Shown piece after piece: positions 1 through 64,000 of a stretch of DNA of 64,000 nt; position 1 is the first letter of the stretch, and every line of letters begins with the position of its first letter. Location: assembly GCF_901411515.1 (NCBI RefSeq), contig NZ_CABDUX010000001.1, forward strand, positions 1,178,001 through 1,242,000. Direction: 5' to 3'. Position numbers and translations under genes: made by a program. The notes under the pieces are model-generated. The model made no database searches. It was not told where the DNA came from and worked only from the letters and a program-made list of their open reading frames with translations. The DNA is from Raoultibacter phocaeensis. GTDB lineage: Bacteria; Actinomycetota; Coriobacteriia; Coriobacteriales; Eggerthellaceae.

Positions 1-2295
1 TTGCGCGTGCTCGACCTGATCTATCATCCCGATCGCATCGTGCACCCGATGTACCGCGATCCGAAGGACCGAGGCAACGCCGATGCTTGGAAGGTCGTAT
101 CGTGGGATTGGGCCTACGACAAGATCGAAGAAGAAATCAACAAGTGCAAAGAGCAATACGGCCCGAACAGTCTGACGGTGCTCACCGGAACCGGGCGCGA
201 AGCTGGCAGGTACATGACGAACACGTCTGCGCGCATCTGTGTGACGACGAACCAGTGCTATACGCAGACGGGTTTCTCCTGCATGGCTCCGCGCGATACG
301 GTGTGCTCCATGATCGGCGGCGCGGGCTACATCGAGTACGACTTTGCGAACGGATTGCCCGGACGCTACGACGATCCCGAATACGTGCAACCGAAGTACC
401 TGCTCAACTGGGGTCGCGATTCTCTACGGTCCAATCCCGACGGCACCTGGGGCCATTCCATCATCGAGCTTTTGAAGCGCGGCACCAAGCTCATCAACGT
501 CGATCCGCGCGTGAACTGGCTTTCGACCCGCGCGCTGTACTACATGCAGCTGCGTCCGAACACCGATACCGCGCTCGCCTTCGGCCTCCTTCGCGTGCTC
601 ATCGAGGAGGATCTGTACGATCATGAGTTCGTCGAGAAGTGGTGCTACGGTTTCGACGAGTTCAAAGAGCGCGTTATGGAGCACACGGTGGAATGGGCTG
701 CCGAAGTGACCGAGGTTCCCGCCGAGACCATCCGCGCGGTTGCCCGTTGCTTGGCAGAGAAGCCGTGGGGTCTCAACATGGGCCTCGCCAACGACCAAAA
801 TCCCAACGGCGTGCAGAGCGTGCACTGCCTGTACGCCCTCGTTGCCATTACGGGCAACCTCGACATTCCCGGCGGCACGAACATCGGGTGGAACATTACG
901 CTCGACTTCGGCGGAAACCAGTTCGACAACGTCGACGGCGTTGCAGGCAGCAAAAAGCGGGAAACCGTGCCGCCGAACCCGGTTACCCAGGAACAGCGCG
1001 ACAGTACGGTTGGGCTCGACGTATACCCCATCTACAAGCTCTTGCTCGGCAAAGCGGTGCCTGATGAGTTTCTGCCGACACTCGAGACCGACGAGCCGTA
1101 TCCGGTGCGTTTCTGCTGGATCCTGCATACCAATCCGGTAGCTCCTACGAACACCGCTCAGCCGAGCCGGTGGCATAAAGCGCTCAAACGCATGGATTTC
1201 GTGGTGGCGCAGGACATCTTCATGAACCCCACTATCGCTTCGTGCTGCGATCTGTTTTTGCCCCTTGCCACGTGGCTCGAACATGATGGGTACATCACGC
1301 AGCTCATGGGCGAGCATCCCGGTCCCGTAGCCGCCATGGTGAAGGCTGTTCCTCCCGTGGGGGATTGCAAGAGCGAATTCGAAATCGTCCATGATTTGGC
1401 GCAGCGCCCGGCATTCCGCGATAACTTCTACGTGGACGGCGAGAGCAAGGTCGAGAGCATCGAGCGTTACATCTCTGAAGACCTTACCAAAGTGGTCGGG
1501 TTCGATCATGATTGGGAGTACCTCAAAGACCACGTGCAGGTATGCCGCAAAACCGAGTACCGCAAATACGAGCGCGGTATGCTCCGGCCCGACGGTGAAC
1601 CTGGCTTCAACACCACGACAGGCAAGGTCGAGCTGTTCAGCCTGATGTTCGCCGCGTGCGGCGGGGATCCTCTGCCGTACTACGAAGAGCCTATATTCAG
1701 CGAGTACTGGCAAGACGATGCCGACGAGCTGCATTCCTGCGCCGCTTCGCGCTTCATGTCCGAATACACCAAAGAGCACCCCAACTGGAAGGAAGAGTAC
1801 CCCATCACCATCACGACGGGCGCGCGCAATTGGGCGTCGTTCCATTCCGAGCATCGCCAATCCAAGATGCTGCGCGAGATCAAGCCGTATCCCGTTGTGG
1901 CCATGCACCCCGATTTGGCAGAAAAGATCGGCGTAACCGAGGGCGAATGGGTGTGCATCGAAAACCCGTGGGGAAAATGTTACGAGAAGGCGAAGATCAC
2001 TCCTATTCTGAAGCCGAATGTGGTCATGGCCGATCACGGGTGGTGGTATCCCGAGGAGGATATGAGCGAGCCGAACATCGGCGGCGTGTGGAAATCGAAC
2101 ATCAACGAGCTCATCCCGAACAACCTTGTCGGCCACTACGGCTTCGGCGCGCCGATGAAATGCATGATCGGCAGGCTCAGCAAGGCCGATCACGTACCGC
2201 TTGTCGAACATGCCCCGCAAGATCTTCCGAGCGTGCAGAACTTCCCCGGTTCCATCAAAAACGATCCCGCCCTTCAGAATCTCATGGCCGAATAG
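1..2295 (+). CDS. Molybdopterin (bis-MGD) oxidoreductase, catechol-dehydroxylase/acetylene-hydratase-like, 5' truncated
   Basis: Catalytic subunit of the DMSO reductase superfamily. The frame is open to the first base, and the visible start reads straight into the family's usual 'YHPDRI..P..R' segment. The N-terminal part that normally carries the [4Fe-4S] cysteines (roughly 60-80 residues) is therefore outside the window. Family segments seen are 'SWDWAYDKI', 'LLNWGRDSLRSNPDG', 'LINVDPRVNW', a 'TGNLDIPGGTNIGW' cofactor loop and a C-terminal MopB beta-barrel ('TTGARNWASFHSEHRQ'). The next genes are a small Fe-S subunit and two MFS carriers, with no DmsC-type membrane anchor. That arrangement is known for cytoplasmic catechol dehydroxylases of Gordonibacter and Eggerthella. 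The substrate cannot be read from sequence, so the dehydroxylase role is inference. Confidence 0.85.
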   Translation: MRVLDLIYHPDRIVHPMYRDPKDRGNADAWKVVSWDWAYDKIEEEINKCKEQYGPNSLTVLTGTGREAGRYMTNTSARICVTTNQCYTQTGFSCMAPRDTVCSMIGGAGYIEYDFANGLPGRYDDPEYVQPKYLLNWGRDSLRSNPDGTWGHSIIELLKRGTKLINVDPRVNWLSTRALYYMQLRPNTDTALAFGLLRVLIEEDLYDHEFVEKWCYGFDEFKERVMEHTVEWAAEVTEVPAETIRAVARCLAEKPWGLNMGLANDQNPNGVQSVHCLYALVAITGNLDIPGGTNIGWNITLDFGGNQFDNVDGVAGSKKRETVPPNPVTQEQRDSTVGLDVYPIYKLLLGKAVPDEFLPTLETDEPYPVRFCWILHTNPVAPTNTAQPSRWHKALKRMDFVVAQDIFMNPTIASCCDLFLPLATWLEHDGYITQLMGEHPGPVAAMVKAVPPVGDCKSEFEIVHDLAQRPAFRDNFYVDGESKVESIERYISEDLTKVVGFDHDWEYLKDHVQVCRKTEYRKYERGMLRPDGEPGFNTTTGKVELFSLMFAACGGDPLPYYEEPIFSEYWQDDADELHSCAASRFMSEYTKEHPNWKEEYPITITTGARNWASFHSEHRQSKMLREIKPYPVVAMHPDLAEKIGVTEGEWVCIENPWGKCYEKAKITPILKPNVVMADHGWWYPEEDMSEPNIGGVWKSNINELIPNNLVGHYGFGAPMKCMIGRLSKADHVPLVEHAPQDLPSVQNFPGSIKNDPALQNLMAE

Positions 2296-2307
2296 GAGGT
2301 ATGAATC

Positions 2308-2649
2308 ATGGCTCAGAAATACGGCTTACTCATTGACAACTACTGGTGCACCGGCTGCCATTCGTGCGAGGTATCCTGCAAAAACGAACACGATTATCCG
2401 ATTGGGCAGTTCGGCATCAAGATGCTCGTGCTCGGTCCGTGGGAACTGATGGAGGAAGGCACCTGGGAGCACACGTACTACCCGCTTATCACCTCGTACT
2501 GCGATTTGTGTGAAGACCGTGTTGCCGCAGGCGGCATGCCGGCATGCCAGCTCCATTGCCTGGCGAGCGCTATCGAGTACGGGCCTGTTGAGGATCTGGC
2601 GGCCAAGATGGCCGAACGCGATCGCAGGACCACGTTGCTCATCCCGTAG
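2308..2649 (+). CDS. Small two-cluster 4Fe-4S electron-transfer subunit
   Basis: A 113-residue protein with two cysteine groups: CxxCxxCxxxC near residues 12-22, then CxxC plus CxxxC around residues 64-83 ('CDLCEDR', 'CQLHC'). That supplies ligands for two [4Fe-4S] clusters, half the set of DmsB-type subunits, which are about 200 residues with four clusters. It starts 13 bases after the oxidoreductase stop behind a clear GGAGG, so the two are co-translated. It most likely passes electrons to the molybdoenzyme in the cytoplasm. There is no signal peptide and no membrane segment. The shortened form fits a soluble shuttle rather than a quinol-linked chain. The electron donor is unknown. Confidence 0.85.
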   Translation: MAQKYGLLIDNYWCTGCHSCEVSCKNEHDYPIGQFGIKMLVLGPWELMEEGTWEHTYYPLITSYCDLCEDRVAAGGMPACQLHCLASAIEYGPVEDLAAKMAERDRRTTLLIP

Positions 2650-2759
2650 GTGACGGCTCCGTCGGGGCCGTGCGGCGCGCGGCCCCGACGCTGATTGACT
2701 CGGATGCGCCGATTTTCCGACGCCGATTCGATTTCGTATGGAAGAAAGAAGGACGGACC

Positions 2760-3080
2760 ATGTGTTTTAGACCAGCAGCTGCATCGACGCCGAAAACATG
2801 CCCTGAATGCGGCATGATCAATCCCGCCGTTGCGGAAAAGTGCATCAAATGCGGAGTGGAGCTTCCCGAAGACCGCATCAAGTGTCCGCATTGCGGCGAA
2901 ATGAACATTGCGGGTGCCACGGAATGCTCAGAATGCGGGAGCGATCTTCCGGCTGTTGCAGCCGCCCCGGCACCGAGCGCCCCGTCGGCGTCGATGGCCG
3001 CAGCATCGCACGCTCCTGCAAACCCGCAGGCTCCTTCCGCACCGAGCGCCCCTGCCGCCCCCAAAGCACCTTCGAAGTAG
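2760..3080 (+). CDS. Double zinc-ribbon protein with Ala/Pro-rich tail
   Basis: A 106-residue protein starting at an ATG behind GAAAGAAGGACGG. Four CxxC pairs in the first 60 residues ('CPECG', 'CIKCG', 'CPHCG', 'CSECG') form two zinc-ribbon knuckles. An Ala/Pro/Ser-rich, likely disordered tail follows and ends in Lys. There is no enzyme signature. It lies between the Fe-S subunit and the first MFS gene on the same strand, so it probably belongs to the operon. Two further small zinc-ribbon proteins lie downstream at 5794 and 5984. A role in metal or protein binding is plausible but unproven. Confidence 0.7.
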   Translation: MCFRPAAASTPKTCPECGMINPAVAEKCIKCGVELPEDRIKCPHCGEMNIAGATECSECGSDLPAVAAAPAPSAPSASMAAASHAPANPQAPSAPSAPAAPKAPSK

Positions 3081-3100
3081 CGTTTGGCAGCGCGTTTGCA

Positions 3101-4354
3101 ATGTCGAGCGAAACCGACAGCCGCCCTGTATCCAACAAGCTTTGGAACATCCGATTCGTCCACCTGCTGCTCATCGAAGCGGTGTTCCAGTTTGCGACGT
3201 ATCTGATCAACCCGATTATTTCGCAGTACGTTATCGCTTTAGGGTCATCGCTTGCAGTCGGCGGATTCGTTGCGGGGCTTGTTGCTTCTTCGGCATTGGC
3301 GGTGCGTCCTGTGACGGGATGGGTCGCCGACCGTTTGAGCAAGACGACGCTCTTGGTGCTCTCGGCATTGCTGTTTACGGTTGCCGCGTTTGGATGCGCG
3401 TTCACGCAGAGCGTAGGGGGCGTGGGCTTGTTCCGCATTGTGCAAGGTGTTGCGTTCGCATTTCGCTCCGCCGTAGTCGTCTCGCTTGTTTCGGTCGTGG
3501 TCGCGCATGACCATATCGGACGAGCAGTTGGCTGGGTGGGTGTGGTCACCACGGCGTCGTGCGCGATCGCTCCGTCAGTTGCGGCGGCCCTCGGATCGCA
3601 GATCGGGTATTTCGGATGTTTCGTCATAGCGGGGTGCTTGTTCGCTGCCGGGCTTGTGCTTGCGGTTTTGTTCAAGGCTCCGCAGGATATTCGCGTACGG
3701 CACCGCACTATGCGCAGTCGGAAGGGGCAGTATCGTGCACCTGGGTTTCCCCTGCGCGATTTCGTATACGTTCCCGCCGTTCCCTATTCTGCTATGGCCG
3801 CGCTGTCGGGGGTTCCGCATGGCATCAACGTTTCACTGCTGCTTACCGTCGGCGAGTTCCGAGGCATCGCCGGGGTATCGCTGTATTTCACGCTGTACGC
3901 TGTGTCGGCGCTTGTCGCCCGCCCGCTTGCGGGTCGCTTAAGCGATACGAGAAGCTTCGGCGTTGTGATCGTGCCCGTCCTCCTCGTAGAATTGGTGGGG
4001 TGTGGGGTTTTGATAGCCATGGATTCTCTCGGCGCGGTAGCGTTGGCGGGGATGCTCGTTGGGATTGGGCAAGGTTCGGCGTATTCTGCGCTGCAGGCGG
4101 AAGCGGTGCGCGGTGCCGATGAGCAGGAGCTTGGAAGAGCTTCGAATACGTTTTACATCGGGCCGGATATCAATATGGGAATGAGTCCGTTTGTCGGGGG
4201 GATCATCATGCAAACGTGGGGGGTATCTGCAATGTATACGGTGTGCTTCTGCTTTGTGCTGGGTGCGCTGGTTCTGTACCTGCTTATGAGAAAGCGATCC
4301 GCTTCTTTCACTTCGCGAAATGCGGCGAAAGGGGCAGCTAAGAGTCGTCCGTGA
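3101..4354 (+). CDS. Major facilitator superfamily transporter
   Basis: A 417-residue membrane protein with about 12 hydrophobic segments. The loop 2-3 signature of the MFS is present as 'GWVADRLSKTTLL', and its second-half equivalent is 'GRLSDTRSFG'. The chosen ATG gives 'MSSETDSRP' before the first membrane segment; the frame is open further upstream, but that part has no transporter features. It begins 20 bases after the zinc-ribbon gene. Being in the molybdoenzyme cluster it may import the enzyme's substrate or export its product. The specificity cannot be read from sequence. Confidence 0.8.
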   Translation: MSSETDSRPVSNKLWNIRFVHLLLIEAVFQFATYLINPIISQYVIALGSSLAVGGFVAGLVASSALAVRPVTGWVADRLSKTTLLVLSALLFTVAAFGCAFTQSVGGVGLFRIVQGVAFAFRSAVVVSLVSVVVAHDHIGRAVGWVGVVTTASCAIAPSVAAALGSQIGYFGCFVIAGCLFAAGLVLAVLFKAPQDIRVRHRTMRSRKGQYRAPGFPLRDFVYVPAVPYSAMAALSGVPHGINVSLLLTVGEFRGIAGVSLYFTLYAVSALVARPLAGRLSDTRSFGVVIVPVLLVELVGCGVLIAMDSLGAVALAGMLVGIGQGSAYSALQAEAVRGADEQELGRASNTFYIGPDINMGMSPFVGGIIMQTWGVSAMYTVCFCFVLGALVLYLLMRKRSASFTSRNAAKGAAKSRP

Positions 4355-4445
4355 GGGTGGCTCGTCCAAATCGCTTTTGCTGCGGTTTTTCGGAAATCTT
4401 CGATCAATTATGTAACCATGATGCTTATTCAGCGAGGTGGCTGAG

Positions 4446-5702
4446 ATGAAAGAGCTGCTTAGAGGCATTGCTGGCTATTTTAAGGTTCAGCATGTGCTGT
4501 TTCTGGTTCCGATTGGAGCCTTCGCGGTCTACGATAGCGTGTTTTCGGCATTCTCCTCCGTTTTGGCGGTGTTGTGGGAGATGTACCCTGATGTTTCGCG
4601 CGCGGGGATTCAGATGATACTCGCTGTGCCTTCGCTTGCGAGCATTCCCACTACCTTGTTGACGGGACTTTTGACGTCGTTCGTCCATAAGAAGACGATT
4701 GCGGAAGTTGCGCTGGTGTTCCTCTTGGTGGGGGGCCTTTTTCCTGTGGCGATCGAGGAGCCCCATATCGGCCTTCTGTTCGCAAGCAGTGCGCTCATCG
4801 GAATCGGGCAGGGTTTGCTGCACCCCCTTGCAAGCATGCTCGTCTGCCAATATTGGGAAAGCAAGAGCGAGCGCAGCCGTGTGCTCGGCTTTAAGCAGGC
4901 CATCAACTATCTTGGTGCCGCCGCGGTGTCGCTCGTGGTGGGCTGGCTTGCCCTTGCCCAGTGGAACTTCGCCTATCTCATATACGTCGGGGTGGTTCCT
5001 GTCCTCGTTATCACGGCTATCCGTCTTCCGAAAGGCCAGTTAGAAGAACGGTTGATCAATCGAGGGCACCTGTTTTCCGGTATGAAGAAGCTACTGACAC
5101 CTGCCTTGGCGTATGCATGCTTTATGTTCTGTACGGTCTCGCTGTTCAATTTTGCCTTTCAGTCGAACATCGCGATGCTCGTCAACGAAAAGGGGTTCGG
5201 TGATGTGGTGGATATCGCTGCGATTACGGCGATCCTGCAGATAGCTTCGTTTGCGGTGGGGGTTTTGTACGGTCAAATCACCAAGCTGTTTCGAAAATAC
5301 GTGCTGCTTCCCGGGTTGGCATTGCTCACCGCAGGCTTTCTGACGGTCGCTTGCGCACCCAGCATGGTCGTGGTGCTCATCGGCGGAACCGTTTTCGGCA
5401 TCGGTGCGGGCATCCAGTACGTTACGACGCTCTACAACACGTCGAAAGCGGTCGATCAGAGCGTTGTTTCCATGGCTCTTTCGCTTGTACTGGCATTGAC
5501 TTCGCTCGGCTTCTCCGTATCGCCGATTGTGATTGAGGGCGTGAAGGATCTGCTGTTCGGACCAGGGGCGGGTGCCGATATGTCGATGGTTGTCGCAGGG
5601 GCGGGATGCGCAGTGCTGTTTGCGATCGAGTGCGTGCACTGCAGGTTCTTCGCGAGGGAAAATTATCTCGACGGGCCTGTTCCCGACGATCTGATCGATT
5701 GA
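4446..5702 (+). CDS. Major facilitator superfamily transporter (second)
   Basis: A 418-residue protein with about 12 membrane segments. It has glycine-rich MFS helices ('GIGQGLLHPLASMLVCQYW', 'GTVFGIGAGIQYV') but lacks the classic loop 2-3 signature. ATG 4446 is preferred because GAGGTGG lies 5-6 bases upstream; an in-frame GTG at 4437 overlaps that site. It is unlike the first carrier in sequence, so this is not a recent duplication. Two dissimilar carriers beside one reductase could mean separate uptake and efflux, or two substrates. That is inference from position only. Confidence 0.8.
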   Translation: MKELLRGIAGYFKVQHVLFLVPIGAFAVYDSVFSAFSSVLAVLWEMYPDVSRAGIQMILAVPSLASIPTTLLTGLLTSFVHKKTIAEVALVFLLVGGLFPVAIEEPHIGLLFASSALIGIGQGLLHPLASMLVCQYWESKSERSRVLGFKQAINYLGAAAVSLVVGWLALAQWNFAYLIYVGVVPVLVITAIRLPKGQLEERLINRGHLFSGMKKLLTPALAYACFMFCTVSLFNFAFQSNIAMLVNEKGFGDVVDIAAITAILQIASFAVGVLYGQITKLFRKYVLLPGLALLTAGFLTVACAPSMVVVLIGGTVFGIGAGIQYVTTLYNTSKAVDQSVVSMALSLVLALTSLGFSVSPIVIEGVKDLLFGPGAGADMSMVVAGAGCAVLFAIECVHCRFFARENYLDGPVPDDLID

Positions 5703-5793
5703 CGGCGAAGCGCACGTCGTGTGCCGTGTTTGAAGATGAGCACGCAAAACCTTGGGCGTAGTGAAAGCTTGGCGTTGATGAAAAGAGCGTCTC

Positions 5794-5973
5794 ATGCCCG
5801 ATTGCTATATGTGTTTGCCAACCTGTGAAAACTGCAAGCCGAAGATGGTCGTGTGTTCGAACTGCGGTGCCCGTACGCTCATGGATCTCAAAACGTGTCC
5901 GTTGTGTAAGGAGCCGATAAGCGAACAAGCACGCAAACAGGCTTGGGATGAATGGAAGGCTCGACATCGATAG
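5794..5973 (+). CDS. Small zinc-ribbon protein (59 aa)
   Basis: Start ATG 5794, stop TAG 5971-5973, 59 residues. Cysteines fall in CxxC-type groups ('CYMCLPTCENC', 'CSNCG', 'CPLCK'), enough for one or two zinc sites. A charged helix 'EQARKQAWDEWKARHR' closes the protein. The stop codon runs into the ribosome-binding site (AGAGGTG) of the next zinc-ribbon gene, so the two are translationally linked. Function is unknown. It is supported by its cysteine pattern and by the paralogous neighbour. Confidence 0.6.
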   Translation: MPDCYMCLPTCENCKPKMVVCSNCGARTLMDLKTCPLCKEPISEQARKQAWDEWKARHR

Positions 5974-5983
5974 AGGTGATCGC

Positions 5984-6154
5984 ATGTGCTATCCCTGTGT
6001 GAATTGCGGAAAATGCGGGGCGAAGCTTCCCAAAGCGCAGATTCGCTGTCCGAAATGCAAAACGGTGCTTTCCGAAGAGCATCCCGTGTGCGAACGGTGC
6101 GGATGGCGGTTGCCCCTGCCTCCGGGGAGCGCTCGGCTAAAGAAGCGTACCTGA
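5984..6154 (+). CDS. Small zinc-ribbon protein (56 aa)
   Basis: Start ATG 5984, eight bases after an AGAGGTG site that overlaps the previous stop; 56 residues. Three CxxC pairs ('CGKCG', 'CPKCK', 'CERCG') follow 'MCYPCVNC'. It resembles the first zinc-ribbon protein of this cluster ('CPHCGE', 'CPECG') and ends in a basic 'ARLKKRT' tail. An in-frame ATG at 5948 exists but would overlap the upstream gene and has no good ribosome-binding site. Function is unknown. Small metal-binding partner is the most that can be said. Confidence 0.6.
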   Translation: MCYPCVNCGKCGAKLPKAQIRCPKCKTVLSEEHPVCERCGWRLPLPPGSARLKKRT

Positions 6155-6207
6155 TAGTCGATGGTGTGCGTGTTAGATGCCGCCGCGACGAACGTAGGCG
6201 CATTTCG

Positions 6208-7185
6208 CTATTCAATTTCCTCCAAGTACGCGACTTTGTCGTGGTGCTCGATATCGGTTGAAACGACAAGCTCGACGGTTTCCAAGAACTGGTCGATCGC
6301 TTTTTTCTGATAATCCTCGCGCAAAACCAGATACGACGTGATGCGTGCACGCTCGTCGTCGATGAGACGGCTCGTCATGTGACGCTGCATGCTGAGCAAA
6401 GGCGAAGCAGCGACGGCAGGCGAAACGAGGAATATCGCGTTGCGATCGTGCGTATTCATGAAGAACTCGTTGAGCGTTTCGCTCGAATACGTTTGCAGGT
6501 TCGGCCGAACGCCGAGCGTTCTGCTGAAAAGATCGAGGATGGCAAACCTCATGGGGTCGAAGCTGCGTGTCGAAGTCATGTTGATGGGCACATGTACGAG
6601 GTCCTCCAACATAAGCGCTTCTTTGGAAACGAGCGGATGGTCTTCGTGCAACCATACGCAAAGCTGTTCTTGTATTACGGGATAGAAGATCAGACCCTTT
6701 TTTTCGCTCACCTTGTCGATGCGATCGGCAGCGTTGCAATCGATGACCATCGCGATATCGATTTTACCCTGCTCGAGCAGCTCGATCGATTTTCTGCCTC
6801 GCTCGGTGTAGTACTTGGTCATGATGTACGGATTCGCCAGTTTGAATCGAGAGACTGATTTGAAGAGAATTTCGCTCATCAAATCGACGATGTAGGGTTC
6901 TTGGATGGTGAGCGTTTCGATGTCTTGCCGGGCGATGTCGCGTACGCGCTTAACGGAATCTTTGTACAGGTGGTGAATCTGGATGGCATCTTTGAGAAAC
7001 GCAGCCCCTGCTGCTGTCATTTCGAGATCTTTGCTGCGCGTGATCAGTTCAACGTCGAGTTCTTGTTCGAGTTCGGAAATGTGCTTGCTCAGAGTCGGCT
7101 GCGACATGTTCAAATTGTTCGCCGCAGTGGTGAAATTCAGATAGTGCGTAAGAACGATGAACTCGTACAGGGATTCGATTTTCAA
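6208..7185 (-). CDS. LysR-family transcriptional regulator
   Basis: 325 residues. The N-terminal winged helix-turn-helix is typical of LysR ('NFTTAANNLNMSQPTLSKHISELEQEL', residues about 16-42). An effector-binding domain follows from about residue 90. It is convergent with the molybdoenzyme operon and reads toward it. Regulators of this kind commonly control neighbouring catechol-dehydroxylase-type genes in this family, so control of 1-6154 is a reasonable inference. A possible -10 element TACAAT lies on the minus strand at 7231-7226. Confidence 0.85.
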   Translation of the reverse strand: MKIESLYEFIVLTHYLNFTTAANNLNMSQPTLSKHISELEQELDVELITRSKDLEMTAAGAAFLKDAIQIHHLYKDSVKRVRDIARQDIETLTIQEPYIVDLMSEILFKSVSRFKLANPYIMTKYYTERGRKSIELLEQGKIDIAMVIDCNAADRIDKVSEKKGLIFYPVIQEQLCVWLHEDHPLVSKEALMLEDLVHVPINMTSTRSFDPMRFAILDLFSRTLGVRPNLQTYSSETLNEFFMNTHDRNAIFLVSPAVAASPLLSMQRHMTSRLIDDERARITSYLVLREDYQKKAIDQFLETVELVVSTDIEHHDKVAYLEEIE

Positions 7186-7582
7186 TGCAGACTCCCCCTT
7201 AGTAAAACCATCTTCGCTCGCTCATATTGTAGCATCATAAGCAGGGCCGAACGCGCGCGTCGGCGAAGCAGCGTGCATTGCGTGGACCGAGGCGAGAGCG
7301 GATTCGCTTCGCGGTTCGTTGCGCTGGTAACGGTGTGCTGTTGCTACCCGAGGGTTTGCGGTTTCGGTTCGCGTTCGGATTCAAACGAACATGCAGTATG
7401 CGTTCTGGTTCGGTTTGCCCGGATATGAGGCTTGCCCCATAAGACGAAAAAGGGTGAATCTTTCGATTTTCCCTTTCAAACTGGGAATATATTACCACAA
7501 ACCGCAGCAAAAGTCGAGTCCTGTATATCGTTGCCGAGAGGCGTATCCTTCTTTTTCCGCCAAAACGAAAGGGTGATGCGCA
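7186..7582. other. Intergenic region between divergent genes (397 bp)
   Basis: Divergent promoter region of the LysR gene and the DUF6323 gene. The right half (about 7440-7560) is more AT-rich than its surroundings and probably holds the promoter of the right-hand gene. No convincing gene, RNA or terminator was seen. Confidence 0.5.
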
Positions 7583-8239
7583 TTGGACATCGACATGATG
7601 CTGAGCTTGGGGGCGCGGGGCGAACCTGCGCGGGCAGACCTTGCTCTGTGCAACGCGAAAAGCGAGCGCTACGGTCTTTCGCTCACCGGGGAGCAGATGA
7701 AAGAACTTGCCGAGCGACGCGTCGAGGCGCTGTGCGCAACGGGCCGTGTGGAATTCGGGCGCGGCGTGCTTGTGGAACTCGTTGCGGCATTTTGCGATTC
7801 TCCCTATCTTTTCCAAGCTACCTACGATGAAACGCTTGCTGATCTGCAGGATGCCTTCTACCGGTTCAAGGAGGATTCACACGAGCAAATAGCCGATCAG
7901 GATTTGATCGATGCCATGCGCCAAGCGTTCGACCATGAGGCGCACGGCTCGGTAGAACACCTCGGCAACATGGCGGTTGAGCGCCTGGTTGCGCTTGCCG
8001 AAGCTTGTCATCGAGACGAGAACGAGGATTGGTCGGAAGCGGAAGCGTACGAGGGGAAGGACGGCGATGTCGAAGCAGGAAGAAGCGGCGAGCGAGACGG
8101 GCTCGACCGCGTGTACGAGGCGAGCCGATGCGAACGGCCCGACGAAGCGTATGCGGCCGGGTTCTACGACGAGTACAACGAGCTGTACCGCACTGGGTTC
8201 GACGCGAACAGCAGAATCGGTGGATCGACGTTTCGGTGA
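7583..8239 (+). CDS. DUF6323 family protein
   Basis: 218 residues from a TTG start, with AAAGGG nine bases upstream. The segment 'FCDSPYLFQATYDETLADLQDAFYRFKEDS' (about residues 70-100, core only) matches my memory of the DUF6323 family. In Clostridia that family is encoded next to a DUF6179 gene, as here. The C-terminal 50 residues are acidic and end 'YRTGFDAN'. It is predicted soluble, with no catalytic motif recognised. It overlaps the next gene by about 20 bases. Function is unknown, and the family call is from memory of its motif. Confidence 0.65.
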   Translation: MDIDMMLSLGARGEPARADLALCNAKSERYGLSLTGEQMKELAERRVEALCATGRVEFGRGVLVELVAAFCDSPYLFQATYDETLADLQDAFYRFKEDSHEQIADQDLIDAMRQAFDHEAHGSVEHLGNMAVERLVALAEACHRDENEDWSEAEAYEGKDGDVEAGRSGERDGLDRVYEASRCERPDEAYAAGFYDEYNELYRTGFDANSRIGGSTFR

Positions 8240-9149
8240 GCTCGCGCCGGTTGCCGCGCAAGACGAAGAGCTGACGGTCGAAGAGCAGCTTGCGTTTCAG
8301 TCCGAACTCTGGGGGCTTCTCGCGAAGCGCACCGCCCTCTACACGATGGGCGAGAGCAGCTCGGTCCCTGAATTGACGGCGAAGCGGCTGCTCGATTCGG
8401 TCTGTTTCACGCTCGGCCTCAATCCTGCCGATCTGTGTTCGCGCGATGTCCGTTCGCTGCTCCGGGAGCAAGTCGCAGACGCGTTCGAGCGTCGCATGAA
8501 GGACGTCGAAGCGAAGGCGCAGGGAGTCGAGGGGCTCTGGGAGTCGGTCTGCCTGAGCACGCCGCTTCTCGAGAGCACGGCGTTGCGCGATACGCTTGAG
8601 AGCCTGCGGAACTTTTCGGCGCGCTACGAGTACCGATATTTCGCCCACGAGATTCCGTGCGATATCGATTACCCTCTTGCGCATCCCGTTCCCGAAACAA
8701 TGCTCGGAGTGGATTACGTGACCGAGTACCTCGAGCGGTTGCTCATCGAGAACGCGGTCATGCAGTGTTTCGAGCTGGATCGGTGCGCCGCGCTCTTGCG
8801 AGCAGTTCATCCGGCATACCGCGAGCTGATCATCAATCTGTACGAGCCGATCGCCGCGAACGCGATCGGGCTTGCGCTTGCCGGCGGCGATGTCCTATCG
8901 TTGCGGGTGACGGATGAGGATCGCATGCGTATTGTCGAGAAGGTAGCGGAAAAGACGCGTTCGCAGGTGCGCAGCATGCTTGCGTCTGCAGCCTGCCTGG
9001 CGTGCGATGCGCTTGCCATCGAGGATGAACGCACGCGCAAGTACGTAACCGATACGGCAGTCGATCTGCTGCCGCGCGTCATGCGGCTCGCATCCCGCAG
9101 CGGAATGCCGTCGGGCGAGGGGCTTTCCGGAGTGTTCTTGCGTTTCTAG
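8220..9149 (+). CDS. DUF6179 family protein
   Basis: 309 residues from GTG 8220, which overlaps the DUF6323 stop. Signature segments are 'YTMGESSSVPELTAKRLLDS' near residue 40 and 'FFAH/YFAHEIPCDIDYPL'-type sequence near residue 140. Both are conserved in the DUF6179 family as I recall it. An earlier in-frame ATG at 8067 has a good ribosome-binding site, but the added 51 residues look like an out-of-frame shadow of the upstream gene. The start is therefore uncertain. There is no membrane segment, and function is unknown. The constant pairing with DUF6323 suggests a joint role. Confidence 0.6.
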   Translation: MDRRFGELAPVAAQDEELTVEEQLAFQSELWGLLAKRTALYTMGESSSVPELTAKRLLDSVCFTLGLNPADLCSRDVRSLLREQVADAFERRMKDVEAKAQGVEGLWESVCLSTPLLESTALRDTLESLRNFSARYEYRYFAHEIPCDIDYPLAHPVPETMLGVDYVTEYLERLLIENAVMQCFELDRCAALLRAVHPAYRELIINLYEPIAANAIGLALAGGDVLSLRVTDEDRMRIVEKVAEKTRSQVRSMLASAACLACDALAIEDERTRKYVTDTAVDLLPRVMRLASRSGMPSGEGLSGVFLRF

Positions 9150-9198
9150 CGACTAACGTCTGCACGGCTGCTTGAGCAGTCCTACGATACGGAGTGCC

Positions 9199-10356
9199 TT
9201 ATTTCCTTCCCCCCAGCATCGCTCCTACGTCGCGACCGACATGGCGCACGACGATCTCGGAAAGGCGTTTGATCGCGCTGGCGAGGATGGAGCGGGCGGG
9301 CTCCAGGGTGTTCTTGTTCGCATCGAGCAGCAGCTGAACGGTTTTCGCGCCGCCGCTTAGGATGTCGGTTGCATCTTCGGCGCCTGACGCCTGCACTGCT
9401 TCGAAAATCGCGTCCACGATGACGGCGAGTTCGTCGTCGGTAAACGATCCGAGCCATTCGGTCATCACCTGATCGGTAAACCGGGCGCTGTCGGATATGC
9501 GATCGGCATAGACGAACCGATCGCCTTCGATCTGCCAGGTGAAACCGCTGTGGGCCGCTATGCCCTTTGCATCGCTTTCGACGACTCGGTAATCCTCGTG
9601 CGATTCCATGAGCATGCCGACGATCGAATCGGTCGGCACTATTTTGGTGACGCCCCCCTCGATGCTCGCGTACTCTTCGCTCGTGAACACCGAAGGCTTG
9701 AAGCCGGGTCCGTCGAAATCGTAGACGCGCTCTATGCGCGATCGTACCTTGGCGTTGGCATTGACGGCGGCGAACACGGCAAGGTTGCCACCCTTGGAGT
9801 GGCCGCCGAGCATCAGGCGTTTCGGCAGGCCGGGCGCTGCCGATTCGAGGTAGCGGACAGCCTGGTCTTGGGCGGGAACCGGGCAGGTGAAGGCCATGTT
9901 GAAATCTTCCTTCCACCCGGTAAACGAACTGTCGGTGCCGCGGTATCCGATGAACGCGAATTCGCGCTTGTGGACGAACGCCATCGCAGCGAACTGCGTT
10001 TGGCGCTCGATGTCGAACAAGCTCAGATAGTCGCGGATGACGATTTCGCGGAAGCGGGGACTCGCGGCAAGGGCGAAAAGCAGGCTCTTTGTCCGATCGG
10101 GCACAAGCCCTGTGAACATGCGGTCGAAGTGCTCGGCTCTGAGCGCATCGCGGAATGCGACGCCGCGGCCGCCCGGCGAAAGCAGATTCTCAACGATCGT
10201 ACCGATGTCTGCGAACAGCCTCTTTTCTTTGAGTCCCGGTGCTATGTCATCGAAACGCACCATGCAGATTTCCGAGAGCACGAGCGCGTCGATCTCATTG
10301 AACGGCTTCTCTTCGAATGTGGCGAATTCGGTTGCGAGATAGTCGAGTATGTTCAT
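9199..10356 (-). CDS. DUF2974 (Mbeg1-like) alpha/beta-hydrolase-fold protein
   Basis: 385 residues, starting 'MNILDYLATEF' after AGGAA. The nucleophile elbow 'GGHSKGGN' near residue 198, with 'FIGYRGTDSSFTGWKEDF' before it, marks the DUF2974 lipase-like family common in gut anaerobes. Ser within GHSKG is the predicted nucleophile. No signal peptide is seen, so it is probably cytoplasmic. The substrate is unknown. It converges on the DUF6179 gene with about 50 bases between the stops. Confidence 0.75.
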   Translation of the reverse strand: MNILDYLATEFATFEEKPFNEIDALVLSEICMVRFDDIAPGLKEKRLFADIGTIVENLLSPGGRGVAFRDALRAEHFDRMFTGLVPDRTKSLLFALAASPRFREIVIRDYLSLFDIERQTQFAAMAFVHKREFAFIGYRGTDSSFTGWKEDFNMAFTCPVPAQDQAVRYLESAAPGLPKRLMLGGHSKGGNLAVFAAVNANAKVRSRIERVYDFDGPGFKPSVFTSEEYASIEGGVTKIVPTDSIVGMLMESHEDYRVVESDAKGIAAHSGFTWQIEGDRFVYADRISDSARFTDQVMTEWLGSFTDDELAVIVDAIFEAVQASGAEDATDILSGGAKTVQLLLDANKNTLEPARSILASAIKRLSEIVVRHVGRDVGAMLGGRK

Positions 10357-10574
10357 AGCGGTTCCTAACCTTGCGTTTTGCGGCATCGAGCTGCCGGTTC
10401 TTCAGGCAGCCTTGTACAGACGCAGTATGGTTGCTTTCGGAAAGCAGCAGTGCGCTTGCTCTTAGGCGCAATGTTTATAATGGCACAGTTGAAACACTGC
10501 GGCTATCGTCGAGTTTTCGCCCCAAGCGAAGCACCGTACGCGTGCTGTTTCGAAGCCTTTGAGTATGCGCTTGG

Positions 10575-10641
10575 TTCGGGCTGACCAAGGGGTCGACTTT
10601 GAAGCATGGGTTCGGGCTGACTGAGGAGGTCTGCTTCGAAG
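10575..10641. repeat. Imperfect 30-bp direct repeat
   Basis: Two copies, at 10575-10604 and 10611-10641. Each starts TTCGGGCTGAC and ends in a GAAG block. They differ at several inner positions. They lie downstream of a TATAAT-like element, so a small transcript is possible, but no terminator was identified. Confidence 0.6.
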
Positions 10642-10701
10642 GTGCGCATGAGGATATCGAACGCAGGCGCATTCCTTTTTATAGTGAGGGGTGCTTTCTG
10701 C

Positions 10702-10892
10702 GTTCCCGAAGTTGCCGATCTTGGCACAAAATCCGAGGTTTGACAATTAGAGAGTATCATACATTTATTTTTTGATGATTCAGAATTTTGCCATCAGGCA
10801 TTTTGCGCTCTGGTAATTCGTATTTAGATACTTATGGTGTTACACAATTGTCAAACCTCGGAATTTGTGCCGGAATTCGGGATATCGGGAAC
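10702..10892. repeat. Long inverted repeat around an AT-rich core
   Basis: Left arm 10702-10748 and right arm 10846-10892, 47 bases each, with about 39 matching. The inner 26 bases, from GGCACAAA to TTTGACAATT, are nearly perfect. The 97-base core is much richer in A and T than the surrounding DNA. Both arms read outward as similar peptides ('NCQTSDFVP' and 'NCQTSEFVP'), which suggests one ancestral sequence duplicated in inverted orientation. It may be a MITE-like or REP-like element. Confidence 0.75.
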
Positions 10893-11298
10893 ATTTGGAG
10901 CATTGCATCACCGAGAGCATTGGGAGTATCGGAGCATATCGAAAAGATCGGGACCAACTGGAACACGGGGAACATTCGAAATGCCGAGACAATCGGGACT
11001 ATCGAAGCTCATCGCAATGCGAGTCTGCGAGATTAGTCCACTCAGAACGGCACATGGTGGCAAGTCGCTTACCACCTGCGCCTTTACTGTTGCATGAACA
11101 AACCATGACCTGCCGTTTGCGAACAATTGACGCAAGCTTGATTTCCGCCTGACCTCGCCCAAACAGAGCATGCCTAGCATAGTCGTTGTAGCGGAAGGCA
11201 TCGAAGGCGGCGTTCAACCCCCTCCCAGAGCGATTCCCTTCTCGAGCCTTCGGCCTCCGCTTTCTAAACGATGAAGGATGACAGGAAAGAGGAGTTGC

Positions 11299-12402
11299 AT
11301 GTTTGAAAGCACGATATCCCGGCGGCAGTTCGTCATCGGCGGTGCCGCGGTGCTCGCAACAGGAGCGCTCGGCCTCATGACGGGTTGCACGGCTGCGAGC
11401 GGTTCGGCTGCGGGAGCTGCGAGCGCCCAGGCGAACGCGAGCGGTTCGAACGCGGAAGGCGGGCAGACCGCTGCGGAGAAGATCACCATGGTATGGCTTC
11501 CCGATAATTCATCGGCCGATCTTACCGCTTCTCGTCAGGCCATCGGCGATGCTATCACTGCGGCATGCGGGCGCGAAACCGAACTTATGACCACAACCGA
11601 TTACAACGTTGCCATCGAGGCCATCGCGTCGGGCAGCGCTCAGATGGCGCTTCTCGGAGCGGAAGGGTACGTGCAGGCGAATAAGAAGAATCCCCATGTG
11701 CTTGCCGCGTTCACCAACAGCGACGAAGAGGGCGGTCTCGACGGCGCGTGTTATTACAGCCGTATCTGCGTGCGCACCGAAGATGCCGAACAGTACAAAA
11801 GCGGAAGCGAGTACTCCCTCGAAAACATACAGGGCAAGCCGTTCTCGTTCGTAACGGCAACTTCGACCTCGGGTTTCAAAGTGCCGTCGAGCGCTATCGT
11901 CGCGGAGTTCGGTTTGGATTCCTCGGACGAGCTGCTCGAGGCGGGCGCGTTCTTCTCGGAAGTGCTCTTTGGCAACTCGCATGCGGGATCGGCGGTAAAC
12001 CTGCTTTCAGGGGATGCAGAAGCGGCAGCATTCGACGACGTCGATGTCGATATGTACCTCGATCTCGTATCGGGCGAGGCCAATACGGTCGGGGCGGTGT
12101 ACAAGGCGAAAGACGATGCCGAGGCTCCCTTCGACACGGTGCGCGGCAACCAGTTCACTATCATCGCCATCACCCCGGTTCTCAACGCGCCCGTGTGCTT
12201 CAACGAAGAGGCGATCGATGACGATACGCGCACGAAGATCGTCGATTATTTCTGCTCCGATGCGGTTGCCGACAACAAGGAGATTTTCGTCGATCCCGAG
12301 GACGAGAACGCCCAGGGCATTTTCGAGAAGGATTCGGAAAAGACCTGTTTTGTTGAAGTAACCGACGACTGGTACGAACCCATTAGAAAACTCGGCGCTT
12401 AG
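11299..12402 (+). CDS. phnD: Phosphonate ABC transporter substrate-binding lipoprotein PhnD
   Basis: 367 residues from ATG 11299, five bases after an AGGAAAGAGGAG site. The N terminus has 'SRRQFVIGG' (Tat-like) and a lipobox ending at Cys30 ('LMTGC'), so it is an anchored extracellular lipoprotein. The mature part is a PhnD-type periplasmic-binding fold ('MVWLPDNSSADLT', 'ATSTSGFKVPSS', 'FFSEVLFGNSHAGS'). It captures phosphonates for the PhnC/PhnE importer. It is the first gene of the C-P lyase operon. A hairpin between it and phnC may lower downstream expression relative to this abundant binding protein. Confidence 0.9.
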   Translation: MFESTISRRQFVIGGAAVLATGALGLMTGCTAASGSAAGAASAQANASGSNAEGGQTAAEKITMVWLPDNSSADLTASRQAIGDAITAACGRETELMTTTDYNVAIEAIASGSAQMALLGAEGYVQANKKNPHVLAAFTNSDEEGGLDGACYYSRICVRTEDAEQYKSGSEYSLENIQGKPFSFVTATSTSGFKVPSSAIVAEFGLDSSDELLEAGAFFSEVLFGNSHAGSAVNLLSGDAEAAAFDDVDVDMYLDLVSGEANTVGAVYKAKDDAEAPFDTVRGNQFTIIAITPVLNAPVCFNEEAIDDDTRTKIVDYFCSDAVADNKEIFVDPEDENAQGIFEKDSEKTCFVEVTDDWYEPIRKLGA

Positions 12403-12424
12403 CCGTAACGGCAGTCCAGCGAGT

Positions 12425-12448
12425 CCGCCGATCTCGGACGATCGGTGG
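12425..12448 (+). promoter_or_regulatory. Hairpin between phnD and phnC
   Basis: Nine-base arms CCGCCGATC and GATCGGTGG (one G-U type pair) with a short loop, located 23 bases after the phnD stop. There is no U tract, so it is more likely an RNA-stabilising or attenuating hairpin than a full terminator. Confidence 0.4.
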
Positions 12449-12615
12449 GCTTTGCGGTGTGCGGGCCGCGTACGACGAGCCTCGGTGTCCAACGCGGTCT
12501 GCGGCTGCACCTGAGCTGTCGGCAGTGAGAGCTCGGGGAAACGGTTGGGCAGAAAACATCCGAGCTGCCGTTAGCGGATGCGCGGGAAGCGATCGGGCAG
12601 AAAGGAAGAAATCAC

Positions 12616-13452
12616 ATGTCTCATGAGGGACTGTTGGCAATGAAGTCGGTGTCGAAGAGCTACAACGGCAAAACGAGGGCGCTTGACAATGTGACTATGG
12701 AAATCGAGCGCGGCCAGTTCGTTTCGGTCATCGGATCGTCGGGGGCTGGTAAATCGACGCTTCTGCGATGCGTGAACAGGCTTATCGACCCAACCGAAGG
12801 AAGCATCGAATTCGATGGAAGCGACGTGCTTGCGCTCGGGAAACGACAGTTGCGGCAGGTGCGCAGACGCATCAGCATGATTTTTCAACACTACAATCTC
12901 GTTTCTCGCTCGACGACCATCGAAAACGTGTTGCAGGGTCGCCTCGGTTACAAATCGAGCATCGCTGGGGTATTCGGTTTGTACAGCGAAGAGGAAAAGG
13001 TGCTTGCGTTCGAAACGCTCACGCGGCTCGGTATGGAAGAGTTCGCGTACCGTCGGTGCGATCAGCTTTCAGGCGGACAGAAGCAGCGCGTGGGCATTGC
13101 ACGAGCGCTCGTACAGGAGCCGCTGCTCATGCTGGCGGACGAGCCGATTGCAAGCCTCGATCCGAAGGCGTCGCGCACGATCATGGAATACCTCAGGTGG
13201 GCCGCCGACGACCTCGGCATCGCGTGCTTGGTAAACCTCCATCAGGTCGATTGCGCCATCGAGTTCTCGGATCGCATCATTGGCTTGAAGGACGGCAAGC
13301 TCGTGTTCGACGGAACGCCTGCCGAGCTCGATTCCGAAGCCATCGCCTACATTTACGGTACGTCGTACGTGAAGGAACAGGCGCCGCGCATCCGGGATTT
13401 CTCCGATGCGGTCGAGGCTGACGTGCTGGCGACTGCGGGTGTTGCTTCATGA
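12616..13452 (+). CDS. phnC: Phosphonate ABC transporter ATP-binding protein PhnC
   Basis: 278 residues behind AAAGGAAGA. Walker A 'GSSGAGKST' lies at residues 40-48, the Q-loop at 'FQHYNLV', the signature 'LSGGQ' at 151-155 and Walker B 'LMLADE' at 171-176. The PhnC-specific stretch 'LQGRLGYKSSIAG' is present. It powers phosphonate import together with PhnD and the two PhnE permeases. Its last four bases overlap the start of phnE (ATGA). Confidence 0.92.
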   Translation: MSHEGLLAMKSVSKSYNGKTRALDNVTMEIERGQFVSVIGSSGAGKSTLLRCVNRLIDPTEGSIEFDGSDVLALGKRQLRQVRRRISMIFQHYNLVSRSTTIENVLQGRLGYKSSIAGVFGLYSEEEKVLAFETLTRLGMEEFAYRRCDQLSGGQKQRVGIARALVQEPLLMLADEPIASLDPKASRTIMEYLRWAADDLGIACLVNLHQVDCAIEFSDRIIGLKDGKLVFDGTPAELDSEAIAYIYGTSYVKEQAPRIRDFSDAVEADVLATAGVAS

Positions 13453-14369
13453 GCGGGATCCGAAACCGGTTACGCGCCGAACGGGGGTCCGAGTGCCCCG
13501 AAGGTTCCGGTGAGGTGGCGTTCGCCTATGCAGGTGCTGGCGCGATCGATGCTGCGATGTCATCGCAGGGGATCATCGGCGAGGCGGGCGAGCGGTTCTT
13601 TCGCAAGCGCAGCCTGTTCGTGGTCGGGCTGTTTTTGCTGTTCGTGGGACTCAACGCGCTTGCAGGCAGCTACGTCGGCTTCGATCCGGTCGCTTCGATC
13701 GTGGATATACCGGCCGGTATCGTATGGATGGCAACGAACTTCATTCCGACAGCCGACTCCTTCGCCAAGCTCGGGCAAATCCTCTCGTCGCTCGGTTCCA
13801 CGATTCTCGTATCGATCGCGGCAAGCTGCACGGCGGCCCTCATCGCCTTCGTGTTCGCCGTGCTCGGCTCGCGCTCGGTCGGCATCGGCGGACCGGTGTC
13901 GGTTGTCGTGCGCGGGATCGCGTCGCTCTTCCGCAACATTCCAGTGGTGGCATGGGCATTCGTCCTCTTGTTCTCGTTCAAGCAAAGCGAGTTCACCGGG
14001 TTCTTCGCCCTGTTCCTCACGAGCTTCGGGTACTTGACCCGCTGTTATCTCGAGAGCATCGACGAGGTGAGCGCTGGCGCAGTCGAAGCGCTCCGTGCGA
14101 CGGGTGCGGGTTATGCGCAGATCGTCGTGCAGGCGGTCATCCCAATGACGATCACGTCGGTCATCAGCTGGGTCTTGTACATGATCGAGACGAACATCCG
14201 CGATGCAACGCTCATCGGCATCCTGACGGGAACGGGCATCGGATTTTTGTTCGACCTGTTCTACAAGAGCTTCCGCTACGACGTTGCCGGCCTGGTCATC
14301 TTGGCAATCGTCGTTGCTGTGATCGCATGCGAGGCGCTTTCGAACTACGTGAGGAGGCAGATCATATGA
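13449..14369 (+). CDS. phnE: Phosphonate ABC transporter permease PhnE (first)
   Basis: 306 residues with a polar N-terminal extension of about 55 residues and then six or so membrane segments. The permease EAA loop is seen as 'EVSAGAVEALRATGAGYAQI', with 'GTGIGFLFDLFYKSF' after it. It starts inside the phnC stop and ends by an ATGA overlap with the second permease. Two tandem, diverged PhnE proteins probably form a heterodimeric channel. Confidence 0.9.
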   Translation: MSGIRNRLRAERGSECPEGSGEVAFAYAGAGAIDAAMSSQGIIGEAGERFFRKRSLFVVGLFLLFVGLNALAGSYVGFDPVASIVDIPAGIVWMATNFIPTADSFAKLGQILSSLGSTILVSIAASCTAALIAFVFAVLGSRSVGIGGPVSVVVRGIASLFRNIPVVAWAFVLLFSFKQSEFTGFFALFLTSFGYLTRCYLESIDEVSAGAVEALRATGAGYAQIVVQAVIPMTITSVISWVLYMIETNIRDATLIGILTGTGIGFLFDLFYKSFRYDVAGLVILAIVVAVIACEALSNYVRRQII

Positions 14370-15238
14370 CGGAAACGGCGCTCGCATCGATCGGGTCCGA
14401 TGCAACCCGCGCGATGCGCTTCACCCGTTCGGGAAAGATCAAAACGCGCAGGATGAGCAAGCAGAACGCCGTGGTAGCCGTGGTGCTCGGCGCGTTGGCG
14501 GCCCTGACGGTGTTCGCGCTCGTCACGATGAACTACGGCAAGGTCGCGTTCTTCGCTGCGCTTGCGCAGGCATGCGAAGATTTCCTCATCATGATGCTGC
14601 AACCGGGGCTTGCGGGGCATTTCACGCTTGCCGATGTGGTGACGGGATTGTTCGTGTCGCTCGCGCTCGCGGTGCTTACCACGTTCATCGGCGCAGTCAT
14701 CGCGTTCGTCCTGAGCCTGCTTGCAGCGGTCAACCTGTCGAACAAGGCGCTCAGCAACGCGATCAAGGCGCTCATGTCACTCTTCCGTGCCGTGCCGACG
14801 ATTCTCTGGGTCCTCGTGTTCACGGTGGCTATCGGGCTCGGGCCCGAAGCGGCGGTGATCGGCCTTCTGTTCCACAGCATCGCTTACCTGGTAAAGGCGT
14901 ATTCGGAGAGCTTCGAGGAAATCGACAAGGGGTCGCTCGAAGCGCTTCGCGCATGCGGAGCCTCGTGGTGGCAAACCGTGTTCGCGGCTGTTGTACCCGA
15001 GAAGGCGAGCGAGATGCTCTCGTGGACGTTCATCAGGTTCGAGATCAACTTCGTGAACGCGGTGGCCGTAGGCGCGGTTGCCGGGGCGGGCGGCATCGGC
15101 TACCAGCTGTTTTTGGCGGGAAGCTTCTACTACAACATCCATGAGGTGGGGCTCATCGTCTATCTGTGCCTTGCGGTGGCCGTCGTACTTGAAATCATTG
15201 CGACGAGGTTGCGCCGTCGCTACATCGTCAATTCGTAA
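14366..15238 (+). CDS. phnE2: Phosphonate ABC transporter permease PhnE (second)
   Basis: 290 residues with a basic N terminus and about six membrane segments. The coupling loop reads 'EIDKGSLEALRACGASWWQ', and 'GAVAGAGGIGYQLFLAG' is typical of PhnE. The start ATG 14366 overlaps the stop of the first permease and has GAGGAGG upstream. It is related to the upstream permease but clearly diverged, which fits an old duplication that forms a two-subunit channel. Confidence 0.9.
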   Translation: MTETALASIGSDATRAMRFTRSGKIKTRRMSKQNAVVAVVLGALAALTVFALVTMNYGKVAFFAALAQACEDFLIMMLQPGLAGHFTLADVVTGLFVSLALAVLTTFIGAVIAFVLSLLAAVNLSNKALSNAIKALMSLFRAVPTILWVLVFTVAIGLGPEAAVIGLLFHSIAYLVKAYSESFEEIDKGSLEALRACGASWWQTVFAAVVPEKASEMLSWTFIRFEINFVNAVAVGAVAGAGGIGYQLFLAGSFYYNIHEVGLIVYLCLAVAVVLEIIATRLRRRYIVNS

Positions 15239-15262
15239 ATACCTGAGCTGAAGGGCGGTAGT

Positions 15263-15700
15263 GTGAATCGGTATGAAAGAACGCGAGTGCTCGTCGAAGG
15301 TGACGGAGCGCTTGCCCAGGAGATAGCGGCCGAGGTCGAAGAGGCCTGCGAGGTCAAAGTCCTCGATGCGCCGCGCGAGGAGTTGGTGATGGTGAAGGTG
15401 CGCGAAAGCTCCCGCAACAGCCTGTTCTACCTCGGCGAAGCGCTCATGTGCTCGTGCCGCGTACGGATCGGCGATGCCATGGGCTTCGGATACGTGCTCG
15501 GCAGCAAACGAAACGCAGCGTACAACTTGGCGGTCGTCGATGCGGCGTATCGCTCGGAGCGCCCATTCGAGGGCAAGCAGCGGTGGGAGCAGCGCATCGA
15601 GAAGGAGGCCCGACGCCTGTACGAGCGGCAGTTGAAAAGCCAGGCGCTCGTAGAGCGCACACGCGTCGATTTCTCCACGATGGACGGTGGTGTGCAGTGA
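15263..15700 (+). CDS. phnG: C-P lyase core subunit PhnG
   Basis: 145 residues from GTG. Family segments are 'EVKVLDAPREELVMVKVRES', 'FYLGEALMCSCRVRIG' and 'GYVLGSKRNAAYNLAVVDAA'. PhnG is part of the PhnGHIJ core that couples phosphonate to the C1 of ribose with loss of the nucleobase. It ends by a GTGA overlap with phnH, which supports tight co-translation. Confidence 0.92.
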   Translation: MNRYERTRVLVEGDGALAQEIAAEVEEACEVKVLDAPREELVMVKVRESSRNSLFYLGEALMCSCRVRIGDAMGFGYVLGSKRNAAYNLAVVDAAYRSERPFEGKQRWEQRIEKEARRLYERQLKSQALVERTRVDFSTMDGGVQ

Positions 15701-16392
15701 GCGCTTCGAAACGCGAGATACTGCGCATGCAGCGTGCGTTTAGGGCAGCACTGAGCGCAATGGCTCGTCCGGGGACCGTGACGAGGATGCCGCTTTTTGC
15801 CGAGAACGAAGGCGAAGGTGACGTGCGCTATCCGGCTGTGTCGGCCTCGCTTGCGACCCTGATCGATCTGTTCGTCGATCAGGCGACCACGGTTGCGGTT
15901 GCGTCCGATATGCCGGCGCTCGAGCAGGCGCTTGCCGCCGAAACCCATGCGCACGCACGCCCGGCCGACCGCGCGGCGTTCGTCGTGGTGCCGAAGGCAG
16001 CCGGGGAAGCGTGTGCAGAGGATGCGGTTTCGAAGGCTGCGGGCGGCACGTTCGAATCACCCGAAACGGGAGCAACCGTGCTCATCGAGTGCGACCGCAT
16101 CGCATCCGACGGAGAAGCGCAGCGCGCTTTCGGTTCGGACGCGGCGCACCGTGCTTCCGCTTACGACGCTTCGGAAGAACCCGAGCTTATCTGGGTGTCG
16201 GTCGAGGGCCCCGGCGTCAAGGATTCCCATACCTTCGGCGTCGATCGCATCGAGTGGGTGTGGGCTCGCAACCGTCGCGAAGACGAGTTTCCCTGCGGGA
16301 TCGACATCATCCTGACCGATCCTTCCGGTCGCGTGGTTGCCCTTCCGCGTACCTCGTTCGTTTCGCTTCGGGCAGGAAAGGAGGCGCAGTAA
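15697..16392 (+). CDS. phnH: C-P lyase core subunit PhnH
   Basis: 231 residues from GTG 15697, which overlaps the phnG stop. The start 'FRAALSAMARPGTV' and the end 'GIDIILTDPSGRVVALPRTS' are typical of PhnH. It is longer than the E. coli protein (about 194 residues) because of an Ala/Glu-rich middle region. It is a structural member of the C-P lyase core and has no known independent catalysis. The stop overlaps the phnI start by one base. Confidence 0.9.
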   Translation: MSASKREILRMQRAFRAALSAMARPGTVTRMPLFAENEGEGDVRYPAVSASLATLIDLFVDQATTVAVASDMPALEQALAAETHAHARPADRAAFVVVPKAAGEACAEDAVSKAAGGTFESPETGATVLIECDRIASDGEAQRAFGSDAAHRASAYDASEEPELIWVSVEGPGVKDSHTFGVDRIEWVWARNRREDEFPCGIDIILTDPSGRVVALPRTSFVSLRAGKEAQ

Positions 16393-17561
16393 TGGGGTAC
16401 GTAGCGGTACGAGGCGGTCAAGAGGCCATCGAAGAAAGCCAGATCCTGCTCGAATGGCAACGGGTCCACACGACGAAAAGCGTGGACGTCGAAACCATAC
16501 AGGCGGTTTTTCCCGATCTGATCGATCAGGTCATGGGTGAGAGCTCGCTGTACGCGCCCGAACTTGCGGCCCTTGCATTGAAGCAGGCGCAGGGCTCTCC
16601 CGAAGAGGCGGTGTTTCTGCTGCGGGCATTTCGTTCCACTCTTGAGCGACCGTACGTGAGCAGAGCCGTCGAGACTCGTTTCATGCAGGTCGACCGACGC
16701 ATCTCGGCGGCTTTCAAGGACGTTCCCGGTGGCCAGATTCTCGGTGCAACGCGCGACTACAGCCATCGCCTCATCGATTTCAATCTGCGTGAGGAAGACG
16801 ATGATTCGCTGCGCGAGGCCAAAAAGCGTCTGAAGCGCACGTGGAAGAAGCAAGCGCTCGAAGAGGCCGAGCTGGCGTCTGCGCGGCGCGAAGACGCAGC
16901 AGAAACCAGCGGATCGCTTCCCAAGGTCGCCGAGTACGTGCGCAGCGAAGGTCTGCTCGCAACGTATGCGTGCGACGATACCGAACCGGTCGACGTGACG
17001 ATGGAACCCCTTGTGTTTCCCGCGCCCCGCTCGGCGCGGCTCCAAACGCTTGCGCGCGGCATGACGCAGGCGGTCAATGCGCTCGGCTATGCGGCCATTC
17101 GCGGGTTCGGCCCCGCGCACCCCACCGTTGCAGAGCTGCGCCACGGCCTCGTGGAGATCGCTCTCGATTCTCCGCTTTGCTCGGGAAATCCCGAGGAAGC
17201 CTACTACGTGGGATCGATGCCGGTGACCGAGGTGGAAAGCCTGTTTGAATCGCATGAGAAAAAGGGTGACGGCACCGAAGAGCTGAGCTTCGATGTGGGA
17301 TACGGCATGGTCATGGGCGGTGCGGAAACGAAAGCGATTGCGATGAGCGTGCTCGACAACTGTCTCACGCAAGGCGATAAGCGATTCCCGACCCAAGATG
17401 AGGAGTTCGTGCTGTATCACGTCGACGGCATCGAGGCGACCGGCTTCATCTCGCACCTCAAGCTTCCCCACTACGTGACGTTTCAATCGAAGCTCTCAAG
17501 CGTGCGCAAAACACGGGAGCCCGCATCGGCTGCGGTGCGTGCGGCAGAAAGTGCGAGGTAG
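16392..17561 (+). CDS. phnI: C-P lyase core subunit PhnI (nucleosidase)
   Basis: 389 residues beginning 'MGYVAVRGGQEAIEES', the usual PhnI N terminus. Other family blocks are 'VFLLRAFRSTLER', 'ILGATRDYSHRLIDF' and 'DVGYGMVMGGAETKAIAMS'. With PhnG, PhnH and PhnL it transfers triphospho-ribose from ATP to the phosphonate. The C-terminal 'FISHLKLPHYVTFQSKL' is also conserved. phnJ follows four bases after the stop. Confidence 0.93.
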   Translation: MGYVAVRGGQEAIEESQILLEWQRVHTTKSVDVETIQAVFPDLIDQVMGESSLYAPELAALALKQAQGSPEEAVFLLRAFRSTLERPYVSRAVETRFMQVDRRISAAFKDVPGGQILGATRDYSHRLIDFNLREEDDDSLREAKKRLKRTWKKQALEEAELASARREDAAETSGSLPKVAEYVRSEGLLATYACDDTEPVDVTMEPLVFPAPRSARLQTLARGMTQAVNALGYAAIRGFGPAHPTVAELRHGLVEIALDSPLCSGNPEEAYYVGSMPVTEVESLFESHEKKGDGTEELSFDVGYGMVMGGAETKAIAMSVLDNCLTQGDKRFPTQDEEFVLYHVDGIEATGFISHLKLPHYVTFQSKLSSVRKTREPASAAVRAAESAR

Positions 17562-17565
17562 AACC

Positions 17566-18420
17566 ATGGATCAGCTATACAACTTCGCCTTTTTCGACGA
17601 GGCATCGAAACGCGAGATCAGGCGTGCGATTATGAAGGGCATTGCCATCCCGGGCTATCAGGTTCCCTTCGCTTCGCGCGAAATGCCGATCGGCCGCGGA
17701 TGGGGAACAGGGGGCTTGCAGGTTACGCTTGCCCTCATCGGCGAGAACGACGTGCTCAAGGTGATCGACCAGGGCTCCGACGAAAGCGTGAACGCGGTCA
17801 ACATCAAGAAACTCGTGTGCGCCACGACCGATGTCGAGACGACCTCCGAAACCACGCGGGCGAGCATCATCCAATCGCGCCATCGCATTCCCGAAGAGCC
17901 TTTGAGCGAAAACCAGATCCTCGTGTTGCAGGTGCCCACCCCCGAACCTCTGCGTGAGTTCGAGCCGAGCGAAGCCAAGACTCGCACGCTGCATGCCGAA
18001 GCGGATTACACGGGCGCGTGGCTCGGGCTGTTCGATCAGATCGTGCGGTTCGGTACGACCACGACCGGAGCCGACCACCCCGTGAAGGTGAACGGACGCT
18101 ACATCATGGCACCATCGCCGATACCGCGCTTCGACACGCTCAAGCTGCACATGAGCGAGCATCTCACGCTGCTCGGCGCGGGGCGCGAGAAGAAGATATA
18201 CGCCGTACCCCCGTATACGACCGTCGAGCCGCTCGACTTCGCGGACTACTCGTTTTCGGTTGAAAGCTTTGCCGGCGCATCGTGCGCTCGCTGCGGCGCG
18301 ACCGACACGTATCTTGACGAGCTGGTGGACGAAGGCACGGGAGAAACGTATTACTGCTGCAACGATACCGCCTGGTGCACCGCGCGGGCGAAACGCGCGA
18401 GCGAGGGAGGCGTGCTATGA
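17566..18420 (+). CDS. phnJ: C-P lyase catalytic subunit PhnJ (radical SAM)
   Basis: 284 residues. It cleaves the carbon-phosphorus bond of 5-phosphoribosyl-1-phosphonate by radical chemistry, releasing alkane and the 1,2-cyclic phosphate. Cysteines at about 240, 243, 265 and 271 have spacings of 3, 22 and 6, identical to E. coli PhnJ Cys241/244/266/272. Those hold the [4Fe-4S] cluster and the catalytic thiyl radical. 'YNFAFFDEASKREIRRA' and 'GRGWGTGGLQVTL' are family hallmarks. All key residues are intact, so the enzyme is predicted active. Confidence 0.95.
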   Translation: MDQLYNFAFFDEASKREIRRAIMKGIAIPGYQVPFASREMPIGRGWGTGGLQVTLALIGENDVLKVIDQGSDESVNAVNIKKLVCATTDVETTSETTRASIIQSRHRIPEEPLSENQILVLQVPTPEPLREFEPSEAKTRTLHAEADYTGAWLGLFDQIVRFGTTTTGADHPVKVNGRYIMAPSPIPRFDTLKLHMSEHLTLLGAGREKKIYAVPPYTTVEPLDFADYSFSVESFAGASCARCGATDTYLDELVDEGTGETYYCCNDTAWCTARAKRASEGGVL

Positions 18421-19361
18421 CGACGAGCGTACGTACAAAAACCGGCGAAGCAATTGCGATACCGAAGCAGGAAACGCGTCCCATGCGCCCGCTTCTGCCT
18501 CGCGTAAGCGTGCGGGCCAAGCGCATGACCGAAGCGCCGTGCATCGCAGTCGAACATCTGTCGCGCCGATTCGGCGAGGGGTGCGCGTACTGCGCCGATC
18601 CGCAGGCGAAGCTCGAGCGGAACCTGTGCCCGCAATGCGGAACCGTACATGCGGTGCGCGATGTGAGTCTCGAGCTGTACCCAGGTGAGATCGTGGGAAT
18701 CGTGGGCGAATCGGGAAGCGGCAAATCGACGCTCATGCAATGCTTGTACTTCGACCAGGAGGCGAGCGCGGGCGATATCCGGGTGCAGCCCTACGACAAG
18801 GGAGCGCGCAACATTCTCGGCTTGTCGTCCCAGGAGAAACGGCGCATCAGAAACACCATGTTCGGCATGGTGTATCAAAACCCGTATCTGGGCCTGCGCA
18901 TGGAGTATTCGTCGCTCTCGAACATCGCCGAGCAGCTCATCGCCTCGGGCGACCGCAGCGTTTCGCACATGTGCGAGCGCGGCGAAGACTTACTCGACCG
19001 TGTCAACATTCCGAAGCGCCGCAAGACCGATCCGCCGAAGCAGTTCTCGGGCGGCATGCAGCAGCGCGTCCAGATTGCCAAAGCGCTCTCGAACAACCCC
19101 CCGATTCTTCTGCTCGACGAGGTGACGACTGGACTTGACCTTTCGGTGCAGGCGAACGTGCTCGATCTCATCCAGCAGATTCGCCGCGATCTCAACGTGA
19201 GTATGCTCGTGGTGAGCCACGACCTCGCCGTCGTGCGCATGCTCGCCGATCGCACCGTCGTCATGCTCGACGGGCGCATCATCGAAGCCGGGCTGACCGA
19301 CCAGATACTCGAAGATCCCCAGCACGCCTATACCCAGCAGCTGGTGTACTCGCTGCTGTGA
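18417..19361 (+). CDS. phnK: C-P lyase ABC-type ATPase PhnK
   Basis: 314 residues with an N-terminal extension of about 40 residues. Walker A 'GESGSGKST' lies at 97-105, the signature is 'FSGGMQQ' and Walker B is 'ILLLDE'. Before Walker A, four cysteines (about 56, 59, 71 and 74) form a zinc-ribbon-like insert that E. coli PhnK lacks. PhnK docks on the PhnGHIJ core and is thought to couple ATP use to turnover. The start overlaps the phnJ stop (ATGA). Confidence 0.92.
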   Translation: MTTSVRTKTGEAIAIPKQETRPMRPLLPRVSVRAKRMTEAPCIAVEHLSRRFGEGCAYCADPQAKLERNLCPQCGTVHAVRDVSLELYPGEIVGIVGESGSGKSTLMQCLYFDQEASAGDIRVQPYDKGARNILGLSSQEKRRIRNTMFGMVYQNPYLGLRMEYSSLSNIAEQLIASGDRSVSHMCERGEDLLDRVNIPKRRKTDPPKQFSGGMQQRVQIAKALSNNPPILLLDEVTTGLDLSVQANVLDLIQQIRRDLNVSMLVVSHDLAVVRMLADRTVVMLDGRIIEAGLTDQILEDPQHAYTQQLVYSLL

Positions 19362-19434
19362 TTGCGATGCGGCGCAGAAAGCGTCGCATCGCATACCAAC
19401 GAGAACGACCGCAACAGAAAGAAGGAACCGAATC

Positions 19435-20937
19435 GTGAACGACGAAACCCTTATCATATCCGGCGGTACCGTGGTGTGCGAGCATGCTGTGCTGCCCGAC
19501 CACGACGTGTACGTGAGAAACGGCCGCATCGCCGCTATCAGGCCGAGCGCGCATGCGAGCGCCCGCACGGTGCGTGGCGGCGCTGGCGCTTCGACGGACG
19601 CGCCGTCGCATGCCGGCGAACCTGCTTTGGGCGCAAACCTTCCTGCCCAGCAGCGCGATCTTGTCGACTCGGCGCAAACCATCATCGACGAGGCGCTCAG
19701 CGCCGAAGCGGCAGGCGGCGAAGCTCTGGCGTCAATGCCGATGATCGTCGATGCGCGCGGTGCCTACGTTGCGCCGGGCATGGTCGATGTGCACTCCGAT
19801 TACATCGAAAGCGTGGCGAGCCCCCGTCCAAGCGTTGTCATGGACTTCCGCACTTCGCTTGTCGAGGCGGACCGCGAGCTTGCGGCGCACGGTATCACGA
19901 CGATGTTCCACTCGCTTTCGGTGTACCGGACCTCGGTGTTCGATCACAAGCCCATCCGCAACTTCGAAAACGTGATCAAGCTCATCGACGAGGTGTCGCG
20001 TGCGAAGCGTGCCGAAGAGCACAACCATCTCATCCGTCATCGTCTCCACGTGCGCGTCGAGCTCGATTCGGTCGATCGCTACGACGAGATCAAGCGGCTT
20101 GTCGAAGCGGGCCGCGTGGATATGCTCTCGTTCATGGACCACACCCCCGGCCAAGGGCAGTACTCCGATCTCGCGCTGTTCGGCGAGACGCTCAAAGGCT
20201 ACCGCGACCTGACGAACGAAGACGTGGCCGAAATCATTGAGCTGCAGCAGAAAAGCGACAAGCTCACGCTGGGGCAGATGGCCGAGCTCGCACGCCTTGC
20301 CCATGCGAAGGGCATCGCCGTTTCCTCGCATGACGACGATTCGTGTGCAAAGCTCGATTGCATGGAAACGCTCGGCGTGGCCGTCTCCGAGTTTCCGATC
20401 ACGCTCGATGTGGCCGAAAGCGCCCGCGCACGCGGCATGCATACGCTTGCTGGAGCGCCCAACGTCGTGATGGGGCGTTCGCATTCGGGCAACCTTTCCG
20501 CGCGTGAAGCGGTGGCGGCGGGCGCGATCGACATGCTGTGCAGCGATTATTATCCTGCCGCGCTGCTCAAAGCCGTGTTCGTGCTTCATCGTGCAGCAAA
20601 GCTCGATCTTGCCGAGGCGTTCGCGCTCGTGTCTGCTCATCCCGCGAAAGCGGCGGGCATCGACGACGAGATCGGGTCGATCGCGGTCGGCAAGCGCGCC
20701 GATCTGATCATGGTGAGGGAACTTCCCGTTTCGGAAGAGATGTCGGCGAACGCAGTGCCAGTCGTCACCGATGCGTTTGTCGGCGGACGCTGCATTCACC
20801 GAAGCCGCTATCCGCTCTTTTCCGAGCGCGCATGCGAATCGCTCGATTTCGCTGCCGACCGGTATGCGGCTGAGCAGGCGATTGCCCACGATGATGCTGC
20901 CCAAACGCACATCGAGAACGTGCAGGTGGCTCGATGA
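19435..20937 (+). CDS. phnM: Alpha-D-ribose 1-methylphosphonate 5-triphosphate diphosphatase PhnM, with insert
   Basis: 500 residues from GTG behind AGAAAGAAGGAA. This amidohydrolase-fold enzyme removes pyrophosphate from the triphosphoribosyl phosphonate before PhnJ acts. The metal motif is in 'VAPGMVDVHSDYIE', with later blocks 'FMDHTPGQGQY', 'SSHDDDS' and 'LCSDYYP'. It is about 120 residues longer than E. coli PhnM. Roughly 65 of these form an Ala/Gly-rich insert at about residues 38-103, between the first beta strands and the metal motif. Confidence 0.9.
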   Translation: MNDETLIISGGTVVCEHAVLPDHDVYVRNGRIAAIRPSAHASARTVRGGAGASTDAPSHAGEPALGANLPAQQRDLVDSAQTIIDEALSAEAAGGEALASMPMIVDARGAYVAPGMVDVHSDYIESVASPRPSVVMDFRTSLVEADRELAAHGITTMFHSLSVYRTSVFDHKPIRNFENVIKLIDEVSRAKRAEEHNHLIRHRLHVRVELDSVDRYDEIKRLVEAGRVDMLSFMDHTPGQGQYSDLALFGETLKGYRDLTNEDVAEIIELQQKSDKLTLGQMAELARLAHAKGIAVSSHDDDSCAKLDCMETLGVAVSEFPITLDVAESARARGMHTLAGAPNVVMGRSHSGNLSAREAVAAGAIDMLCSDYYPAALLKAVFVLHRAAKLDLAEAFALVSAHPAKAAGIDDEIGSIAVGKRADLIMVRELPVSEEMSANAVPVVTDAFVGGRCIHRSRYPLFSERACESLDFAADRYAAEQAIAHDDAAQTHIENVQVAR

Positions 20938-21743
20938 CGGCGCTTGCGGAGGCGGTGGCGGTCGCAACGCAAGGCCGGGCTTTGCGGGAGGCCGCAGGTT
21001 TGCCCGAAGAACATGCGGGCAGAAGACAGGCGGCAGACGATTCGGTTCCGCTGCTCAAAATCAGCGGGCTTGCCAAATCCTTCACGCTCCATGCGGTTGA
21101 TCGGCACATCAGGGGATGCGCCGACATCGATTTGACCATCATGCCGGGCGAGTTCGTCGGCATTACGGGCAAGAGCGGCAGCGGAAAATCGACGATCCTG
21201 CGCTGCATCTACCGGACGAACCTGCCCGAATCGGGGTCGATCCTCTACGATTCCGCAGCGTTTGGCAGGCTCGATTTGGCCCAGGCGACGCAGCGGCAGG
21301 TGATCTATCTGCGAACCCATGAAATCGGATACGTATCGCAGTTTTTAAGCGTGCTGCCGAGACGCAGCGCCTATGATATCGTGATGCAGAGCGCGATCGA
21401 GACGTACGGGTGCAACGCCCAGGCGAAGTGCCGCCGCGAGACCGAAGCGATGCTGCACCATTTCGACATCGGCGAAGATCTGTGGGACGTGTATCCGCGG
21501 ACGTTCTCGGGCGGCGAGAAGCTCAGGCTCAACATAGCGGCGGCGATGATCAAGGAGCCGCGGCTGCTTTTGCTCGACGAGCCGACCGCTTCGCTCGACA
21601 ACGCATCGAAGGTAAAGGTGCGCGAGCTCATCGAGCGGCTGAAGGATCGGGGCACGACCATGCTCGGCATCTTCCACGACCTCGAATTCATGGAAGGCCT
21701 GTGCGACAAGGAGTTCAATATGCAGGAAGGTGCGATGGTATGA
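20934..21743 (+). CDS. phnL: C-P lyase ABC-type subunit PhnL
   Basis: 269 residues with an N-terminal extension of about 38. Walker A 'GKSGSGKST' lies at 79-87, the signature is 'FSGGEK' and Walker B is 'LLLLDE'. 'YVSQFLSVLPRRSAYDIV' is typical of PhnL. It is needed with PhnGHI for the nucleosidase step. It starts inside the phnM stop and ends inside the PHP gene start, both by ATGA overlaps. Confidence 0.92.
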   Translation: MTALAEAVAVATQGRALREAAGLPEEHAGRRQAADDSVPLLKISGLAKSFTLHAVDRHIRGCADIDLTIMPGEFVGITGKSGSGKSTILRCIYRTNLPESGSILYDSAAFGRLDLAQATQRQVIYLRTHEIGYVSQFLSVLPRRSAYDIVMQSAIETYGCNAQAKCRRETEAMLHHFDIGEDLWDVYPRTFSGGEKLRLNIAAAMIKEPRLLLLDEPTASLDNASKVKVRELIERLKDRGTTMLGIFHDLEFMEGLCDKEFNMQEGAMV

Positions 21744-22594
21744 ACGCGCATGCGGGCGCTTCGGAAACCGAAGAGTTGCTCACCTACCTCGAGCGCGCGA
21801 ATTCGGCGACGATCTGCGCCGATCTTCACGTGCACACGACGGTATCGGACGGCTCGGATACGTTTTCCGAAGTGCTCGCTCAGGCGGCGATGCGCCATAT
21901 TACGCATGTCGCGTTCACAAACCACGACACCACGTGCGGTCTCGACGCTGCGATCGATCTCGGCGAAGCGTACGGTGTCGAGGTGATCGGCGGCGTGGAG
22001 ATAAGCGCATGGGATGCAGCGCGCAAGCGCAAGGTGCACGTGCTCGGTTTGGGGCTTACAAGCGCCTCGCCCGCTGTCGAGGCGCTCTGCGCTCCCGTGC
22101 TGAAACGGCGCAGCGAGAATTCGCAGTGGCAGCTCGATCGCATGCTCGAGGCTGGGTATGCCGTCGATGCCGATCGGGTCCATGAGCACGCGCTCGCTTC
22201 GACGGCACTCTACAAGCAGCATCTCATGGCAGCGCTTACGAGCGAGCCGTACGGATCGGATGCATACCAGACGCTGTACCGCATGCTTTTCAAGGGCAGC
22301 GGCATTTGCGCGCGCGACATCGAGTACGTAGATGCATGCGATGCCGTAGCTGCGATCGTGGAAGACGGTGGCGTTGCCGTGCTCGCACATCCCGGCCAGC
22401 TCGACAGCTATGCCATCGCCGACGACCTCGTAGCGTGCGGGTTGCGCGGTATCGAGAAGTACCATCCCGATCACGGGCTGAAAGATTGGGCTGCGTGCGC
22501 GATGCTGGCCGACCGCTACGATCTCGTGTGCACGGGTGGATCAGACTACCACGGCCGCTTCGGCAGGATACCGCACCTTGGGTTTCGGGGATAG
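21740..22594 (+). CDS. phnPP: PHP-family phosphoribosyl cyclic phosphate phosphodiesterase (PhnPP-like)
   Basis: 284 residues. The PHP metal motifs are present: 'DLHVHTTVSDGSD' (His30, His32), 'TNHDT', 'AHPGQ' and a C-terminal 'SDYHG'. It is the last gene of the C-P lyase operon, where E. coli has the metallo-beta-lactamase PhnP. A PHP enzyme of this kind from Eggerthella lenta (Elen0235) was shown to hydrolyse both ester bonds of ribose 1,2-cyclic phosphate 5-phosphate to ribose 5-phosphate. This gene is probably its orthologue. That assignment is from family and position, not a search. Confidence 0.85.
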   Translation: MNAHAGASETEELLTYLERANSATICADLHVHTTVSDGSDTFSEVLAQAAMRHITHVAFTNHDTTCGLDAAIDLGEAYGVEVIGGVEISAWDAARKRKVHVLGLGLTSASPAVEALCAPVLKRRSENSQWQLDRMLEAGYAVDADRVHEHALASTALYKQHLMAALTSEPYGSDAYQTLYRMLFKGSGICARDIEYVDACDAVAAIVEDGGVAVLAHPGQLDSYAIADDLVACGLRGIEKYHPDHGLKDWAACAMLADRYDLVCTGGSDYHGRFGRIPHLGFRG

Positions 22595-22607
22595 ACCGGT
22601 AGGATGG

Positions 22608-22637
22608 GCTGCGGCAACGGGGACTCGCTGCCGCAGC
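22608..22637 (+). terminator. Hairpin after the C-P lyase operon
   Basis: Perfect nine-base arms GCTGCGGCA and TGCCGCAGC with a 12-base loop, 14 bases after the last stop of the operon. There is no long U run, so it is a terminator-like hairpin of moderate confidence. Confidence 0.5.
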
Positions 22638-22680
22638 TCGCTTGCAGCTTTCCGACCATTCAGTATAAAATACGAACATA

Positions 22681-22696
22681 TGTTTCACGTGAAACA
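22681..22696. other. parS centromere site
   Basis: The 16-base palindrome TGTTTCACGTGAAACA is identical to the bacterial ParB-binding parS consensus known from Bacillus and Streptomyces. It sits in a gene-free gap, as many parS sites do. No parA or parB gene lies in the window. parS sites normally cluster around the replication origin, so this places the window in the origin-proximal part of a chromosome. Confidence 0.85.
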
Positions 22697-22764
22697 TCGC
22701 ATATGTTTCGTGTATCCGCAGGTATCTCTGCTTTGCCTCTGTCGACATGCCGGAATTCATGGTA

Positions 22765-22792
22765 TCATGCTATAAGCATGAACTTTCATGCT
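22765..22792. promoter_or_regulatory. Operator-like repeats before the toxin-antitoxin pair
   Basis: Perfect palindrome TCATGCT-ATA-AGCATGA at 22765-22781, followed by a third TCATGCT half-site at 22786-22792. The first and third half-sites are 21 bases apart, two helical turns. It is just upstream of the antitoxin ribosome-binding site and is probably the autoregulatory operator for a ribbon-helix-helix antitoxin. Confidence 0.65.
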
Positions 22793-22806
22793 AAAAGGAG
22801 GATACT

Positions 22807-23190
22807 ATGCCCGCTTTACAGGTGAAGGACTTTCCGAGCGACTTGTACGAGGAGCTTCGGGAGTGCGCGGCGGCGCAGGATCGCAACATATCTCAGCAAA
22901 CAGTTCACGTGCTGCGCGAATATCTGCGCGCTTACCGGCGGGGAGGCAATTCGGCCACGTGGACAGTGCGCCCTGCCGTCGAGCAGCCCGAAGCGCCGAC
23001 GCGTGCGAAGAGCCGTGCCGAGGAAACGGCCGAAGAGCGCATCGCGCGCCGAAAAAAGGTGTTCGAAGAGATTGACGCTATGCCGAAATTCGAGGTGCCC
23101 GATGGTTTTCCCGAGCCAGCCGAGTTGATCCGTCAGATGCGCGAAGAGCGCACCGAGCAGATCATGTCCGCATTAACTCCCTTCCAATGA
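22807..23190 (+). CDS. VapB/FitA-like ribbon-helix-helix antitoxin
   Basis: 127 residues behind a strong AAAGGAGG. The first 45 residues ('MPALQVKDFPSDLYEELREC', then 'NISQQTVHVLREYL') form a ribbon-helix-helix DNA-binding domain of the FitA/VapB type. The remainder is charged and probably wraps the toxin. It is longer than most VapB proteins (70-90 residues). It overlaps the toxin gene by four bases (ATGA), the usual arrangement. It should neutralise the PIN toxin and repress its own promoter. Confidence 0.8.
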   Translation: MPALQVKDFPSDLYEELRECAAAQDRNISQQTVHVLREYLRAYRRGGNSATWTVRPAVEQPEAPTRAKSRAEETAEERIARRKKVFEEIDAMPKFEVPDGFPEPAELIRQMREERTEQIMSALTPFQ

Positions 23191-23594
23191 TCGTCTTAGA
23201 TTGCAGCGCAGCGGTGGAGATGGTGCGAGGTACGGCGCTCGGCCTCGGATTCCGTTGCTTGCTTCTGAAAAACGAGCACGTTGTCGCATCTGATATGTTT
23301 CGCGCAGAAGCGCGCAATGCGTTTTGGAAATACGTGCGCGTAGGGTTGCTGCCCATCGAACAGGCTGAAACTCTCATTGGGAAAGCTCTTGCCCTCGTAG
23401 ACGAATTCGTCCCCCTCGAAGAAAACGCTGCGGAGTCGTTCGCCGAAGCCGTTCGGCAGGATCATCCGGTGTACGATCTGTTCTACGCAACGCTTGCCCG
23501 CCGCAATGCGGCCACGTTGTTCTCTGCTGACAAAAAGCTTGTTGCCCTCTGCGAGCGGATGGGTATCAACTGCGTGTGCGAGGTGGAGTTTTAG
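23187..23594 (+). CDS. PIN-domain toxin (VapC-like RNase)
   Basis: 135 residues. PIN-domain acidic residues are seen at Asp5 ('MIVLDCSAAVE'), Glu41 ('FRAEARNAFWK'), Asp97 ('DHPVYDLFYATLA') and Asp115 ('FSADKKL'), the normal set for a Mg-dependent RNase. It is translationally coupled to the antitoxin. Targets are probably tRNA or rRNA as in other VapC proteins, which is family knowledge. The catalytic set is complete, so it is likely active. Confidence 0.85.
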   Translation: MIVLDCSAAVEMVRGTALGLGFRCLLLKNEHVVASDMFRAEARNAFWKYVRVGLLPIEQAETLIGKALALVDEFVPLEENAAESFAEAVRQDHPVYDLFYATLARRNAATLFSADKKLVALCERMGINCVCEVEF

Positions 23595-23660
23595 ACCTGC
23601 GACCTCAGAAGTTCTTCGGTATACTAGGTGCCGATCGAAAACCGAGGTACGGGAGTGCTC

Positions 23661-24449
23661 ATGCGATTCGTGTCATGGAACGTCAACGGCTTGCGCGCCG
23701 TCATGAAAAAAGGCTTCGAAGAGATTGTAGCCGAGCTGAACGCCGATATCTTCGCATTGCAGGAAACGAAGCTGCAGGCGGGGCAGGTCGAGCTCGATTT
23801 GCCCGGGTACCACGATTTTTGGAGCTACGCCGAGCGCAAAGGGTATTCGGGCACGGCGGTGTTCGCTAAAGAGGAGCCGTTGCAGTCCATCCACGGGCTC
23901 GGCATGCCGTATCTCGATACCGAGGGCCGTGTGGTCGCACTCGAGTTCCCGGAATTCTGGTTCGTCGATGTCTACACCCCGAATGCCCAAAACGAACTCG
24001 CTCGCATCGATCACCGCATGGAGTGGGACGATGCGTTCCGCGAGTTCTGCAAAGGGCTGGAGCTCGGAAGCCTGCCTGCAGGTGCGCAGGCAGCCGCCCC
24101 GAAGCCCGTTGTCATGTGCGGCGATTTCAACGTAGCTCATCAGGAGATCGACCTCAAGAACCCCGGCCCCAACCACGGCAACGCCGGGTTCTCCGACGAG
24201 GAGCGCGGCAAGTTCACCGAGCTTATCGATGCGGGCTTCACCGATACGTTCCGCCACATCCATCCCGATCTTACGGGCGCATACTCATGGTGGAGCTATC
24301 GGTTCAACGCCCGCGCCAACAACGCGGGGTGGCGTATCGACTACTTTCTTGTGAGCGACGAACTCGTCCCTCACGTTCGGGCCGCCACCATCTACAACGA
24401 AGTGTTCGGAAGCGACCACTGCCCAGTCGCCCTCGATTTGGACATCTAG
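23661..24449 (+). CDS. xth: Exodeoxyribonuclease III
   Basis: 262 residues from ATG 23661 ('MRFVSWNVNGLRA') behind GGGAG. Motifs of the Xth/ExoA family: 'WNVNGLRA', 'LQETKLQ', 'DVYTPNAQ', 'CGDFNVAHQEIDL' and C-terminal 'GSDHCPVALDL'. It cuts DNA at abasic sites and removes 3' blocks in base-excision repair. A promoter-like GGTATACTA lies at about 23620. The operon ends here with convergent transcription into the reductase gene. Confidence 0.93.
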   Translation: MRFVSWNVNGLRAVMKKGFEEIVAELNADIFALQETKLQAGQVELDLPGYHDFWSYAERKGYSGTAVFAKEEPLQSIHGLGMPYLDTEGRVVALEFPEFWFVDVYTPNAQNELARIDHRMEWDDAFREFCKGLELGSLPAGAQAAAPKPVVMCGDFNVAHQEIDLKNPGPNHGNAGFSDEERGKFTELIDAGFTDTFRHIHPDLTGAYSWWSYRFNARANNAGWRIDYFLVSDELVPHVRAATIYNEVFGSDHCPVALDLDI

Positions 24450-24503
24450 ACAGGGAGCAATGTCGCCCGACTGCGGCGCTTTGCCGTCGTTGGGCGACAT
24501 CGC

Positions 24504-24623
24504 TGTCCGTCAACCGCCGCTAAACGACAGTTCTTTTTTTCAAGAACTGAATATAGCCTGTTCGTACATTTTGAATCATGCAAATGTGCTGAAAAAATGT
24601 CGCCTAACGACGGTTGACGGACA
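24504..24623. repeat. Inverted repeat around an AT-rich core
   Basis: Arms at 24504-24528 and 24599-24623 match at 21 of 25 positions, with 13 in a row (TGTCCGTCAACCG and its complement). The 70-base core is AT-rich and holds its own small palindrome AGTTCTT/AAGAACT (24529-24548). This is the same architecture as the elements at 10702, 43187 and 45376, but with unrelated arms. Confidence 0.7.
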
Positions 24624-24669
24624 AACGAAGCGCCCCAAAACCGAAAGCGGGCTCCCGTTCTAAACGGCT

Positions 24670-24704
24670 GGATGGCGAAAAGCAACCAGTGCTTTTCGCC
24701 ATCC
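24670..24704. terminator. Bidirectional terminator
   Basis: Perfect 15-base arms (GGATGGCGAAAAGCA and its complement) with a 5-base loop, between the convergent xth and flavoprotein genes. On the minus strand the stem lies immediately after the stop codon of the reductase. Confidence 0.8.
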
Positions 24705-24714
24705 TTAATTCGAA

Positions 24715-26178
24715 CTACGCGAGATCCTCCGCGAGCACCGTGCCGAGCAGCAGGCCGGAGCCGGCGGCGGGAACGATGTCCTCGGTGCCGGCGGTGCATC
24801 CGGCGGCGTAGAGGTTGGGAATCGGGTTGCCGTCGGCATCGACAACTTCCATGCGGTCGCTCACCGCAAGGCCGCCGCAGCTCTTGTAGCGCACGGGAAC
24901 GTTGCGCAGGAAGTAGTACGGGGGAACGAGCTTCTGGAGGAAGAGGGTTTTGCCGAACTCGGGGTCTTCCTGGTTGTCGCAGATGGTGTCGTAGTTGTCG
25001 AAAGCGGCTTGGACGGTCTCAAGCGCCATGCCCATCTTCTCGGCGAGCTCTTCGATGGAGTCAGCCGTCTGGATGGCATCTCCCGCATGGGTGATGACTT
25101 CTTGGTCGATGCCGTTTTGAGCCGTGCCGTCCCAAATGCTGTACCACTCGTTGTAGCCGGCCGCAAGGCACCCAGTGGCGGCGTTGTGCACGGCGGTTTC
25201 GCAGTAGAAGCGCTTGCCGTTTGGAAGCAGGCCGATCAGCGGGTAAAACGTGGCGAGCATGTGACCCGCCTCGTACATCGGATTGAGGTTGCTCGAGGCC
25301 ATCATGCCCGAAAGCGTGCCGCCCGCGGCAACGCCCGCGGCGATGGTATCGCCCTTGCGGCCGGAAACGATGTTGCCGATGAATGCCCATTCGGGTGCGT
25401 ACTTCACCATCCATTCCTGGTTGGAAATGTAGCCGCCGCCAGCCAGAACCACGGCTTTAGCCTTAATGTCGACGATGGAGCCGTCCTTAGAGGTGAAACG
25501 CCCGCCTGCGATCGTGCCGGCCTCATCGGTGATGAGGGTCTTGAAGGTGGTCTCGAACAGGTACTCGGCTCCGGCTTCGGTGACCTTCTCGTTCATGAGC
25601 TCGAATTCGTCCTTCATGGTGCAGAGACCGTTCTTCGGGAAGAACGCCTGATGATACGGACTCTCGCGAAGTTCTTGGAACTCGTATCCCCAATCGTAGT
25701 GCATGGTGTCGATGAACTTGCCACCCCAGGTTTGGAGCAGTACCGTGCGCTCGAGACCCGCTTCGTTGCCCTCGTAGTACGGGGCAAACTTCTCGCGGAT
25801 CTGATCGGCGCTCGAATACTTGTCGGGTCGCTCTTCCTTCGTGAGTTCGGCGGTGGTGCACATCTGGCAAGCTGCGGAATAGATGGCATCTCCGCCGTAG
25901 GTGCCGTTCTGCTCGACGATAAGGACGCTCTTGCCCGCTTTCGCAGGGTCGATGGAAGCGAGCATGCCCGAAATGCCGGCGCCGACGATAAGGACGTCGA
26001 CCTCTTTGCTGAAGTTCACGTTCGCATCCCCGATGGCCATAGCGGATGCCGCAGGTGCGCTGTCTCCGTCTTTCGCGGAAGCGTTCTCGGACGAGCACCC
26101 GACGGTAACTCCCCCCGCGATGGCTGCCAAGGCACCGGCCGTGCCGAGCGCGCAGAATTGACGACGATTGATATTCAT
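24715..26178 (-). CDS. Exported FAD-dependent fumarate/urocanate-reductase-like flavoprotein
   Basis: 487 residues from 'MNINRRQFCALG', chosen for AAGGAGAACAGG upstream. It has a twin-arginine-type signal followed by a lipobox-like 'VTVGC'. An FAD-binding GxGxxG ('VDVLIVGAGISGMLAS') and a closing 'LYAAGCTAGTEDIVPAAGSGLLLG' identify the FAD_binding_2 reductase family. These enzymes reduce organic acceptors outside the membrane with electrons from quinol carriers. The upstream FMN-binding lipoprotein on the same strand is the likely electron donor. The acceptor is unknown. Confidence 0.85.
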   Translation of the reverse strand: MNINRRQFCALGTAGALAAIAGGVTVGCSSENASAKDGDSAPAASAMAIGDANVNFSKEVDVLIVGAGISGMLASIDPAKAGKSVLIVEQNGTYGGDAIYSAACQMCTTAELTKEERPDKYSSADQIREKFAPYYEGNEAGLERTVLLQTWGGKFIDTMHYDWGYEFQELRESPYHQAFFPKNGLCTMKDEFELMNEKVTEAGAEYLFETTFKTLITDEAGTIAGGRFTSKDGSIVDIKAKAVVLAGGGYISNQEWMVKYAPEWAFIGNIVSGRKGDTIAAGVAAGGTLSGMMASSNLNPMYEAGHMLATFYPLIGLLPNGKRFYCETAVHNAATGCLAAGYNEWYSIWDGTAQNGIDQEVITHAGDAIQTADSIEELAEKMGMALETVQAAFDNYDTICDNQEDPEFGKTLFLQKLVPPYYFLRNVPVRYKSCGGLAVSDRMEVVDADGNPIPNLYAAGCTAGTEDIVPAAGSGLLLGTVLAEDLA

Positions 26179-26256
26179 CCTGTTCTCCTTTTCTTTGTTT
26201 GTTGCATTCCCCTCAGCTCCCGTTTTCGGAAGCTGCATCGGTTATTTGCTCTCGAG

Positions 26257-26346
26257 CCCCCTTAGCGAGGCCGGGCGCGGGCGGGTCTGATTGCTCCCGA
26301 GCCCGTTGCGAGAGGTCGGGTGCGGCCGGGCCTGATGCGGCGCTGG
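26257..26346. repeat. Imperfect 45-bp tandem repeat between the two reductase genes
   Basis: GC-rich copies at about 26257-26301 and 26302-26346, each starting GCTC-CGAGCCC and ending in a GGGCCTGAT-like block. They lie between the FMN-binding gene and the reductase gene and could affect read-through or mRNA stability. Confidence 0.45.
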
Positions 26347-26349
26347 TGC

Positions 26350-26799
26350 TTACTTCGCTTGCGCAAGCGCTGCCTCGACGGCCTTCATGACACCGCCGGA
26401 GGTCATGGTCGCACCGGACACGCCGTCTATCTCAGGCGATTGGGCTTCTTCGATCTGGGCCTTGAACGTACCGTCTTCGATGGCTTCCTTGCCGCCGACG
26501 CCAGCGGTTTCTGCCGATCCGGTGAGCTCGTCGACCGTTATGACGCCGTCGGCTACGGTAAGCGTCACGGTGATGGGGCCGTGCATGCCTTTGCCTTCGC
26601 CCTCGTACGTGCCGTCTTTGTAGGTGCTCTTGGGAGCCTCCTGCTTGGAGTCGCCGCCTGAAGCGTTGGTGTTTTGGCTGGATTCGACACCCGCCTCCGG
26701 CTGCTCCGACGTTGCATCGGCGTTGGGGCTGCAGCCTGCAAGCAGGGGGCTCACCGACATCGCAAGGCAACATGCGGCAAAGGCTATCTGCCTTTTCAT
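26350..26799 (-). CDS. FMN-binding domain lipoprotein
   Basis: 149 residues from ATG 26799 with AAAGG upstream. The signal peptide ends at a lipobox with Cys23 ('SPLLAGC'). A Ser/Glu-rich linker follows, then an FMN_bind domain from about residue 60. The flavinylation motif 'DGVSGATMTS' (Thr as the covalent FMN site) is near the C terminus. It precedes the flavoprotein reductase and probably relays electrons to it on the outer face of the membrane. An ApbE flavin transferase, needed for covalent FMN, is not in the window. Confidence 0.88.
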   Translation of the reverse strand: MKRQIAFAACCLAMSVSPLLAGCSPNADATSEQPEAGVESSQNTNASGGDSKQEAPKSTYKDGTYEGEGKGMHGPITVTLTVADGVITVDELTGSAETAGVGGKEAIEDGTFKAQIEEAQSPEIDGVSGATMTSGGVMKAVEAALAQAK

Positions 26800-27241
26800 G
26801 GACATCATCCTTTCTTGTTGTTTCCCGTTATTCCCTCTGCGCCTAGGGTTGGTGCTCGGGCTTCGAGGCCGTGTCCCGGGCTCCCGTAGGCCCACGACCG
26901 TTTAGAAGCCTGCTCGGTCTTCATATCCCATCTCGGCGCTGCGGACGACCGCTCGGTCCGACCGCCCGTATTTAAGCGAGTTCGTTGGAGTAACGTCAAT
27001 CAGCTGTGTGAGGTATTCCCAAAAACAGTGTGGTAGCGTTGAGGTATCGATGAGGTAGGGCGCAATATCCGCACGTCGCAAGCCCATACGAAAAAACGAA
27101 GTGCCCGTGCCGCTTGGCATTTTGAGGTACTATGTACGCAGTCGGCGGTGAGGCGGATGCAATGCGGGCGAAACGGTTGGGTGCCGTTTTTGCCGGACGC
27201 CGTTCGGCGGCAAGGGTGTACGATCCTTGGATGGGAGGATT
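26800..27241. other. Divergent intergenic region (442 bp)
   Basis: Lies between the reductase operon (minus) and its LuxR-type regulator (plus), so it should hold both promoters and any regulator site. It includes GC-rich CCCGGGCTCCCG-type sequence near 26877. No gene, RNA or strong palindrome could be supported. Confidence 0.45.
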
Positions 27242-28693
27242 ATGGTCGAAGCGGCTACCGTGCAGGATGCCCGCCCAATGGGCGCTCTGCCTGCCCCTAC
27301 CTTCGCCTTGCTCGTGTGCGGGCTCGGCCTGTACATGGGATGGCAAACGGTCGGCATTTCTCCCACGCTGTTCCCTCAGCCTCAGATCAGAAGCGCCGGA
27401 GCGCTCGAGGTGGCGAACTATCTGCAAACCGCGTTGTTTCTCGCGTTGCTTCTCGCGCTCTCGTGGTTCGTCCGCAAACGCGGCAGTCTGTTTTCCCGCA
27501 CGTCGATCATCTGCGCAGCAGCGTTGCTCACCTGTGTGTCTACCGCATGCACGTACGTATGCGGCTGGGTGTTCGACCTGCCTGTCGGGGCGGTGCTGGG
27601 TACCGTGTGCGAAGCGTCGAAGGCCGCGTTTCTTTTGCTGTGGGCCGAATGTTTATGCCGGGTGCGTTTTCGCGATACGCTTCTGTGCGTATCCTTGTCG
27701 TATGCGGTAGTGTTCGCGCTGTGCCTGCTGGTGGCGGGCTTGAAGCCCATGCCTGCTCTGATCACGCATTCGGTGCTCCCCTTGCTTTCGGGATGCGCGC
27801 TTCTCGTGCTGCGCAGCGACCGTTCGTTCTACGCGTTGCAGGGCGCTCAGCCGCAAGGAGCGAAAGCCCTGCCCCGCCTGCCGTGGAGACTCTTCCTCGG
27901 CGTGGGGCTTTTCGGCGCGGTTAACCTGTTCGTCAATACCTTTTCCGAATCGAAATCTCCTGCAACCGCCGAGCTGAACACGCTTCTGGCGGGGCTCGCC
28001 GTCTCCCTCTGCATCGCCGCTGTCGCAACGCGTCGCAGCGACAAGTTCGATTTCACGGGTTTGTACCGCATGCTCACGCCGCTCACCATTGCAAGCGTGA
28101 TCCTCGTCCTTACGCTTGAAAGCGGCAATCAGCAGTACGAGGCGTTCGTGATCGGGGTCAGCTGGGTGTTCTTCCGGATATTCAGCTGGACGCTGTGGTG
28201 CAGCATAGCTCTGCGCTCGCATGCTCCGGCTGCCTGCGTTTTTGCAGTCGGGCAGTTTACGCTGACCACGTGCAGCACCGCGGCACAAGTTGTATGCGAT
28301 GCCGTGCTGCCCGTGGCAAACATACCGTTTCCCGTGTTGATATCGGCGATTCTCGCACTCGCCGTATGCACCTCCGCGTTCATCATGAGCGAAAGCGATG
28401 TCAGCCGCTTCTTCGGGAAGCGCAAGGCTTCGAAGAAGAAAGCCGAGGATTCGGAAGAATCGCTTCGGCACTGCATCCGGTGCGCCGCCCAGGAATACGG
28501 GCTGTCGAAGCGCGAAGAGGAGATAGCCGAGCTGGTGATGAAGGACAAGAACAACGCCGTCATCCAAGAGCGACTGTGCATCACCGAAAGTACGCTGCGC
28601 ACGCACTTGCGCAACATGTACGGCAAAACGTCGGTGCACAGCCGCCAAGAACTCATCGGACTGTTGCGCTCGTACCTCGAAGACGACGTCTGA
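27242..28693 (+). CDS. Membrane-anchored LuxR-family regulator
   Basis: 483 residues from ATG 27242, six bases after GGGAGG. About 12 hydrophobic segments occupy residues 15-390, and a LuxR (GerE) helix-turn-helix is at the C terminus ('LSKREEEIAELV', 'CITESTLRTHLRNMYGKT'). This fused form is abundant in Eggerthellaceae, where such genes sit beside respiratory reductases. It is divergent from the FMN/flavoprotein operon, which is its likely target. It probably senses a ligand in the membrane domain, but no ligand can be assigned. Confidence 0.88.
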   Translation: MVEAATVQDARPMGALPAPTFALLVCGLGLYMGWQTVGISPTLFPQPQIRSAGALEVANYLQTALFLALLLALSWFVRKRGSLFSRTSIICAAALLTCVSTACTYVCGWVFDLPVGAVLGTVCEASKAAFLLLWAECLCRVRFRDTLLCVSLSYAVVFALCLLVAGLKPMPALITHSVLPLLSGCALLVLRSDRSFYALQGAQPQGAKALPRLPWRLFLGVGLFGAVNLFVNTFSESKSPATAELNTLLAGLAVSLCIAAVATRRSDKFDFTGLYRMLTPLTIASVILVLTLESGNQQYEAFVIGVSWVFFRIFSWTLWCSIALRSHAPAACVFAVGQFTLTTCSTAAQVVCDAVLPVANIPFPVLISAILALAVCTSAFIMSESDVSRFFGKRKASKKKAEDSEESLRHCIRCAAQEYGLSKREEEIAELVMKDKNNAVIQERLCITESTLRTHLRNMYGKTSVHSRQELIGLLRSYLEDDV

Positions 28694-28703
28694 TCGTCCT
28701 CGG

Positions 28704-28751
28704 CACCGTCGGATCGCTCCGAAAGGGAGTCTTTCGATCCCGGAGTCGGTG
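28704..28751. terminator. Hairpin between convergent luxR-type and moeA-like genes
   Basis: Nested arms CACCG/CGGTG and GGATCG/CGATCC form a long imperfect stem just after the LuxR stop. There is no U run. It could serve both directions. Confidence 0.4.
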
Positions 28752-28806
28752 GGTCTCTGTGCTTGCTCGGCACACGGCACCTGACCGTACGCTCTGCGTT
28801 TGGCCT

Positions 28807-30006
28807 CTACGCCTCCCCAATGCACTCTTCGCCGCGCAGCAGCTCAACCTCGAGCACGTCGCCTTCCTGCCAGCCTTTCTCGCCGATGGGGGAGATGCGC
28901 TGTGCGTTCGAGGTCATGCATTCGACAAGCTCGCCCGCCTTGAAGTTGTGGAAGTGCACCCGATAGCCGTCGTCTGAGCGGGTAAGGTCGCAGCGTCCGA
29001 TGTTGGCCATGATGGGCACGCTGCCCGAGGTCGCATCGGCTTTTGCCGAAACGGTAGGATGCCGATGCACGGGAATGTCGAGGATGCGCGCCGTGATGGC
29101 CTGCAAGCACCATTCGCTTCCGTAATACGCGGCAAGCGTGGGACCGGGCAAGTCAATCACGGGCTTGCCGGCGGCGACCGCCATCATGAGCGGACGTCCC
29201 GGTACGGCGGCGATGTAGTGGTGTACGACGGTGCCGCGCTTCTCGATCATGCGTACGTTGAAATCCTCCTCGCCAATGGCTGACCCGCCGCCTACGACCA
29301 CGGCGTCGGCGACGGCAAGAGCCTCGGTGAACGCGTGCTCGAGCTCGGCAGGATCGTCATAGACGATGGGGAAGATGATGGGCTCGGCGCCGTACTCGAT
29401 GAGCAGGTGCTTGACCATGAGGCTGTTGGTATCGACGTTCTGACCGCGGCGCGGCTTGATGCCGGCGGGAACAAGCTCGCTGCCGGTGGGGATGAACGCG
29501 ACGCGCGGCTTGCGGCGCACCGGCACCATCGTGACGCCGCCCATGGCGAGGGCGGCAAGATCGGTCGGGCGGATGATGCTGCCGGCATCGAGCAGCAGCG
29601 TTCCCTCTTTGAGCGTCGAGCCTGCGGGGCGCACGCCCGAACCCGGTTCCACTTCAACATCATCGTCGAGCACAACCGATCCGTCGGGCTGGATGGCCGC
29701 CTTCTCGATCATGATGACGGCGTCGTACTCGTCGGGAAAATCATCGCCGGTATCGGCGCGCACGTACTCGACGCCGCGCTTCCACGCGCTCGTATCGGGC
29801 AAGCCGTTTGCAAACGCAGCCGATTTGACGGCAATGCCGTCAAACGACGAAGCGCGAACGACGGGCAACGTGTTCGAAGAAACCATGTCGCGAGCGAGCA
29901 CACGTCCGACTGCGTCGTCCAGCACTACCAACTCGGTTTCCCGCATTGGCTCCCACGCCTTGAAGAAATCGCTAAGCGCCTCTTCCCTCGACGGAAACCC
30001 TTCCAT
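28807..30006 (-). CDS. MoeA-like molybdopterin molybdotransferase
   Basis: 399 residues from ATG ('MEGFPSREEALSDFF'); a GTG at 30021 behind AGGAGGAG is an alternative start. MoeA domain order is visible: an N-terminal 'DAVGRVLARDMVS...RASSFDGIAV', the MoCF domain with 'PTGSELVPAG' and 'VVVGGGSAIGEEDFN', and a C-terminal barrel. The usual 'GLPGNPVS' loop reads 'DLPGPTLAAYYG', so this may be a specialised paralogue. It should insert molybdenum or tungsten into adenylylated molybdopterin. It is divergent from the nitrogenase-like operon and shares its promoter region. Confidence 0.8.
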   Translation of the reverse strand: MEGFPSREEALSDFFKAWEPMRETELVVLDDAVGRVLARDMVSSNTLPVVRASSFDGIAVKSAAFANGLPDTSAWKRGVEYVRADTGDDFPDEYDAVIMIEKAAIQPDGSVVLDDDVEVEPGSGVRPAGSTLKEGTLLLDAGSIIRPTDLAALAMGGVTMVPVRRKPRVAFIPTGSELVPAGIKPRRGQNVDTNSLMVKHLLIEYGAEPIIFPIVYDDPAELEHAFTEALAVADAVVVGGGSAIGEEDFNVRMIEKRGTVVHHYIAAVPGRPLMMAVAAGKPVIDLPGPTLAAYYGSEWCLQAITARILDIPVHRHPTVSAKADATSGSVPIMANIGRCDLTRSDDGYRVHFHNFKAGELVECMTSNAQRISPIGEKGWQEGDVLEVELLRGEECIGEA

Positions 30007-30092
30007 GATCTTCTCTCCCACGGCTCCTCCTATCGTCTTGCATGGGTACAACAAGCTTGTTCGCCCTAGAATACTCCAAGTTTGAGAATAAT

Positions 30093-30149
30093 TCATCTTG
30101 AAATATTATACTCATCAAGATATATTATCCTCATAAGGAAATAAGACGG
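30093..30149. promoter_or_regulatory. Tandem 19-bp direct repeats in the moeA/ABC promoter region
   Basis: Three units at 30093-30111, 30112-30130 and 30131-30149 follow the pattern YTCATC--GAWATATTAT; the third is more diverged. The 19-base period places them almost on one face of the helix. They sit directly before the importer operon and upstream of the divergent moeA-like gene. This is a probable operator array for a metal- or substrate-responsive regulator. Confidence 0.6.
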
Positions 30150-30158
30150 GGAAGAGAA

Positions 30159-31229
30159 ATGCCGGTGACGGCTGGAGGTACCGTGGGGGATAAAGTCAAA
30201 CGTTCGGGGTGGAGCGGATTACAAGCCGCTCCGGTGATCGTCATTCTGACGATCGTTCTCGTTGCTGCGGTGCTCATCTCCTTTACGCTCGGTCGGTACG
30301 ATATGACGGTGCTCGATGTGCTCAACGTTGCGGCAAACCAACTGCTCGGCATGAACACAGGTTCCGAATCCACTCACATCACCGTGGTTACCCAGGTCCG
30401 CTTTCCCCGCGTGATCGCCGCGCTCGTAATCGGTGCCGCGCTTGCTGCCGCAGGTGCCAGCTACCAGGGACTCTTTAAGAACCCGATGGTTTCCCCCGAC
30501 CTTTTGGGCGCATCTGCCGGCGCGGGGTTCGGCGCATCGTTTGCGCTTTTGATGGGTGGCAACATGTACGTCGTCCAGCTCTCGGCGTTTGTCTGCGGCA
30601 TCGTGGCGGTGCTGCTCACGTACTTTGTGAGCACAGCGGTAAGCAAAGGCGATTCGATGACGCTGACGCTCGTGCTCACCGGCATGGTGGTGACGGCCTT
30701 GTTCCAGGCGTTCATCACCATGACCAAATACGTTGCCGACCCGGATGACAAACTCCCCTCGATCACGTACTGGCTCATGGGAGGTCTCTCGTCGATGCGG
30801 GTCGAAGATCTGCCCATGCTGCTCGTGCCCGTGGTCGTGGGCATCATACCCATGCTCCTGTTCCGCAATCAGCTCAATGCGCTTTCGTTCGGCGATGAAG
30901 AGGCGCGTGCGCTCGGCGTGAACACGAAGTTCATCAGGGCGCTCTTCATCTTCTGCGCCACGCTCGTCACGGCTGCCTCGGTGGCGGCGGCTGGCATGGT
31001 GGGATGGGTTGGCCTCGTCATACCACACTTGGCGCGCATGATCGTGGGGCCCAACCACAAGGTGCTGCTTCCGGCGTCGCTTCTGCTCGGTGCCCTCTAC
31101 GTGCTCATCATCGACGATCTGTGCCGCTGCTTGTTCGCCATCGAACTGCCTTTGAGCGTGCTCACGGCGATCATCGGCGCACCGTTCTTCATCTATTTGC
31201 TCACGCGGGGAAGGAAGACTTGGACATGA
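30159..31229 (+). CDS. FecCD/BtuC-type ABC importer permease
   Basis: 356 residues with about ten membrane segments. Hallmarks of the family are 'RFPRVIAALVIGAALAAAGASYQ', 'NPMVSPDLLGASAGAGFGA' and 'GWVGLVIPHLARMIVGPNH'. The family imports iron-siderophores, heme, cobalamin or, in the MolBC branch, molybdate. A GTG at 30183 behind GGAGG is an alternative start. It is the first gene of the importer plus nitrogenase-like operon and overlaps the ATPase gene by ATGA. Confidence 0.9.
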   Translation: MPVTAGGTVGDKVKRSGWSGLQAAPVIVILTIVLVAAVLISFTLGRYDMTVLDVLNVAANQLLGMNTGSESTHITVVTQVRFPRVIAALVIGAALAAAGASYQGLFKNPMVSPDLLGASAGAGFGASFALLMGGNMYVVQLSAFVCGIVAVLLTYFVSTAVSKGDSMTLTLVLTGMVVTALFQAFITMTKYVADPDDKLPSITYWLMGGLSSMRVEDLPMLLVPVVVGIIPMLLFRNQLNALSFGDEEARALGVNTKFIRALFIFCATLVTAASVAAAGMVGWVGLVIPHLARMIVGPNHKVLLPASLLLGALYVLIIDDLCRCLFAIELPLSVLTAIIGAPFFIYLLTRGRKTWT

Positions 31230-32098
31230 GGGAATTCGCGCTCGACAACGTAACCTGCGGGTACAAGGACGTGACCGTGCTTTCGAACGTCTCGTTCTCC
31301 ATCGGATCGGGCGAGGCGCTGTGCTTGCTCGGGCCGAACGGCGTGGGCAAGACGACGCTGTTCCGCAGTATGCTCGGGTTTCTGAAGCCCTTCGGCGGCT
31401 CGATCACGCTCGATGGCGATGATATCTCCACGTGGTCGTCGCGTACGCTTGCGAAGAAAATCGGCTATGTGCCCCAGAACCATACGCCGCCGTTTGCCTA
31501 TCCGGTCGTCGATGTGGTGACGATGGGTCGGCTTTCGCGCATCAGCCCGATATCCTCGCCGTCGGGCCACGATGTGGACAAAGCTCACGAGTGCCTCGAG
31601 CGGCTCGGCATCAGCCACTTGGCCGACAAGCTCTACACCCAAGTGAGCGGCGGCGAGCGCCAGATGGTGCTCATCGCCCGCGCGCTTGCGCAGGAACCCG
31701 AAGTGCTCGTGATGGACGAGCCTACGGCGAGCCTCGATTACGGCAATCAGGTCAAGGTGCTTCGCCAGATATCGCATCTGGTGAAAGAGGGCATCTCGGT
31801 CATCATGACCACCCATTTCCCCGATCATGCCTTTCTGTGCGCAACGAAAGTCGGTCTCATCACGCGTGAGTGGGTGCGTTTCGGCACGCCTGACGAGGTG
31901 GTTACCGAGGATTCGCTCAAGGAGACCTACGGCGTCGATGTGCGCATCGTAAAAGACCACACCTGCAAGTGCGGTACGCTCAAGGGCTGCGTTCCCATTG
32001 TGGAATTCGCGGCCGAGAACAAGGACGCCGCTCGGGCGATACCGATCGGCGAAGAAGGCATCCCGCGGTCGCAGCGTCACGTGGCCGTGTGTGCATAG
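31226..32098 (+). CDS. ABC importer ATPase with cysteine-rich tail
   Basis: 290 residues. Walker A 'GPNGVGKTT', Q-loop 'YVPQNHTPP', signature 'VSGGERQ' and Walker B 'VLVMDE' are intact, as in FecE/BtuD. After the usual end of the fold there are about 45 extra residues that contain 'CKCGTLKGC', followed by a segment ending 'RHVAVCA'. That tail is not standard for the family and could bind a metal. It pairs with the upstream permease. Confidence 0.88.
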   Translation: MREFALDNVTCGYKDVTVLSNVSFSIGSGEALCLLGPNGVGKTTLFRSMLGFLKPFGGSITLDGDDISTWSSRTLAKKIGYVPQNHTPPFAYPVVDVVTMGRLSRISPISSPSGHDVDKAHECLERLGISHLADKLYTQVSGGERQMVLIARALAQEPEVLVMDEPTASLDYGNQVKVLRQISHLVKEGISVIMTTHFPDHAFLCATKVGLITREWVRFGTPDEVVTEDSLKETYGVDVRIVKDHTCKCGTLKGCVPIVEFAAENKDAARAIPIGEEGIPRSQRHVAVCA

Positions 32099-32170
32099 GT
32101 GGGCGCTGGGCAGGCGCGCGGCGATTCACCGAAGAAGCGCTATCTCAAGGGAGAGACGAAAGGATCGTAT

Positions 32171-33292
32171 ATGAAACGCAAACTATGGGCGCTCGCTTTG
32201 ATGTGCGTGCTGGCGCTGCCGTTGGTCGCTTGTTCGGGCGGTACCGATGCGCAGAAGCCCGCCGAAGACCAGAGCGAACAACAACAACCTGTCGAGCAGC
32301 AGGCAACCGAGCGCGAGATCACCGACATGGCGGGTCGCACGGTTACCATTCCGACCGAAGTGAACTCGGTGTACTGCGCCGTTCCCACCGGCGAGGCTAT
32401 GGTGGCAACGCTCTCGCCCGACAAGATCATCGGCTGGGTGAACGAGCCGAGCGCCGCGGCTATGGAGTACCTGCCCGAAAACCTCGCCTCGATGCCGGTT
32501 ATCGGCGGCTGGATGGGCCAGCAGGTCACGGCCAATATGGAAGACATCATCACGCTTGATCCCGACATCATCATTTACGTGGGAACCGACGGCACGCTCG
32601 GCAACGACGATGTGCCCGACCAGATTCAGAAGGAGACGGGCATCCCGGTTGTCTGCGCATCGAGTGCGCTCGAGCGTACGCCCGAGGTGTACCGTACGCT
32701 CGGCGATTGGATCGGCGAGGCCGACCGCGGCGAAGAGCTGGCGACGTACTACGAGATAAAGTTCGCCGAAGCGCTTGAGAAGATCGATGCGATTCCCGAA
32801 TCCGAGCGTCCGACGGTGTACTACGCCGAGAACTCCGATGGCCTCGCTACCGATCCGACCGGATCGTCGCACACCGAGGTGCTCGACTATTGCAAGGTGA
32901 AAAACGTGGCCGATGTCGAGATGAAGTCGGGCCAGGGCCGCACGGAGGTGTCGATCGAGCAGGTGATCGCATGGAACCCCGAACTCATCCTGTGCCATTC
33001 GGGCTTCGTGCTTGCCGATGACATCATGAACAATCCCCAGTGGGCCGATATCCAGGCTGTAAAGGACGGCGAAGTGTACACGACGCCCGCCGTTCCGTTC
33101 AACTGGTTCGATCGCCCGCCGAACGTCATGCGCCTTTTGGGCATCGAGTGGTTCGCGACCGTGTGCTATCCCGATATCGACATCGATATCAACCAGGAAG
33201 TGAAGGATTTTTACAAGCTGTTCTACAAGGTCGATCTGACCGATGCGCAGCTCGAAAAGCTCATGAACCAGAATCAGCTGAGCTTCGAGTAG
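32171..33292 (+). CDS. ABC importer substrate-binding lipoprotein (BtuF/FecB/MolA class)
   Basis: 373 residues from ATG behind AAAGGA. The lipobox ends at Cys21 ('LPLVACSGG'). The class III binding fold starts 'REITDMAGRTVTIP' and closes 'NWFDRPPNVMRLLGIEWFATV'. The last motif resembles binding proteins for oxyanions or metal complexes, but the ligand cannot be fixed from sequence. It delivers the ligand to the two preceding gene products. The nitrogenase-like genes follow within about ten bases. Confidence 0.88.
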   Translation: MKRKLWALALMCVLALPLVACSGGTDAQKPAEDQSEQQQPVEQQATEREITDMAGRTVTIPTEVNSVYCAVPTGEAMVATLSPDKIIGWVNEPSAAAMEYLPENLASMPVIGGWMGQQVTANMEDIITLDPDIIIYVGTDGTLGNDDVPDQIQKETGIPVVCASSALERTPEVYRTLGDWIGEADRGEELATYYEIKFAEALEKIDAIPESERPTVYYAENSDGLATDPTGSSHTEVLDYCKVKNVADVEMKSGQGRTEVSIEQVIAWNPELILCHSGFVLADDIMNNPQWADIQAVKDGEVYTTPAVPFNWFDRPPNVMRLLGIEWFATVCYPDIDIDINQEVKDFYKLFYKVDLTDAQLEKLMNQNQLSFE

Positions 33293-33302
33293 AAGCCGCG
33301 TG

Positions 33303-34853
33303 ATGGAATCTACTCCAGTGCCAGAAGATGCAGTGCCCGTTGCGGCACCGCATCCGGTCGATCCGCCGTCCGCGGGGCCGTTTTTCGGCGGGCCTGCGGA
33401 CGGGTCGGACGCACGCCCCGATGAAGCAGCATGCCAGGCGAGACGGCTCATGGCCATTCCCGGCGTGTTCTACGGCGGCGGATGTTCATACATGGCCTGC
33501 CGCGGCCTCATGATGAGCGGCATCGAAGACGTGCTGCTCATCACGCACGGCCCGGTGGGCTGCGCGTACTTCTCGGGCATCAACGGCTACCGAGGTCCGG
33601 CCGACGCGCCGCGCCCCCCGTTCATCGCTCGAACGTTCTCGACCCATATGAGCGAATCCGACGTGATCTTCGGGGGAGAGGGCAAGCTCGCTCGTGCCAT
33701 CGACGAAGCGGTCGAACGCTACGCGCCCGCTGCCATCGCCGTTTGCGCGACGTGCCCTGTCGGCCTTATCGGCGACGATATCGGGCAGGTTGCGCGCGAA
33801 GCGGAAGAGCGGCACGGCATCGAGGTGCTGCCGCTTTCGTGCGAGGGCTTCAAGGCCGAACCCGGGTGGCTGCACGGTGGCAAGCAGATTCTCGACAACT
33901 GGGTCGGGCGGGAAAGCCGCGGCACGGGAGCCTTCCCTATCCATTTCATGAGCGAAGCGTGCGGCGATGACCGAGCCCGCGAAATGAAGGAGCTTTTCGA
34001 GCGCATCGGCTACGATGTGGTGTGCTCGCTCATGGGCATCACGACGTACCGCGACATCGTGCGCAGCCATGAGGCGCAGTTGATCGTACTCGATTCAGGC
34101 AAGGCGATCGACGAAGTGCCGCTGCTGTATCAGCGCCGATACGGCTCGGGCTTCATGCGCGTGAACCTTACGGGAATGGGCGCTATCGCAGCATCGCTCA
34201 GGGAGATGGCGGCGTTCTTCGGCGACAAGGTGCTTATGCGTCAGACCGAGCAGGTGATCGAAGAAGAGTTCGCGCGCATCGAAGCGGAGCGCACGCGATG
34301 GCTCGGCGAATTCGGGGGTGTGCGTGCAGCGGTATTCGAAGACATATTCCGCAGCAACGATTTTGCGGTGCTCTCAAGCGAGCTTGGGATGGACGTCATC
34401 ATGGTCGCTCAGGATTACGAGACCGAGGTGTACACCGAAGAAGGGTACACCGTGCATGTACCCTGCGCGCTTGTCGGCGGGCTTGATGCCAGGCGCAAAG
34501 AAGCGTTCGGCATCGATGCGGCTTTTGTCGTGTCGAGGTTGCCAGGGTGTCCCGAGCTCGATTGCCCGGGCCGTGAATTCGCATGGCTTCGCGTGCAGAT
34601 GAGCCGCTCGCAGGTGAGCGATCTGCTCGCTGAGCTTGCTCCCGATCTGTGCTTTGCGGGTATCGAAGAGCGTTTCGGATACGATGGGGCGCGTATTCGT
34701 TCCGAAAAGTTCCTTTCCGACGAACGCGGGACCGACTACATGGGGTTCGACGGACTTGCCCGCTACGCCAACGATGTGGCGCAGGCGCGCGACCTGTCGC
34801 ATTGGCTGCTCGAGCGTCCGGCATGGTGGAAGGAGCAGGTCTGTGATGCGTGA
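33303..34853 (+). CDS. NifD-like nitrogenase-superfamily component 1, alpha-type
   Basis: 516 residues. Family blocks are 'YGGGCSYMACRG', 'ITHGPVGCAYFSG', 'VIFGGEGKLARAIDEA', 'CPVGLIGDDIGQV' and 'LSCEGFKAEPG'. Cysteines at about 61, 87 and 151 match NifD Cys62, Cys88 and Cys154, the P-cluster ligands. The segment aligned with NifD 'CYRSMNY' (Cys275) reads 'DSGKAIDEVP'. The one aligned with His442 reads 'TDYMGFDGLARYAND'. So the FeMo-cofactor ligands are absent. It is probably a reductase of unknown substrate that works with the next two genes. GTG 33300 is an alternative start. Confidence 0.85.
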   Translation: MESTPVPEDAVPVAAPHPVDPPSAGPFFGGPADGSDARPDEAACQARRLMAIPGVFYGGGCSYMACRGLMMSGIEDVLLITHGPVGCAYFSGINGYRGPADAPRPPFIARTFSTHMSESDVIFGGEGKLARAIDEAVERYAPAAIAVCATCPVGLIGDDIGQVAREAEERHGIEVLPLSCEGFKAEPGWLHGGKQILDNWVGRESRGTGAFPIHFMSEACGDDRAREMKELFERIGYDVVCSLMGITTYRDIVRSHEAQLIVLDSGKAIDEVPLLYQRRYGSGFMRVNLTGMGAIAASLREMAAFFGDKVLMRQTEQVIEEEFARIEAERTRWLGEFGGVRAAVFEDIFRSNDFAVLSSELGMDVIMVAQDYETEVYTEEGYTVHVPCALVGGLDARRKEAFGIDAAFVVSRLPGCPELDCPGREFAWLRVQMSRSQVSDLLAELAPDLCFAGIEERFGYDGARIRSEKFLSDERGTDYMGFDGLARYANDVAQARDLSHWLLERPAWWKEQVCDA

Positions 34854-36426
34854 TGATTCGACACCATCCGGTGTGCTTGTTACAGGTGAGTCGGGTCAGT
34901 GCGCCTGCGTATCGGGCGGCGAGGCGACGTTTCGCGAAGTCCGCTCGCTGTGCGTCGATCCGCTCAATCCGTGCGCGCCCATCGGCGCGATGTACGCTGC
35001 GTTCGGTGTGCACGGCGGGTTGCCACTCTCGCACGGCGCTTCGGGTTGCTGCCGCTTTCAGCGGATGGAGCTTGCGAAGCATTTCCAGAAAACCGTGCAT
35101 GTGCCCTCGACGCTCTTGCGCGACCGGGCCGCCATGTTCGGTGGGGAAGCCGAGGTGCAAGAAGCTGTCGAAAACGTATTTCGCCTGTACGATCCCGAGG
35201 TGCTCGTGATCAGCACCACGTGTCTTTCCGAGACGATCGGCGATGACATGGGCGGTATCGTCGAGCGCCTTAAGGTGCCGCCGAACAAAGCGGTGGTATG
35301 GGCGTCGACGCCGGGATATGCCGGTTCGCAGCTTGCTGGCTTCGATGCGACCGTTGCGGCGCTCATTCGCCGCTTTGACGGAAGTGCCGAGCGAACACCA
35401 ACTTCAACGAACCGAGCTGCTGTAGTGCAATCGGAACCTGTCAAGGAGGCGGGTTCTGCCCCGGCCGACATGTTTGTGCGCGAGTGCGATTCGCCCGAAG
35501 CAGGCCCGGCTGGTCGAGCGAGCGATACTACATCGGGCGGCTTGTTGTGCGAAAGCCGTCTCTGCCTGCTTCCCGGGTGGATGAATCCCTGCGATGTCGG
35601 CATTGCAGTCTCCTTGGCCGAGGCGCTATTCGACGAAGTGACGGTGCTCCCCGATGTGCGGGACGTGTTCGACCGCAAAACGCCCGATGATCCTACGCGC
35701 TACGCGCCCGGAGGTACGCCTCGCGAGGCGATCGAGGGCATCGGTTCGTGCGCATGCGCTGTGGCTCTCGGGCGTGAGGCGACGGAGGAAAGCGTGCGTG
35801 CGGTGTGCGAAGCAGCTCCGTCTGCCGATGTGGTGCAGCTGCCTCAACCCATAGGCATCGCGGCGACCGACCGCCTGATCGCCGCGCTTGCTGCGAGAGC
35901 GGATCGTCCCGTGCCCGCATGGATAGCCGAGGAGCGCACCCGTCTCATCGATTGCCTCATGCAGGTCGCCGACCAGATCTACGGCAAGCGGGTGCTCGTA
36001 TGCTGCGATGCCGATCTCGCCTGCGCGGTCGCTTCGTTTGCGGTCGACGTCGGCATGGTACCGAGCTGCATCGCGGTGGGCGATGCGCTGCCCGATTTCG
36101 AAGAGCACGTGCGTACCGAGGTGGCGCTTCCGGGAGCGTGCGTTGTGCTAGCGGGCGCCGATCGGCTTGCCGTCGAAGAGCACGTAGCCGCGCACCCGAT
36201 CGATATCGTGCTCGGCGATACGCGCAACAAGCGGCTCGCTGCACGCGCGGGCGTGCCGCTCGTGCGCATTGGATTCCCCGTGGTCGACCGCCCGCTTTCG
36301 TATACCGAGCCGATTGCGGGATACCCAGGCGCGCTTTCGCTGCTTCGGCGCATCGTCGAGGCATTCTGCGAACAGGAGGAGCGAGGCAAAGCGCCCGAGG
36401 ACCTCTCGATCTCGCGGTATTTCTGA
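34846..36426 (+). CDS. NifK-like nitrogenase-superfamily component 1, beta-type
   Basis: 526 residues from ATG 34846, overlapping the NifD-like stop by eight bases. '[19 protein letters not shown]', '[12 protein letters not shown]', '[12 protein letters not shown]' and '[13 protein letters not shown]' are NifK-type blocks. Cysteines at about 43, 68 and 126 have spacings of 25 and 58, identical to NifK Cys70, Cys95 and Cys153. A Ser/Pro-rich linker (about residues 180-230) divides the two halves. It should form an alpha2beta2 complex with the upstream protein and hold a P-cluster-like centre between them. Confidence 0.85.
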
Positions 36427-36587
36427 GCTGCGCACCTGCGGCCAGCTGCACCATGCTGCCGTATACGCGAAACGATGCGCGCGGGGCCGTACGGCTGCGA
36501 TTGTCGCCGAGCACAAAGGTCAAGCGATGCGTGCAGTTGTTGTTGCGACCGTGTGCCGCGCACGTACGAAACGAAGGAGGATGTAGG

Positions 36588-37448
36588 ATGAGCATGGGGG
36601 TTAACCCGAGGCAGATCGCTTTTTACGGAAAGGGCGGCATCGGCAAATCGACCACGAGCCAAAACATCGCAGCGGCCCTCGGCGAGGCGGGCCGCGCGCT
36701 CCTTGTGGTCGGCTGCGACCCCAAAGCCGATTGCACCTCGCTTCTTACGGGCGAGCTCTTTCAGGAAACCGTGCTCGAGAAGGTTCGCTCCCAATCGCGC
36801 AACGCCGCGCCCAACGCGCCTGTTGAGGGCATCGTGCATACGGGATTCGCCGACATCGCGTGCGTGGAATCGGGTGGCCCCGAGCCGGGCGTGGGCTGTG
36901 CGGGGCGCGGAATCATCTGCGCCATCGAACTGATCGAGCGGCAGGGCATCATCCACGACGGTCTCGATTACGTGTTCTACGACGTGCTTGGCGATGTGGT
37001 GTGTGGCGGTTTCGCCATGCCTATCCGCGAGGGCAAGGCGCAGGAGATATACCTCGTCACGAGTGGTGAGATGATGTCGCTCTATGCTGCGAACAATATT
37101 GCGACGGGCATTCTCAAGTTTGCCGCTTCGGGAAAGACGCGCCTCGGCGGCATCATCTGCAACTGCCGCAACGTCGCCGGCGAGGTCGAGCTGGTGCGCA
37201 CCTTCGCAGACGAGCTCGGCAGCTCGGTTGTCGGCGTAATCCCGCGCGACAACGTGGTGCAGGCAAGCGAGCTCAACAAACAGACGGTCATCCAGTATGC
37301 GCCCGAAAGCGCGCAGGCCGAAGCGTACCGCGCCCTCGCCCATGCGATCGAGGCGAACGAGCGCTTCGCCGTTCCGACGCCGCTTTCCCGCGAGCGGTTG
37401 CGCGAGATGGCTCTTTCCATCGCTGAAGAGAGCGTGCGGCTTTCGTGA
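36588..37448 (+). CDS. NifH-like reductase Fe-protein
   Basis: 286 residues behind AAGGAGG. P-loop 'GKGGIGKST' is at about 15-22. 'GCDPKADCT' is the usual NifH switch region. Cluster cysteines are at about 104 ('GVGCAGRG') and 139 ('GDVVCGGF'), 35 apart as in NifH Cys97 and Cys132. It is predicted to be a homodimer with one bridging [4Fe-4S] cluster that passes electrons with ATP hydrolysis to the DK-like complex. Its distance from the K-like gene is about 160 bases, so it may have extra regulation. Confidence 0.9.
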
Positions 37449-37623
37449 GGCAAGCCCTTTCGCGAGACCTCCGTACAGCGCCTTAGGGCGTACCCTCGTG
37501 GGCGGGCGCAGGTGAAAACCCCCTCATACGGATGCCTGCATGAAATAGGATTATCGATCCGATGCATCGGCGACGGTACCGCGCTATGGTTTTCCCGTAC
37601 AAACAAGCACGAGGAGGGAAACC

Positions 37624-38316
37624 ATGGCTCAGGTTATCAAACCGCTCTATACGCCGCGCTACGTTCCAACGGGCACCGAGGTGGCCGTTATCGAGACGAA
37701 CAAAGGGACAATCCGCGCAAAGCTCAACGGCACCGGCGCGCCTTTGACGGTGGGCAACTTCGTCGAACTGGCGCTCAAGGGATTCTACGACGGACTGAAC
37801 TTCCACGGTCGTCAGGAGGGCGATGTCGTGGTGGGCGGATGCCCGGTCACGCGTCCGCTCATGCCCCAGCAGGTGCGCATGGGGGTGCGCGAGCAGCTGC
37901 GCGGCATTCATCCGGGCGTCGGCGATCCGGGATACGTGATCAAAGACGAGTGGGAGAACAATCCCGATAACCATCATCTCGAGGGGTCGCTATCGCTCAC
38001 GCACAAGGCCAAGCCCGATAGCGGCAGCTGCCAGTTCTTCTTCTCGCTCGCCGATCATCCCGAGTACGACGACAAGTTCACCGTGTTCGGAACGGTAACA
38101 GAAGGGTTCGATGTCGTCCATGCGCTGCGCATTGGCGACGAGATCAAACGCATAACCATCGAGGGAGCCCACGAGCTTCCCGATGACAGCGAGCTTCCCG
38201 AAACCATCACCGTCGCAAGCGAAGATGCCGAGGAAGGCGAGCGCGAAGTGCCGAATCCCGACTACCTGGCCATGCAGGCGCTCGGGAGGATGCTCGGAAA
38301 GAAAGCGGCCATCTAG
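37624..38316 (+). CDS. Cyclophilin-type peptidyl-prolyl isomerase
   Basis: 230 residues behind GAGGAGGG. Cyclophilin blocks: 'VAVIETNKGTIRAKL', 'GNFVELALKGFYDGLNFH', 'GSCQFFFSL' and 'FTVFGTVTEGFDVV'. There is no signal peptide, so it is cytoplasmic. The C terminus has about 40 extra, partly acidic residues. It is probably an independent housekeeping gene; it is on the same strand as the nitrogenase-like genes but 175 bases away. Confidence 0.9.
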   Translation: MAQVIKPLYTPRYVPTGTEVAVIETNKGTIRAKLNGTGAPLTVGNFVELALKGFYDGLNFHGRQEGDVVVGGCPVTRPLMPQQVRMGVREQLRGIHPGVGDPGYVIKDEWENNPDNHHLEGSLSLTHKAKPDSGSCQFFFSLADHPEYDDKFTVFGTVTEGFDVVHALRIGDEIKRITIEGAHELPDDSELPETITVASEDAEEGEREVPNPDYLAMQALGRMLGKKAAI

Positions 38317-38325
38317 GTTTGTCGG

Positions 38326-39867
38326 TTACGCTTCGGGCTGCTGCGGCTCCCATGCCTCCACGTAGTCGATGAGTTCCTGCTGCTTGTGTATGTCGGTTTT
38401 CTGGTAGATCTTTTCGATATGGGTGCGGGCTGTGTTTTTCGCGATGTGCAGGTCGCGCGCGACGATGTTGAGCGTGCGGCCCCGCGCGAGAAACGCGAGC
38501 ACCTCTTCCTCGCGTGGGGTAAGCCCGCATTCTTCGGCGATGCCGCAGCATTTCTCTTCGAGCGTTGCCGCCGGTTCCTGTTCCGTTTCGGTGGCAGGCT
38601 CGGGCGCTTCGACCTTCTTGCTCGATTTCTTCATAGAGAGGATCGACGAAATGGCGCTTTCAGGTAGCACCATGAACGCGATGATGACCAGGCAGAGGAT
38701 CGCGATGAGCGCGACCGAGCCGATGCGTATATCGCCCGTTGCCACCATCGGACTCAGTACGGCGCTCAGCACGTATCCGGCGGCCATGCCGATGAACGTG
38801 TACGCCACACCGATTCCGAACACATACGGTACGGCTTGGCGACCGCCGCGGCGGGCGATCTCGCTGAACAGCACCCACGAGAGAATGTCGAACAATTCGT
38901 AGCCGATGCTGATGGCGAGTACCGAGAAGTAATTGCGGTGCTCGAAAATCAAGGCGATCGCGATCAGCCCGCCGATCATGATGGGAAGCGAAAGCCGGTA
39001 CACGAACGAGACGTTCATCCGATCTTTCAGCAGAAACGAGATGCCGAGGAATATCGCGCCTACGATGACGAGGCTGAACGCGCCGCTGCCGCCGACCATA
39101 GCGAACGGATCGTCGCCGCTTACGGGAAACGCGTCGAACGCGCGGACCAGAAACGAGAACACCATGATCGAAATCATGAGCTTCGCCGAGTCTTTGTTCA
39201 GGCGCACGCGCTCGCGGGGCCTGCCGTTCGCATCGGTGGGCAGCACGGTTTCTTCCAGATCCTCTTCGACGACGCCTTCGGGAAGACCGGTTTTCCATTC
39301 GATCTTGCAGCGCTTGCATTCGAGGACAAGAAGCGCAAGCGAGAGAATCGGCAGCACGACGAACGTAAGTTGGTTATCGGTCGAGGACATGGCGAGCACG
39401 ATGCCCGTAACGATGGCTGCGGCGGGTGCGCAGGTGAGCGAGAAGAACAGGTTCTGAGCCGCGAACCGCTCACCCCACGTAACCTGAAGCAAGCCCGCGC
39501 CCGCTCCGCCGATGATCACGCCGAGCATCAGCAGGGTGGGGGAATCGAGCCATGCGGCGGCCGGTATGCACACCGCTGATCCGAGGATGAGTCCCGTCAT
39601 AACATCGGTCAGCTTCTCGTGCATCCGCGGAAGGCTGCCGACGAAACGCGTGAGCACGAGTGCGGTGAGCGCCGCCGATGCGGCTCCGGCAAGGAGAAAC
39701 ACCCAATCGGTGCGCGAACCCACGCTTGCGATCGATGCGGAAAGGCATGAGACGATCCATGCCCTGCACAGACCGAAGCCTACGATGACCAGCACGTAGT
39801 CGACGATGTTTCCCTTTACGTCCCACAGTCCTTTATCGGCGGTGGGCTTCCCTCGCAGCTCGTCCAT
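38326..39867 (-). CDS. Membrane-anchored LuxR-family regulator
   Basis: 513 residues from ATG 39867 with GGGGAG upstream. About 12 membrane segments in two blocks are separated by a charged loop (residues about 205-245). The C terminus is a LuxR helix-turn-helix ('LTPREEEVLAFLARGRTLN', 'LHIAKNTARTHIEKIYQKT'). It is divergent from the reductase and cytochrome pair and is the likely regulator of it. Ligand unknown. Confidence 0.88.
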   Translation of the reverse strand: MDELRGKPTADKGLWDVKGNIVDYVLVIVGFGLCRAWIVSCLSASIASVGSRTDWVFLLAGAASAALTALVLTRFVGSLPRMHEKLTDVMTGLILGSAVCIPAAAWLDSPTLLMLGVIIGGAGAGLLQVTWGERFAAQNLFFSLTCAPAAAIVTGIVLAMSSTDNQLTFVVLPILSLALLVLECKRCKIEWKTGLPEGVVEEDLEETVLPTDANGRPRERVRLNKDSAKLMISIMVFSFLVRAFDAFPVSGDDPFAMVGGSGAFSLVIVGAIFLGISFLLKDRMNVSFVYRLSLPIMIGGLIAIALIFEHRNYFSVLAISIGYELFDILSWVLFSEIARRGGRQAVPYVFGIGVAYTFIGMAAGYVLSAVLSPMVATGDIRIGSVALIAILCLVIIAFMVLPESAISSILSMKKSSKKVEAPEPATETEQEPAATLEEKCCGIAEECGLTPREEEVLAFLARGRTLNIVARDLHIAKNTARTHIEKIYQKTDIHKQQELIDYVEAWEPQQPEA

Positions 39868-40204
39868 GTGCTCCCCTGTTGTACCGTGTATGCGAAAAGC
39901 CGTCCCTGCGGGAATGCGGGTGCGAAAAGGCACCTGATTTCCGCGACTCCCTTCGGCTTCTTCCCAGAATCATAACGGATACCGAGATTTTATCACTCGG
40001 ATCATCGATCCGATAGGCCTATAAAACCGCTGATCAGTGAGCGGAATAAGAAAAAATAAAAAATCACATTCGTCATGCGGTGCGCAATCGGGCACCGCTT
40101 CCTACAATTGCGCCATCGCCGGGCAGATCGTCTGACAAGGAGGAGGACGTCGTCGCGAGGGAGCGACGATCATGAAGAGTCTGCCCGTGGAACAAGGAGG
40201 AACT
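39868..40204. promoter_or_regulatory. Divergent promoter region with two palindromes (337 bp)
   Basis: Between the LuxR gene and the reductase. Palindromes CGGATCATCGATCCG at 39998-40012 and CCGCTGATCAGTGAGCGG at 40027-40044 flank a TATAAAA-like element at about 40019. A second -10-like TACAAT lies near 40104. The two palindromes are about 30 bases apart and are candidate LuxR-protein sites. Confidence 0.5.
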
Positions 40205-41887
40205 ATGAGCGAAGGATTGTCTCGTCGTAATTTCCTGAAGAGCGCTGCTGTCGCCGGTGCCGCACTTGCTGGAACCGCCGCTTTGGCCGGCTGCTCGTCG
40301 GGAGCGTCGGGCGCATCGGGCTCCGCGGCCCCCTCGGGCGATTGGCTGCCGAGTTCGTGGGATTACGAGACCGACGTTGTCGTCATCGGCTACGGCGGAG
40401 CGGGCATGTGGTCGTCCCTCGTGGCTGCCGACGAAGGCGGCTCCGAGGTCATCATCCTCGAAAAAGCTCCCATCGAGGGCGGCGGCAACAGCCGTATCAA
40501 CAACGGTGAGTGGACGGTCATCAAAGACGAGAAGGTATTCCGCGATTACTGCGTCGCATTCGGTCACGGTATGATCGAAGAGGATATGATCGACGCCTAC
40601 ATCGCCGAAGGCGTGCGCCACACCGAGTACGCCGACAAGTACGGCATGACCTACGAGGTTGCCGAGCAGGCACTTGCGGGCACCATTCCCGAGTACTGGT
40701 TCCTCGACGACGGCAAGTACGCTGGTTGCATCGGCGTCGCTGCGGTAGACGGTTTCGGTATGACCACGTTCCATGAGCTCGAGGCGAAGCGCGAAGAGCT
40801 CGGCCTTCCGATCACGCTTTTGTTCGGTTGCACCGATGAGCATCTGATCCAGAACCCCGAGAACAAGGAAATCGTCGGTGTTAAGTTCCTCGAGAACGGC
40901 ACCGAGAAAACCGTCAAAGCTCGCAAGGGCGTGTGCATGTGCACGGGCGGCTTCGAGTTCAACGAGGAGCTTAAGAACACCTACCTGAGCATCTATCCCT
41001 TCAAGTTCGAGGGATGGCGCTTCAATACCGGAGACGGCATCCGCATGGTAGAAGAAGTGGGCGCGAAGCTCTGGCACATGAACATGGTCATCTCCACGAC
41101 CGCCATGTGGACTCGCGATCCCGAGTTCGACTTCGCCATCTTCGCCGGCCCGCAGTCCGATGCGTTCTTCACGGTGAATCGCCTCGGCAAGCGCTTCCAG
41201 AACGAATCGAAGACCGGCGGCACCGCGCACAACGGCTGGCATACGCTCATGTCGTTCAGCGACGCCATCGACGACTACGACCGTATTCCGTCGTGGCAGA
41301 TCTTCGACCAGAAGGGCATCGACGGCGGCCCGATGGGCACGCAGCAGGGCGGCTGGTTCGAGTGCGGTAACTACGCGACCGACCTTCCCGACGAGCTGCG
41401 CGACTGGGACGGCTGGACCGACGATAACCAGTACGAGATCGAGCGCGGCTGGGTGCTCAAGGGCGATACGCTTGAGGATCTTGCCAAGAAGATCAAAGAT
41501 TTCGATCACTGGATGGACTACGAGACGCTTAAAGCGACCTTCGATGAGTACCAGAGCTACTGCGACGCCGGCAAAGACCCGCGTTTCGATCGCGAGCTCA
41601 CGGTCGAGGACAACAAGCTTACCGAAGAGGGACCGTATTACGCCATCTCGATCTATCCTGGTTCTTGCTCGACGCTCGGCGGCCCGAAGAAGAACGCAAA
41701 CGCCCAGGTGCTCGATCCTGCGGGCAACGTGATTCCGCGTTTGTACGCGGCAGGCAGCTTCGGCAACTTCCAGGCCCACAGCTACGGCATCACCGGCGGC
41801 AACAACTCCGAGAACATGGTATGGGGCCGCATCGGCGGACGCCACTGCGCAAGCCTCGAGCCGTGGGATGCAGCCGACAAGAAGTAA
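40205..41887 (+). CDS. Exported FAD-dependent fumarate-reductase-like flavoprotein
   Basis: 560 residues from ATG behind AAGGAGG. The Tat signal 'SRRNFLKSAAVAGAA' precedes 'LAGC', so it is probably exported folded and lipid-anchored. FAD motif: 'TDVVVIGYGGAGMWSSLVA' (residues about 58-76), closing with 'LYAAGSFGNFQAHSYGITGG'. No FMN or heme domain is fused, so electrons probably arrive from the multiheme cytochrome encoded next. The acceptor is unknown. The sequence is distinct from the other two flavoproteins of the window. Confidence 0.87.
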   Translation: MSEGLSRRNFLKSAAVAGAALAGTAALAGCSSGASGASGSAAPSGDWLPSSWDYETDVVVIGYGGAGMWSSLVAADEGGSEVIILEKAPIEGGGNSRINNGEWTVIKDEKVFRDYCVAFGHGMIEEDMIDAYIAEGVRHTEYADKYGMTYEVAEQALAGTIPEYWFLDDGKYAGCIGVAAVDGFGMTTFHELEAKREELGLPITLLFGCTDEHLIQNPENKEIVGVKFLENGTEKTVKARKGVCMCTGGFEFNEELKNTYLSIYPFKFEGWRFNTGDGIRMVEEVGAKLWHMNMVISTTAMWTRDPEFDFAIFAGPQSDAFFTVNRLGKRFQNESKTGGTAHNGWHTLMSFSDAIDDYDRIPSWQIFDQKGIDGGPMGTQQGGWFECGNYATDLPDELRDWDGWTDDNQYEIERGWVLKGDTLEDLAKKIKDFDHWMDYETLKATFDEYQSYCDAGKDPRFDRELTVEDNKLTEEGPYYAISIYPGSCSTLGGPKKNANAQVLDPAGNVIPRLYAAGSFGNFQAHSYGITGGNNSENMVWGRIGGRHCASLEPWDAADKK

Positions 41888-42014
41888 GACGAACGACTGT
41901 GAGTGAACGTGCGGGCATTCGGCCTCGCACCAGGTAAAAGGTTCGGCTGGCCAGAGACTTCCATCTTTGGATGGGTGCTTCGGCCGGCCGAACTTCGAGC
42001 ATGATAGGATAGCA

Positions 42015-42680
42015 ATGACGAACGCAACTACGAAACCAACCAACAAGGCGCTTGCCGCTTTGGCCGTCACGGTCATGATGCTGGTGCTCGCCGTCGTTCT
42101 CGGATCGGTTGTCGGGTGCTCTCCGCAGGAAAGCGCACCTGCCGCTTCCGTGGAGCAGACGCCGAAGGAAGATCCGATGGCCTCGCAGACGGTCGAATGG
42201 ACGATGGACATCGACTGCAAGACCTGCCATACCACCGAGACCGAATCCATGGCCGATGCGGGCATCCCGCAGGCTTCCGAGCATGGCGATCTGCAGTGCA
42301 ACCAGTGCCATACCGAGGAAGCCGTGCTGAAGACAGCGCACGAAGGCGTCACGTACGCCGACAAGCCCGCCTCCAAGCCGACGGTGATCACGGTCGATGC
42401 CGAAACGTGCCAGACCCCCGATTGCCACGGCACCATGGAGGAAATGGCAGTCATCACGGCTGACAACCAGGAGTTCAAGGACGAAAAGGGCAAGGTCCAG
42501 AACCCGCACGACTACCCGAGCAACGAACAGCACGATTTGATGAACCCGACATGCACCGATTGCCACAACATCCACTCTGACAACCTCCAGAAGGATGCGA
42601 TGATGTGGTGCGCACAGTGCCATCACAAGGGCGTCTTCCAGTGCGGCACCTGCCACGAACTGCGCGAACGCGCTGTGTAG
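42015..42680 (+). CDS. Multiheme c-type cytochrome lipoprotein
   Basis: 221 residues. An N-terminal hydrophobic segment ends 'GSVVGC', consistent with a lipoprotein. Five CxxCH heme sites are seen ('CKTCH', 'CNQCH', 'CTDCH', 'CAQCH', 'CGTCH') plus one CxxxxCH ('CQTPDCH') that could hold a sixth heme. It follows the flavoprotein gene by 127 bases. It most likely carries electrons from the quinol side to that reductase. Extra His residues could serve as distal ligands. Confidence 0.88.
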   Translation: MTNATTKPTNKALAALAVTVMMLVLAVVLGSVVGCSPQESAPAASVEQTPKEDPMASQTVEWTMDIDCKTCHTTETESMADAGIPQASEHGDLQCNQCHTEEAVLKTAHEGVTYADKPASKPTVITVDAETCQTPDCHGTMEEMAVITADNQEFKDEKGKVQNPHDYPSNEQHDLMNPTCTDCHNIHSDNLQKDAMMWCAQCHHKGVFQCGTCHELRERAV

Positions 42681-43000
42681 GAGCAATGGCGGCAACGTAA
42701 CGAATGCAGCACTGCTACAGATGTAGCAGTTGAGGTACGTGATGCGGTCGCGGTGTAGGGCACGAGCGGCACGTCCGGATTCGAAAGCTGCTTTTTGAAA
42801 CCGGATCAGGCAAGGTCTCTCGCGAAACGGACCAGTCCGTCGAGAAACGAGGCCGGTGTGCTGTGAGCGAACCAAGCCCGTTGAGAAGCGGACCAAGCCG
42901 CCCGCTCCGCACTTGGTCGATACACCCCTGCTGGAAGCGCGAGGGTGCTAAAACCAAGAAACGCCTCTCGCGAAAGCGATATATGAACCACCCCTCGCGA

Positions 43001-43033
43001 AAGACCCGGCAATCCCTCCCTGCCGGGTCTTTT
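43001..43033 (+). terminator. Rho-independent terminator
   Basis: Arms AAGACCCGGCA and TGCCGGGTCTT around a 9-base loop, followed by TTTTTG. It is well formed for the plus strand. It may end the cytochrome transcript or an unseen small RNA. Confidence 0.8.
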
Positions 43034-43186
43034 TGTTGCCTATTGCGGTGGTGGCGTATTTATTTCGGCAAGCATTGTGACTGACTGCCCAAGGTTTTCC
43101 CGCGGTCTGATTCTCGTGCCTTCCGATTCGGCGATGTAGGGGTTAGGGCAAAATCCGATCTGCCTTTTTTACGAAAATCGATGATT

Positions 43187-43332
43187 GTTGGCTGAGATTT
43201 ACGATCCTGAACTCGAAAACCAGGATTGAGGGCACATTTTAGGTTAGTTATATTGTGCGCATGCACGATAAGCGCAGGTCAATTATTAAATACCTTACAT
43301 TTATGAGTTCACTATCGCAAATCTCAGCCAAC
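43187..43332. repeat. Inverted repeat around an AT-rich core
   Basis: Arms at 43187-43205 and 43314-43332 share 18 of 19 bases, including GTTGGCTGAGATTT perfectly. Weaker complementarity continues outward for about 25 bases. The core of about 108 bases is AT-rich. It has the same layout as the elements at 10702, 24504 and 45376. Confidence 0.7.
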
Positions 43333-43407
43333 ATGGGGCAATCTCGTCGATTTTTTCGCTGGTGAAAAACCCTTCGAATCGCTGAGGTGCTACGGCATAA
43401 GCTGGTT

Positions 43408-43474
43408 CGTCGCCCGTCGCCCGTCGCCCGTCGCCCGTCGCCCGTCGCCCGTCGCCCGTCGCCCGTCGCCCGTC
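43408..43474. repeat. Heptanucleotide tandem repeat (CGTCGCC)9
   Basis: Nine complete CGTCGCC units and a partial tenth (CGTC), without mismatches. It lies about 60 bases upstream of the folE -10 element. It is not inside a supported gene. Such arrays change copy number by slippage. Confidence 0.95.
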
Positions 43475-43585
43475 AATGAACCGATCGAGTGTGCGCATTA
43501 CGGAAGCACCGGCAGGTCCTTTCGCTCTCCGTGGTATGATGCTCGGATGCGAACAGCGAAGGTGAAAGGACGAAGCAGACAACCT

Positions 43586-44161
43586 ATGGATGCAGCGAAA
43601 ATCGAACAGGGAGTGCGGCTGATACTCGAAGGGATCGGGGAGGATCCCGATCGCGAGGGGTTGCAAAAGACGCCCGCGCGCGTGGCGAAAATGTACGAAG
43701 AGGTATTCGCGGGCATGACCGAAGACCCCTCGGAGCATTTTGAGACGCTCTTCGACGAACATCATGAAGAAATGGTGCTCGTGCGCGACATCCCCTTCTA
43801 CTCGATGTGCGAGCACCATCTTGTGCCGTTCTTCGGATTGGCGCACGTGGCGTACATACCCGCCGCGAACGGCCGCATTTGCGGGTTGTCGAAACTGGCC
43901 CGGCTGGTCGATGCTTTTGCGAAGCGGCCTCAGGTGCAAGAGCGCTTGACCTCGCAAATTGCCGACACGCTCATCGAGCATCTGCATCCTCAGGGCGTGA
44001 TCGTGGTGCTCGAGGCGGAGCACATGTGCATGAGCATGCGCGGTGTGAAGAAGCCGGGAGCGCGCACGACCACAAGTGCGGTTCGCGGTAGTTTCGAGCG
44101 TAGCCAGGCAACACGCAACGAGGCGCTTTCGCTCATATTCGCGCCGAAACGTCCGATGTAA
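43586..44161 (+). CDS. folE: GTP cyclohydrolase I
   Basis: 191 residues from '[14 protein letters not shown]', the normal family start. An in-frame ATG at 43547 would begin almost at the predicted transcription start and add 13 basic residues. Zinc ligands are Cys75 and His78 ('[12 protein letters not shown]') and a Cys near 148 ('[11 protein letters not shown]'). The enzyme converts GTP to dihydroneopterin triphosphate for folate or pterins. It stands alone, with no other folate gene in the window. Confidence 0.92.
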
Positions 44162-44310
44162 AAAGCTTTTGCGCATGTGCGGGCGGCAAGTGTGTCGTAG
44201 GCAACAAAGCGGCTAACCGCATCGACAAGAGGCGACTACCGACAGAGGTTCAAGGCGCACACCTAATGCGGTATAGTGATGTGATTGAGAGTTCAGCGAA
44301 AGGGAAGCAC

Positions 44311-44580
44311 ATGAAATGCGTCGTATCGGTTTTGGGCAAAGATAGAAGCGGCATCGTAGCTGCCGTGTCGAACGTGCTTGCGCAGTGCGGGGCCAACATC
44401 GACGACATCAGCCAGACGATTCTCGACGACATTTTCTCGATGACGATGCTTGTGACCATCGACACCGATGCTGCCGACTTCAATACGGTGCAGGAGAAGC
44501 TCACTGCGGTAGGCGAGGACCTCGGCGTTCAAGTGATCACCCAGCGCGAGGATGTCTTTCAGTATATGTACAAGGTGTAG
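44311..44580 (+). CDS. ACT domain protein (UPF0237-like)
   Basis: 89 residues behind AAAGGGAAG. A single ACT domain covers the protein ('KCVVSVLGKDRSGIVAAVSNVLAQ', core shown in part; 'NIDDISQTILDDIFSM'). ACT domains bind small ligands such as amino acids and dimerise. No catalytic or DNA-binding part is present. The family is widespread and its function is mostly unknown. It is a stand-alone gene with a TATAGT-like -10 element at about 44271. Confidence 0.85.
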   Translation: MKCVVSVLGKDRSGIVAAVSNVLAQCGANIDDISQTILDDIFSMTMLVTIDTDAADFNTVQEKLTAVGEDLGVQVITQREDVFQYMYKV

Positions 44581-44814
44581 CCGTTTGCGCGGCTGGCGTT
44601 CGTTTAGCGGATAAATGCCGAAGCGATCGAAGAGCTGGCTATCATCGAGGTGCTCGTTGAAAGCTTGCTTATGCGGTTGCTTTTGCTAGCACCCCACACC
44701 ATCTAGGTGTTGTTTACCTAAGCGTTAACAAAATCTGGTAGATTGCGGCGTACTGCTGTGGTAGCATGACAAAACACTTAATTGTTACTATAAATATAGC
44801 AAAAGGAGAGCATC

Positions 44815-45165
44815 ATGGCACAGGCGACTATGCAGCAGGTATCTGGAATCGACGTGAGCATCGAGTACAAGAACGAGGGCGATGCTCCGGTATCCGAAAA
44901 GGAAATCAACGCGTATATCGCCCGTGCGCACGAACTCTATCCTACCGATACGCTCGAGTGGCTCAAGCTCGAAGTGGACGGGGAAGATATCGGCATCAGC
45001 TATGGCCTTGCTCCCGTGCCGTTCGATCGCATCCGCCGCATAACAGGCTATCTGGTGGGTACCATGGATCGTTGGAACAACGCGAAAAGCGCTGAAGAGC
45101 ACGATCGCGTGAAGCACGGCACCGATCGCAGCGAGGCTGTGTTCGCGTGTTCGAACGGGTGCTAG
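44815..45165 (+). CDS. Stand-alone NrdD-type glycyl-radical-domain protein
   Basis: 116 residues behind AAAGGAGAG. The segment 'RRITGYLVGTMDRWNNAK', followed by 'DRVKHG', matches the C-terminal glycyl-radical end of anaerobic ribonucleotide reductase (RxxGYL; Gly78 here). There is no catalytic barrel. Databases usually call such proteins anaerobic ribonucleoside-triphosphate reductase. It could act as an exchangeable radical domain, as GrcA does for pyruvate formate-lyase; that is inference. A 'CSNGC' pair closes the protein. Confidence 0.65.
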   Translation: MAQATMQQVSGIDVSIEYKNEGDAPVSEKEINAYIARAHELYPTDTLEWLKLEVDGEDIGISYGLAPVPFDRIRRITGYLVGTMDRWNNAKSAEEHDRVKHGTDRSEAVFACSNGC

Positions 45166-45196
45166 CGTCTAAGTCTTTGAGGCATCTGTGTGCGGC

Positions 45197-45228
45197 GGGC
45201 ACCTGTTTGACAGGTGTCCGTCTTTTTT
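45197..45228 (+). terminator. Rho-independent terminator
   Basis: Arms GGGCACCTGT and ACAGGTGTCC (one G-U pair) with a TTG loop, then TCTTTTTT. It is about 30 bases after the stop of the NrdD-type small protein. Confidence 0.85.
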
Positions 45229-45375
45229 ACGGCAAGCACGACGACGAGCGTCCTGCTTGCATCGGGAGTAAACTCGAAGGGTGCTATGCCTTCTGCGCTA
45301 AGGCAACTACGACTCATCGTGATTCGCACGATATCTCTTGCGGAGGTTTTGCACGAAAACGACTTTCAAATGGTT

Positions 45376-45527
45376 GCGAGTCGTCGCTTTGCGAAGCTCG
45401 AACGTGATTCGACATCATTTTTCGGCGAATAAGTTTACCTTCTCAAACCGCGATCAGGCGATATCTTGTAACTTTTCACGTCTTTATGCTTCAAGAGGCT
45501 TTTATGCTTCGCAAAGCGACGGTTCGC
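45376..45527. repeat. Inverted repeat around an AT-rich core
   Basis: Perfect 16-base arms CGTCGCTTTGCGAAGC (45382-45397) and complement (45506-45521), with partial extension to 45376 and 45527. The core is about 108 bases, AT-rich, and carries TTTATGCTTC twice. It is like the elements at 10702, 24504 and 43187. Confidence 0.7.
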
Positions 45528-45646
45528 CGCCATTTCGAGGCCCTATTCGGACAGAACTTTCAGTGCCAACGGTAAACTTGGTCGAAGGCAGGATTTGGGG
45601 TAGCGAAGAAATCGTCCGCATGTTTCGGAGTGCTCTAGCGAAATAA

Positions 45647-45700
45647 TGACGAGATAATGCAGAGATATGACGAGATTTTGCAGAGATAGTGACGAGATAG
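45647..45700. repeat. Tandem repeat, about 21 bp, 2.5 copies
   Basis: Units TGACGAGATAATGCAGAGATA (45647-45667), a close copy at 45668-45689 and a partial one at 45690-45700. It ends 15 bases before the mscL stop codon on the opposite strand. Confidence 0.85.
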
Positions 45701-45715
45701 AGCCGAGTCAAGCGT

Positions 45716-46168
45716 CTACTTCGCCTTCACCGTCGCCTTCGCGGGCTCGGGGAGCTCGGCGGTGCAGTGCGGGCAGCGGGTTGCGCCTTCGGCCACTTCT
45801 TCGAGGCAGTACGGGCACTTCGGGGCTTTCTTGTCCTCATCGTGTTTGCTCTTGGCCGTGAGACCCTTCGCCTTGTTGAGCGCCTTAACGATGAGGAACA
45901 CCACAAACGCGATAATGAGGAACTGGATGACGGCGTTGATGAAATTACCGTATGCGATGGATGATTCGCCGGCACCTATGGGGATGGTCCACTTCATGTC
46001 GGTGAAATCGATGCCGCCCGTAACCACTCCGACGATGGGCATGATGAGGTCGGATACGACCGAGTTGACGATGGCCGTGAACGCAGCGCCGATGACGACG
46101 GCGACGGCGAGGTCGACTACGTTGCCGCGGTTGATGAACTCTTTGAACTCTTCGAAAAACTTCTTCAT
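45716..46168 (-). CDS. mscL: Large-conductance mechanosensitive channel with C-terminal zinc ribbon
   Basis: 150 residues from 'MKKFFEEFKEFINRGNVVDLA', the usual MscL start; AAAGGG precedes it. Two membrane helices (about residues 15-45 and 70-100) with the pore sequence 'GAAFTAIVNSVVSDLIMP' are present. After the cytoplasmic helix there is a two-knuckle zinc ribbon 'CPYCLEEVAEGATRCPHC' at about 122-139. The channel releases solutes during osmotic downshock. The added ribbon is unusual compared with E. coli MscL (136 residues) and is found in some anaerobes. Confidence 0.9.
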   Translation of the reverse strand: MKKFFEEFKEFINRGNVVDLAVAVVIGAAFTAIVNSVVSDLIMPIVGVVTGGIDFTDMKWTIPIGAGESSIAYGNFINAVIQFLIIAFVVFLIVKALNKAKGLTAKSKHDEDKKAPKCPYCLEEVAEGATRCPHCTAELPEPAKATVKAK

Positions 46169-46479
46169 CGATGCCCTTTCATGCGATCTGCCTGCGCGAC
46201 GGCTCTCTGGGAACAAGCTGGCGCGGTCTGTCTCGGAGTACTCTTTCATGCACTATGCCAGCGCAATGGCTCTCTGCCGGCAGCGGTCTGGTTCTGTCTG
46301 CGCAGCGACCGAGCGCAATCAGCGATTTCGTTTTCATCCGTTGCAGGCCGCCTATGATGTTGACCGCGGGCAGCCAACGGGGCACAGTATAGAATACGCA
46401 ATGGTAGAATGGTAAAACGTTTAGCGAACCGATACTTTTGCTCGAAACAGTCCGAGATGTCCGGAGACGCGGTGATTCA
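46169..46479. other. Divergent intergenic region between mscL and menF (311 bp)
   Basis: Probably contains both promoters. A TATAGAAT-like -10 element for menF is at about 46387. Two loosely similar copies of a GGCTCTCTG-to-GGTCTGTCT/GGTTCTGTCT stretch (about 46200 and 46268) are seen. No gene found. Confidence 0.4.
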
Positions 46480-47892
46480 GTGACGAAAATCTATACGTAT
46501 ACGCAACCCGTCGACGCCGATATCGTCGATGCGTTCTGTGTGCTCCAAAAAGGCTTTACCGATCAATTCGTGTTCTACGACAAAGCGAGAAAGGCGCGGT
46601 TTCTGGGACTTGGCCGGTGCATTGCGCTGCCGAGTTTGCGGGAGGTCGAATACGAGCTGCAAGGCGATGGTGCCGAGCCGCCGATCCTCTTCTCGTTCAA
46701 TCGGTTCGATGCCGACAACCCCAAGCCCGCTGACGAGCTGTTCGCATCGTTTCCGCGGCTGTCGCTCATGCTTCCCGAAGTGGTGCTCATCGAAAACGAG
46801 CATGGGAAGTTTTTGCAGATCAACAGCTTGGGGCCTGTGTATGCGGGTCGGGTTGCTCGATTCTCGCGACACATCGAGGAAGCGAAGCCGCGCACCTGCA
46901 CGACGATCCCGTTTACCCTCGAGCGCGATTCGCGCGAGACGTGGGCGCAGGCAGTGACCGAGGGACTTTCCGCGATCGAAGCCGGCAGGGTGGATAAGGT
47001 GGTGCTGTCGAGGCGGCAGAAGATTGTGGCGGCGCACCCGTTCTCTTCGAAAGATCTGCTCGTGAACCTCATCGATGGGCCAGCGCGGGGCACCGTGCTT
47101 CTGTACCGGTACGGCGATGTGTTCTTCTGCGGTTGCACGCCCGAGCTGCTCGTGCGCAAAAACGGCCCGTCGGTCGAGAGCATGTGCCTGGCGGGAACCA
47201 CCTCCGTCGGCGCAAGCGAGCAAGAGCGCCAACGCTTGGCCTCGGAGCTTCTGCGCGACGGGAAAAACCTCCAAGAGCACGCCTACGTGGTCGATTTCAT
47301 CCGCGAGGTATTCAGGCGAAACTGCCACGATGTCGAAATTCCCCGTGATCCGGGCATCCTTGCGCTCCAGCACGTCCAGCACCTCTACACGCCTGCGACG
47401 GCTCAGGTGCTCGAAGGCAAAACGCTCATGGGCCTCATGTCCGAACTGCATCCCACTCCTGCACTGTCGGGTACGCCTGTCGGCGAAGCGCTCATGCTGA
47501 TCCGGCAGATCGAGGCGTACAACCGCGGGTTCTTCGGCGGCGCGGCGGGATATGTGGACGGCGACGGCAACGGCGAGTTCACCGTTGCGCTGCGCACGGG
47601 CGTGTTCGATGGCGAGATCGGGTGGGTGTACGCCGGATGCGGCATCGTGGCGGGAAGCGCTGCCGATGATGAGTACGACGAGATCGACATGAAACTCAAG
47701 ACCATCCTGAGCGCGTTTGATGGGGGCAGCCGTGCGGCCGATGCGCTCGATGGAGAAGGCGGCGAAGGTGCCGGGGTGAACTGCGACGCGCTCGATGGCG
47801 ACGAGAACGGAGCTGCCGGGAGCGAAAACGCACCTGGTGTACCCCGCGGCGGCGAGCGTCAACCGAGCACGAGGGGAGGTGCCGATGCCTGA
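46480..47892 (+). CDS. menF: Isochorismate synthase MenF
   Basis: 470 residues from GTG 46480. The chorismate-binding domain covers about residues 150-420 ('VDKVVLSRRQKIVAA', 'LMSELHPTPALSGTPVGEA', 'FGGAAGYVDGDGNGEFTVALR', 'YAGCGIVAGSAADDEYDE'). It isomerises chorismate to isochorismate, the first step of menaquinone synthesis. The last 50 residues are an acidic, Gly-rich tail outside the fold. Its stop overlaps the menD start by eight bases. It could be confused with a salicylate or siderophore enzyme, but the men neighbours settle the role. Confidence 0.92.
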   Translation: MTKIYTYTQPVDADIVDAFCVLQKGFTDQFVFYDKARKARFLGLGRCIALPSLREVEYELQGDGAEPPILFSFNRFDADNPKPADELFASFPRLSLMLPEVVLIENEHGKFLQINSLGPVYAGRVARFSRHIEEAKPRTCTTIPFTLERDSRETWAQAVTEGLSAIEAGRVDKVVLSRRQKIVAAHPFSSKDLLVNLIDGPARGTVLLYRYGDVFFCGCTPELLVRKNGPSVESMCLAGTTSVGASEQERQRLASELLRDGKNLQEHAYVVDFIREVFRRNCHDVEIPRDPGILALQHVQHLYTPATAQVLEGKTLMGLMSELHPTPALSGTPVGEALMLIRQIEAYNRGFFGGAAGYVDGDGNGEFTVALRTGVFDGEIGWVYAGCGIVAGSAADDEYDEIDMKLKTILSAFDGGSRAADALDGEGGEGAGVNCDALDGDENGAAGSENAPGVPRGGERQPSTRGGADA

Positions 47893-49777
47893 TTGCACCG
47901 ACACGCCCCGTGCATCTGCGCTGTTCCTTTCCGCGTTTTTCGACGAACTCGCCTGCGCTGGGGTGCGCGATGTGGTGGTGAGTTCCGGATCGCGCTCGAC
48001 GCCGCTTGCCATGGTTGCCCACGAAAGCAGCCTGAACCTGTACGTGGACATCGATGAGCGCGGAGCGGCGTTCTTTGCGCTGGGGCTTGCGAAGGCGTCG
48101 GGGAGGCCGGTGTGTATCATCTGCACGTCGGGGACGGCGGTAGCCAACTACTACCCGGCGGTGCTCGAAGCGGAATCGTCGCGCGTGCCGCTGATCGTGC
48201 TTTCGGGCGATAGGCCGCCGCGCCTGCAGAACCTCGGAGCTCCGCAAACCTGCGATCAGCTCAAAGCGTACGGAGACCATGTACGCCACTTCCAGCAGAT
48301 GCCGCTTCCGAGCGCCGAGCCGCGCGACATCGCGTTCGCGCGTCAGATGGCGAAGACCGCGTTCTTCAAGGCGGCGGGTTTTCCCGCGCAAAAGCGCGAC
48401 GGCGGCGAGCCCTTTTACGGATGTGCCGGAAACGCGGGGCCCGTGCACGTGAACTTCCCCTTCGATGAGCCGCTCAAACCCGATCTTTCGGTTAGCGGGT
48501 TGTTTACGGTTGGTCGAACCCGGGCGAAAATCGGCGACCGCGGCATGGTTGCCGAGACCTCGCTGGCCGACGATCAGACAGAGCGCATCATCGCAACGAT
48601 CGAAGGCAAACGGACGGTCGCGCTCGTGGGCGAAGGCACGTGTTTCAGCCGCGCCGATGCGCAAGCGCTCCTCGATTGGGCGCACCGCTTTTCGATTCCG
48701 CTTCTTGCCGATCCGCTCAGCGGAATGCGCTCCTTAGACGACACGCTGGTGATCGACGCATACGACAGCATATTCGCACACGGCGAACAGCCGCGTATCG
48801 AGTGCGTGATCCGCTTCGGCCGCTACCCCGTTTCGAAAAGCTGCTTTTCGTCGGTGTGCTCGGGCGCGGCCACGCAGGGGGTGCAGAAAGCATCGGCTGC
48901 AAATGCGGACGCATCGGGCGTGTCGGAGTCGAGTGTGGCACCCGACGTACGCGATCTTCCCGATGGTGGCGAGCGTCCTGTGCAGATCGTCGTCGATGCA
49001 GTGGAAACACGCGATTTCAACGCAGCGACCGATCTGTTCGTTCGCTGCGATCCCCTAGCCTTCGTCAACGCGATGCGAAGGGCTGCTCGAGACGTCCTTG
49101 TCGATGACGTGCGGGAAGCGAGTGCTCGCGCATGGGAGGCGTGCAACGATGCGGCTCGTGTACGTACCGAACGCGCCCTCGCTGCGCATCCGTCCGACGA
49201 GGCCGCCGTTGTCGCAAAAGCGCTCGAGCTCGCGCCTGACGGCTCGCTCGTGTTCGCTGCAAACTCGATGTCCGTCCGTCTGATCGATGCGGTGTACCTC
49301 AAATCGAACAAGCGCCTTACCGTGTTGTGCAACCGCGGGCTGAACGGCATCGACGGAACGGTTTCGTCGGCTCTGGGAGCCGCCCAGCTGTTTGCGCAGA
49401 CCACGTTTATTACGGGCGATCTCACGATGCTGCACGACCTCAACGCGCTCGCCTTGCAGCGCGAGCTCATCGAGCACCACGGCGGAAGCGATGCACCGAG
49501 CATCGTCATCGTCTTGCTCAACAACCGGGGCGGCGGCATTTTCGATACCCTGCCGCAGAAATCGGAAGAACCGTACTTCGAGCGGCTGTTCCTTACGCCG
49601 CACTCCGTCGATTTTGCGCAGGCGACACAGGCGTTCGGCGTACCGCACGCGCTCGCCAGCACGACAGACGAGTTCGAGCTGGCCTACGAGACGATGCGGG
49701 GGACTCCGGGCATAACCCTGATCGAGGTTCCGTTCGCGCTTGACGGTTTCAGGGAGCGGTTCGGGCGGTGCCGCTAG
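47885..49777 (+). CDS. menD: SEPHCHC synthase MenD (thiamine-diphosphate enzyme)
   Basis: 630 residues behind GGGGAGG. 'GVRDVVVSSGSRSTPLAM' and 'DERGAAFFALGLAKASGRPV' are typical of MenD. The C-terminal ThDP region includes 'NRGLNGIDGTVSSALGAA' and 'TGDLTMLHDLNAL'. It joins isochorismate and 2-oxoglutarate. It is longer than E. coli MenD (556) partly because of a low-complexity Ala/Ser stretch at about residues 325-360. Confidence 0.94.
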   Translation: MPDCTDTPRASALFLSAFFDELACAGVRDVVVSSGSRSTPLAMVAHESSLNLYVDIDERGAAFFALGLAKASGRPVCIICTSGTAVANYYPAVLEAESSRVPLIVLSGDRPPRLQNLGAPQTCDQLKAYGDHVRHFQQMPLPSAEPRDIAFARQMAKTAFFKAAGFPAQKRDGGEPFYGCAGNAGPVHVNFPFDEPLKPDLSVSGLFTVGRTRAKIGDRGMVAETSLADDQTERIIATIEGKRTVALVGEGTCFSRADAQALLDWAHRFSIPLLADPLSGMRSLDDTLVIDAYDSIFAHGEQPRIECVIRFGRYPVSKSCFSSVCSGAATQGVQKASAANADASGVSESSVAPDVRDLPDGGERPVQIVVDAVETRDFNAATDLFVRCDPLAFVNAMRRAARDVLVDDVREASARAWEACNDAARVRTERALAAHPSDEAAVVAKALELAPDGSLVFAANSMSVRLIDAVYLKSNKRLTVLCNRGLNGIDGTVSSALGAAQLFAQTTFITGDLTMLHDLNALALQRELIEHHGGSDAPSIVIVLLNNRGGGIFDTLPQKSEEPYFERLFLTPHSVDFAQATQAFGVPHALASTTDEFELAYETMRGTPGITLIEVPFALDGFRERFGRCR

Positions 49778-49843
49778 CATGGCAGGTGCGCGGGAAAGCC
49801 GCTTCGTACGTACATCCGCACGCCGAATCGAGGTGATGCGCGT

Positions 49844-50689
49844 ATGGTAGATGTGCGGGAAACCTACTTCGTATACGGGGGGATACGCTATCACGTGGTC
49901 GAGTGGGGCGATCCCGATGCTTTGCCCGTCGTGCTGTTGCACGGTTTCGCCCAGAGCGTGGCCACGTGGAGCGTCGTCGCCCCCTTGCTTGCGGCCAAAC
50001 GCCGCGTCATAGCCCTCGACTTCGTAGGTCACGGGAAAAGCGATAAGCCCGATGATCCGACCGTCTACGAGATGGATGCGGTGCTCGACGCGCTCTTCGC
50101 CTTCCTCCGCGATCGCTTCAAGCGCAAGGTGGCGCTTGTCGGCTACTCGATGGGGGGCCGCATCGCGCTTTCCTTCGCTTGCAGGTATCCGACCAAAGTC
50201 TCGATGCTCGTGCTCGAAAGCGCAGGGCTGGGGCCGAAAACAGCCCAGCAGCATGCAGCTATGCAGCATCGCGATGCGGAGATGATCGAGCGGCTGCTTG
50301 CCTGTGACATCGCATCGTTCATGGACTGGTGGGAAGGGTTTTCGCTCTTCGAATCCCAGAAGCATCTGCCCGAAACCGTGCGAGAGCGCGTGCGCGCCGA
50401 GCGGGTGGCAAACGATTCCAAGGCGCTTGCTTTGACGGTGCGCGGTACAGGTCAGCACGCCATGGTCGATTTTTCGGAGAAAATCGGCCGCCTTCCCATG
50501 CCGATTTTGTACATTGCGGGAATTCTTGACCGAAAATACCTCAAAATAGCGGAGAATCTTGCCCATGGAGAGAACGTCTCATGCGTGCTGCTCAATGCGG
50601 GGCACAACACCCACCTCGAAGATCCCGAAACGTTCGCCGCGCAGGTGAGCATGTTTTTGGACAAACAGGCAAAGCGCGCGGGCCGTTAG
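49844..50689 (+). CDS. menH: Alpha/beta hydrolase, probable SHCHC synthase MenH
   Basis: 281 residues. Alpha/beta-hydrolase features: 'LLHGFAQSVATW' oxyanion region, nucleophile elbow 'GYSMGG', Asp in 'GILDRKY' and His in 'NAGHNTHLE'. Between menD and menB it most likely eliminates pyruvate from the MenD product to give SHCHC. The family is broad, so the role rests mainly on gene position. There is no signal peptide. Confidence 0.85.
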   Translation: MVDVRETYFVYGGIRYHVVEWGDPDALPVVLLHGFAQSVATWSVVAPLLAAKRRVIALDFVGHGKSDKPDDPTVYEMDAVLDALFAFLRDRFKRKVALVGYSMGGRIALSFACRYPTKVSMLVLESAGLGPKTAQQHAAMQHRDAEMIERLLACDIASFMDWWEGFSLFESQKHLPETVRERVRAERVANDSKALALTVRGTGQHAMVDFSEKIGRLPMPILYIAGILDRKYLKIAENLAHGENVSCVLLNAGHNTHLEDPETFAAQVSMFLDKQAKRAGR

Positions 50690-50782
50690 CGCATTCGCTC
50701 GGGTATGCGAATCGCTGCGCTCGCGGGGCCGAACACGTGAGACACGGGATGCCGATCGGCACGTCCGACGGCATGAGGAAGG

Positions 50783-51628
50783 ATGGATATGGGCGCCATC
50801 GCGTGGAAGCAGGGAAAAACCTATCAGGAGATCATCTACGAGACCTGCGAGGGGATTGCGAAGATTTCCATCAACCGTCCCGAGCGCCGCAACGCCTTCA
50901 CCCCCCTTACGGTCAACGAGCTTTACGACGCGTTCACCGTTGCGCGCGACGATAGGGAGATCGGTGTCATCGTGCTGACGGGCGCGAACCACGGCGGCCG
51001 CCATGAAGACGAGGCGTTTTGCTCGGGCGGCGATCAGAAGGTGCGCGGCAACGGCGGCTATGTGGGCGAAGACAGCATACCGCGCCTCAACGTGCTCGAT
51101 CTGCAGCGGCTCATCCGCGTGGTGCCCAAGCCCGTCATCGCTATGGTGAACGGCTACGCTATCGGGGGCGGGCATGTGCTCCATATCCTGTGCGATCTCT
51201 CGATCGCAGCGGAAACGGCGAAGTTCGGCCAGACGGGGCCGAAGGTCGGCAGCTTCGATGCGGGATATGGCGCAGGGTATCTGGCCGCTATCGTCGGGCA
51301 GAAGAAAGCGCGTGAAATCTGGTATCTCTGCCGTCAGTACACAGCTGCCGAAGCGCTCGAGATGGGGCTCGTGAACAAAGTCGTAGCGTTCGAGGAGCTT
51401 GAAGAGGAAACGGTCGCGTGGGCACGGGAAATGCTGCAGTTCTCGCCGACCGCGCTGAGATTCTTAAAATCCTCTTTCAATGCAGCAACCGATGGTTTAG
51501 CCGGGTTGCAGCAATTCGCAGGAGATGCGACCCTGTTATATTACACGACGGATGAAGCGAAGGAAGGGCGCGACGCGTTCAAAGAGAAGCGCCAGCCCGA
51601 CTTCGACCAATTTCCCAAGTTCCCGTAA
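50783..51628 (+). CDS. menB: 1,4-dihydroxy-2-naphthoyl-CoA synthase MenB
   Basis: 281 residues of the crotonase family. '[18 protein letters not shown]', '[21 protein letters not shown]' and '[18 protein letters not shown]' are diagnostic of MenB. The oxyanion-hole glycines are intact. It cyclises succinylbenzoyl-CoA, the product of the MenE part of the next protein. ATG 50789 is an alternative start two codons in. Confidence 0.94.
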
Positions 51629-51697
51629 GAGTCGGCGGCGGTGGGCCGCCATCCTTACGGAAGCGCGTATTCTCGATGTGAGACCGGAAGCGAGCGC

Positions 51698-54589
51698 GTG
51701 ATACAGCAGTTCGAACAGACGATGAGGAAACGACCGCACGACGTGTTCTTCCAATACGTCGACGATGCGGGCGTGCGCCATGCGTACTCATACGAGGAAA
51801 CGAAGTTCTTCGCGGCAGGATTGGCGCTTCTTTTGCGGGATAGGGGGATTGCGCGAGGATCGGGCGTTGCTGTCGACATGCCCAATTGCCCGGAGTTCGT
51901 GTTCATGGCGCTTGCGGCCGGCTACGGCGGGTTCACGCTGATCGCGCTCAACCACCGCTTAACCGAAGACGAGAAGACGTCTCGAATCGCCGACCTGCGC
52001 CTTTTAGGGGGCGCTGACGTGTCGGTGACGCTTACCGAGCGCGATGTGATCGCGATGCTCGGCGAAGTCCCCGGAGGCTACGACGAAGCCTACCGGCTCG
52101 AAGCCGCCATGGGGACGACGACGGGGGCCCGCGCCGTCGCAGCGTATCGCCACGAGCTGGATGCGGGCGGCGCACGCGGTCACGCGGAGACCCATCACAA
52201 GCAGGGGTTCTTCGCTCGGTTGCGAGGCAAAGACGACGGCGCATCTGCGACAAGATCCCGGAAATCGGCTCGTCAGGGGGAGGGCGCTCTTGAGGGGGAC
52301 ATCGATTCGAGATCCGTCGTCAATTTCGCGGAGCGGGCGCGCGTCGGGTTCGATCGGCAAGCGAGGGCGCTTGTCATGTTCACGAGCGGCACGATGGGCC
52401 GGCCCAAGGCTGCTTCCCTTACGTGGGAAAACCTGATCGGATCGGCCGAATCGTCGAACACGACGCTCAACCGCCATGGCGAAGGGCTTTGGCAGGCTGC
52501 GTTGCCCCTGTTCCACATCGGGGGTTTTCAGATCGTTGTGCGCAGCGTACTCAACGAGACGCCGTTCATCCTGTACCGCGCGTTCAAGGCGAAACGCGTG
52601 CTCGACGATGCCCGCGCCTACGGAGCGACCCATATCTCGGTGGTTGATAAGATGCTGCAGGATCTGCTTGCAGCCGATGACGGCGAAACGCTTTCGCAGT
52701 ACCGCTGCCTGCTTTTGGGCGGTGCTGCGCCGAACCCGGCAACGCTCAAACGCGCGGTTGCCGCCGAAGCGCGCGTGTATGCGAGCTTCGGCATGACCGA
52801 AACGTCGAGCCAGATCGCATCGTCGCCGGTAGGCGCTTTTAAAACTACCGCCCTGACGCTTTTGCCGGGCTACGAGGCACGGGTGGTGAATCCCGATGAA
52901 AGCGGTGCCGGGCAGTTGGCCGTTCGCGGGCCGGGCGTGTTCTCGGGATACCTTAACGCACGAACGCCCTACACGGCCGACGGGTTCTTTCTCACGGGGG
53001 ACACCGCCTCGTGCGAGCAGGGCAGGCTTACGGTGTTCGAGCGGTCGGGCGACCTGTTCGTTTCCGGTGGCGAAAACGTGTATCCCGCCGAAATCGAAAG
53101 CAAGATCATGCACGTTGGACAGGTGAGTGATGCGTTCGTGTTCGGAGCCGAGGACCCTGTATGGGGGCGCAGACCCGTCGCGTTCGTCGAGCGCACGCGT
53201 GCGGAAGGGATTGGGGCGGCAGATTCGCCGCGCATGTTCGCCGAAACGGTGCGCGAGAGCCTGGCGCGCCGTGTCTCGAAGCTGTACCAGCCCAAACACG
53301 TCTTCGTGCTCGATGAATTCCCGCGCACAGGGGTGGGCAAGACCGATCGGGTTGCGCTTCGCCATGCGTTCGATGAGCGCATCGAGCTGAAACGGGTTAC
53401 GCTCTACCGTATCGAGCAGAACCTTGCAACGCCGTTCATGACAGCGAAAACCGTCATGCGCACGCGCGAATCGGTGATCGTCGAGGTGGAAGACCATGCG
53501 GGCAGAATCGGGCTGGGCGAGTGCGTTGCCTTCCCGACCGATTGGTATCTTCCCGAAACGCTTGGCGAAGATATGCGGGTTCTCGAAAACGATCTTATTC
53601 CTCTCGTGCTTTCGCAGGTGTACCTGCATCCGAGCGAGGTCGCAGCCGCTTTTGCGGAATGCGGCTCGGCGAAGGCGTATCCGCTTGCGCGCGGGGCGCT
53701 CGAACCGGCGCTTTGGGATCTGTACGGAAACATCGTCGGCAAGCCCCTCTGGCAGCTTATCGGCGGAGCGCGGGCTAAGCGCGATACGCATGCGAGCATG
53801 GTCGACCCGGCGGTGCAGACGCTCGCGACGGCCGAGGTCCGCGCAGGCGTCGTGCTCGGCATGATGTCGGTGGTAGAAACGCTTGCGCAGGTGGGGCGCT
53901 ATGTCGAAGCAGGCTACGATCGCGTGAAGCTCAAAGTCAAGCCGGGCGACGATTATGCGCGCGTTCGAGCTGTACGGGTAGCCTATCCTCAGCTTACGAT
54001 CATGCTCGATGCAAACCAAAGCTACACCGAACACGATCTTGCGGCGCTCAAGAGCCTCGATACCCTCGGTGTCCGCTGCATTGAAGAGCCGCTCGATCCC
54101 ACTCGCGTTCCCGCACACGGTCCGACCGATCTGTTCGCGCGCCTCGCCCGTTTACAGCGCGAACTCTCCATGCGCGTGTGTCTGGACGAATCGGTGGTGA
54201 CCGAAGACGATCTCGCCTGCGCGCTCGCTCAGCCCGAGCTCACCTGCTATGCCGTGAAGATCGGCAAACTCGGAGGCGTACAGCCCTCTCTCGACTTCTA
54301 CCGCGAAGCGACGGCGCGCGGCATCGAGCTATGGATGGCGGGCATGTACGAGACGGGCGTGTCCAAGCAGCTTCACGCGGCGTTTGAAACACTGCTCGGC
54401 GTGAACATCCCGGGCGACATCAGCGAGACAGCGCGCTATTTCGAACAGGATATCACCATTCCCCCGTTTACGGTTGAACAGGGGTCGGTCGTGCTCAACC
54501 AGAAAGGCTACGAAACGGGCCTCGGGTGCGAGCTCGACTACGATGCGCTTGCAAACGTGCTCGTTGAGCGGCGAGACTACCGCTGCTAG
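51698..54589 (+). CDS. menE-menC: Bifunctional MenE-MenC fusion (O-succinylbenzoate-CoA ligase / O-succinylbenzoate synthase)
   Basis: 963 residues from GTG 51698; GTG 51641 also possible. Residues about 1-560 are an acyl-CoA ligase ('VMFTSGTMGRPKAA', 'YASFGMTETSSQIA', 'FLTGDTA', 'FPRTGVGKTDR'). Residues about 570-963 are an enolase-superfamily OSB synthase with 'RVKLKVKPG' (catalytic Lys), 'LDANQSY', 'CIEEPLD', 'CLDES' and 'YAVKIGKLGG'. Both active sites look complete. The enzyme would make O-succinylbenzoate and then activate it. A charged insert of about 55 residues (Ala/Gly/Arg-rich) lies in the ligase part at about 120-175. The domain order is opposite to the reaction order. Confidence 0.9.
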   Translation: MIQQFEQTMRKRPHDVFFQYVDDAGVRHAYSYEETKFFAAGLALLLRDRGIARGSGVAVDMPNCPEFVFMALAAGYGGFTLIALNHRLTEDEKTSRIADLRLLGGADVSVTLTERDVIAMLGEVPGGYDEAYRLEAAMGTTTGARAVAAYRHELDAGGARGHAETHHKQGFFARLRGKDDGASATRSRKSARQGEGALEGDIDSRSVVNFAERARVGFDRQARALVMFTSGTMGRPKAASLTWENLIGSAESSNTTLNRHGEGLWQAALPLFHIGGFQIVVRSVLNETPFILYRAFKAKRVLDDARAYGATHISVVDKMLQDLLAADDGETLSQYRCLLLGGAAPNPATLKRAVAAEARVYASFGMTETSSQIASSPVGAFKTTALTLLPGYEARVVNPDESGAGQLAVRGPGVFSGYLNARTPYTADGFFLTGDTASCEQGRLTVFERSGDLFVSGGENVYPAEIESKIMHVGQVSDAFVFGAEDPVWGRRPVAFVERTRAEGIGAADSPRMFAETVRESLARRVSKLYQPKHVFVLDEFPRTGVGKTDRVALRHAFDERIELKRVTLYRIEQNLATPFMTAKTVMRTRESVIVEVEDHAGRIGLGECVAFPTDWYLPETLGEDMRVLENDLIPLVLSQVYLHPSEVAAAFAECGSAKAYPLARGALEPALWDLYGNIVGKPLWQLIGGARAKRDTHASMVDPAVQTLATAEVRAGVVLGMMSVVETLAQVGRYVEAGYDRVKLKVKPGDDYARVRAVRVAYPQLTIMLDANQSYTEHDLAALKSLDTLGVRCIEEPLDPTRVPAHGPTDLFARLARLQRELSMRVCLDESVVTEDDLACALAQPELTCYAVKIGKLGGVQPSLDFYREATARGIELWMAGMYETGVSKQLHAAFETLLGVNIPGDISETARYFEQDITIPPFTVEQGSVVLNQKGYETGLGCELDYDALANVLVERRDYRC

Positions 54590-54706
54590 TTCGGCGGCGG
54601 CACGAGGTTCGTATCCGATTTATTACAACGCGGTGCATGCATCTTGGTTTCTATGCGGTTTCGAGTATCATGTATGCCGTTAATCTACCAGACGGGGTGA
54701 TACACC

Positions 54707-56185
54707 ATGAACGAACCATCAGCGTCCCAAGCCGACCAGGCCGGCGTTACGAACAAGGGCGGGCTCGGCATCTTCCGTCTGGTGACTACGGTTATCACGC
54801 TCATCGTTGGCGGCGGCGTGTTCACGCTTGCGGGCGACCAGGCAGCGGGCGGCGCGAGCGGTGCCGCCGTGCTTACGGCGTGGGGCATTTCGGCGGTAGG
54901 CGTGCTGTGCCTCGTCATGACGTTTTTTGCGCTTTCGCGCGTGAAGCCTCAGCTCAAAGGTGGAATTTACAGCTATGCCAACGCAGGCTTCGGCGACTTC
55001 CTCGGTTTCAACAGCGCATGGGGCTACTGGATCAGCGCGCTTCTGTGCACGGTGAGCTTTTCGGCGCTTTTGTTCGGTGCGCTTTCGTATTTCTTCCCGA
55101 TATTCGGCGAAGGCACGAACCTGCCGTCGATCATCGGTGCGAGCATTCTCATCTGGTTCTACGTGTTCCTCGTCTCGCGCGGCATCAAAGAGGCAACCGG
55201 CGTGAACGCCGTCATCACCATCTCGAAGTTCGTTCCCATCTTCGTGGCCATCACGGCCATCATCTTTTTGCAGAAGTTCAATCCCGCCATCTTCGTGGAG
55301 AACTTCACGACGGGCGCTGTGCCCGGCATGCCGTTCTTCGATCAGGTGAGCAGCACGATGATGGTAACCATCTGGGTGTTCGTTGGCATTGAGGGAGCAG
55401 TAGCTATTTCGGGTCGTGCGAAGAAAGAGCGCGATGTAGGCAAGGCAACCATCATCGCGTTCGTGTGCGTGCTCTCGATCTATCTGATGGTGAGCGTGCT
55501 TTCCATGGGCGTTATGCCGATGTCGGAGTTGGCTCAGCTTGAGAACCCTGCGCTTGCCGGCGTTATGGAGCACGCGGTGGGGCAGTGGGGTGCCATTCTC
55601 ATCAACGGCGGCGTGGTGCTTTCGCTTGTGGGCGCGATGCTCGGCTATACGGTGCTCTCGAGCGAATCGCCCTATGAAGCCGCCGAGCAGGGCGTATTCA
55701 TCAAGGCGTTCGCCAAGACGAACAAAAAGGGCGCTCCTATCGTCACGCTCGTGGTCACGAACATCATCGTCGAGATCTTCTACATCATCATGTTGTTTTC
55801 TGACAGCACCTACCAGTTCTTCTACACGCTTTCAGCGGGCATGATCCTTTTGCCGTACTTGCTTTCCGCTGCGTATTTCGCCAAAATCACATTTACCGAG
55901 CCGGACGCGTTCAAGGGAAAGCTCGGTGGAAGCCTGGCGCTCTGGCGCATCTTCGGCATCTTCGGCGTCGTCTACAGCTTCTTTCTCGCATGGGCATCGG
56001 GTGCCGTGGGACTTACCCTCATGTCGCTTCTGTACGCGCCGGGCATCCTCATGTACATCAAGGGGAAGAAAGAACGCGGTGAGCCGTACCTCAAGAGTAC
56101 GGTTGACAAGGTGGTTGTGGCGATCATCCTTGTGGCCGCCGTCACCTCGATAGTCCTGCTGGTAACGGGCACGGTGGTTTTGTAG
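54707..56185 (+). CDS. APC-family amino acid antiporter (arginine/ornithine or agmatine type)
   Basis: 492 residues with about 12 membrane segments. 'TTVITLIVGGGVFTLAGDQ' and 'VFVGIEGAVAISGRAKKERDVGKA' (core) are hallmarks of basic amino-acid antiporters such as ArcD and AdiC. A PSORT-like signal is absent, as expected for an integral membrane protein. The nearby dimethylarginine dimethylaminohydrolase suggests that it may exchange an arginine derivative for citrulline or ornithine. That substrate is inference. A stable hairpin follows the gene. Confidence 0.85.
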   Translation: MNEPSASQADQAGVTNKGGLGIFRLVTTVITLIVGGGVFTLAGDQAAGGASGAAVLTAWGISAVGVLCLVMTFFALSRVKPQLKGGIYSYANAGFGDFLGFNSAWGYWISALLCTVSFSALLFGALSYFFPIFGEGTNLPSIIGASILIWFYVFLVSRGIKEATGVNAVITISKFVPIFVAITAIIFLQKFNPAIFVENFTTGAVPGMPFFDQVSSTMMVTIWVFVGIEGAVAISGRAKKERDVGKATIIAFVCVLSIYLMVSVLSMGVMPMSELAQLENPALAGVMEHAVGQWGAILINGGVVLSLVGAMLGYTVLSSESPYEAAEQGVFIKAFAKTNKKGAPIVTLVVTNIIVEIFYIIMLFSDSTYQFFYTLSAGMILLPYLLSAAYFAKITFTEPDAFKGKLGGSLALWRIFGIFGVVYSFFLAWASGAVGLTLMSLLYAPGILMYIKGKKERGEPYLKSTVDKVVVAIILVAAVTSIVLLVTGTVVL

Positions 56186-56225
56186 CTCGATCGTGCTTCG
56201 TTCGACCCGGGTTTCTGTTTCGTGG

Positions 56226-56262
56226 CTAACCGCTGCACCCGTACACGCGGTGCAGCGGTTAG
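56226..56262 (+). terminator. Hairpin after the antiporter gene
   Basis: Perfect 14-base arms CTAACCGCTGCACC and GGTGCAGCGGTTAG around a 9-base loop, 40 bases after the stop. There is no U run. The 3' arm ends in CGGTTAG, the same sequence that is tandemly repeated just downstream. Confidence 0.6.
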
Positions 56263-56325
56263 AATCGGTTAGAATCGGTTAGAATCGGTTAGAATCGGTT
56301 AGAATCGGTTAGAATCGGTTAGAAT
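56256..56325. repeat. Decanucleotide tandem repeat (CGGTTAGAAT)7
   Basis: Seven perfect copies, starting inside the 3' arm of the antiporter hairpin and ending 26 bases before the next gene. Each copy contains TAGAAT, one base from a consensus -10 hexamer, at a 10-base (about one helical turn) period. Confidence 0.95.
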
Positions 56326-56351
56326 GAAAGAGGCTGCATGAAGGGAACGCT

Positions 56352-57710
56352 ATGAAAGAGGGTGTCGAGCTCGAATTCAAAAGGGAGTGGTCGGACGCGG
56401 CGAAGAAGACTGTTGTGGCGTTCGCCAATACAAAAGGCGGTACCTTGCTCGTTGGCGTGACCGACGATGGCGAGATAATCGGCGTCGAGGATCCCGATCA
56501 ATGCATGGTCAGCATCATGCAATCGATTGGGAACGCCATCAAGCCAGATGTGTCTCTATTCACGCAAATTCGCATCGAACAGGTTGAAAGCAAAAACGTG
56601 GTTGCCGTGGAGGTGCAACGCGGCTCGTCTCGTCCGTACTATCTTTCGGATAAGGGGCTTCGACCGACGGGCGTATACGTGAGACAAGGTGCTTTGTCTG
56701 CTCCGGCATCCGAAGCGGCAATTCTCTCGATGATCAAAGAATCGTCAGGTGACGCGTACGAGGATGCTCGCTCGCTTGTACAAGAGCTCACGTTTCAAGA
56801 GGCGAGCGAAGTTTTTTCATCGGAAGGCATCGCGTTCGAGAAGCGGCATATGAGGACGCTCGGACTTATCGCCGAGGATGGTACGTTTACGAACCTTGCG
56901 CTGCTGCTGTCGGATCAATGTCCCGCGACGACGAAAGCTGCGGTGTTCCAAGGGACAACGAAGGCGGTTTTCAGAAATCGCTACGAATTTACAGGCTCGC
57001 TCTTCAGGCAATTTCGCGAAGTGTTAGATTTCATCGATCGATATAACGAAACAGCTTCGACGATAGGCGATGATATGAAGCGTATCGATAAGCGGGCGTA
57101 TCCAGAATACGCTGTTCGCGAATCGCTTCTGAACATGGTGGTCCATAGAGATTATTCGCTTGCTGGTCCTGCTCTCATCAGCGTATTCGATGACCGTACA
57201 GAGTTTTTGAATTTGGGAGGCCTTCCCTCGGGTATATCTGAGCGAGACATGATGATGGGCGTGTCGCTTCAGCGCAATCCAAAGCTTGCCCGTGTGCTCT
57301 ATCAACTGAAATGGATCGAGTCATACGGTACGGGTATTCCGAAGATCATGGAAAGCTACGGAGGAAGCGATGAGTCGCCGACGTTTCTCGTGAGCGACAA
57401 TGCGTTCAAGGTGACATTGCCGTCTCTGGTGCACGATGGTAAGAAAGCGGTCGAGGCGGCTCGATTCGAGAGGGAATCCGTTGCTGTTTTCCACGATCGA
57501 TCTAGAGAAACGCCAAACGTATCGGTTGCAGGGGATCCAAGAGAGGCTGTACTGGAACTGGTTGCAGCGCACGGCAGCGTTGCGCGCAAAGACATTCAAG
57601 CAGCATTGGGCATTTCCCAATCTGCAGCCATCAGGCTTTTGAATGCTTTGATGCTTAACGGAAGCTTACGAAAAACCGGAACTGGAAAGAATACGCGCTA
57701 TAGCATGTGA
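56352..57710 (+). CDS. AlbA/Schlafen-type DNA-binding protein with RecG-like ATP-binding domain
   Basis: 452 residues behind AAGGGAA. An AlbA_2 domain starts at residue 4 ('ELEFKREWSDAAKKTVVAFAN', core shown; 'GGTLLVGVTDDGEIIGVEDP'). An HATPase_c_4-type domain is at about 240-330 ('YAVRESLLNMVVHRDYS', 'WIESYGTGIPKIMESYGG'). A winged helix is at the C terminus ('DIQAALGISQSAAIRLLNAL'). Such proteins are often annotated RecG-like helicase but are probably regulators. Codon use is less GC-biased than its neighbours, consistent with transfer. It separates the antiporter from ddaH. Confidence 0.8.
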   Translation: MKEGVELEFKREWSDAAKKTVVAFANTKGGTLLVGVTDDGEIIGVEDPDQCMVSIMQSIGNAIKPDVSLFTQIRIEQVESKNVVAVEVQRGSSRPYYLSDKGLRPTGVYVRQGALSAPASEAAILSMIKESSGDAYEDARSLVQELTFQEASEVFSSEGIAFEKRHMRTLGLIAEDGTFTNLALLLSDQCPATTKAAVFQGTTKAVFRNRYEFTGSLFRQFREVLDFIDRYNETASTIGDDMKRIDKRAYPEYAVRESLLNMVVHRDYSLAGPALISVFDDRTEFLNLGGLPSGISERDMMMGVSLQRNPKLARVLYQLKWIESYGTGIPKIMESYGGSDESPTFLVSDNAFKVTLPSLVHDGKKAVEAARFERESVAVFHDRSRETPNVSVAGDPREAVLELVAAHGSVARKDIQAALGISQSAAIRLLNALMLNGSLRKTGTGKNTRYSM

Positions 57711-57871
57711 CGTTGAAAATCCTGCCGTGTTGCTCATGCTCGGATATGCTGATAACAACTCGGAAACCGCTCCGTGGCGAAGCTTCCAATTTCTTGGAGT
57801 TGGCGGATAATCGATAGCCGCAACAGGCTGCCCTATCCATCGCTTCGGCGGTGGGCGAAGGAGGAATCGCA

Positions 57872-58642
57872 ATGTTTGAAAACGTGATCGTCAGGCGTCC
57901 GAGCAAGTCGCTCGTAGACGGCATCACCTCGGCTCCCGAACTGGGCAAGCCTGACTTTGATCTGGCGCTTAAGCAGCACGACGACTACATCGCCGCGCTC
58001 AAAGAATGCGGCGTCAAGGTGACGGTCCTGCCGGCGCTCGAAGAGTTCCCCGATTCCTGCTTTGTCGAAGATACCGCTGTCATCACGCGTAAAGGTGCGA
58101 TCATCGACAATCCCGGTGCTGGGACGCGCAACGGCGAGGCGAAAGCTATGGAGCCGACGATCCGCGAATTCTTCGATGACGATCATATCGCCTACATCGA
58201 AGCGCCCGGCACGCTTGAAGGTGGCGATGTCATGATGGTGGGCGATCACTTCTTCGTTGGACGTTCCGCACGCACGAACGAAGAAGGCATCCGCCAGTTC
58301 ATCGAGATTCTCGAAGGCTGGGGGTTGACTGGCTCCGAAGTGCCGCTCGAGCACGTGCTTCATCTCAAAACCGGCGTGAACTATATCGAAGACAACAACA
58401 TGCTCGTGTCGGGCGAGTTCATCGAGAAGCCCGATTTCGCTGAGTACAACAAGATCGTCATACCCGAGGACGAGGCGTATGCCGCCAACTGCATCTGGGT
58501 GAACGGCACCGTCATCGTGCCCGAAGGCTACCCGACCGTTCTCGAGAAGATCCAGGAGGCCGGCTACAAGACCATCACGGTCGACACCTCCGAATACCGC
58601 AAGCTCGACGGGGGCCTGAGCTGCTTGAGCTTGAGGTTCTAA
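57872..58642 (+). CDS. ddaH: Dimethylarginine dimethylaminohydrolase (DDAH)
   Basis: 256 residues behind GAAGGAGGAA. It aligns over its whole length with Pseudomonas aeruginosa DDAH as I know it. Catalytic residues are Glu116 ('GTLEGGD'), His164 ('VLHLKTG') and Cys251 ('GGLSCLSLRF'), each offset by two from the Pseudomonas Glu114, His162 and Cys249. The enzyme hydrolyses asymmetric dimethylarginine (and monomethylarginine) to citrulline and dimethylamine. All catalytic residues are intact. A second copy of its last 58 bases lies 1000 bases downstream. Confidence 0.9.
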   Translation: MFENVIVRRPSKSLVDGITSAPELGKPDFDLALKQHDDYIAALKECGVKVTVLPALEEFPDSCFVEDTAVITRKGAIIDNPGAGTRNGEAKAMEPTIREFFDDDHIAYIEAPGTLEGGDVMMVGDHFFVGRSARTNEEGIRQFIEILEGWGLTGSEVPLEHVLHLKTGVNYIEDNNMLVSGEFIEKPDFAEYNKIVIPEDEAYAANCIWVNGTVIVPEGYPTVLEKIQEAGYKTITVDTSEYRKLDGGLSCLSLRF

Positions 58643-59015
58643 GATACGTCTTCAAACCGCCTTATATGCGCTCTTTTTCGGATGCCCCCGCATGGGGGCA
58701 TTTTGCTTATCTGATTTGGGGCCTGCGGTTCCTGCCGCAGGCCTGGAGCCTGGCGTTCGGGTGTCAGCCGCGCTCTGTACCCAGTATAGGCGGGTCATCC
58801 TGAAGCACGAAATGACGAAGGGATCGTCGGTTTCCGTGGATGGCATGTGCGGAGCTTTCTTTGGGATAGAAGCTCGATCTTCGAAATCCGACTTCATGTA
58901 AAAATGATCGACACGTATAAAATATGCATCATCATATGCATTTTAAAATACTATTATTGAGATTCATTATCTTCTTTTTTCATAGTATTCTATGATTAAT
59001 AAAGGAAGGAGAAAA
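58643..59015. other. Intergenic region between ddaH and the toxin-antitoxin pair (373 bp)
   Basis: Contains the ddaH terminator (58682-58704), a second perfect hairpin GGCCTGCGG/CCGCAGGCC at 58720-58743, then an AT-rich promoter region from 58900. That region has ATATGCAT repeated twice (about 58923-58942) and the palindrome CATAG-TATT-CTATG at 58981-58994, a likely antitoxin operator. No gene found. Confidence 0.6.
58682..58704 (+). terminator. ddaH terminator
   Basis: Arms ATGCCCCC and GGGGGCAT around GCAT, followed by TTTTGC, about 40 bases after the ddaH stop. Confidence 0.75.
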
Positions 59016-59306
59016 ATGGAAGTCATTTATCCATCAACTGCTCTCGCTAAAGAGCAGGCAAAAGTAAAGCAAGCTGCCAGAGAAGGTGTTGTACGTATCA
59101 CAGAGCATGGGTCGGCGGCTTTCGTATTCTGCTCGGAAGAAGTGTTCGAGGACAAAATCCAAGAAGCGGTTGAAGAAGCTATGATGCTTCAAAACATCCG
59201 GAACGCCATCAAGCAGGGCCGTGAGGATTACAAGGCTGGAAGATATATTGAGGGAACAGAAGCTGCAAGGGCTGAAACCATGAGAAGGCACAGCTCGAAT
59301 GACTAG
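59016..59306 (+). CDS. Antitoxin of a RelE/ParE-type pair
   Basis: 96 residues from ATG 59016, five bases after AAGGAAGGAG; the ATG at 58992 has no such site. The start 'MEVIYPSTALAKEQAKVKQAAREGVVRITEHG' (core) resembles Phd/YefM-type antitoxin N termini. The C-terminal half is charged and helical. It overlaps the toxin gene by eight bases. The surrounding DNA is clearly AT-richer than the chromosome, a sign of transfer. Confidence 0.75.
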   Translation: MEVIYPSTALAKEQAKVKQAAREGVVRITEHGSAAFVFCSEEVFEDKIQEAVEEAMMLQNIRNAIKQGREDYKAGRYIEGTEAARAETMRRHSSND

Positions 59307-59568
59307 AATCATCTATACGGAGCGCTTTTTGCAAGATATGGAGCACGTCGAACTCCAGAGCAAGCAACATGAAATCTATGATTGCATCGACTTGCTGCTT
59401 TCCGTTCCTTCGCTTGGCAGCCATCGGCTGCCTCGGGCGATCAGGGAAGAGTTCGGCGATACCGTCAGAAAGATGTCCGTAGCACCCTTTTTGGTGATAT
59501 ACGAATATATGGATAACGGGGATTTGATTCTTGTCCATGGATTGGTGCATCAGCGGAAGGCTTTCTGA
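59299..59568 (+). CDS. RelE/ParE-superfamily toxin
   Basis: 89 residues. 'IIYTERFLQDMEHVELQS', 'LPRAIREEFGDTVRKMSV' and 'PFLVIYEYMDNGDLILVHGLVHQRK' (read in parts) fit the RelE/ParE fold: two N-terminal helices, then a beta sheet with a basic strand. Whether it cuts ribosome-bound mRNA or poisons gyrase cannot be told. The stop falls 11 bases before the duplicated ddaH end. Confidence 0.75.
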   Translation: MTRIIYTERFLQDMEHVELQSKQHEIYDCIDLLLSVPSLGSHRLPRAIREEFGDTVRKMSVAPFLVIYEYMDNGDLILVHGLVHQRKAF

Positions 59569-59578
59569 TGGGGTCTTG

Positions 59579-59683
59579 GGTCGACACGTCCGAATACCGC
59601 AAGCTCGACGGGGGCCTGAGCTGCTTGAGCTTGAGGCTCGAGCACAAGTCCGTCGCCTGGTGCGATAAGCGGACAAGCAGTGC
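59579..59683 (+). pseudogene. Remnant of a second ddaH 3' end
   Basis: The 58-bp copy of the ddaH end would read 'VDTSEYRKLDGGLSCLSLR', but the frame then continues 'LEHKSVAWCDK' instead of stopping. No upstream part of the gene is present. It is either the tail of a lost paralogue or a duplication made when the toxin-antitoxin segment arrived. Confidence 0.6.
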
Positions 59684-59715
59684 AAGGTGCCCCCGCATTT
59701 TGGGGGCACCTTTAT
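59684..59715. terminator. Terminator between the ddaH remnant and the flavoprotein gene
   Basis: Perfect 11-base arms AAGGTGCCCCC and GGGGGCACCTT around an eight-base loop, followed by TATAAT. It is probably bidirectional because the next gene converges on it. Confidence 0.8.
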
Positions 59716-59738
59716 AATCGAACTCGTCAAGCCTTAGC

Positions 59739-61322
59739 TTACAGATACGCATCCTTCTCGCTCTTCGTCCATTCGACGAGCGTTGCTGATTCTGTGTCCT
59801 CGGTAGCCGCTGCGGCGCCGGCGATCTTTCCGAACACGAGCGCCTGGATAAGGCCGTTGCCACTCATATAGGCAGCGCCGCCGCGCGATGAGAAGCCTTC
59901 AGTGCAGCCGCCTGCAGCATAAAGCCCCTTGATGAGGCTCTTGTCGGCTCGCAGCACATGCCCCGCAACGTCGGTTGCCATGCCGCCTTGCGTATGGCGG
60001 ATTTCGCCCGTGATCTTGACGGCGTAGTACGGACCATCGAAGCTGGCAGGCAAATGGGCGCGGTTGAACTTGTCTTCGCCTTTGCCGATCGCTTCTTGGT
60101 ATTCCGCAATCGTCTTCTCAAGCGTTGCCGTATCGGCCCCGATGGCTGCGGCGAGTTCGGCTGCGTCCGCACCCTTCATGACAATGCCTTCTTCTTCCCA
60201 TCCGGCGTACTTCGCGCTCTTCTCGATCTGGGCGTCGGTGAAGCACAGATACGCGATGTGGTCGGTCTGGGCAAGCACATGGGGGGAGAGCTCGGAGTAT
60301 CCGCCGTACTCGCTCATGAACCGGTTGCCTTCTTGGTTCACGATGATGCCGCCGTTGTTGGCAACGCCTTGCTCGAGCGTCTGACCGTTGTCGACGCCGT
60401 GGAACGCGTGGCCCTGGTACGCTCCCATGTTCTGCAACTCGGCTCCGAGTTCCTGGGCCCACAGGATGCCTTCGCCGGTCGCGCCGGGTGCCACCACTTT
60501 GACCGCGTCGACCGCTTCGGGGCAGTACTGCGCGAGCATATCGGCGTTGTTGGCGAATCCACTTGAAGCCAGTACGGTGTTGTTGGCGATAACGGCGATT
60601 TCGTCTTTACCGCTCTTGCCGTAGGCGCCGACGACCGTATCGTCCTCGTCGGCGAGCACAAGGCCGAGCATTTCGCACGAGAGCATCTGGGTGATGTTCG
60701 CTTCATTACCCATGCTTGCGATGAGCGCATCGGTGAGGCCTTTGCCGGCGTCGTTGGTCGTGTGCATGCGGTGCGCCGTCTGGCCGTAGTACAGAGCCTG
60801 GTCGATCGTCCATACGGCACCGTGAGCCTCGGTCCATTCGACGATGTCCTTTGACTGCTCGGTGACGGTATACACCAGGTCGGGGCGCACGCTGTAGTTG
60901 TTCGGGCGCATGATGTCCATGACGCACGCGCCGATGCTGTCGGCTTCGCCCATCTCGGTTTGCTGTTTGGTGCCCACGGCGGGAATCTTGCCGCTCGAGA
61001 GCATCGTGGCTCCGCCGAGTGTGCTTGTCTTCTCGCAAAGGATTACCTGGGCGCCCTGCTCGGCGGCGCTCAGTGCGGCGCAGATGCCTGCACCCCCGCC
61101 GCCGATCACGAGCACGTCGGTTTCGCTGAGCTGCATGCTCGCAACGTCGCTCTTGCGCTTGGCGTAAGCGAAGTTTCCCGTGCTCTGCCCAGTACCGGAG
61201 GTGGCAGCGCTATCGGTCGGCTTTTCGGACGGGGCGCAGGCGGAAAGCGCTCCTGCAGAGGCGATCGTAACCGATCCGATCGCCAACCCTTTGAGCAGAT
61301 CTCTTCTGGTAAGGTTTCCCAT
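59739..61322 (-). CDS. Exported FAD-dependent fumarate-reductase-like flavoprotein (third)
   Basis: 527 residues. The Tat signal 'TRRDLLKGLAIGS' precedes a lipobox-like 'LSAC' near residue 29. FAD motif 'TDVLVIGGGGAGICAALSAA' is at about residue 68, and the closing block is 'GLYAAGGCTEGFSSRGGAAYMSGNG'. It has no fused FMN or heme domain, and no cytochrome gene is adjacent, so the electron donor is unclear. It is divergent from a LysR gene, its likely regulator. The acceptor is unknown. Confidence 0.85.
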   Translation of the reverse strand: MGNLTRRDLLKGLAIGSVTIASAGALSACAPSEKPTDSAATSGTGQSTGNFAYAKRKSDVASMQLSETDVLVIGGGGAGICAALSAAEQGAQVILCEKTSTLGGATMLSSGKIPAVGTKQQTEMGEADSIGACVMDIMRPNNYSVRPDLVYTVTEQSKDIVEWTEAHGAVWTIDQALYYGQTAHRMHTTNDAGKGLTDALIASMGNEANITQMLSCEMLGLVLADEDDTVVGAYGKSGKDEIAVIANNTVLASSGFANNADMLAQYCPEAVDAVKVVAPGATGEGILWAQELGAELQNMGAYQGHAFHGVDNGQTLEQGVANNGGIIVNQEGNRFMSEYGGYSELSPHVLAQTDHIAYLCFTDAQIEKSAKYAGWEEEGIVMKGADAAELAAAIGADTATLEKTIAEYQEAIGKGEDKFNRAHLPASFDGPYYAVKITGEIRHTQGGMATDVAGHVLRADKSLIKGLYAAGGCTEGFSSRGGAAYMSGNGLIQALVFGKIAGAAAATEDTESATLVEWTKSEKDAYL

Positions 61323-61615
61323 GTTCGTTCCCTTCCTCGATGGCTGCGGTGTTACCCGCGATAGGGGGCACTATACGAAGCGTTGCGAGGGGAGAAAAGA
61401 AACTCTTTTATTGCTTTATCCGTCAACTGAAGGTTTGCGAATTAGTAAAATCCCACGTCAAGTAGTAGGTTGTGTAGTCTTGTCGGCACCAGTCACTGCG
61501 GCGAGCGCAATCGTGCCATTGAGGAAGCGGCCGATTTGCCTATACTGGAAACGAAGTCGCCGAGCGCAGTCGGATCTCGAGTGCCTTGGGAGTGAATTCG
61601 CCATAAGGGGATGCT
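61323..61615. promoter_or_regulatory. Divergent promoter region (293 bp)
   Basis: Between the third flavoprotein gene and the LysR gene. AT-rich around 61400-61475, where both promoters probably lie. LysR proteins usually bind such shared regions; no clear T-N11-A palindrome could be fixed by eye. Confidence 0.4.
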
Positions 61616-62575
61616 GTGGCACAATTTCGGATGGATGTCGATCAGAGACGGTATTTTTGCACGCTTTGCTCGACAGGCAACATAACGCAAGCGGCGCAGA
61701 CGCTTTTCATCTCGCGACAGGGCTTGTCGAAAAGCATGAAGGCGCTCGAAAGCCATGTGGGGGCGCAGCTGTTCGAGCGCGGCAAGAACGGCGTCACGCT
61801 TACCGAGGCGGGGCGCGTGCTGCTCCGCTACATCCGTGAAGACGATCGGCTTTGGGATGCGTGCATGGCCGATATCCGCGAGGCGAGCGAAGCGGAGCCG
61901 GTGTCGATTCGCATCGGCTTGCTCAGTATGTACGTCGGATACGAGCAGAAGCGTGAGCTGTTCGCGAGTTTTCAGGATGATGCGGACATCAGAATCGAGG
62001 TGGTCGACGGCGACCACGACGCGTTCTGGCAGGCTATTGCCGCAGGGGAGATGGATTTCGCGTTTACGATCAGCCCGCCCGATGACATGGGCCTTCCGAC
62101 GATCAAGCTTGCCAACGACACCCTTGCGGTACTGCTCAGCGTGAACGATCCGTTGGCCAAAAAAGCCTGCATCGATTTTAAGGCGGATCTGCGCGGCAAG
62201 ACCGTCATCCAGACGAGCCCCTACAAAGGTCGGTTGTACGAGACGGCGTTCAAAAATCACGGTATCGAAACCGAGTTACTTCTGCATGATAGAAACCTCA
62301 TGCTCGCGCGGGTGTCTACGAGCGAGGATTGCTTCATCATCCAAACTCAGTACGCGAAAGATCTAGTAACCGACCAGGTGTGCATGCGGCCGCTCGTCAA
62401 CGCCCCCATCGAGATGGACTCGACGTTCGTGTTTCGCGCCGATCTGAACGACGCAGCGCGTGCGGTCGCGCTCAAGCTTTTGGAGGCATCGGGCAAGCAG
62501 GACGAGCTCGATGCGTATTTCGCCGAGCACAAGCCGATGGGCGGAAAATCGGCAGCAAGGAGCGGCCAGGCATAA
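61616..62575 (+). CDS. LysR-family transcriptional regulator
   Basis: 319 residues from GTG. Winged helix-turn-helix 'NITQAAQTLFISRQGLSKSM' with 'LESHVGAQLFERGKNGVTLTEAG' (read in parts) lies in the first 65 residues. A substrate-binding domain follows. It is divergent from the flavoprotein gene and is the probable activator of that reductase. Confidence 0.9.
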   Translation: MAQFRMDVDQRRYFCTLCSTGNITQAAQTLFISRQGLSKSMKALESHVGAQLFERGKNGVTLTEAGRVLLRYIREDDRLWDACMADIREASEAEPVSIRIGLLSMYVGYEQKRELFASFQDDADIRIEVVDGDHDAFWQAIAAGEMDFAFTISPPDDMGLPTIKLANDTLAVLLSVNDPLAKKACIDFKADLRGKTVIQTSPYKGRLYETAFKNHGIETELLLHDRNLMLARVSTSEDCFIIQTQYAKDLVTDQVCMRPLVNAPIEMDSTFVFRADLNDAARAVALKLLEASGKQDELDAYFAEHKPMGGKSAARSGQA

Positions 62576-62747
62576 CGAGCGCGAGATGTGCGTTCGTTGG
62601 AAACGCACTGCGGGGTGGCTGCGATTAGGTATGCACCGCAGGATGACTATGACCGCTGGTTCAACCCTTGCCGTCGCCCTCATCGGGGGTAGTTCCCGGC
62701 AGAATCGGGAAATGCACTGCGGGTTGGCCGCAACCGCCCCAGCAGGT

Positions 62748-64000
62748 TCAACCTTGGCTATCTTCCTCGTCAGGCGCAGTCTCTTCCAGCAGATCGAGCA
62801 GCTCTTGACGCGAGTGTACCTTGAGTTTCTGGTAGATGTGGCTCGTATGGGTGTTTACCGTGTTCATCGAAAGGTGCAGCTCTTCTTGGATGCGCGGCGC
62901 GGATCTTCCCTTCGCCATGAGTTTGAGCACATCGGATTCGCGTCCCGATAGCTTGCCGATGCGGATGAGCCGCTTGCATCGATCATCGAGCGATCCGCTG
63001 GTTTCAGCCGGCGCTTCGACTTTGACGAAGATGGGAACGTTGCCGTGTTCGGTGAACACGAACGAATACGTAGCGACGACGAGAACGCCGAGGATGACCG
63101 AGGTAATGCCGAGCAGGTCGGGAAGTATCGCCTCGAAATGGCGGTACGCATGGAACATGCCGAATCCGAGCAGCAGATCGAGCGAGAACGCGATGCGTGT
63201 CAGTGAAAACACGAGTGCGGGCGACGTGCGGTAGCGCTGGCAGAAGTTGAAAGCGATGATCATGATCATGATCTTGAACAGAAACGCGCCGAAGTTGGTG
63301 ATGCCGTACATGAGGTCGAGGTTGTGCTGAGCGTAGGGCATGAACAGCACGGCGATCATGGTGAGCAGAAACGATATGCGGTACACAAGCGACATGCGAT
63401 GGCTGTGATCGGTGATGATGACCACGAGCATGATGGAGCAGGCGACTTTGACGATCAGCAGCACGAGGTTGAGCCCGCCCGAGTAGAACAGTAAATCGGA
63501 GCCTTGCAGGTAATAGTTGCGCATGAATTCGTCGATGAAGCTGATGACGAAGATGCTGCAGCACAGTAAGAAGAGCGCTTTGCGCTGCCCGGTCCGCTTC
63601 GGAGGCAGCTTCGGTTCGCTGATGAACTCTTCGTTGCGCGGTGTTTTTACAAGCAGAACGGCTGATCCTACCGGCATGATCGATGCAATGCCCACGATGA
63701 TCCACGGACTGAGCTCGGGAAGATAGGCTACAGCGGTCAACACATACATGAACAAGCTGTTCACAAGTACACTCAGGACGAACCCGACCAAATCGTTTGC
63801 TTTGCAGAACGCTTGGTACCACGCAACGAAAAACCAGCCTGAAGCAATGCCTGTGAGTATGCCCGCGCAAACCTGCAGCGCAATCGAGAGGAACGAGCCT
63901 CCCGCCGAAAAGGGGATCATGAACGTTCCGATGCCTGCGCACACGGAAAGCGCAACGATGACGGTGCGGTTTTCGAGCAGCTCCTCGAATCGCTTTGCGA
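62748..64000 (-). CDS. Membrane-anchored LuxR-family regulator, cut by the window end
   Basis: The frame stays open past the GTG at 63944 to the last base ('RFEELLENRTVIVAL'), so the true start is outside the window. About ten membrane segments are seen, then a LuxR helix-turn-helix ('LSGRESDVLKLMAKGRSAP', 'LHLSMNTVNTHTSHIYQKL'). It is the third such protein of the window and lies downstream of the LysR gene on the opposite strand. Target unknown. Confidence 0.85.
   Translation of the reverse strand, partial: AKRFEELLENRTVIVALSVCAGIGTFMIPFSAGGSFLSIALQVCAGILTGIASGWFFVAWYQAFCKANDLVGFVLSVLVNSLFMYVLTAVAYLPELSPWIIVGIASIMPVGSAVLLVKTPRNEEFISEPKLPPKRTGQRKALFLLCCSIFVISFIDEFMRNYYLQGSDLLFYSGGLNLVLLIVKVACSIMLVVIITDHSHRMSLVYRISFLLTMIAVLFMPYAQHNLDLMYGITNFGAFLFKIMIMIIAFNFCQRYRTSPALVFSLTRIAFSLDLLLGFGMFHAYRHFEAILPDLLGITSVILGVLVVATYSFVFTEHGNVPIFVKVEAPAETSGSLDDRCKRLIRIGKLSGRESDVLKLMAKGRSAPRIQEELHLSMNTVNTHTSHIYQKLKVHSRQELLDLLEETAPDEEDSQG

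Follow-up and report, generated by a model that had tools for sequence, protein, structure and literature searches.

A nitrogenase-like clade with conserved P-cluster ligands, a rebuilt cofactor pocket and a possible link to molybdenum or tungsten acquisition

Nitrogenase-like proteins that carry the six P-cluster cysteines and lack the ligands of the FeMo-cofactor (FeMo-co) were reported in 2012 in the vicinity of ABC transporters (the 'yellow' clades of PMC3464626). They were termed NifE/NifN-related and placed outside conventional nitrogenase. Functions have been assigned since then to the Group IV members Mar and Isr (PMC12552129, PMC11423573). MarHDK and IsrHDK are sulfur-compound reductases with NifHDK architecture that act on a substrate other than N2 and have a radical SAM partner. 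In Mar (PMC12552129) the P-cluster is accompanied by [Fe8S9C], with Cys270 and a His that has moved, and Isr keeps a single D cysteine (PMC11423573). DPOR (BchLNB) is also NifH-driven and free of FeMo-co; its only cluster is a 4Fe-4S with an Asp ligand. A further lineage comprises the compact pairs of the Desulfitobacterium Dhaf_1539/1540 and Methanocorpusculum type. They consist of D- and K-like proteins of ~400 residues, the latter with one cysteine, encoded with NifH, a FecCD-type importer and often MoeA and DUF364.

The locus described here was found in a window of 64,000 nucleotides (the whole stretch of DNA that was analysed) from the genome of Raoultibacter phocaeensis (3.86 Mb, completeness 99%). 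Its NifD-like (D), NifK-like (K) and NifH-like (H) proteins are most akin to the Mo-nitrogenase of clostridia and coriobacteria (C. pasteurianum Cp1), which provides the best sequence and fold matches and shares the six cysteines, Ser188 and the NifH partner. They differ from it in the replacement of Cys275, His442, His195, Arg96, Lys426 and most FeMo-co contacts, in the lack of NifB and NifEN in the genome and in the operon in which they are encoded. The ligand pattern and the ABC transporter neighbours are those of the 'yellow' clades; however, the clade of the window groups with NifDK, and PMC3464626 makes no mention of a link to MoeA or DUF364. Unlike Group IV proteins, D has no equivalent of Cys275 (Cys270 in Mar) and the operon codes for no radical SAM protein. 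The clade is distinguished from DPOR by weak profile scores to Group V and by the presence of all K cysteines, and from the compact pairs (L033–L038, L126–L127) by 12–19% identity and a separate lineage. The importer resembles MolBCA, the molybdate/tungstate importer of H. influenzae, in being of type II and in having a binding protein homologous to MolA; the homology is distant, and molybdate or tungstate is a candidate ligand of the window importer. No paper linking MoeA or DUF364 to this clade, or to nitrogenase-like genes generally, was found in the open-access literature. The clade and its MoeA link look new, while the ligand pattern itself was reported in 2012 (PMC3464626).

Gene organization and P-cluster ligands

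The genes for the importer permease, ATPase and binding protein precede those for D, K and H and are tightly spaced for translation (Table 1). The MoeA-like gene is transcribed divergently; its true start is probably at ~30006. This order is the same in the window, in its nearest relative Raoultibacter timonensis (D subunits 79% identical) and in two Eggerthellaceae MAGs. The A. paludosum order is permease, ATPase, binding protein, methyltransferase, D, K, H, DUF364 and MoeA. The AT-rich inverted repeat of the divergent promoter has no second site in the window genome, as assessed by a genome-wide search for its regulon.

Table 1. Features of the locus (positions within the window)
Feature	Position	Strand	Evidence or remark
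MoeA-like Mo-insertion protein	28807..30096	-	Pfam MoeA_N + MoCF_biosynth; divergent from importer
AT-rich inverted repeat, divergent promoter, GAATAATTCATCTTGAAATATTATACT	30086..30112	.	kept in R. timonensis L058 and Gordonibacter MAG L059
FecCD/BtuC-type importer permease	30159..31229	+	Pfam FecCD 2e-86
Importer ATPase	31226..32098	+	Pfam ABC_tran; 4-base overlap with permease
Lipoprotein substrate-binding protein	32171..33292	+	Peripla_BP_2; MolA HI1472 homologue
NifD-like subunit (D)	33303..34853	+	Pfam Oxidored_nitro 6e-60
D Cys61 codon (NifD Cys62, P-cluster)	33483..33485	+	alignment
D Cys87 codon (NifD Cys88, P-cluster)	33561..33563	+	alignment
D Cys151 codon (NifD Cys154, P-cluster)	33753..33755	+	alignment
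D Trp189 codon (NifD His195 position)	33867..33869	+	alignment
D Ser265 codon (NifD Cys275, FeMo-co ligand position)	34095..34097	+	alignment
D Leu471 codon (NifD His442, FeMo-co ligand position)	34713..34715	+	alignment
NifK-like subunit (K)	34846..36426	+	Pfam Oxidored_nitro 1e-83; 8-base overlap with D
K Cys43 codon (NifK Cys70)	34972..34974	+	alignment
K Cys68 codon (NifK Cys95)	35047..35049	+	alignment
K Cys126 codon (NifK Cys153)	35221..35223	+	alignment
K Ser161 codon (NifK Ser188, redox-dependent P-cluster ligand)	35326..35328	+	alignment
NifH-like Fe protein (H)	36588..37448	+	Pfam Fer4_NifH 4e-108

The best NCBIfam models are NifD for D (234/653 bits) and NifK for K (231/427 bits), both scores lying below the curated cut-off. 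Profile matches to the PDB (NifD, 1.6e-70, for D; NifK, 9e-75, for K) identify MoFe proteins as the closest solved structures, 9p1x and that of C. pasteurianum for D, and that of C. pasteurianum and 9p1x for K. Such scores rule out a chance similarity to nitrogenase. H keeps the P-loop and Cys104 and Cys139 (NifH Cys97/132).

D was aligned to NifD, and K to NifK, of Acetobacterium, Coriobacteriia and A. vinelandii. The A. vinelandii NifD reference matched at 16 of 18 landmark positions; the two mismatching ones, 231 and 353, were not used. The initial annotation had matched cysteines 61, 87 and 151 of D to NifD 62, 88 and 154, and its frame and numbering are right, the spacings being 26 and 64 as compared to 26 and 66. 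Its assignment of K cysteines 43, 68 and 126 also holds: their spacings, 25 and 58, are those of NifK Cys70, 95 and 153. None of the orthologues examined departs from the six cysteines or from K Ser161, while K subunits of Group IV and of the compact pairs lack the Ser188 equivalent. K of the window has a specific insert at about residues 183–237.

The α2β2 P-cluster enzyme proposed from these ligands is consistent with the NifHDK architecture, the full ligand set including Ser188, the loss of the FeMo-co ligands and purifying selection. The part of the proposal that goes beyond ligand conservation, namely the cluster type and the D-K assembly, we infer as a P-cluster-like centre in a heterotetramer, at whose D-K interface the six cysteines would meet. 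AF2 models of D and K, built from 5–6 sequences, are weak around the cysteines (pLDDT 62 and 59) and poor in the cavity, so that only the fold class can be read from a Foldseek search in which Cp1 NifD and NifK ranked first.

Genomic context and proposed function

The operon context, of which the initial annotation made no use, is the best clue to function. MoeA is adjacent at the loci of the window, R. timonensis, the two Eggerthellaceae MAGs and Acetobacterium, where it is accompanied by DUF364. The window MoeA has the MPT-binding fold, keeps the active-site Asp, Thr, Glu and Asp of E. coli MoeA and scores below the curated NCBIfam MoeA cut-offs; it is a putative molybdotransferase. Another MoeA, only 31% identical, is encoded elsewhere in the genome.

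The association extends to the compact pairs, which occur in other Eggerthellaceae and in A. paludosum itself. Their clusters carry the same importer type and NifH, MoeA in five of them (L033, L034, L035, L038, L126) and DUF364 in several. Proteins of the window MoeA subfamily (75–81% identical) are also encoded with DUF364 and the importer at four loci without nitrogenase-like genes (L141, L142, L150, L152). At a fifth (L143), the same subfamily and the importer lie at a contig end, without DUF364 on that contig. Because the MoeA-importer(-DUF364) unit is found alone, it is the core to which the nitrogenase-like reductase is an add-on. As judged from these neighbourhoods, two different nitrogenase-like lineages have been joined to it.

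The binding protein is a distant homolog of MolA HI1472 (profile match 1.3e-23), a binder of molybdate and tungstate (PMC4031551). Elsewhere, genes for the transport of tungstate, molybdate and vanadium are among the neighbours of DUF364 (PMC2954201), and Gordonibacter, of the same family, has the largest known molybdoproteome, with 73 genes (PMC6147048). Taken together, these observations favour molybdenum or tungsten, although binding proteins of siderophore and nickel type are homologous as well.

The D-K-H system is very probably a FeMo-co-free, P-cluster-type reductase driven by NifH. Its substrate is predicted from the operon context, and a role in acquiring molybdenum or tungsten or in cofactor loading is put forward tentatively. 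The MolA-related type II importer would bring an oxyanion or metal complex into the cell. The NifH-like dimer, with one 4Fe-4S cluster, would hydrolyse ATP and deliver low-potential electrons to the P-cluster-like centre of the D-K heterotetramer, which by analogy with every characterised relative would reduce a species bound in the D cavity, the presumed active site. There the rebuilt pocket, with its acidic, basic and aromatic side chains, may hold the substrate or a small metal species. The reductase would reduce or free the metal, or ready the pterin acceptor; insertion of the metal would then fall to the dedicated MoeA. An ATP-driven two-component reductase within a molybdenum/tungsten acquisition module is thus a possible reading of the whole, held with some doubt. 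Among the points against it are these: MoeA normally inserts molybdate without a reductase; the sequence within reach around the cluster of one orthologue (G126, locus L063) contains no MoeA; and the fold matches of the binding protein are not specific for molybdenum, the best PDB match being the uncharacterised 4pag, with siderophore- and nickel-type proteins of the same fold matching too. A more far-reaching and speculative version, to which we give a small chance, is that the rebuilt cavity binds Mo/W-pterin or the oxyanion. The enzyme would then be a P-cluster-powered station of molybdenum cofactor metabolism, derived from one that once used molybdenum itself, and the unrelated compact lineage would have reached this role separately.

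Alternatively, the importer could carry an organic, tetrapyrrole-like molecule (a corrinoid, haem or similar) for reduction in the cavity. This is what DPOR and CfbCD, relatives that have no complex cavity cofactor, do with tetrapyrroles; the cavity is remodelled, and the importer permease and ATPase score highest, among many models, to BtuC/corrinoid ones. We consider this unlikely, since no riboswitch, of the cobalamin type or other, was found near the operons, tetrapyrrole genes are absent from every cluster, profile scores do not group the clade with BchNB or CfbD, and the recurrent linkage to MoeA and DUF364 would be left unexplained.

It is more doubtful still that the system is a nitrogenase-powered siderophore reductase which frees metal from an imported ferric or other siderophore, with MoeA a neighbour for some other reason. 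The FecBCD-type importer with its siderophore-type binding protein fits such a role, as does the presence of ABC transporters beside other nitrogenase-like genes (PMC3464626), and the promoter inverted repeat could be a metal-regulator site. However, the genome has just that one operator-like site, which does not resemble a Fur regulon, an ATP-driven low-potential reductase is unnecessary for ferric siderophores, and MoeA is linked to two unrelated nitrogenase-like types.

The FeMo-co pocket

The initial annotation reported the loss of Cys275 through a changed 'CYRSMNY' segment, and the aligned residue is indeed a serine, Ser265. The segment 'DYMGFDG' had been mistaken for that of His442; it aligns to 'PYHGFDG' of A. 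vinelandii (His451). The loss of both FeMo-co ligands stands despite this correction, the position of His442 being taken by Leu471 in 'EKFLSDERG'. Ser265 is found across all orthologues together with Leu or, in Acetobacterium, Thr at 471.

The seven D orthologues have 155 invariant columns. NifD shares 65 of these; another 42 are fixed differences from it, and many of the 42 lie in the shell that we take, from the established A. vinelandii structure, to line FeMo-co. Replacements common to all orthologues are H195W, C275S, R277K, S278A, G356D, F381Y, W444D, D445E and Y446R. Further changes relative to NifD are Val70 to Leu, Arg96 to Asn/Ser, Leu358 to Phe, Glu380 to Asp and Lys426 to Glu/Gly, and NifD Arg359 is retained. 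The predicted outcome is a polar, charged pocket formed by Asp264-Ser265-x-Lys267, Asp347, Arg350, Asp371-Tyr372, Asp473-Glu474-Arg475 and Trp189.

No NifB above the cut-off and no second PF00148 pair, be it NifEN or another NifDK, are encoded in the window genome, where D-K is the single pair. The absence of NifB and NifEN closes the known route to a FeMo-co-type cofactor or L-cluster, and the missing ligands together with the missing assembly genes rule out simple nitrogen fixation. D might nevertheless still use relocated residues to bind a second iron-sulfur cofactor, as in methylthio-alkane reductase, whose MarD His429, on another loop, had been missed by sequence comparison (PMC12552129). 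Candidate ligands are present, namely the clade-specific invariant Cys241 and Cys450 and the clade-wide His214. We give this only a slight probability, as the window-type operons lack a radical SAM gene in addition to the absence of NifB from the genome, the cavity-side residues have turned acidic and basic, and the cysteine replaced by Ser265 is kept in Mar, NifE and all aligned Group IV proteins (PMC12552129).

That both cofactor ligands and the assembly genes are gone could be read as the decay of a functionless nitrogenase, a reading that has next to no chance given dN/dS values of 0.15 (D), 0.18 (K) and 0.08 (H) between the window and R. timonensis, which contradict a pseudogene, identical replacements in two phyla and a conserved operon. 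Since the rebuilt pocket is common to the seven orthologues and dN/dS of D and K is 0.15–0.18, ligand loss is not decay: the pocket of D is, on this comparative evidence, under selection for another purpose.

Descent, occurrence and implications

The clade has seven members from two phyla: the window, R. timonensis, three MAG contigs, G126 and A. paludosum. In maximum likelihood trees under a mixture model, it is monophyletic (100/100) on a long stem branch. It joins NifD in the D tree (96/99; 90/91 with wider sampling, where it is nested beside clostridial/coriobacterial NifD at 100/99), NifK in the K tree (98/98) and NifDK in the D+K tree (89/97, with nesting inside NifDK at 90/96). A long branch sets Group IV apart in the D and D+K trees (100/99–100/100), while in the H tree Fe proteins of nitrogenases and of Group IV are interleaved. 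AU tests of alternative topologies with D only gave p=0.059 for a NifD clade without the window, p=0.111 for the window with Group IV and p=0.033 for the window with NifE. With D+K they gave p=0.155 for NifDK without the clade and p=0.067 for the clade with NifEN, whose NifE, unlike D, keeps Cys275. Protein phylogeny places the clade with Mo-nitrogenase NifDK, apart from Group IV and probably inside NifDK. Descent from Mo-NifDK rather than from older Group IV/V enzymes is likely, with AU alternatives remaining.

The clade was detected in 5 of 138 Eggerthellaceae genomes, including that of the window, and in 1 of 40 genomes of the Acetobacterium family. It is rare, as a wider search (~1,000 genomes: 296 Actinomycetota, 391 of the Acetobacterium class, 398 class-mates) yielded no new members.

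To our knowledge, the nitrogenase-like enzymes described so far all branch off outside nitrogenase, and the debate on the origin of nitrogenase draws on them. The present clade appears to be the opposite case, a Mo-nitrogenase that has kept the P-cluster and the reductase, lost the cofactor and gained a pocket. If so, it is a natural experiment that would reveal the capabilities of a P-cluster in the absence of FeMo-co and the way in which the cavity adapts. Its siting in an apparent molybdenum/tungsten import and installation operon suggests that nitrogenase machinery has taken on a new task. The MoeA-importer link of the two lineages would provide many orphan nitrogenase-like operons of gut and sediment anaerobes with a first function open to test. 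Note that H of the window passes the curated NCBIfam nifH cut-off (402 vs 394 bits), which makes a NifH score alone an unsafe basis for calling diazotrophy.

MoeA-importer operons lacking nitrogenase-like genes, and a split MoeA gene

The loci L141, L142, L143, L150 and L152 carry DUF364-importer-MoeA operons from which nitrogenase-like genes are absent (L143 has no DUF364 on its contig), and their MoeA proteins are 75–81% identical to that of the window. Operons of this type are likely a module, as yet without a name, by which Eggerthellaceae take up and insert Mo/W. The NFL-type MoeA gene of one relative (L149:9160-10379) is broken into two reading frames, which reflects either a frameshift or an assembly error.

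Compact nitrogenase-like clusters and a probably misbinned contig

Compact nitrogenase-like pairs are found in other Eggerthellaceae and on contig C50 of Acetobacterium paludosum (L033, L034, L035, L038, L126-L127). Their clusters code for a FecCD-type importer, NifH, MoeA, DUF364 and a CRP-family regulator, with a BioB/HydE-like radical SAM gene as an additional member in some of them. The overlap of MoeA with the nitrogenase-like gene in L034 suggests translational coupling. A contig labelled 'uncultured Bacilli' (L060), whose importer and D sequences are nearly identical to those of an Eggerthellaceae MAG, is probably misbinned.

Additional features of the window

The K protein (gene 34846-36426) has a low-complexity insert at residues ~183–237 that is specific to the window, being shorter or missing in orthologues, and that AF2 left unmodelled. 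Two of the three LuxR/GerE-domain regulators flank the operon; the position of the regulator at 38326-39933 beside it is kept in R. timonensis. The phosphonate-related genes are a C-P lyase (phn) operon of a gut actinobacterium. The menaquinone row ends with an AMP-binding ligase (MenE-like) fused to an enolase-superfamily domain (MenC-like).

Positions of additional features in the window
Feature	Position	Remarks
Phosphonate binding protein, PhnI, amidohydrolase	11278-21743	
Regulators with C-terminal LuxR/GerE domain	27227-28693, 38326-39933, 62748-63944	
Conserved AT-rich inverted repeat	30086-30112	Divergent MoeA/importer promoter; one copy in genome
Menaquinone genes in a row	46438-54589	Chorismate-binding enzyme, MenD-type, hydrolase, MenB-type, then fusion ORF
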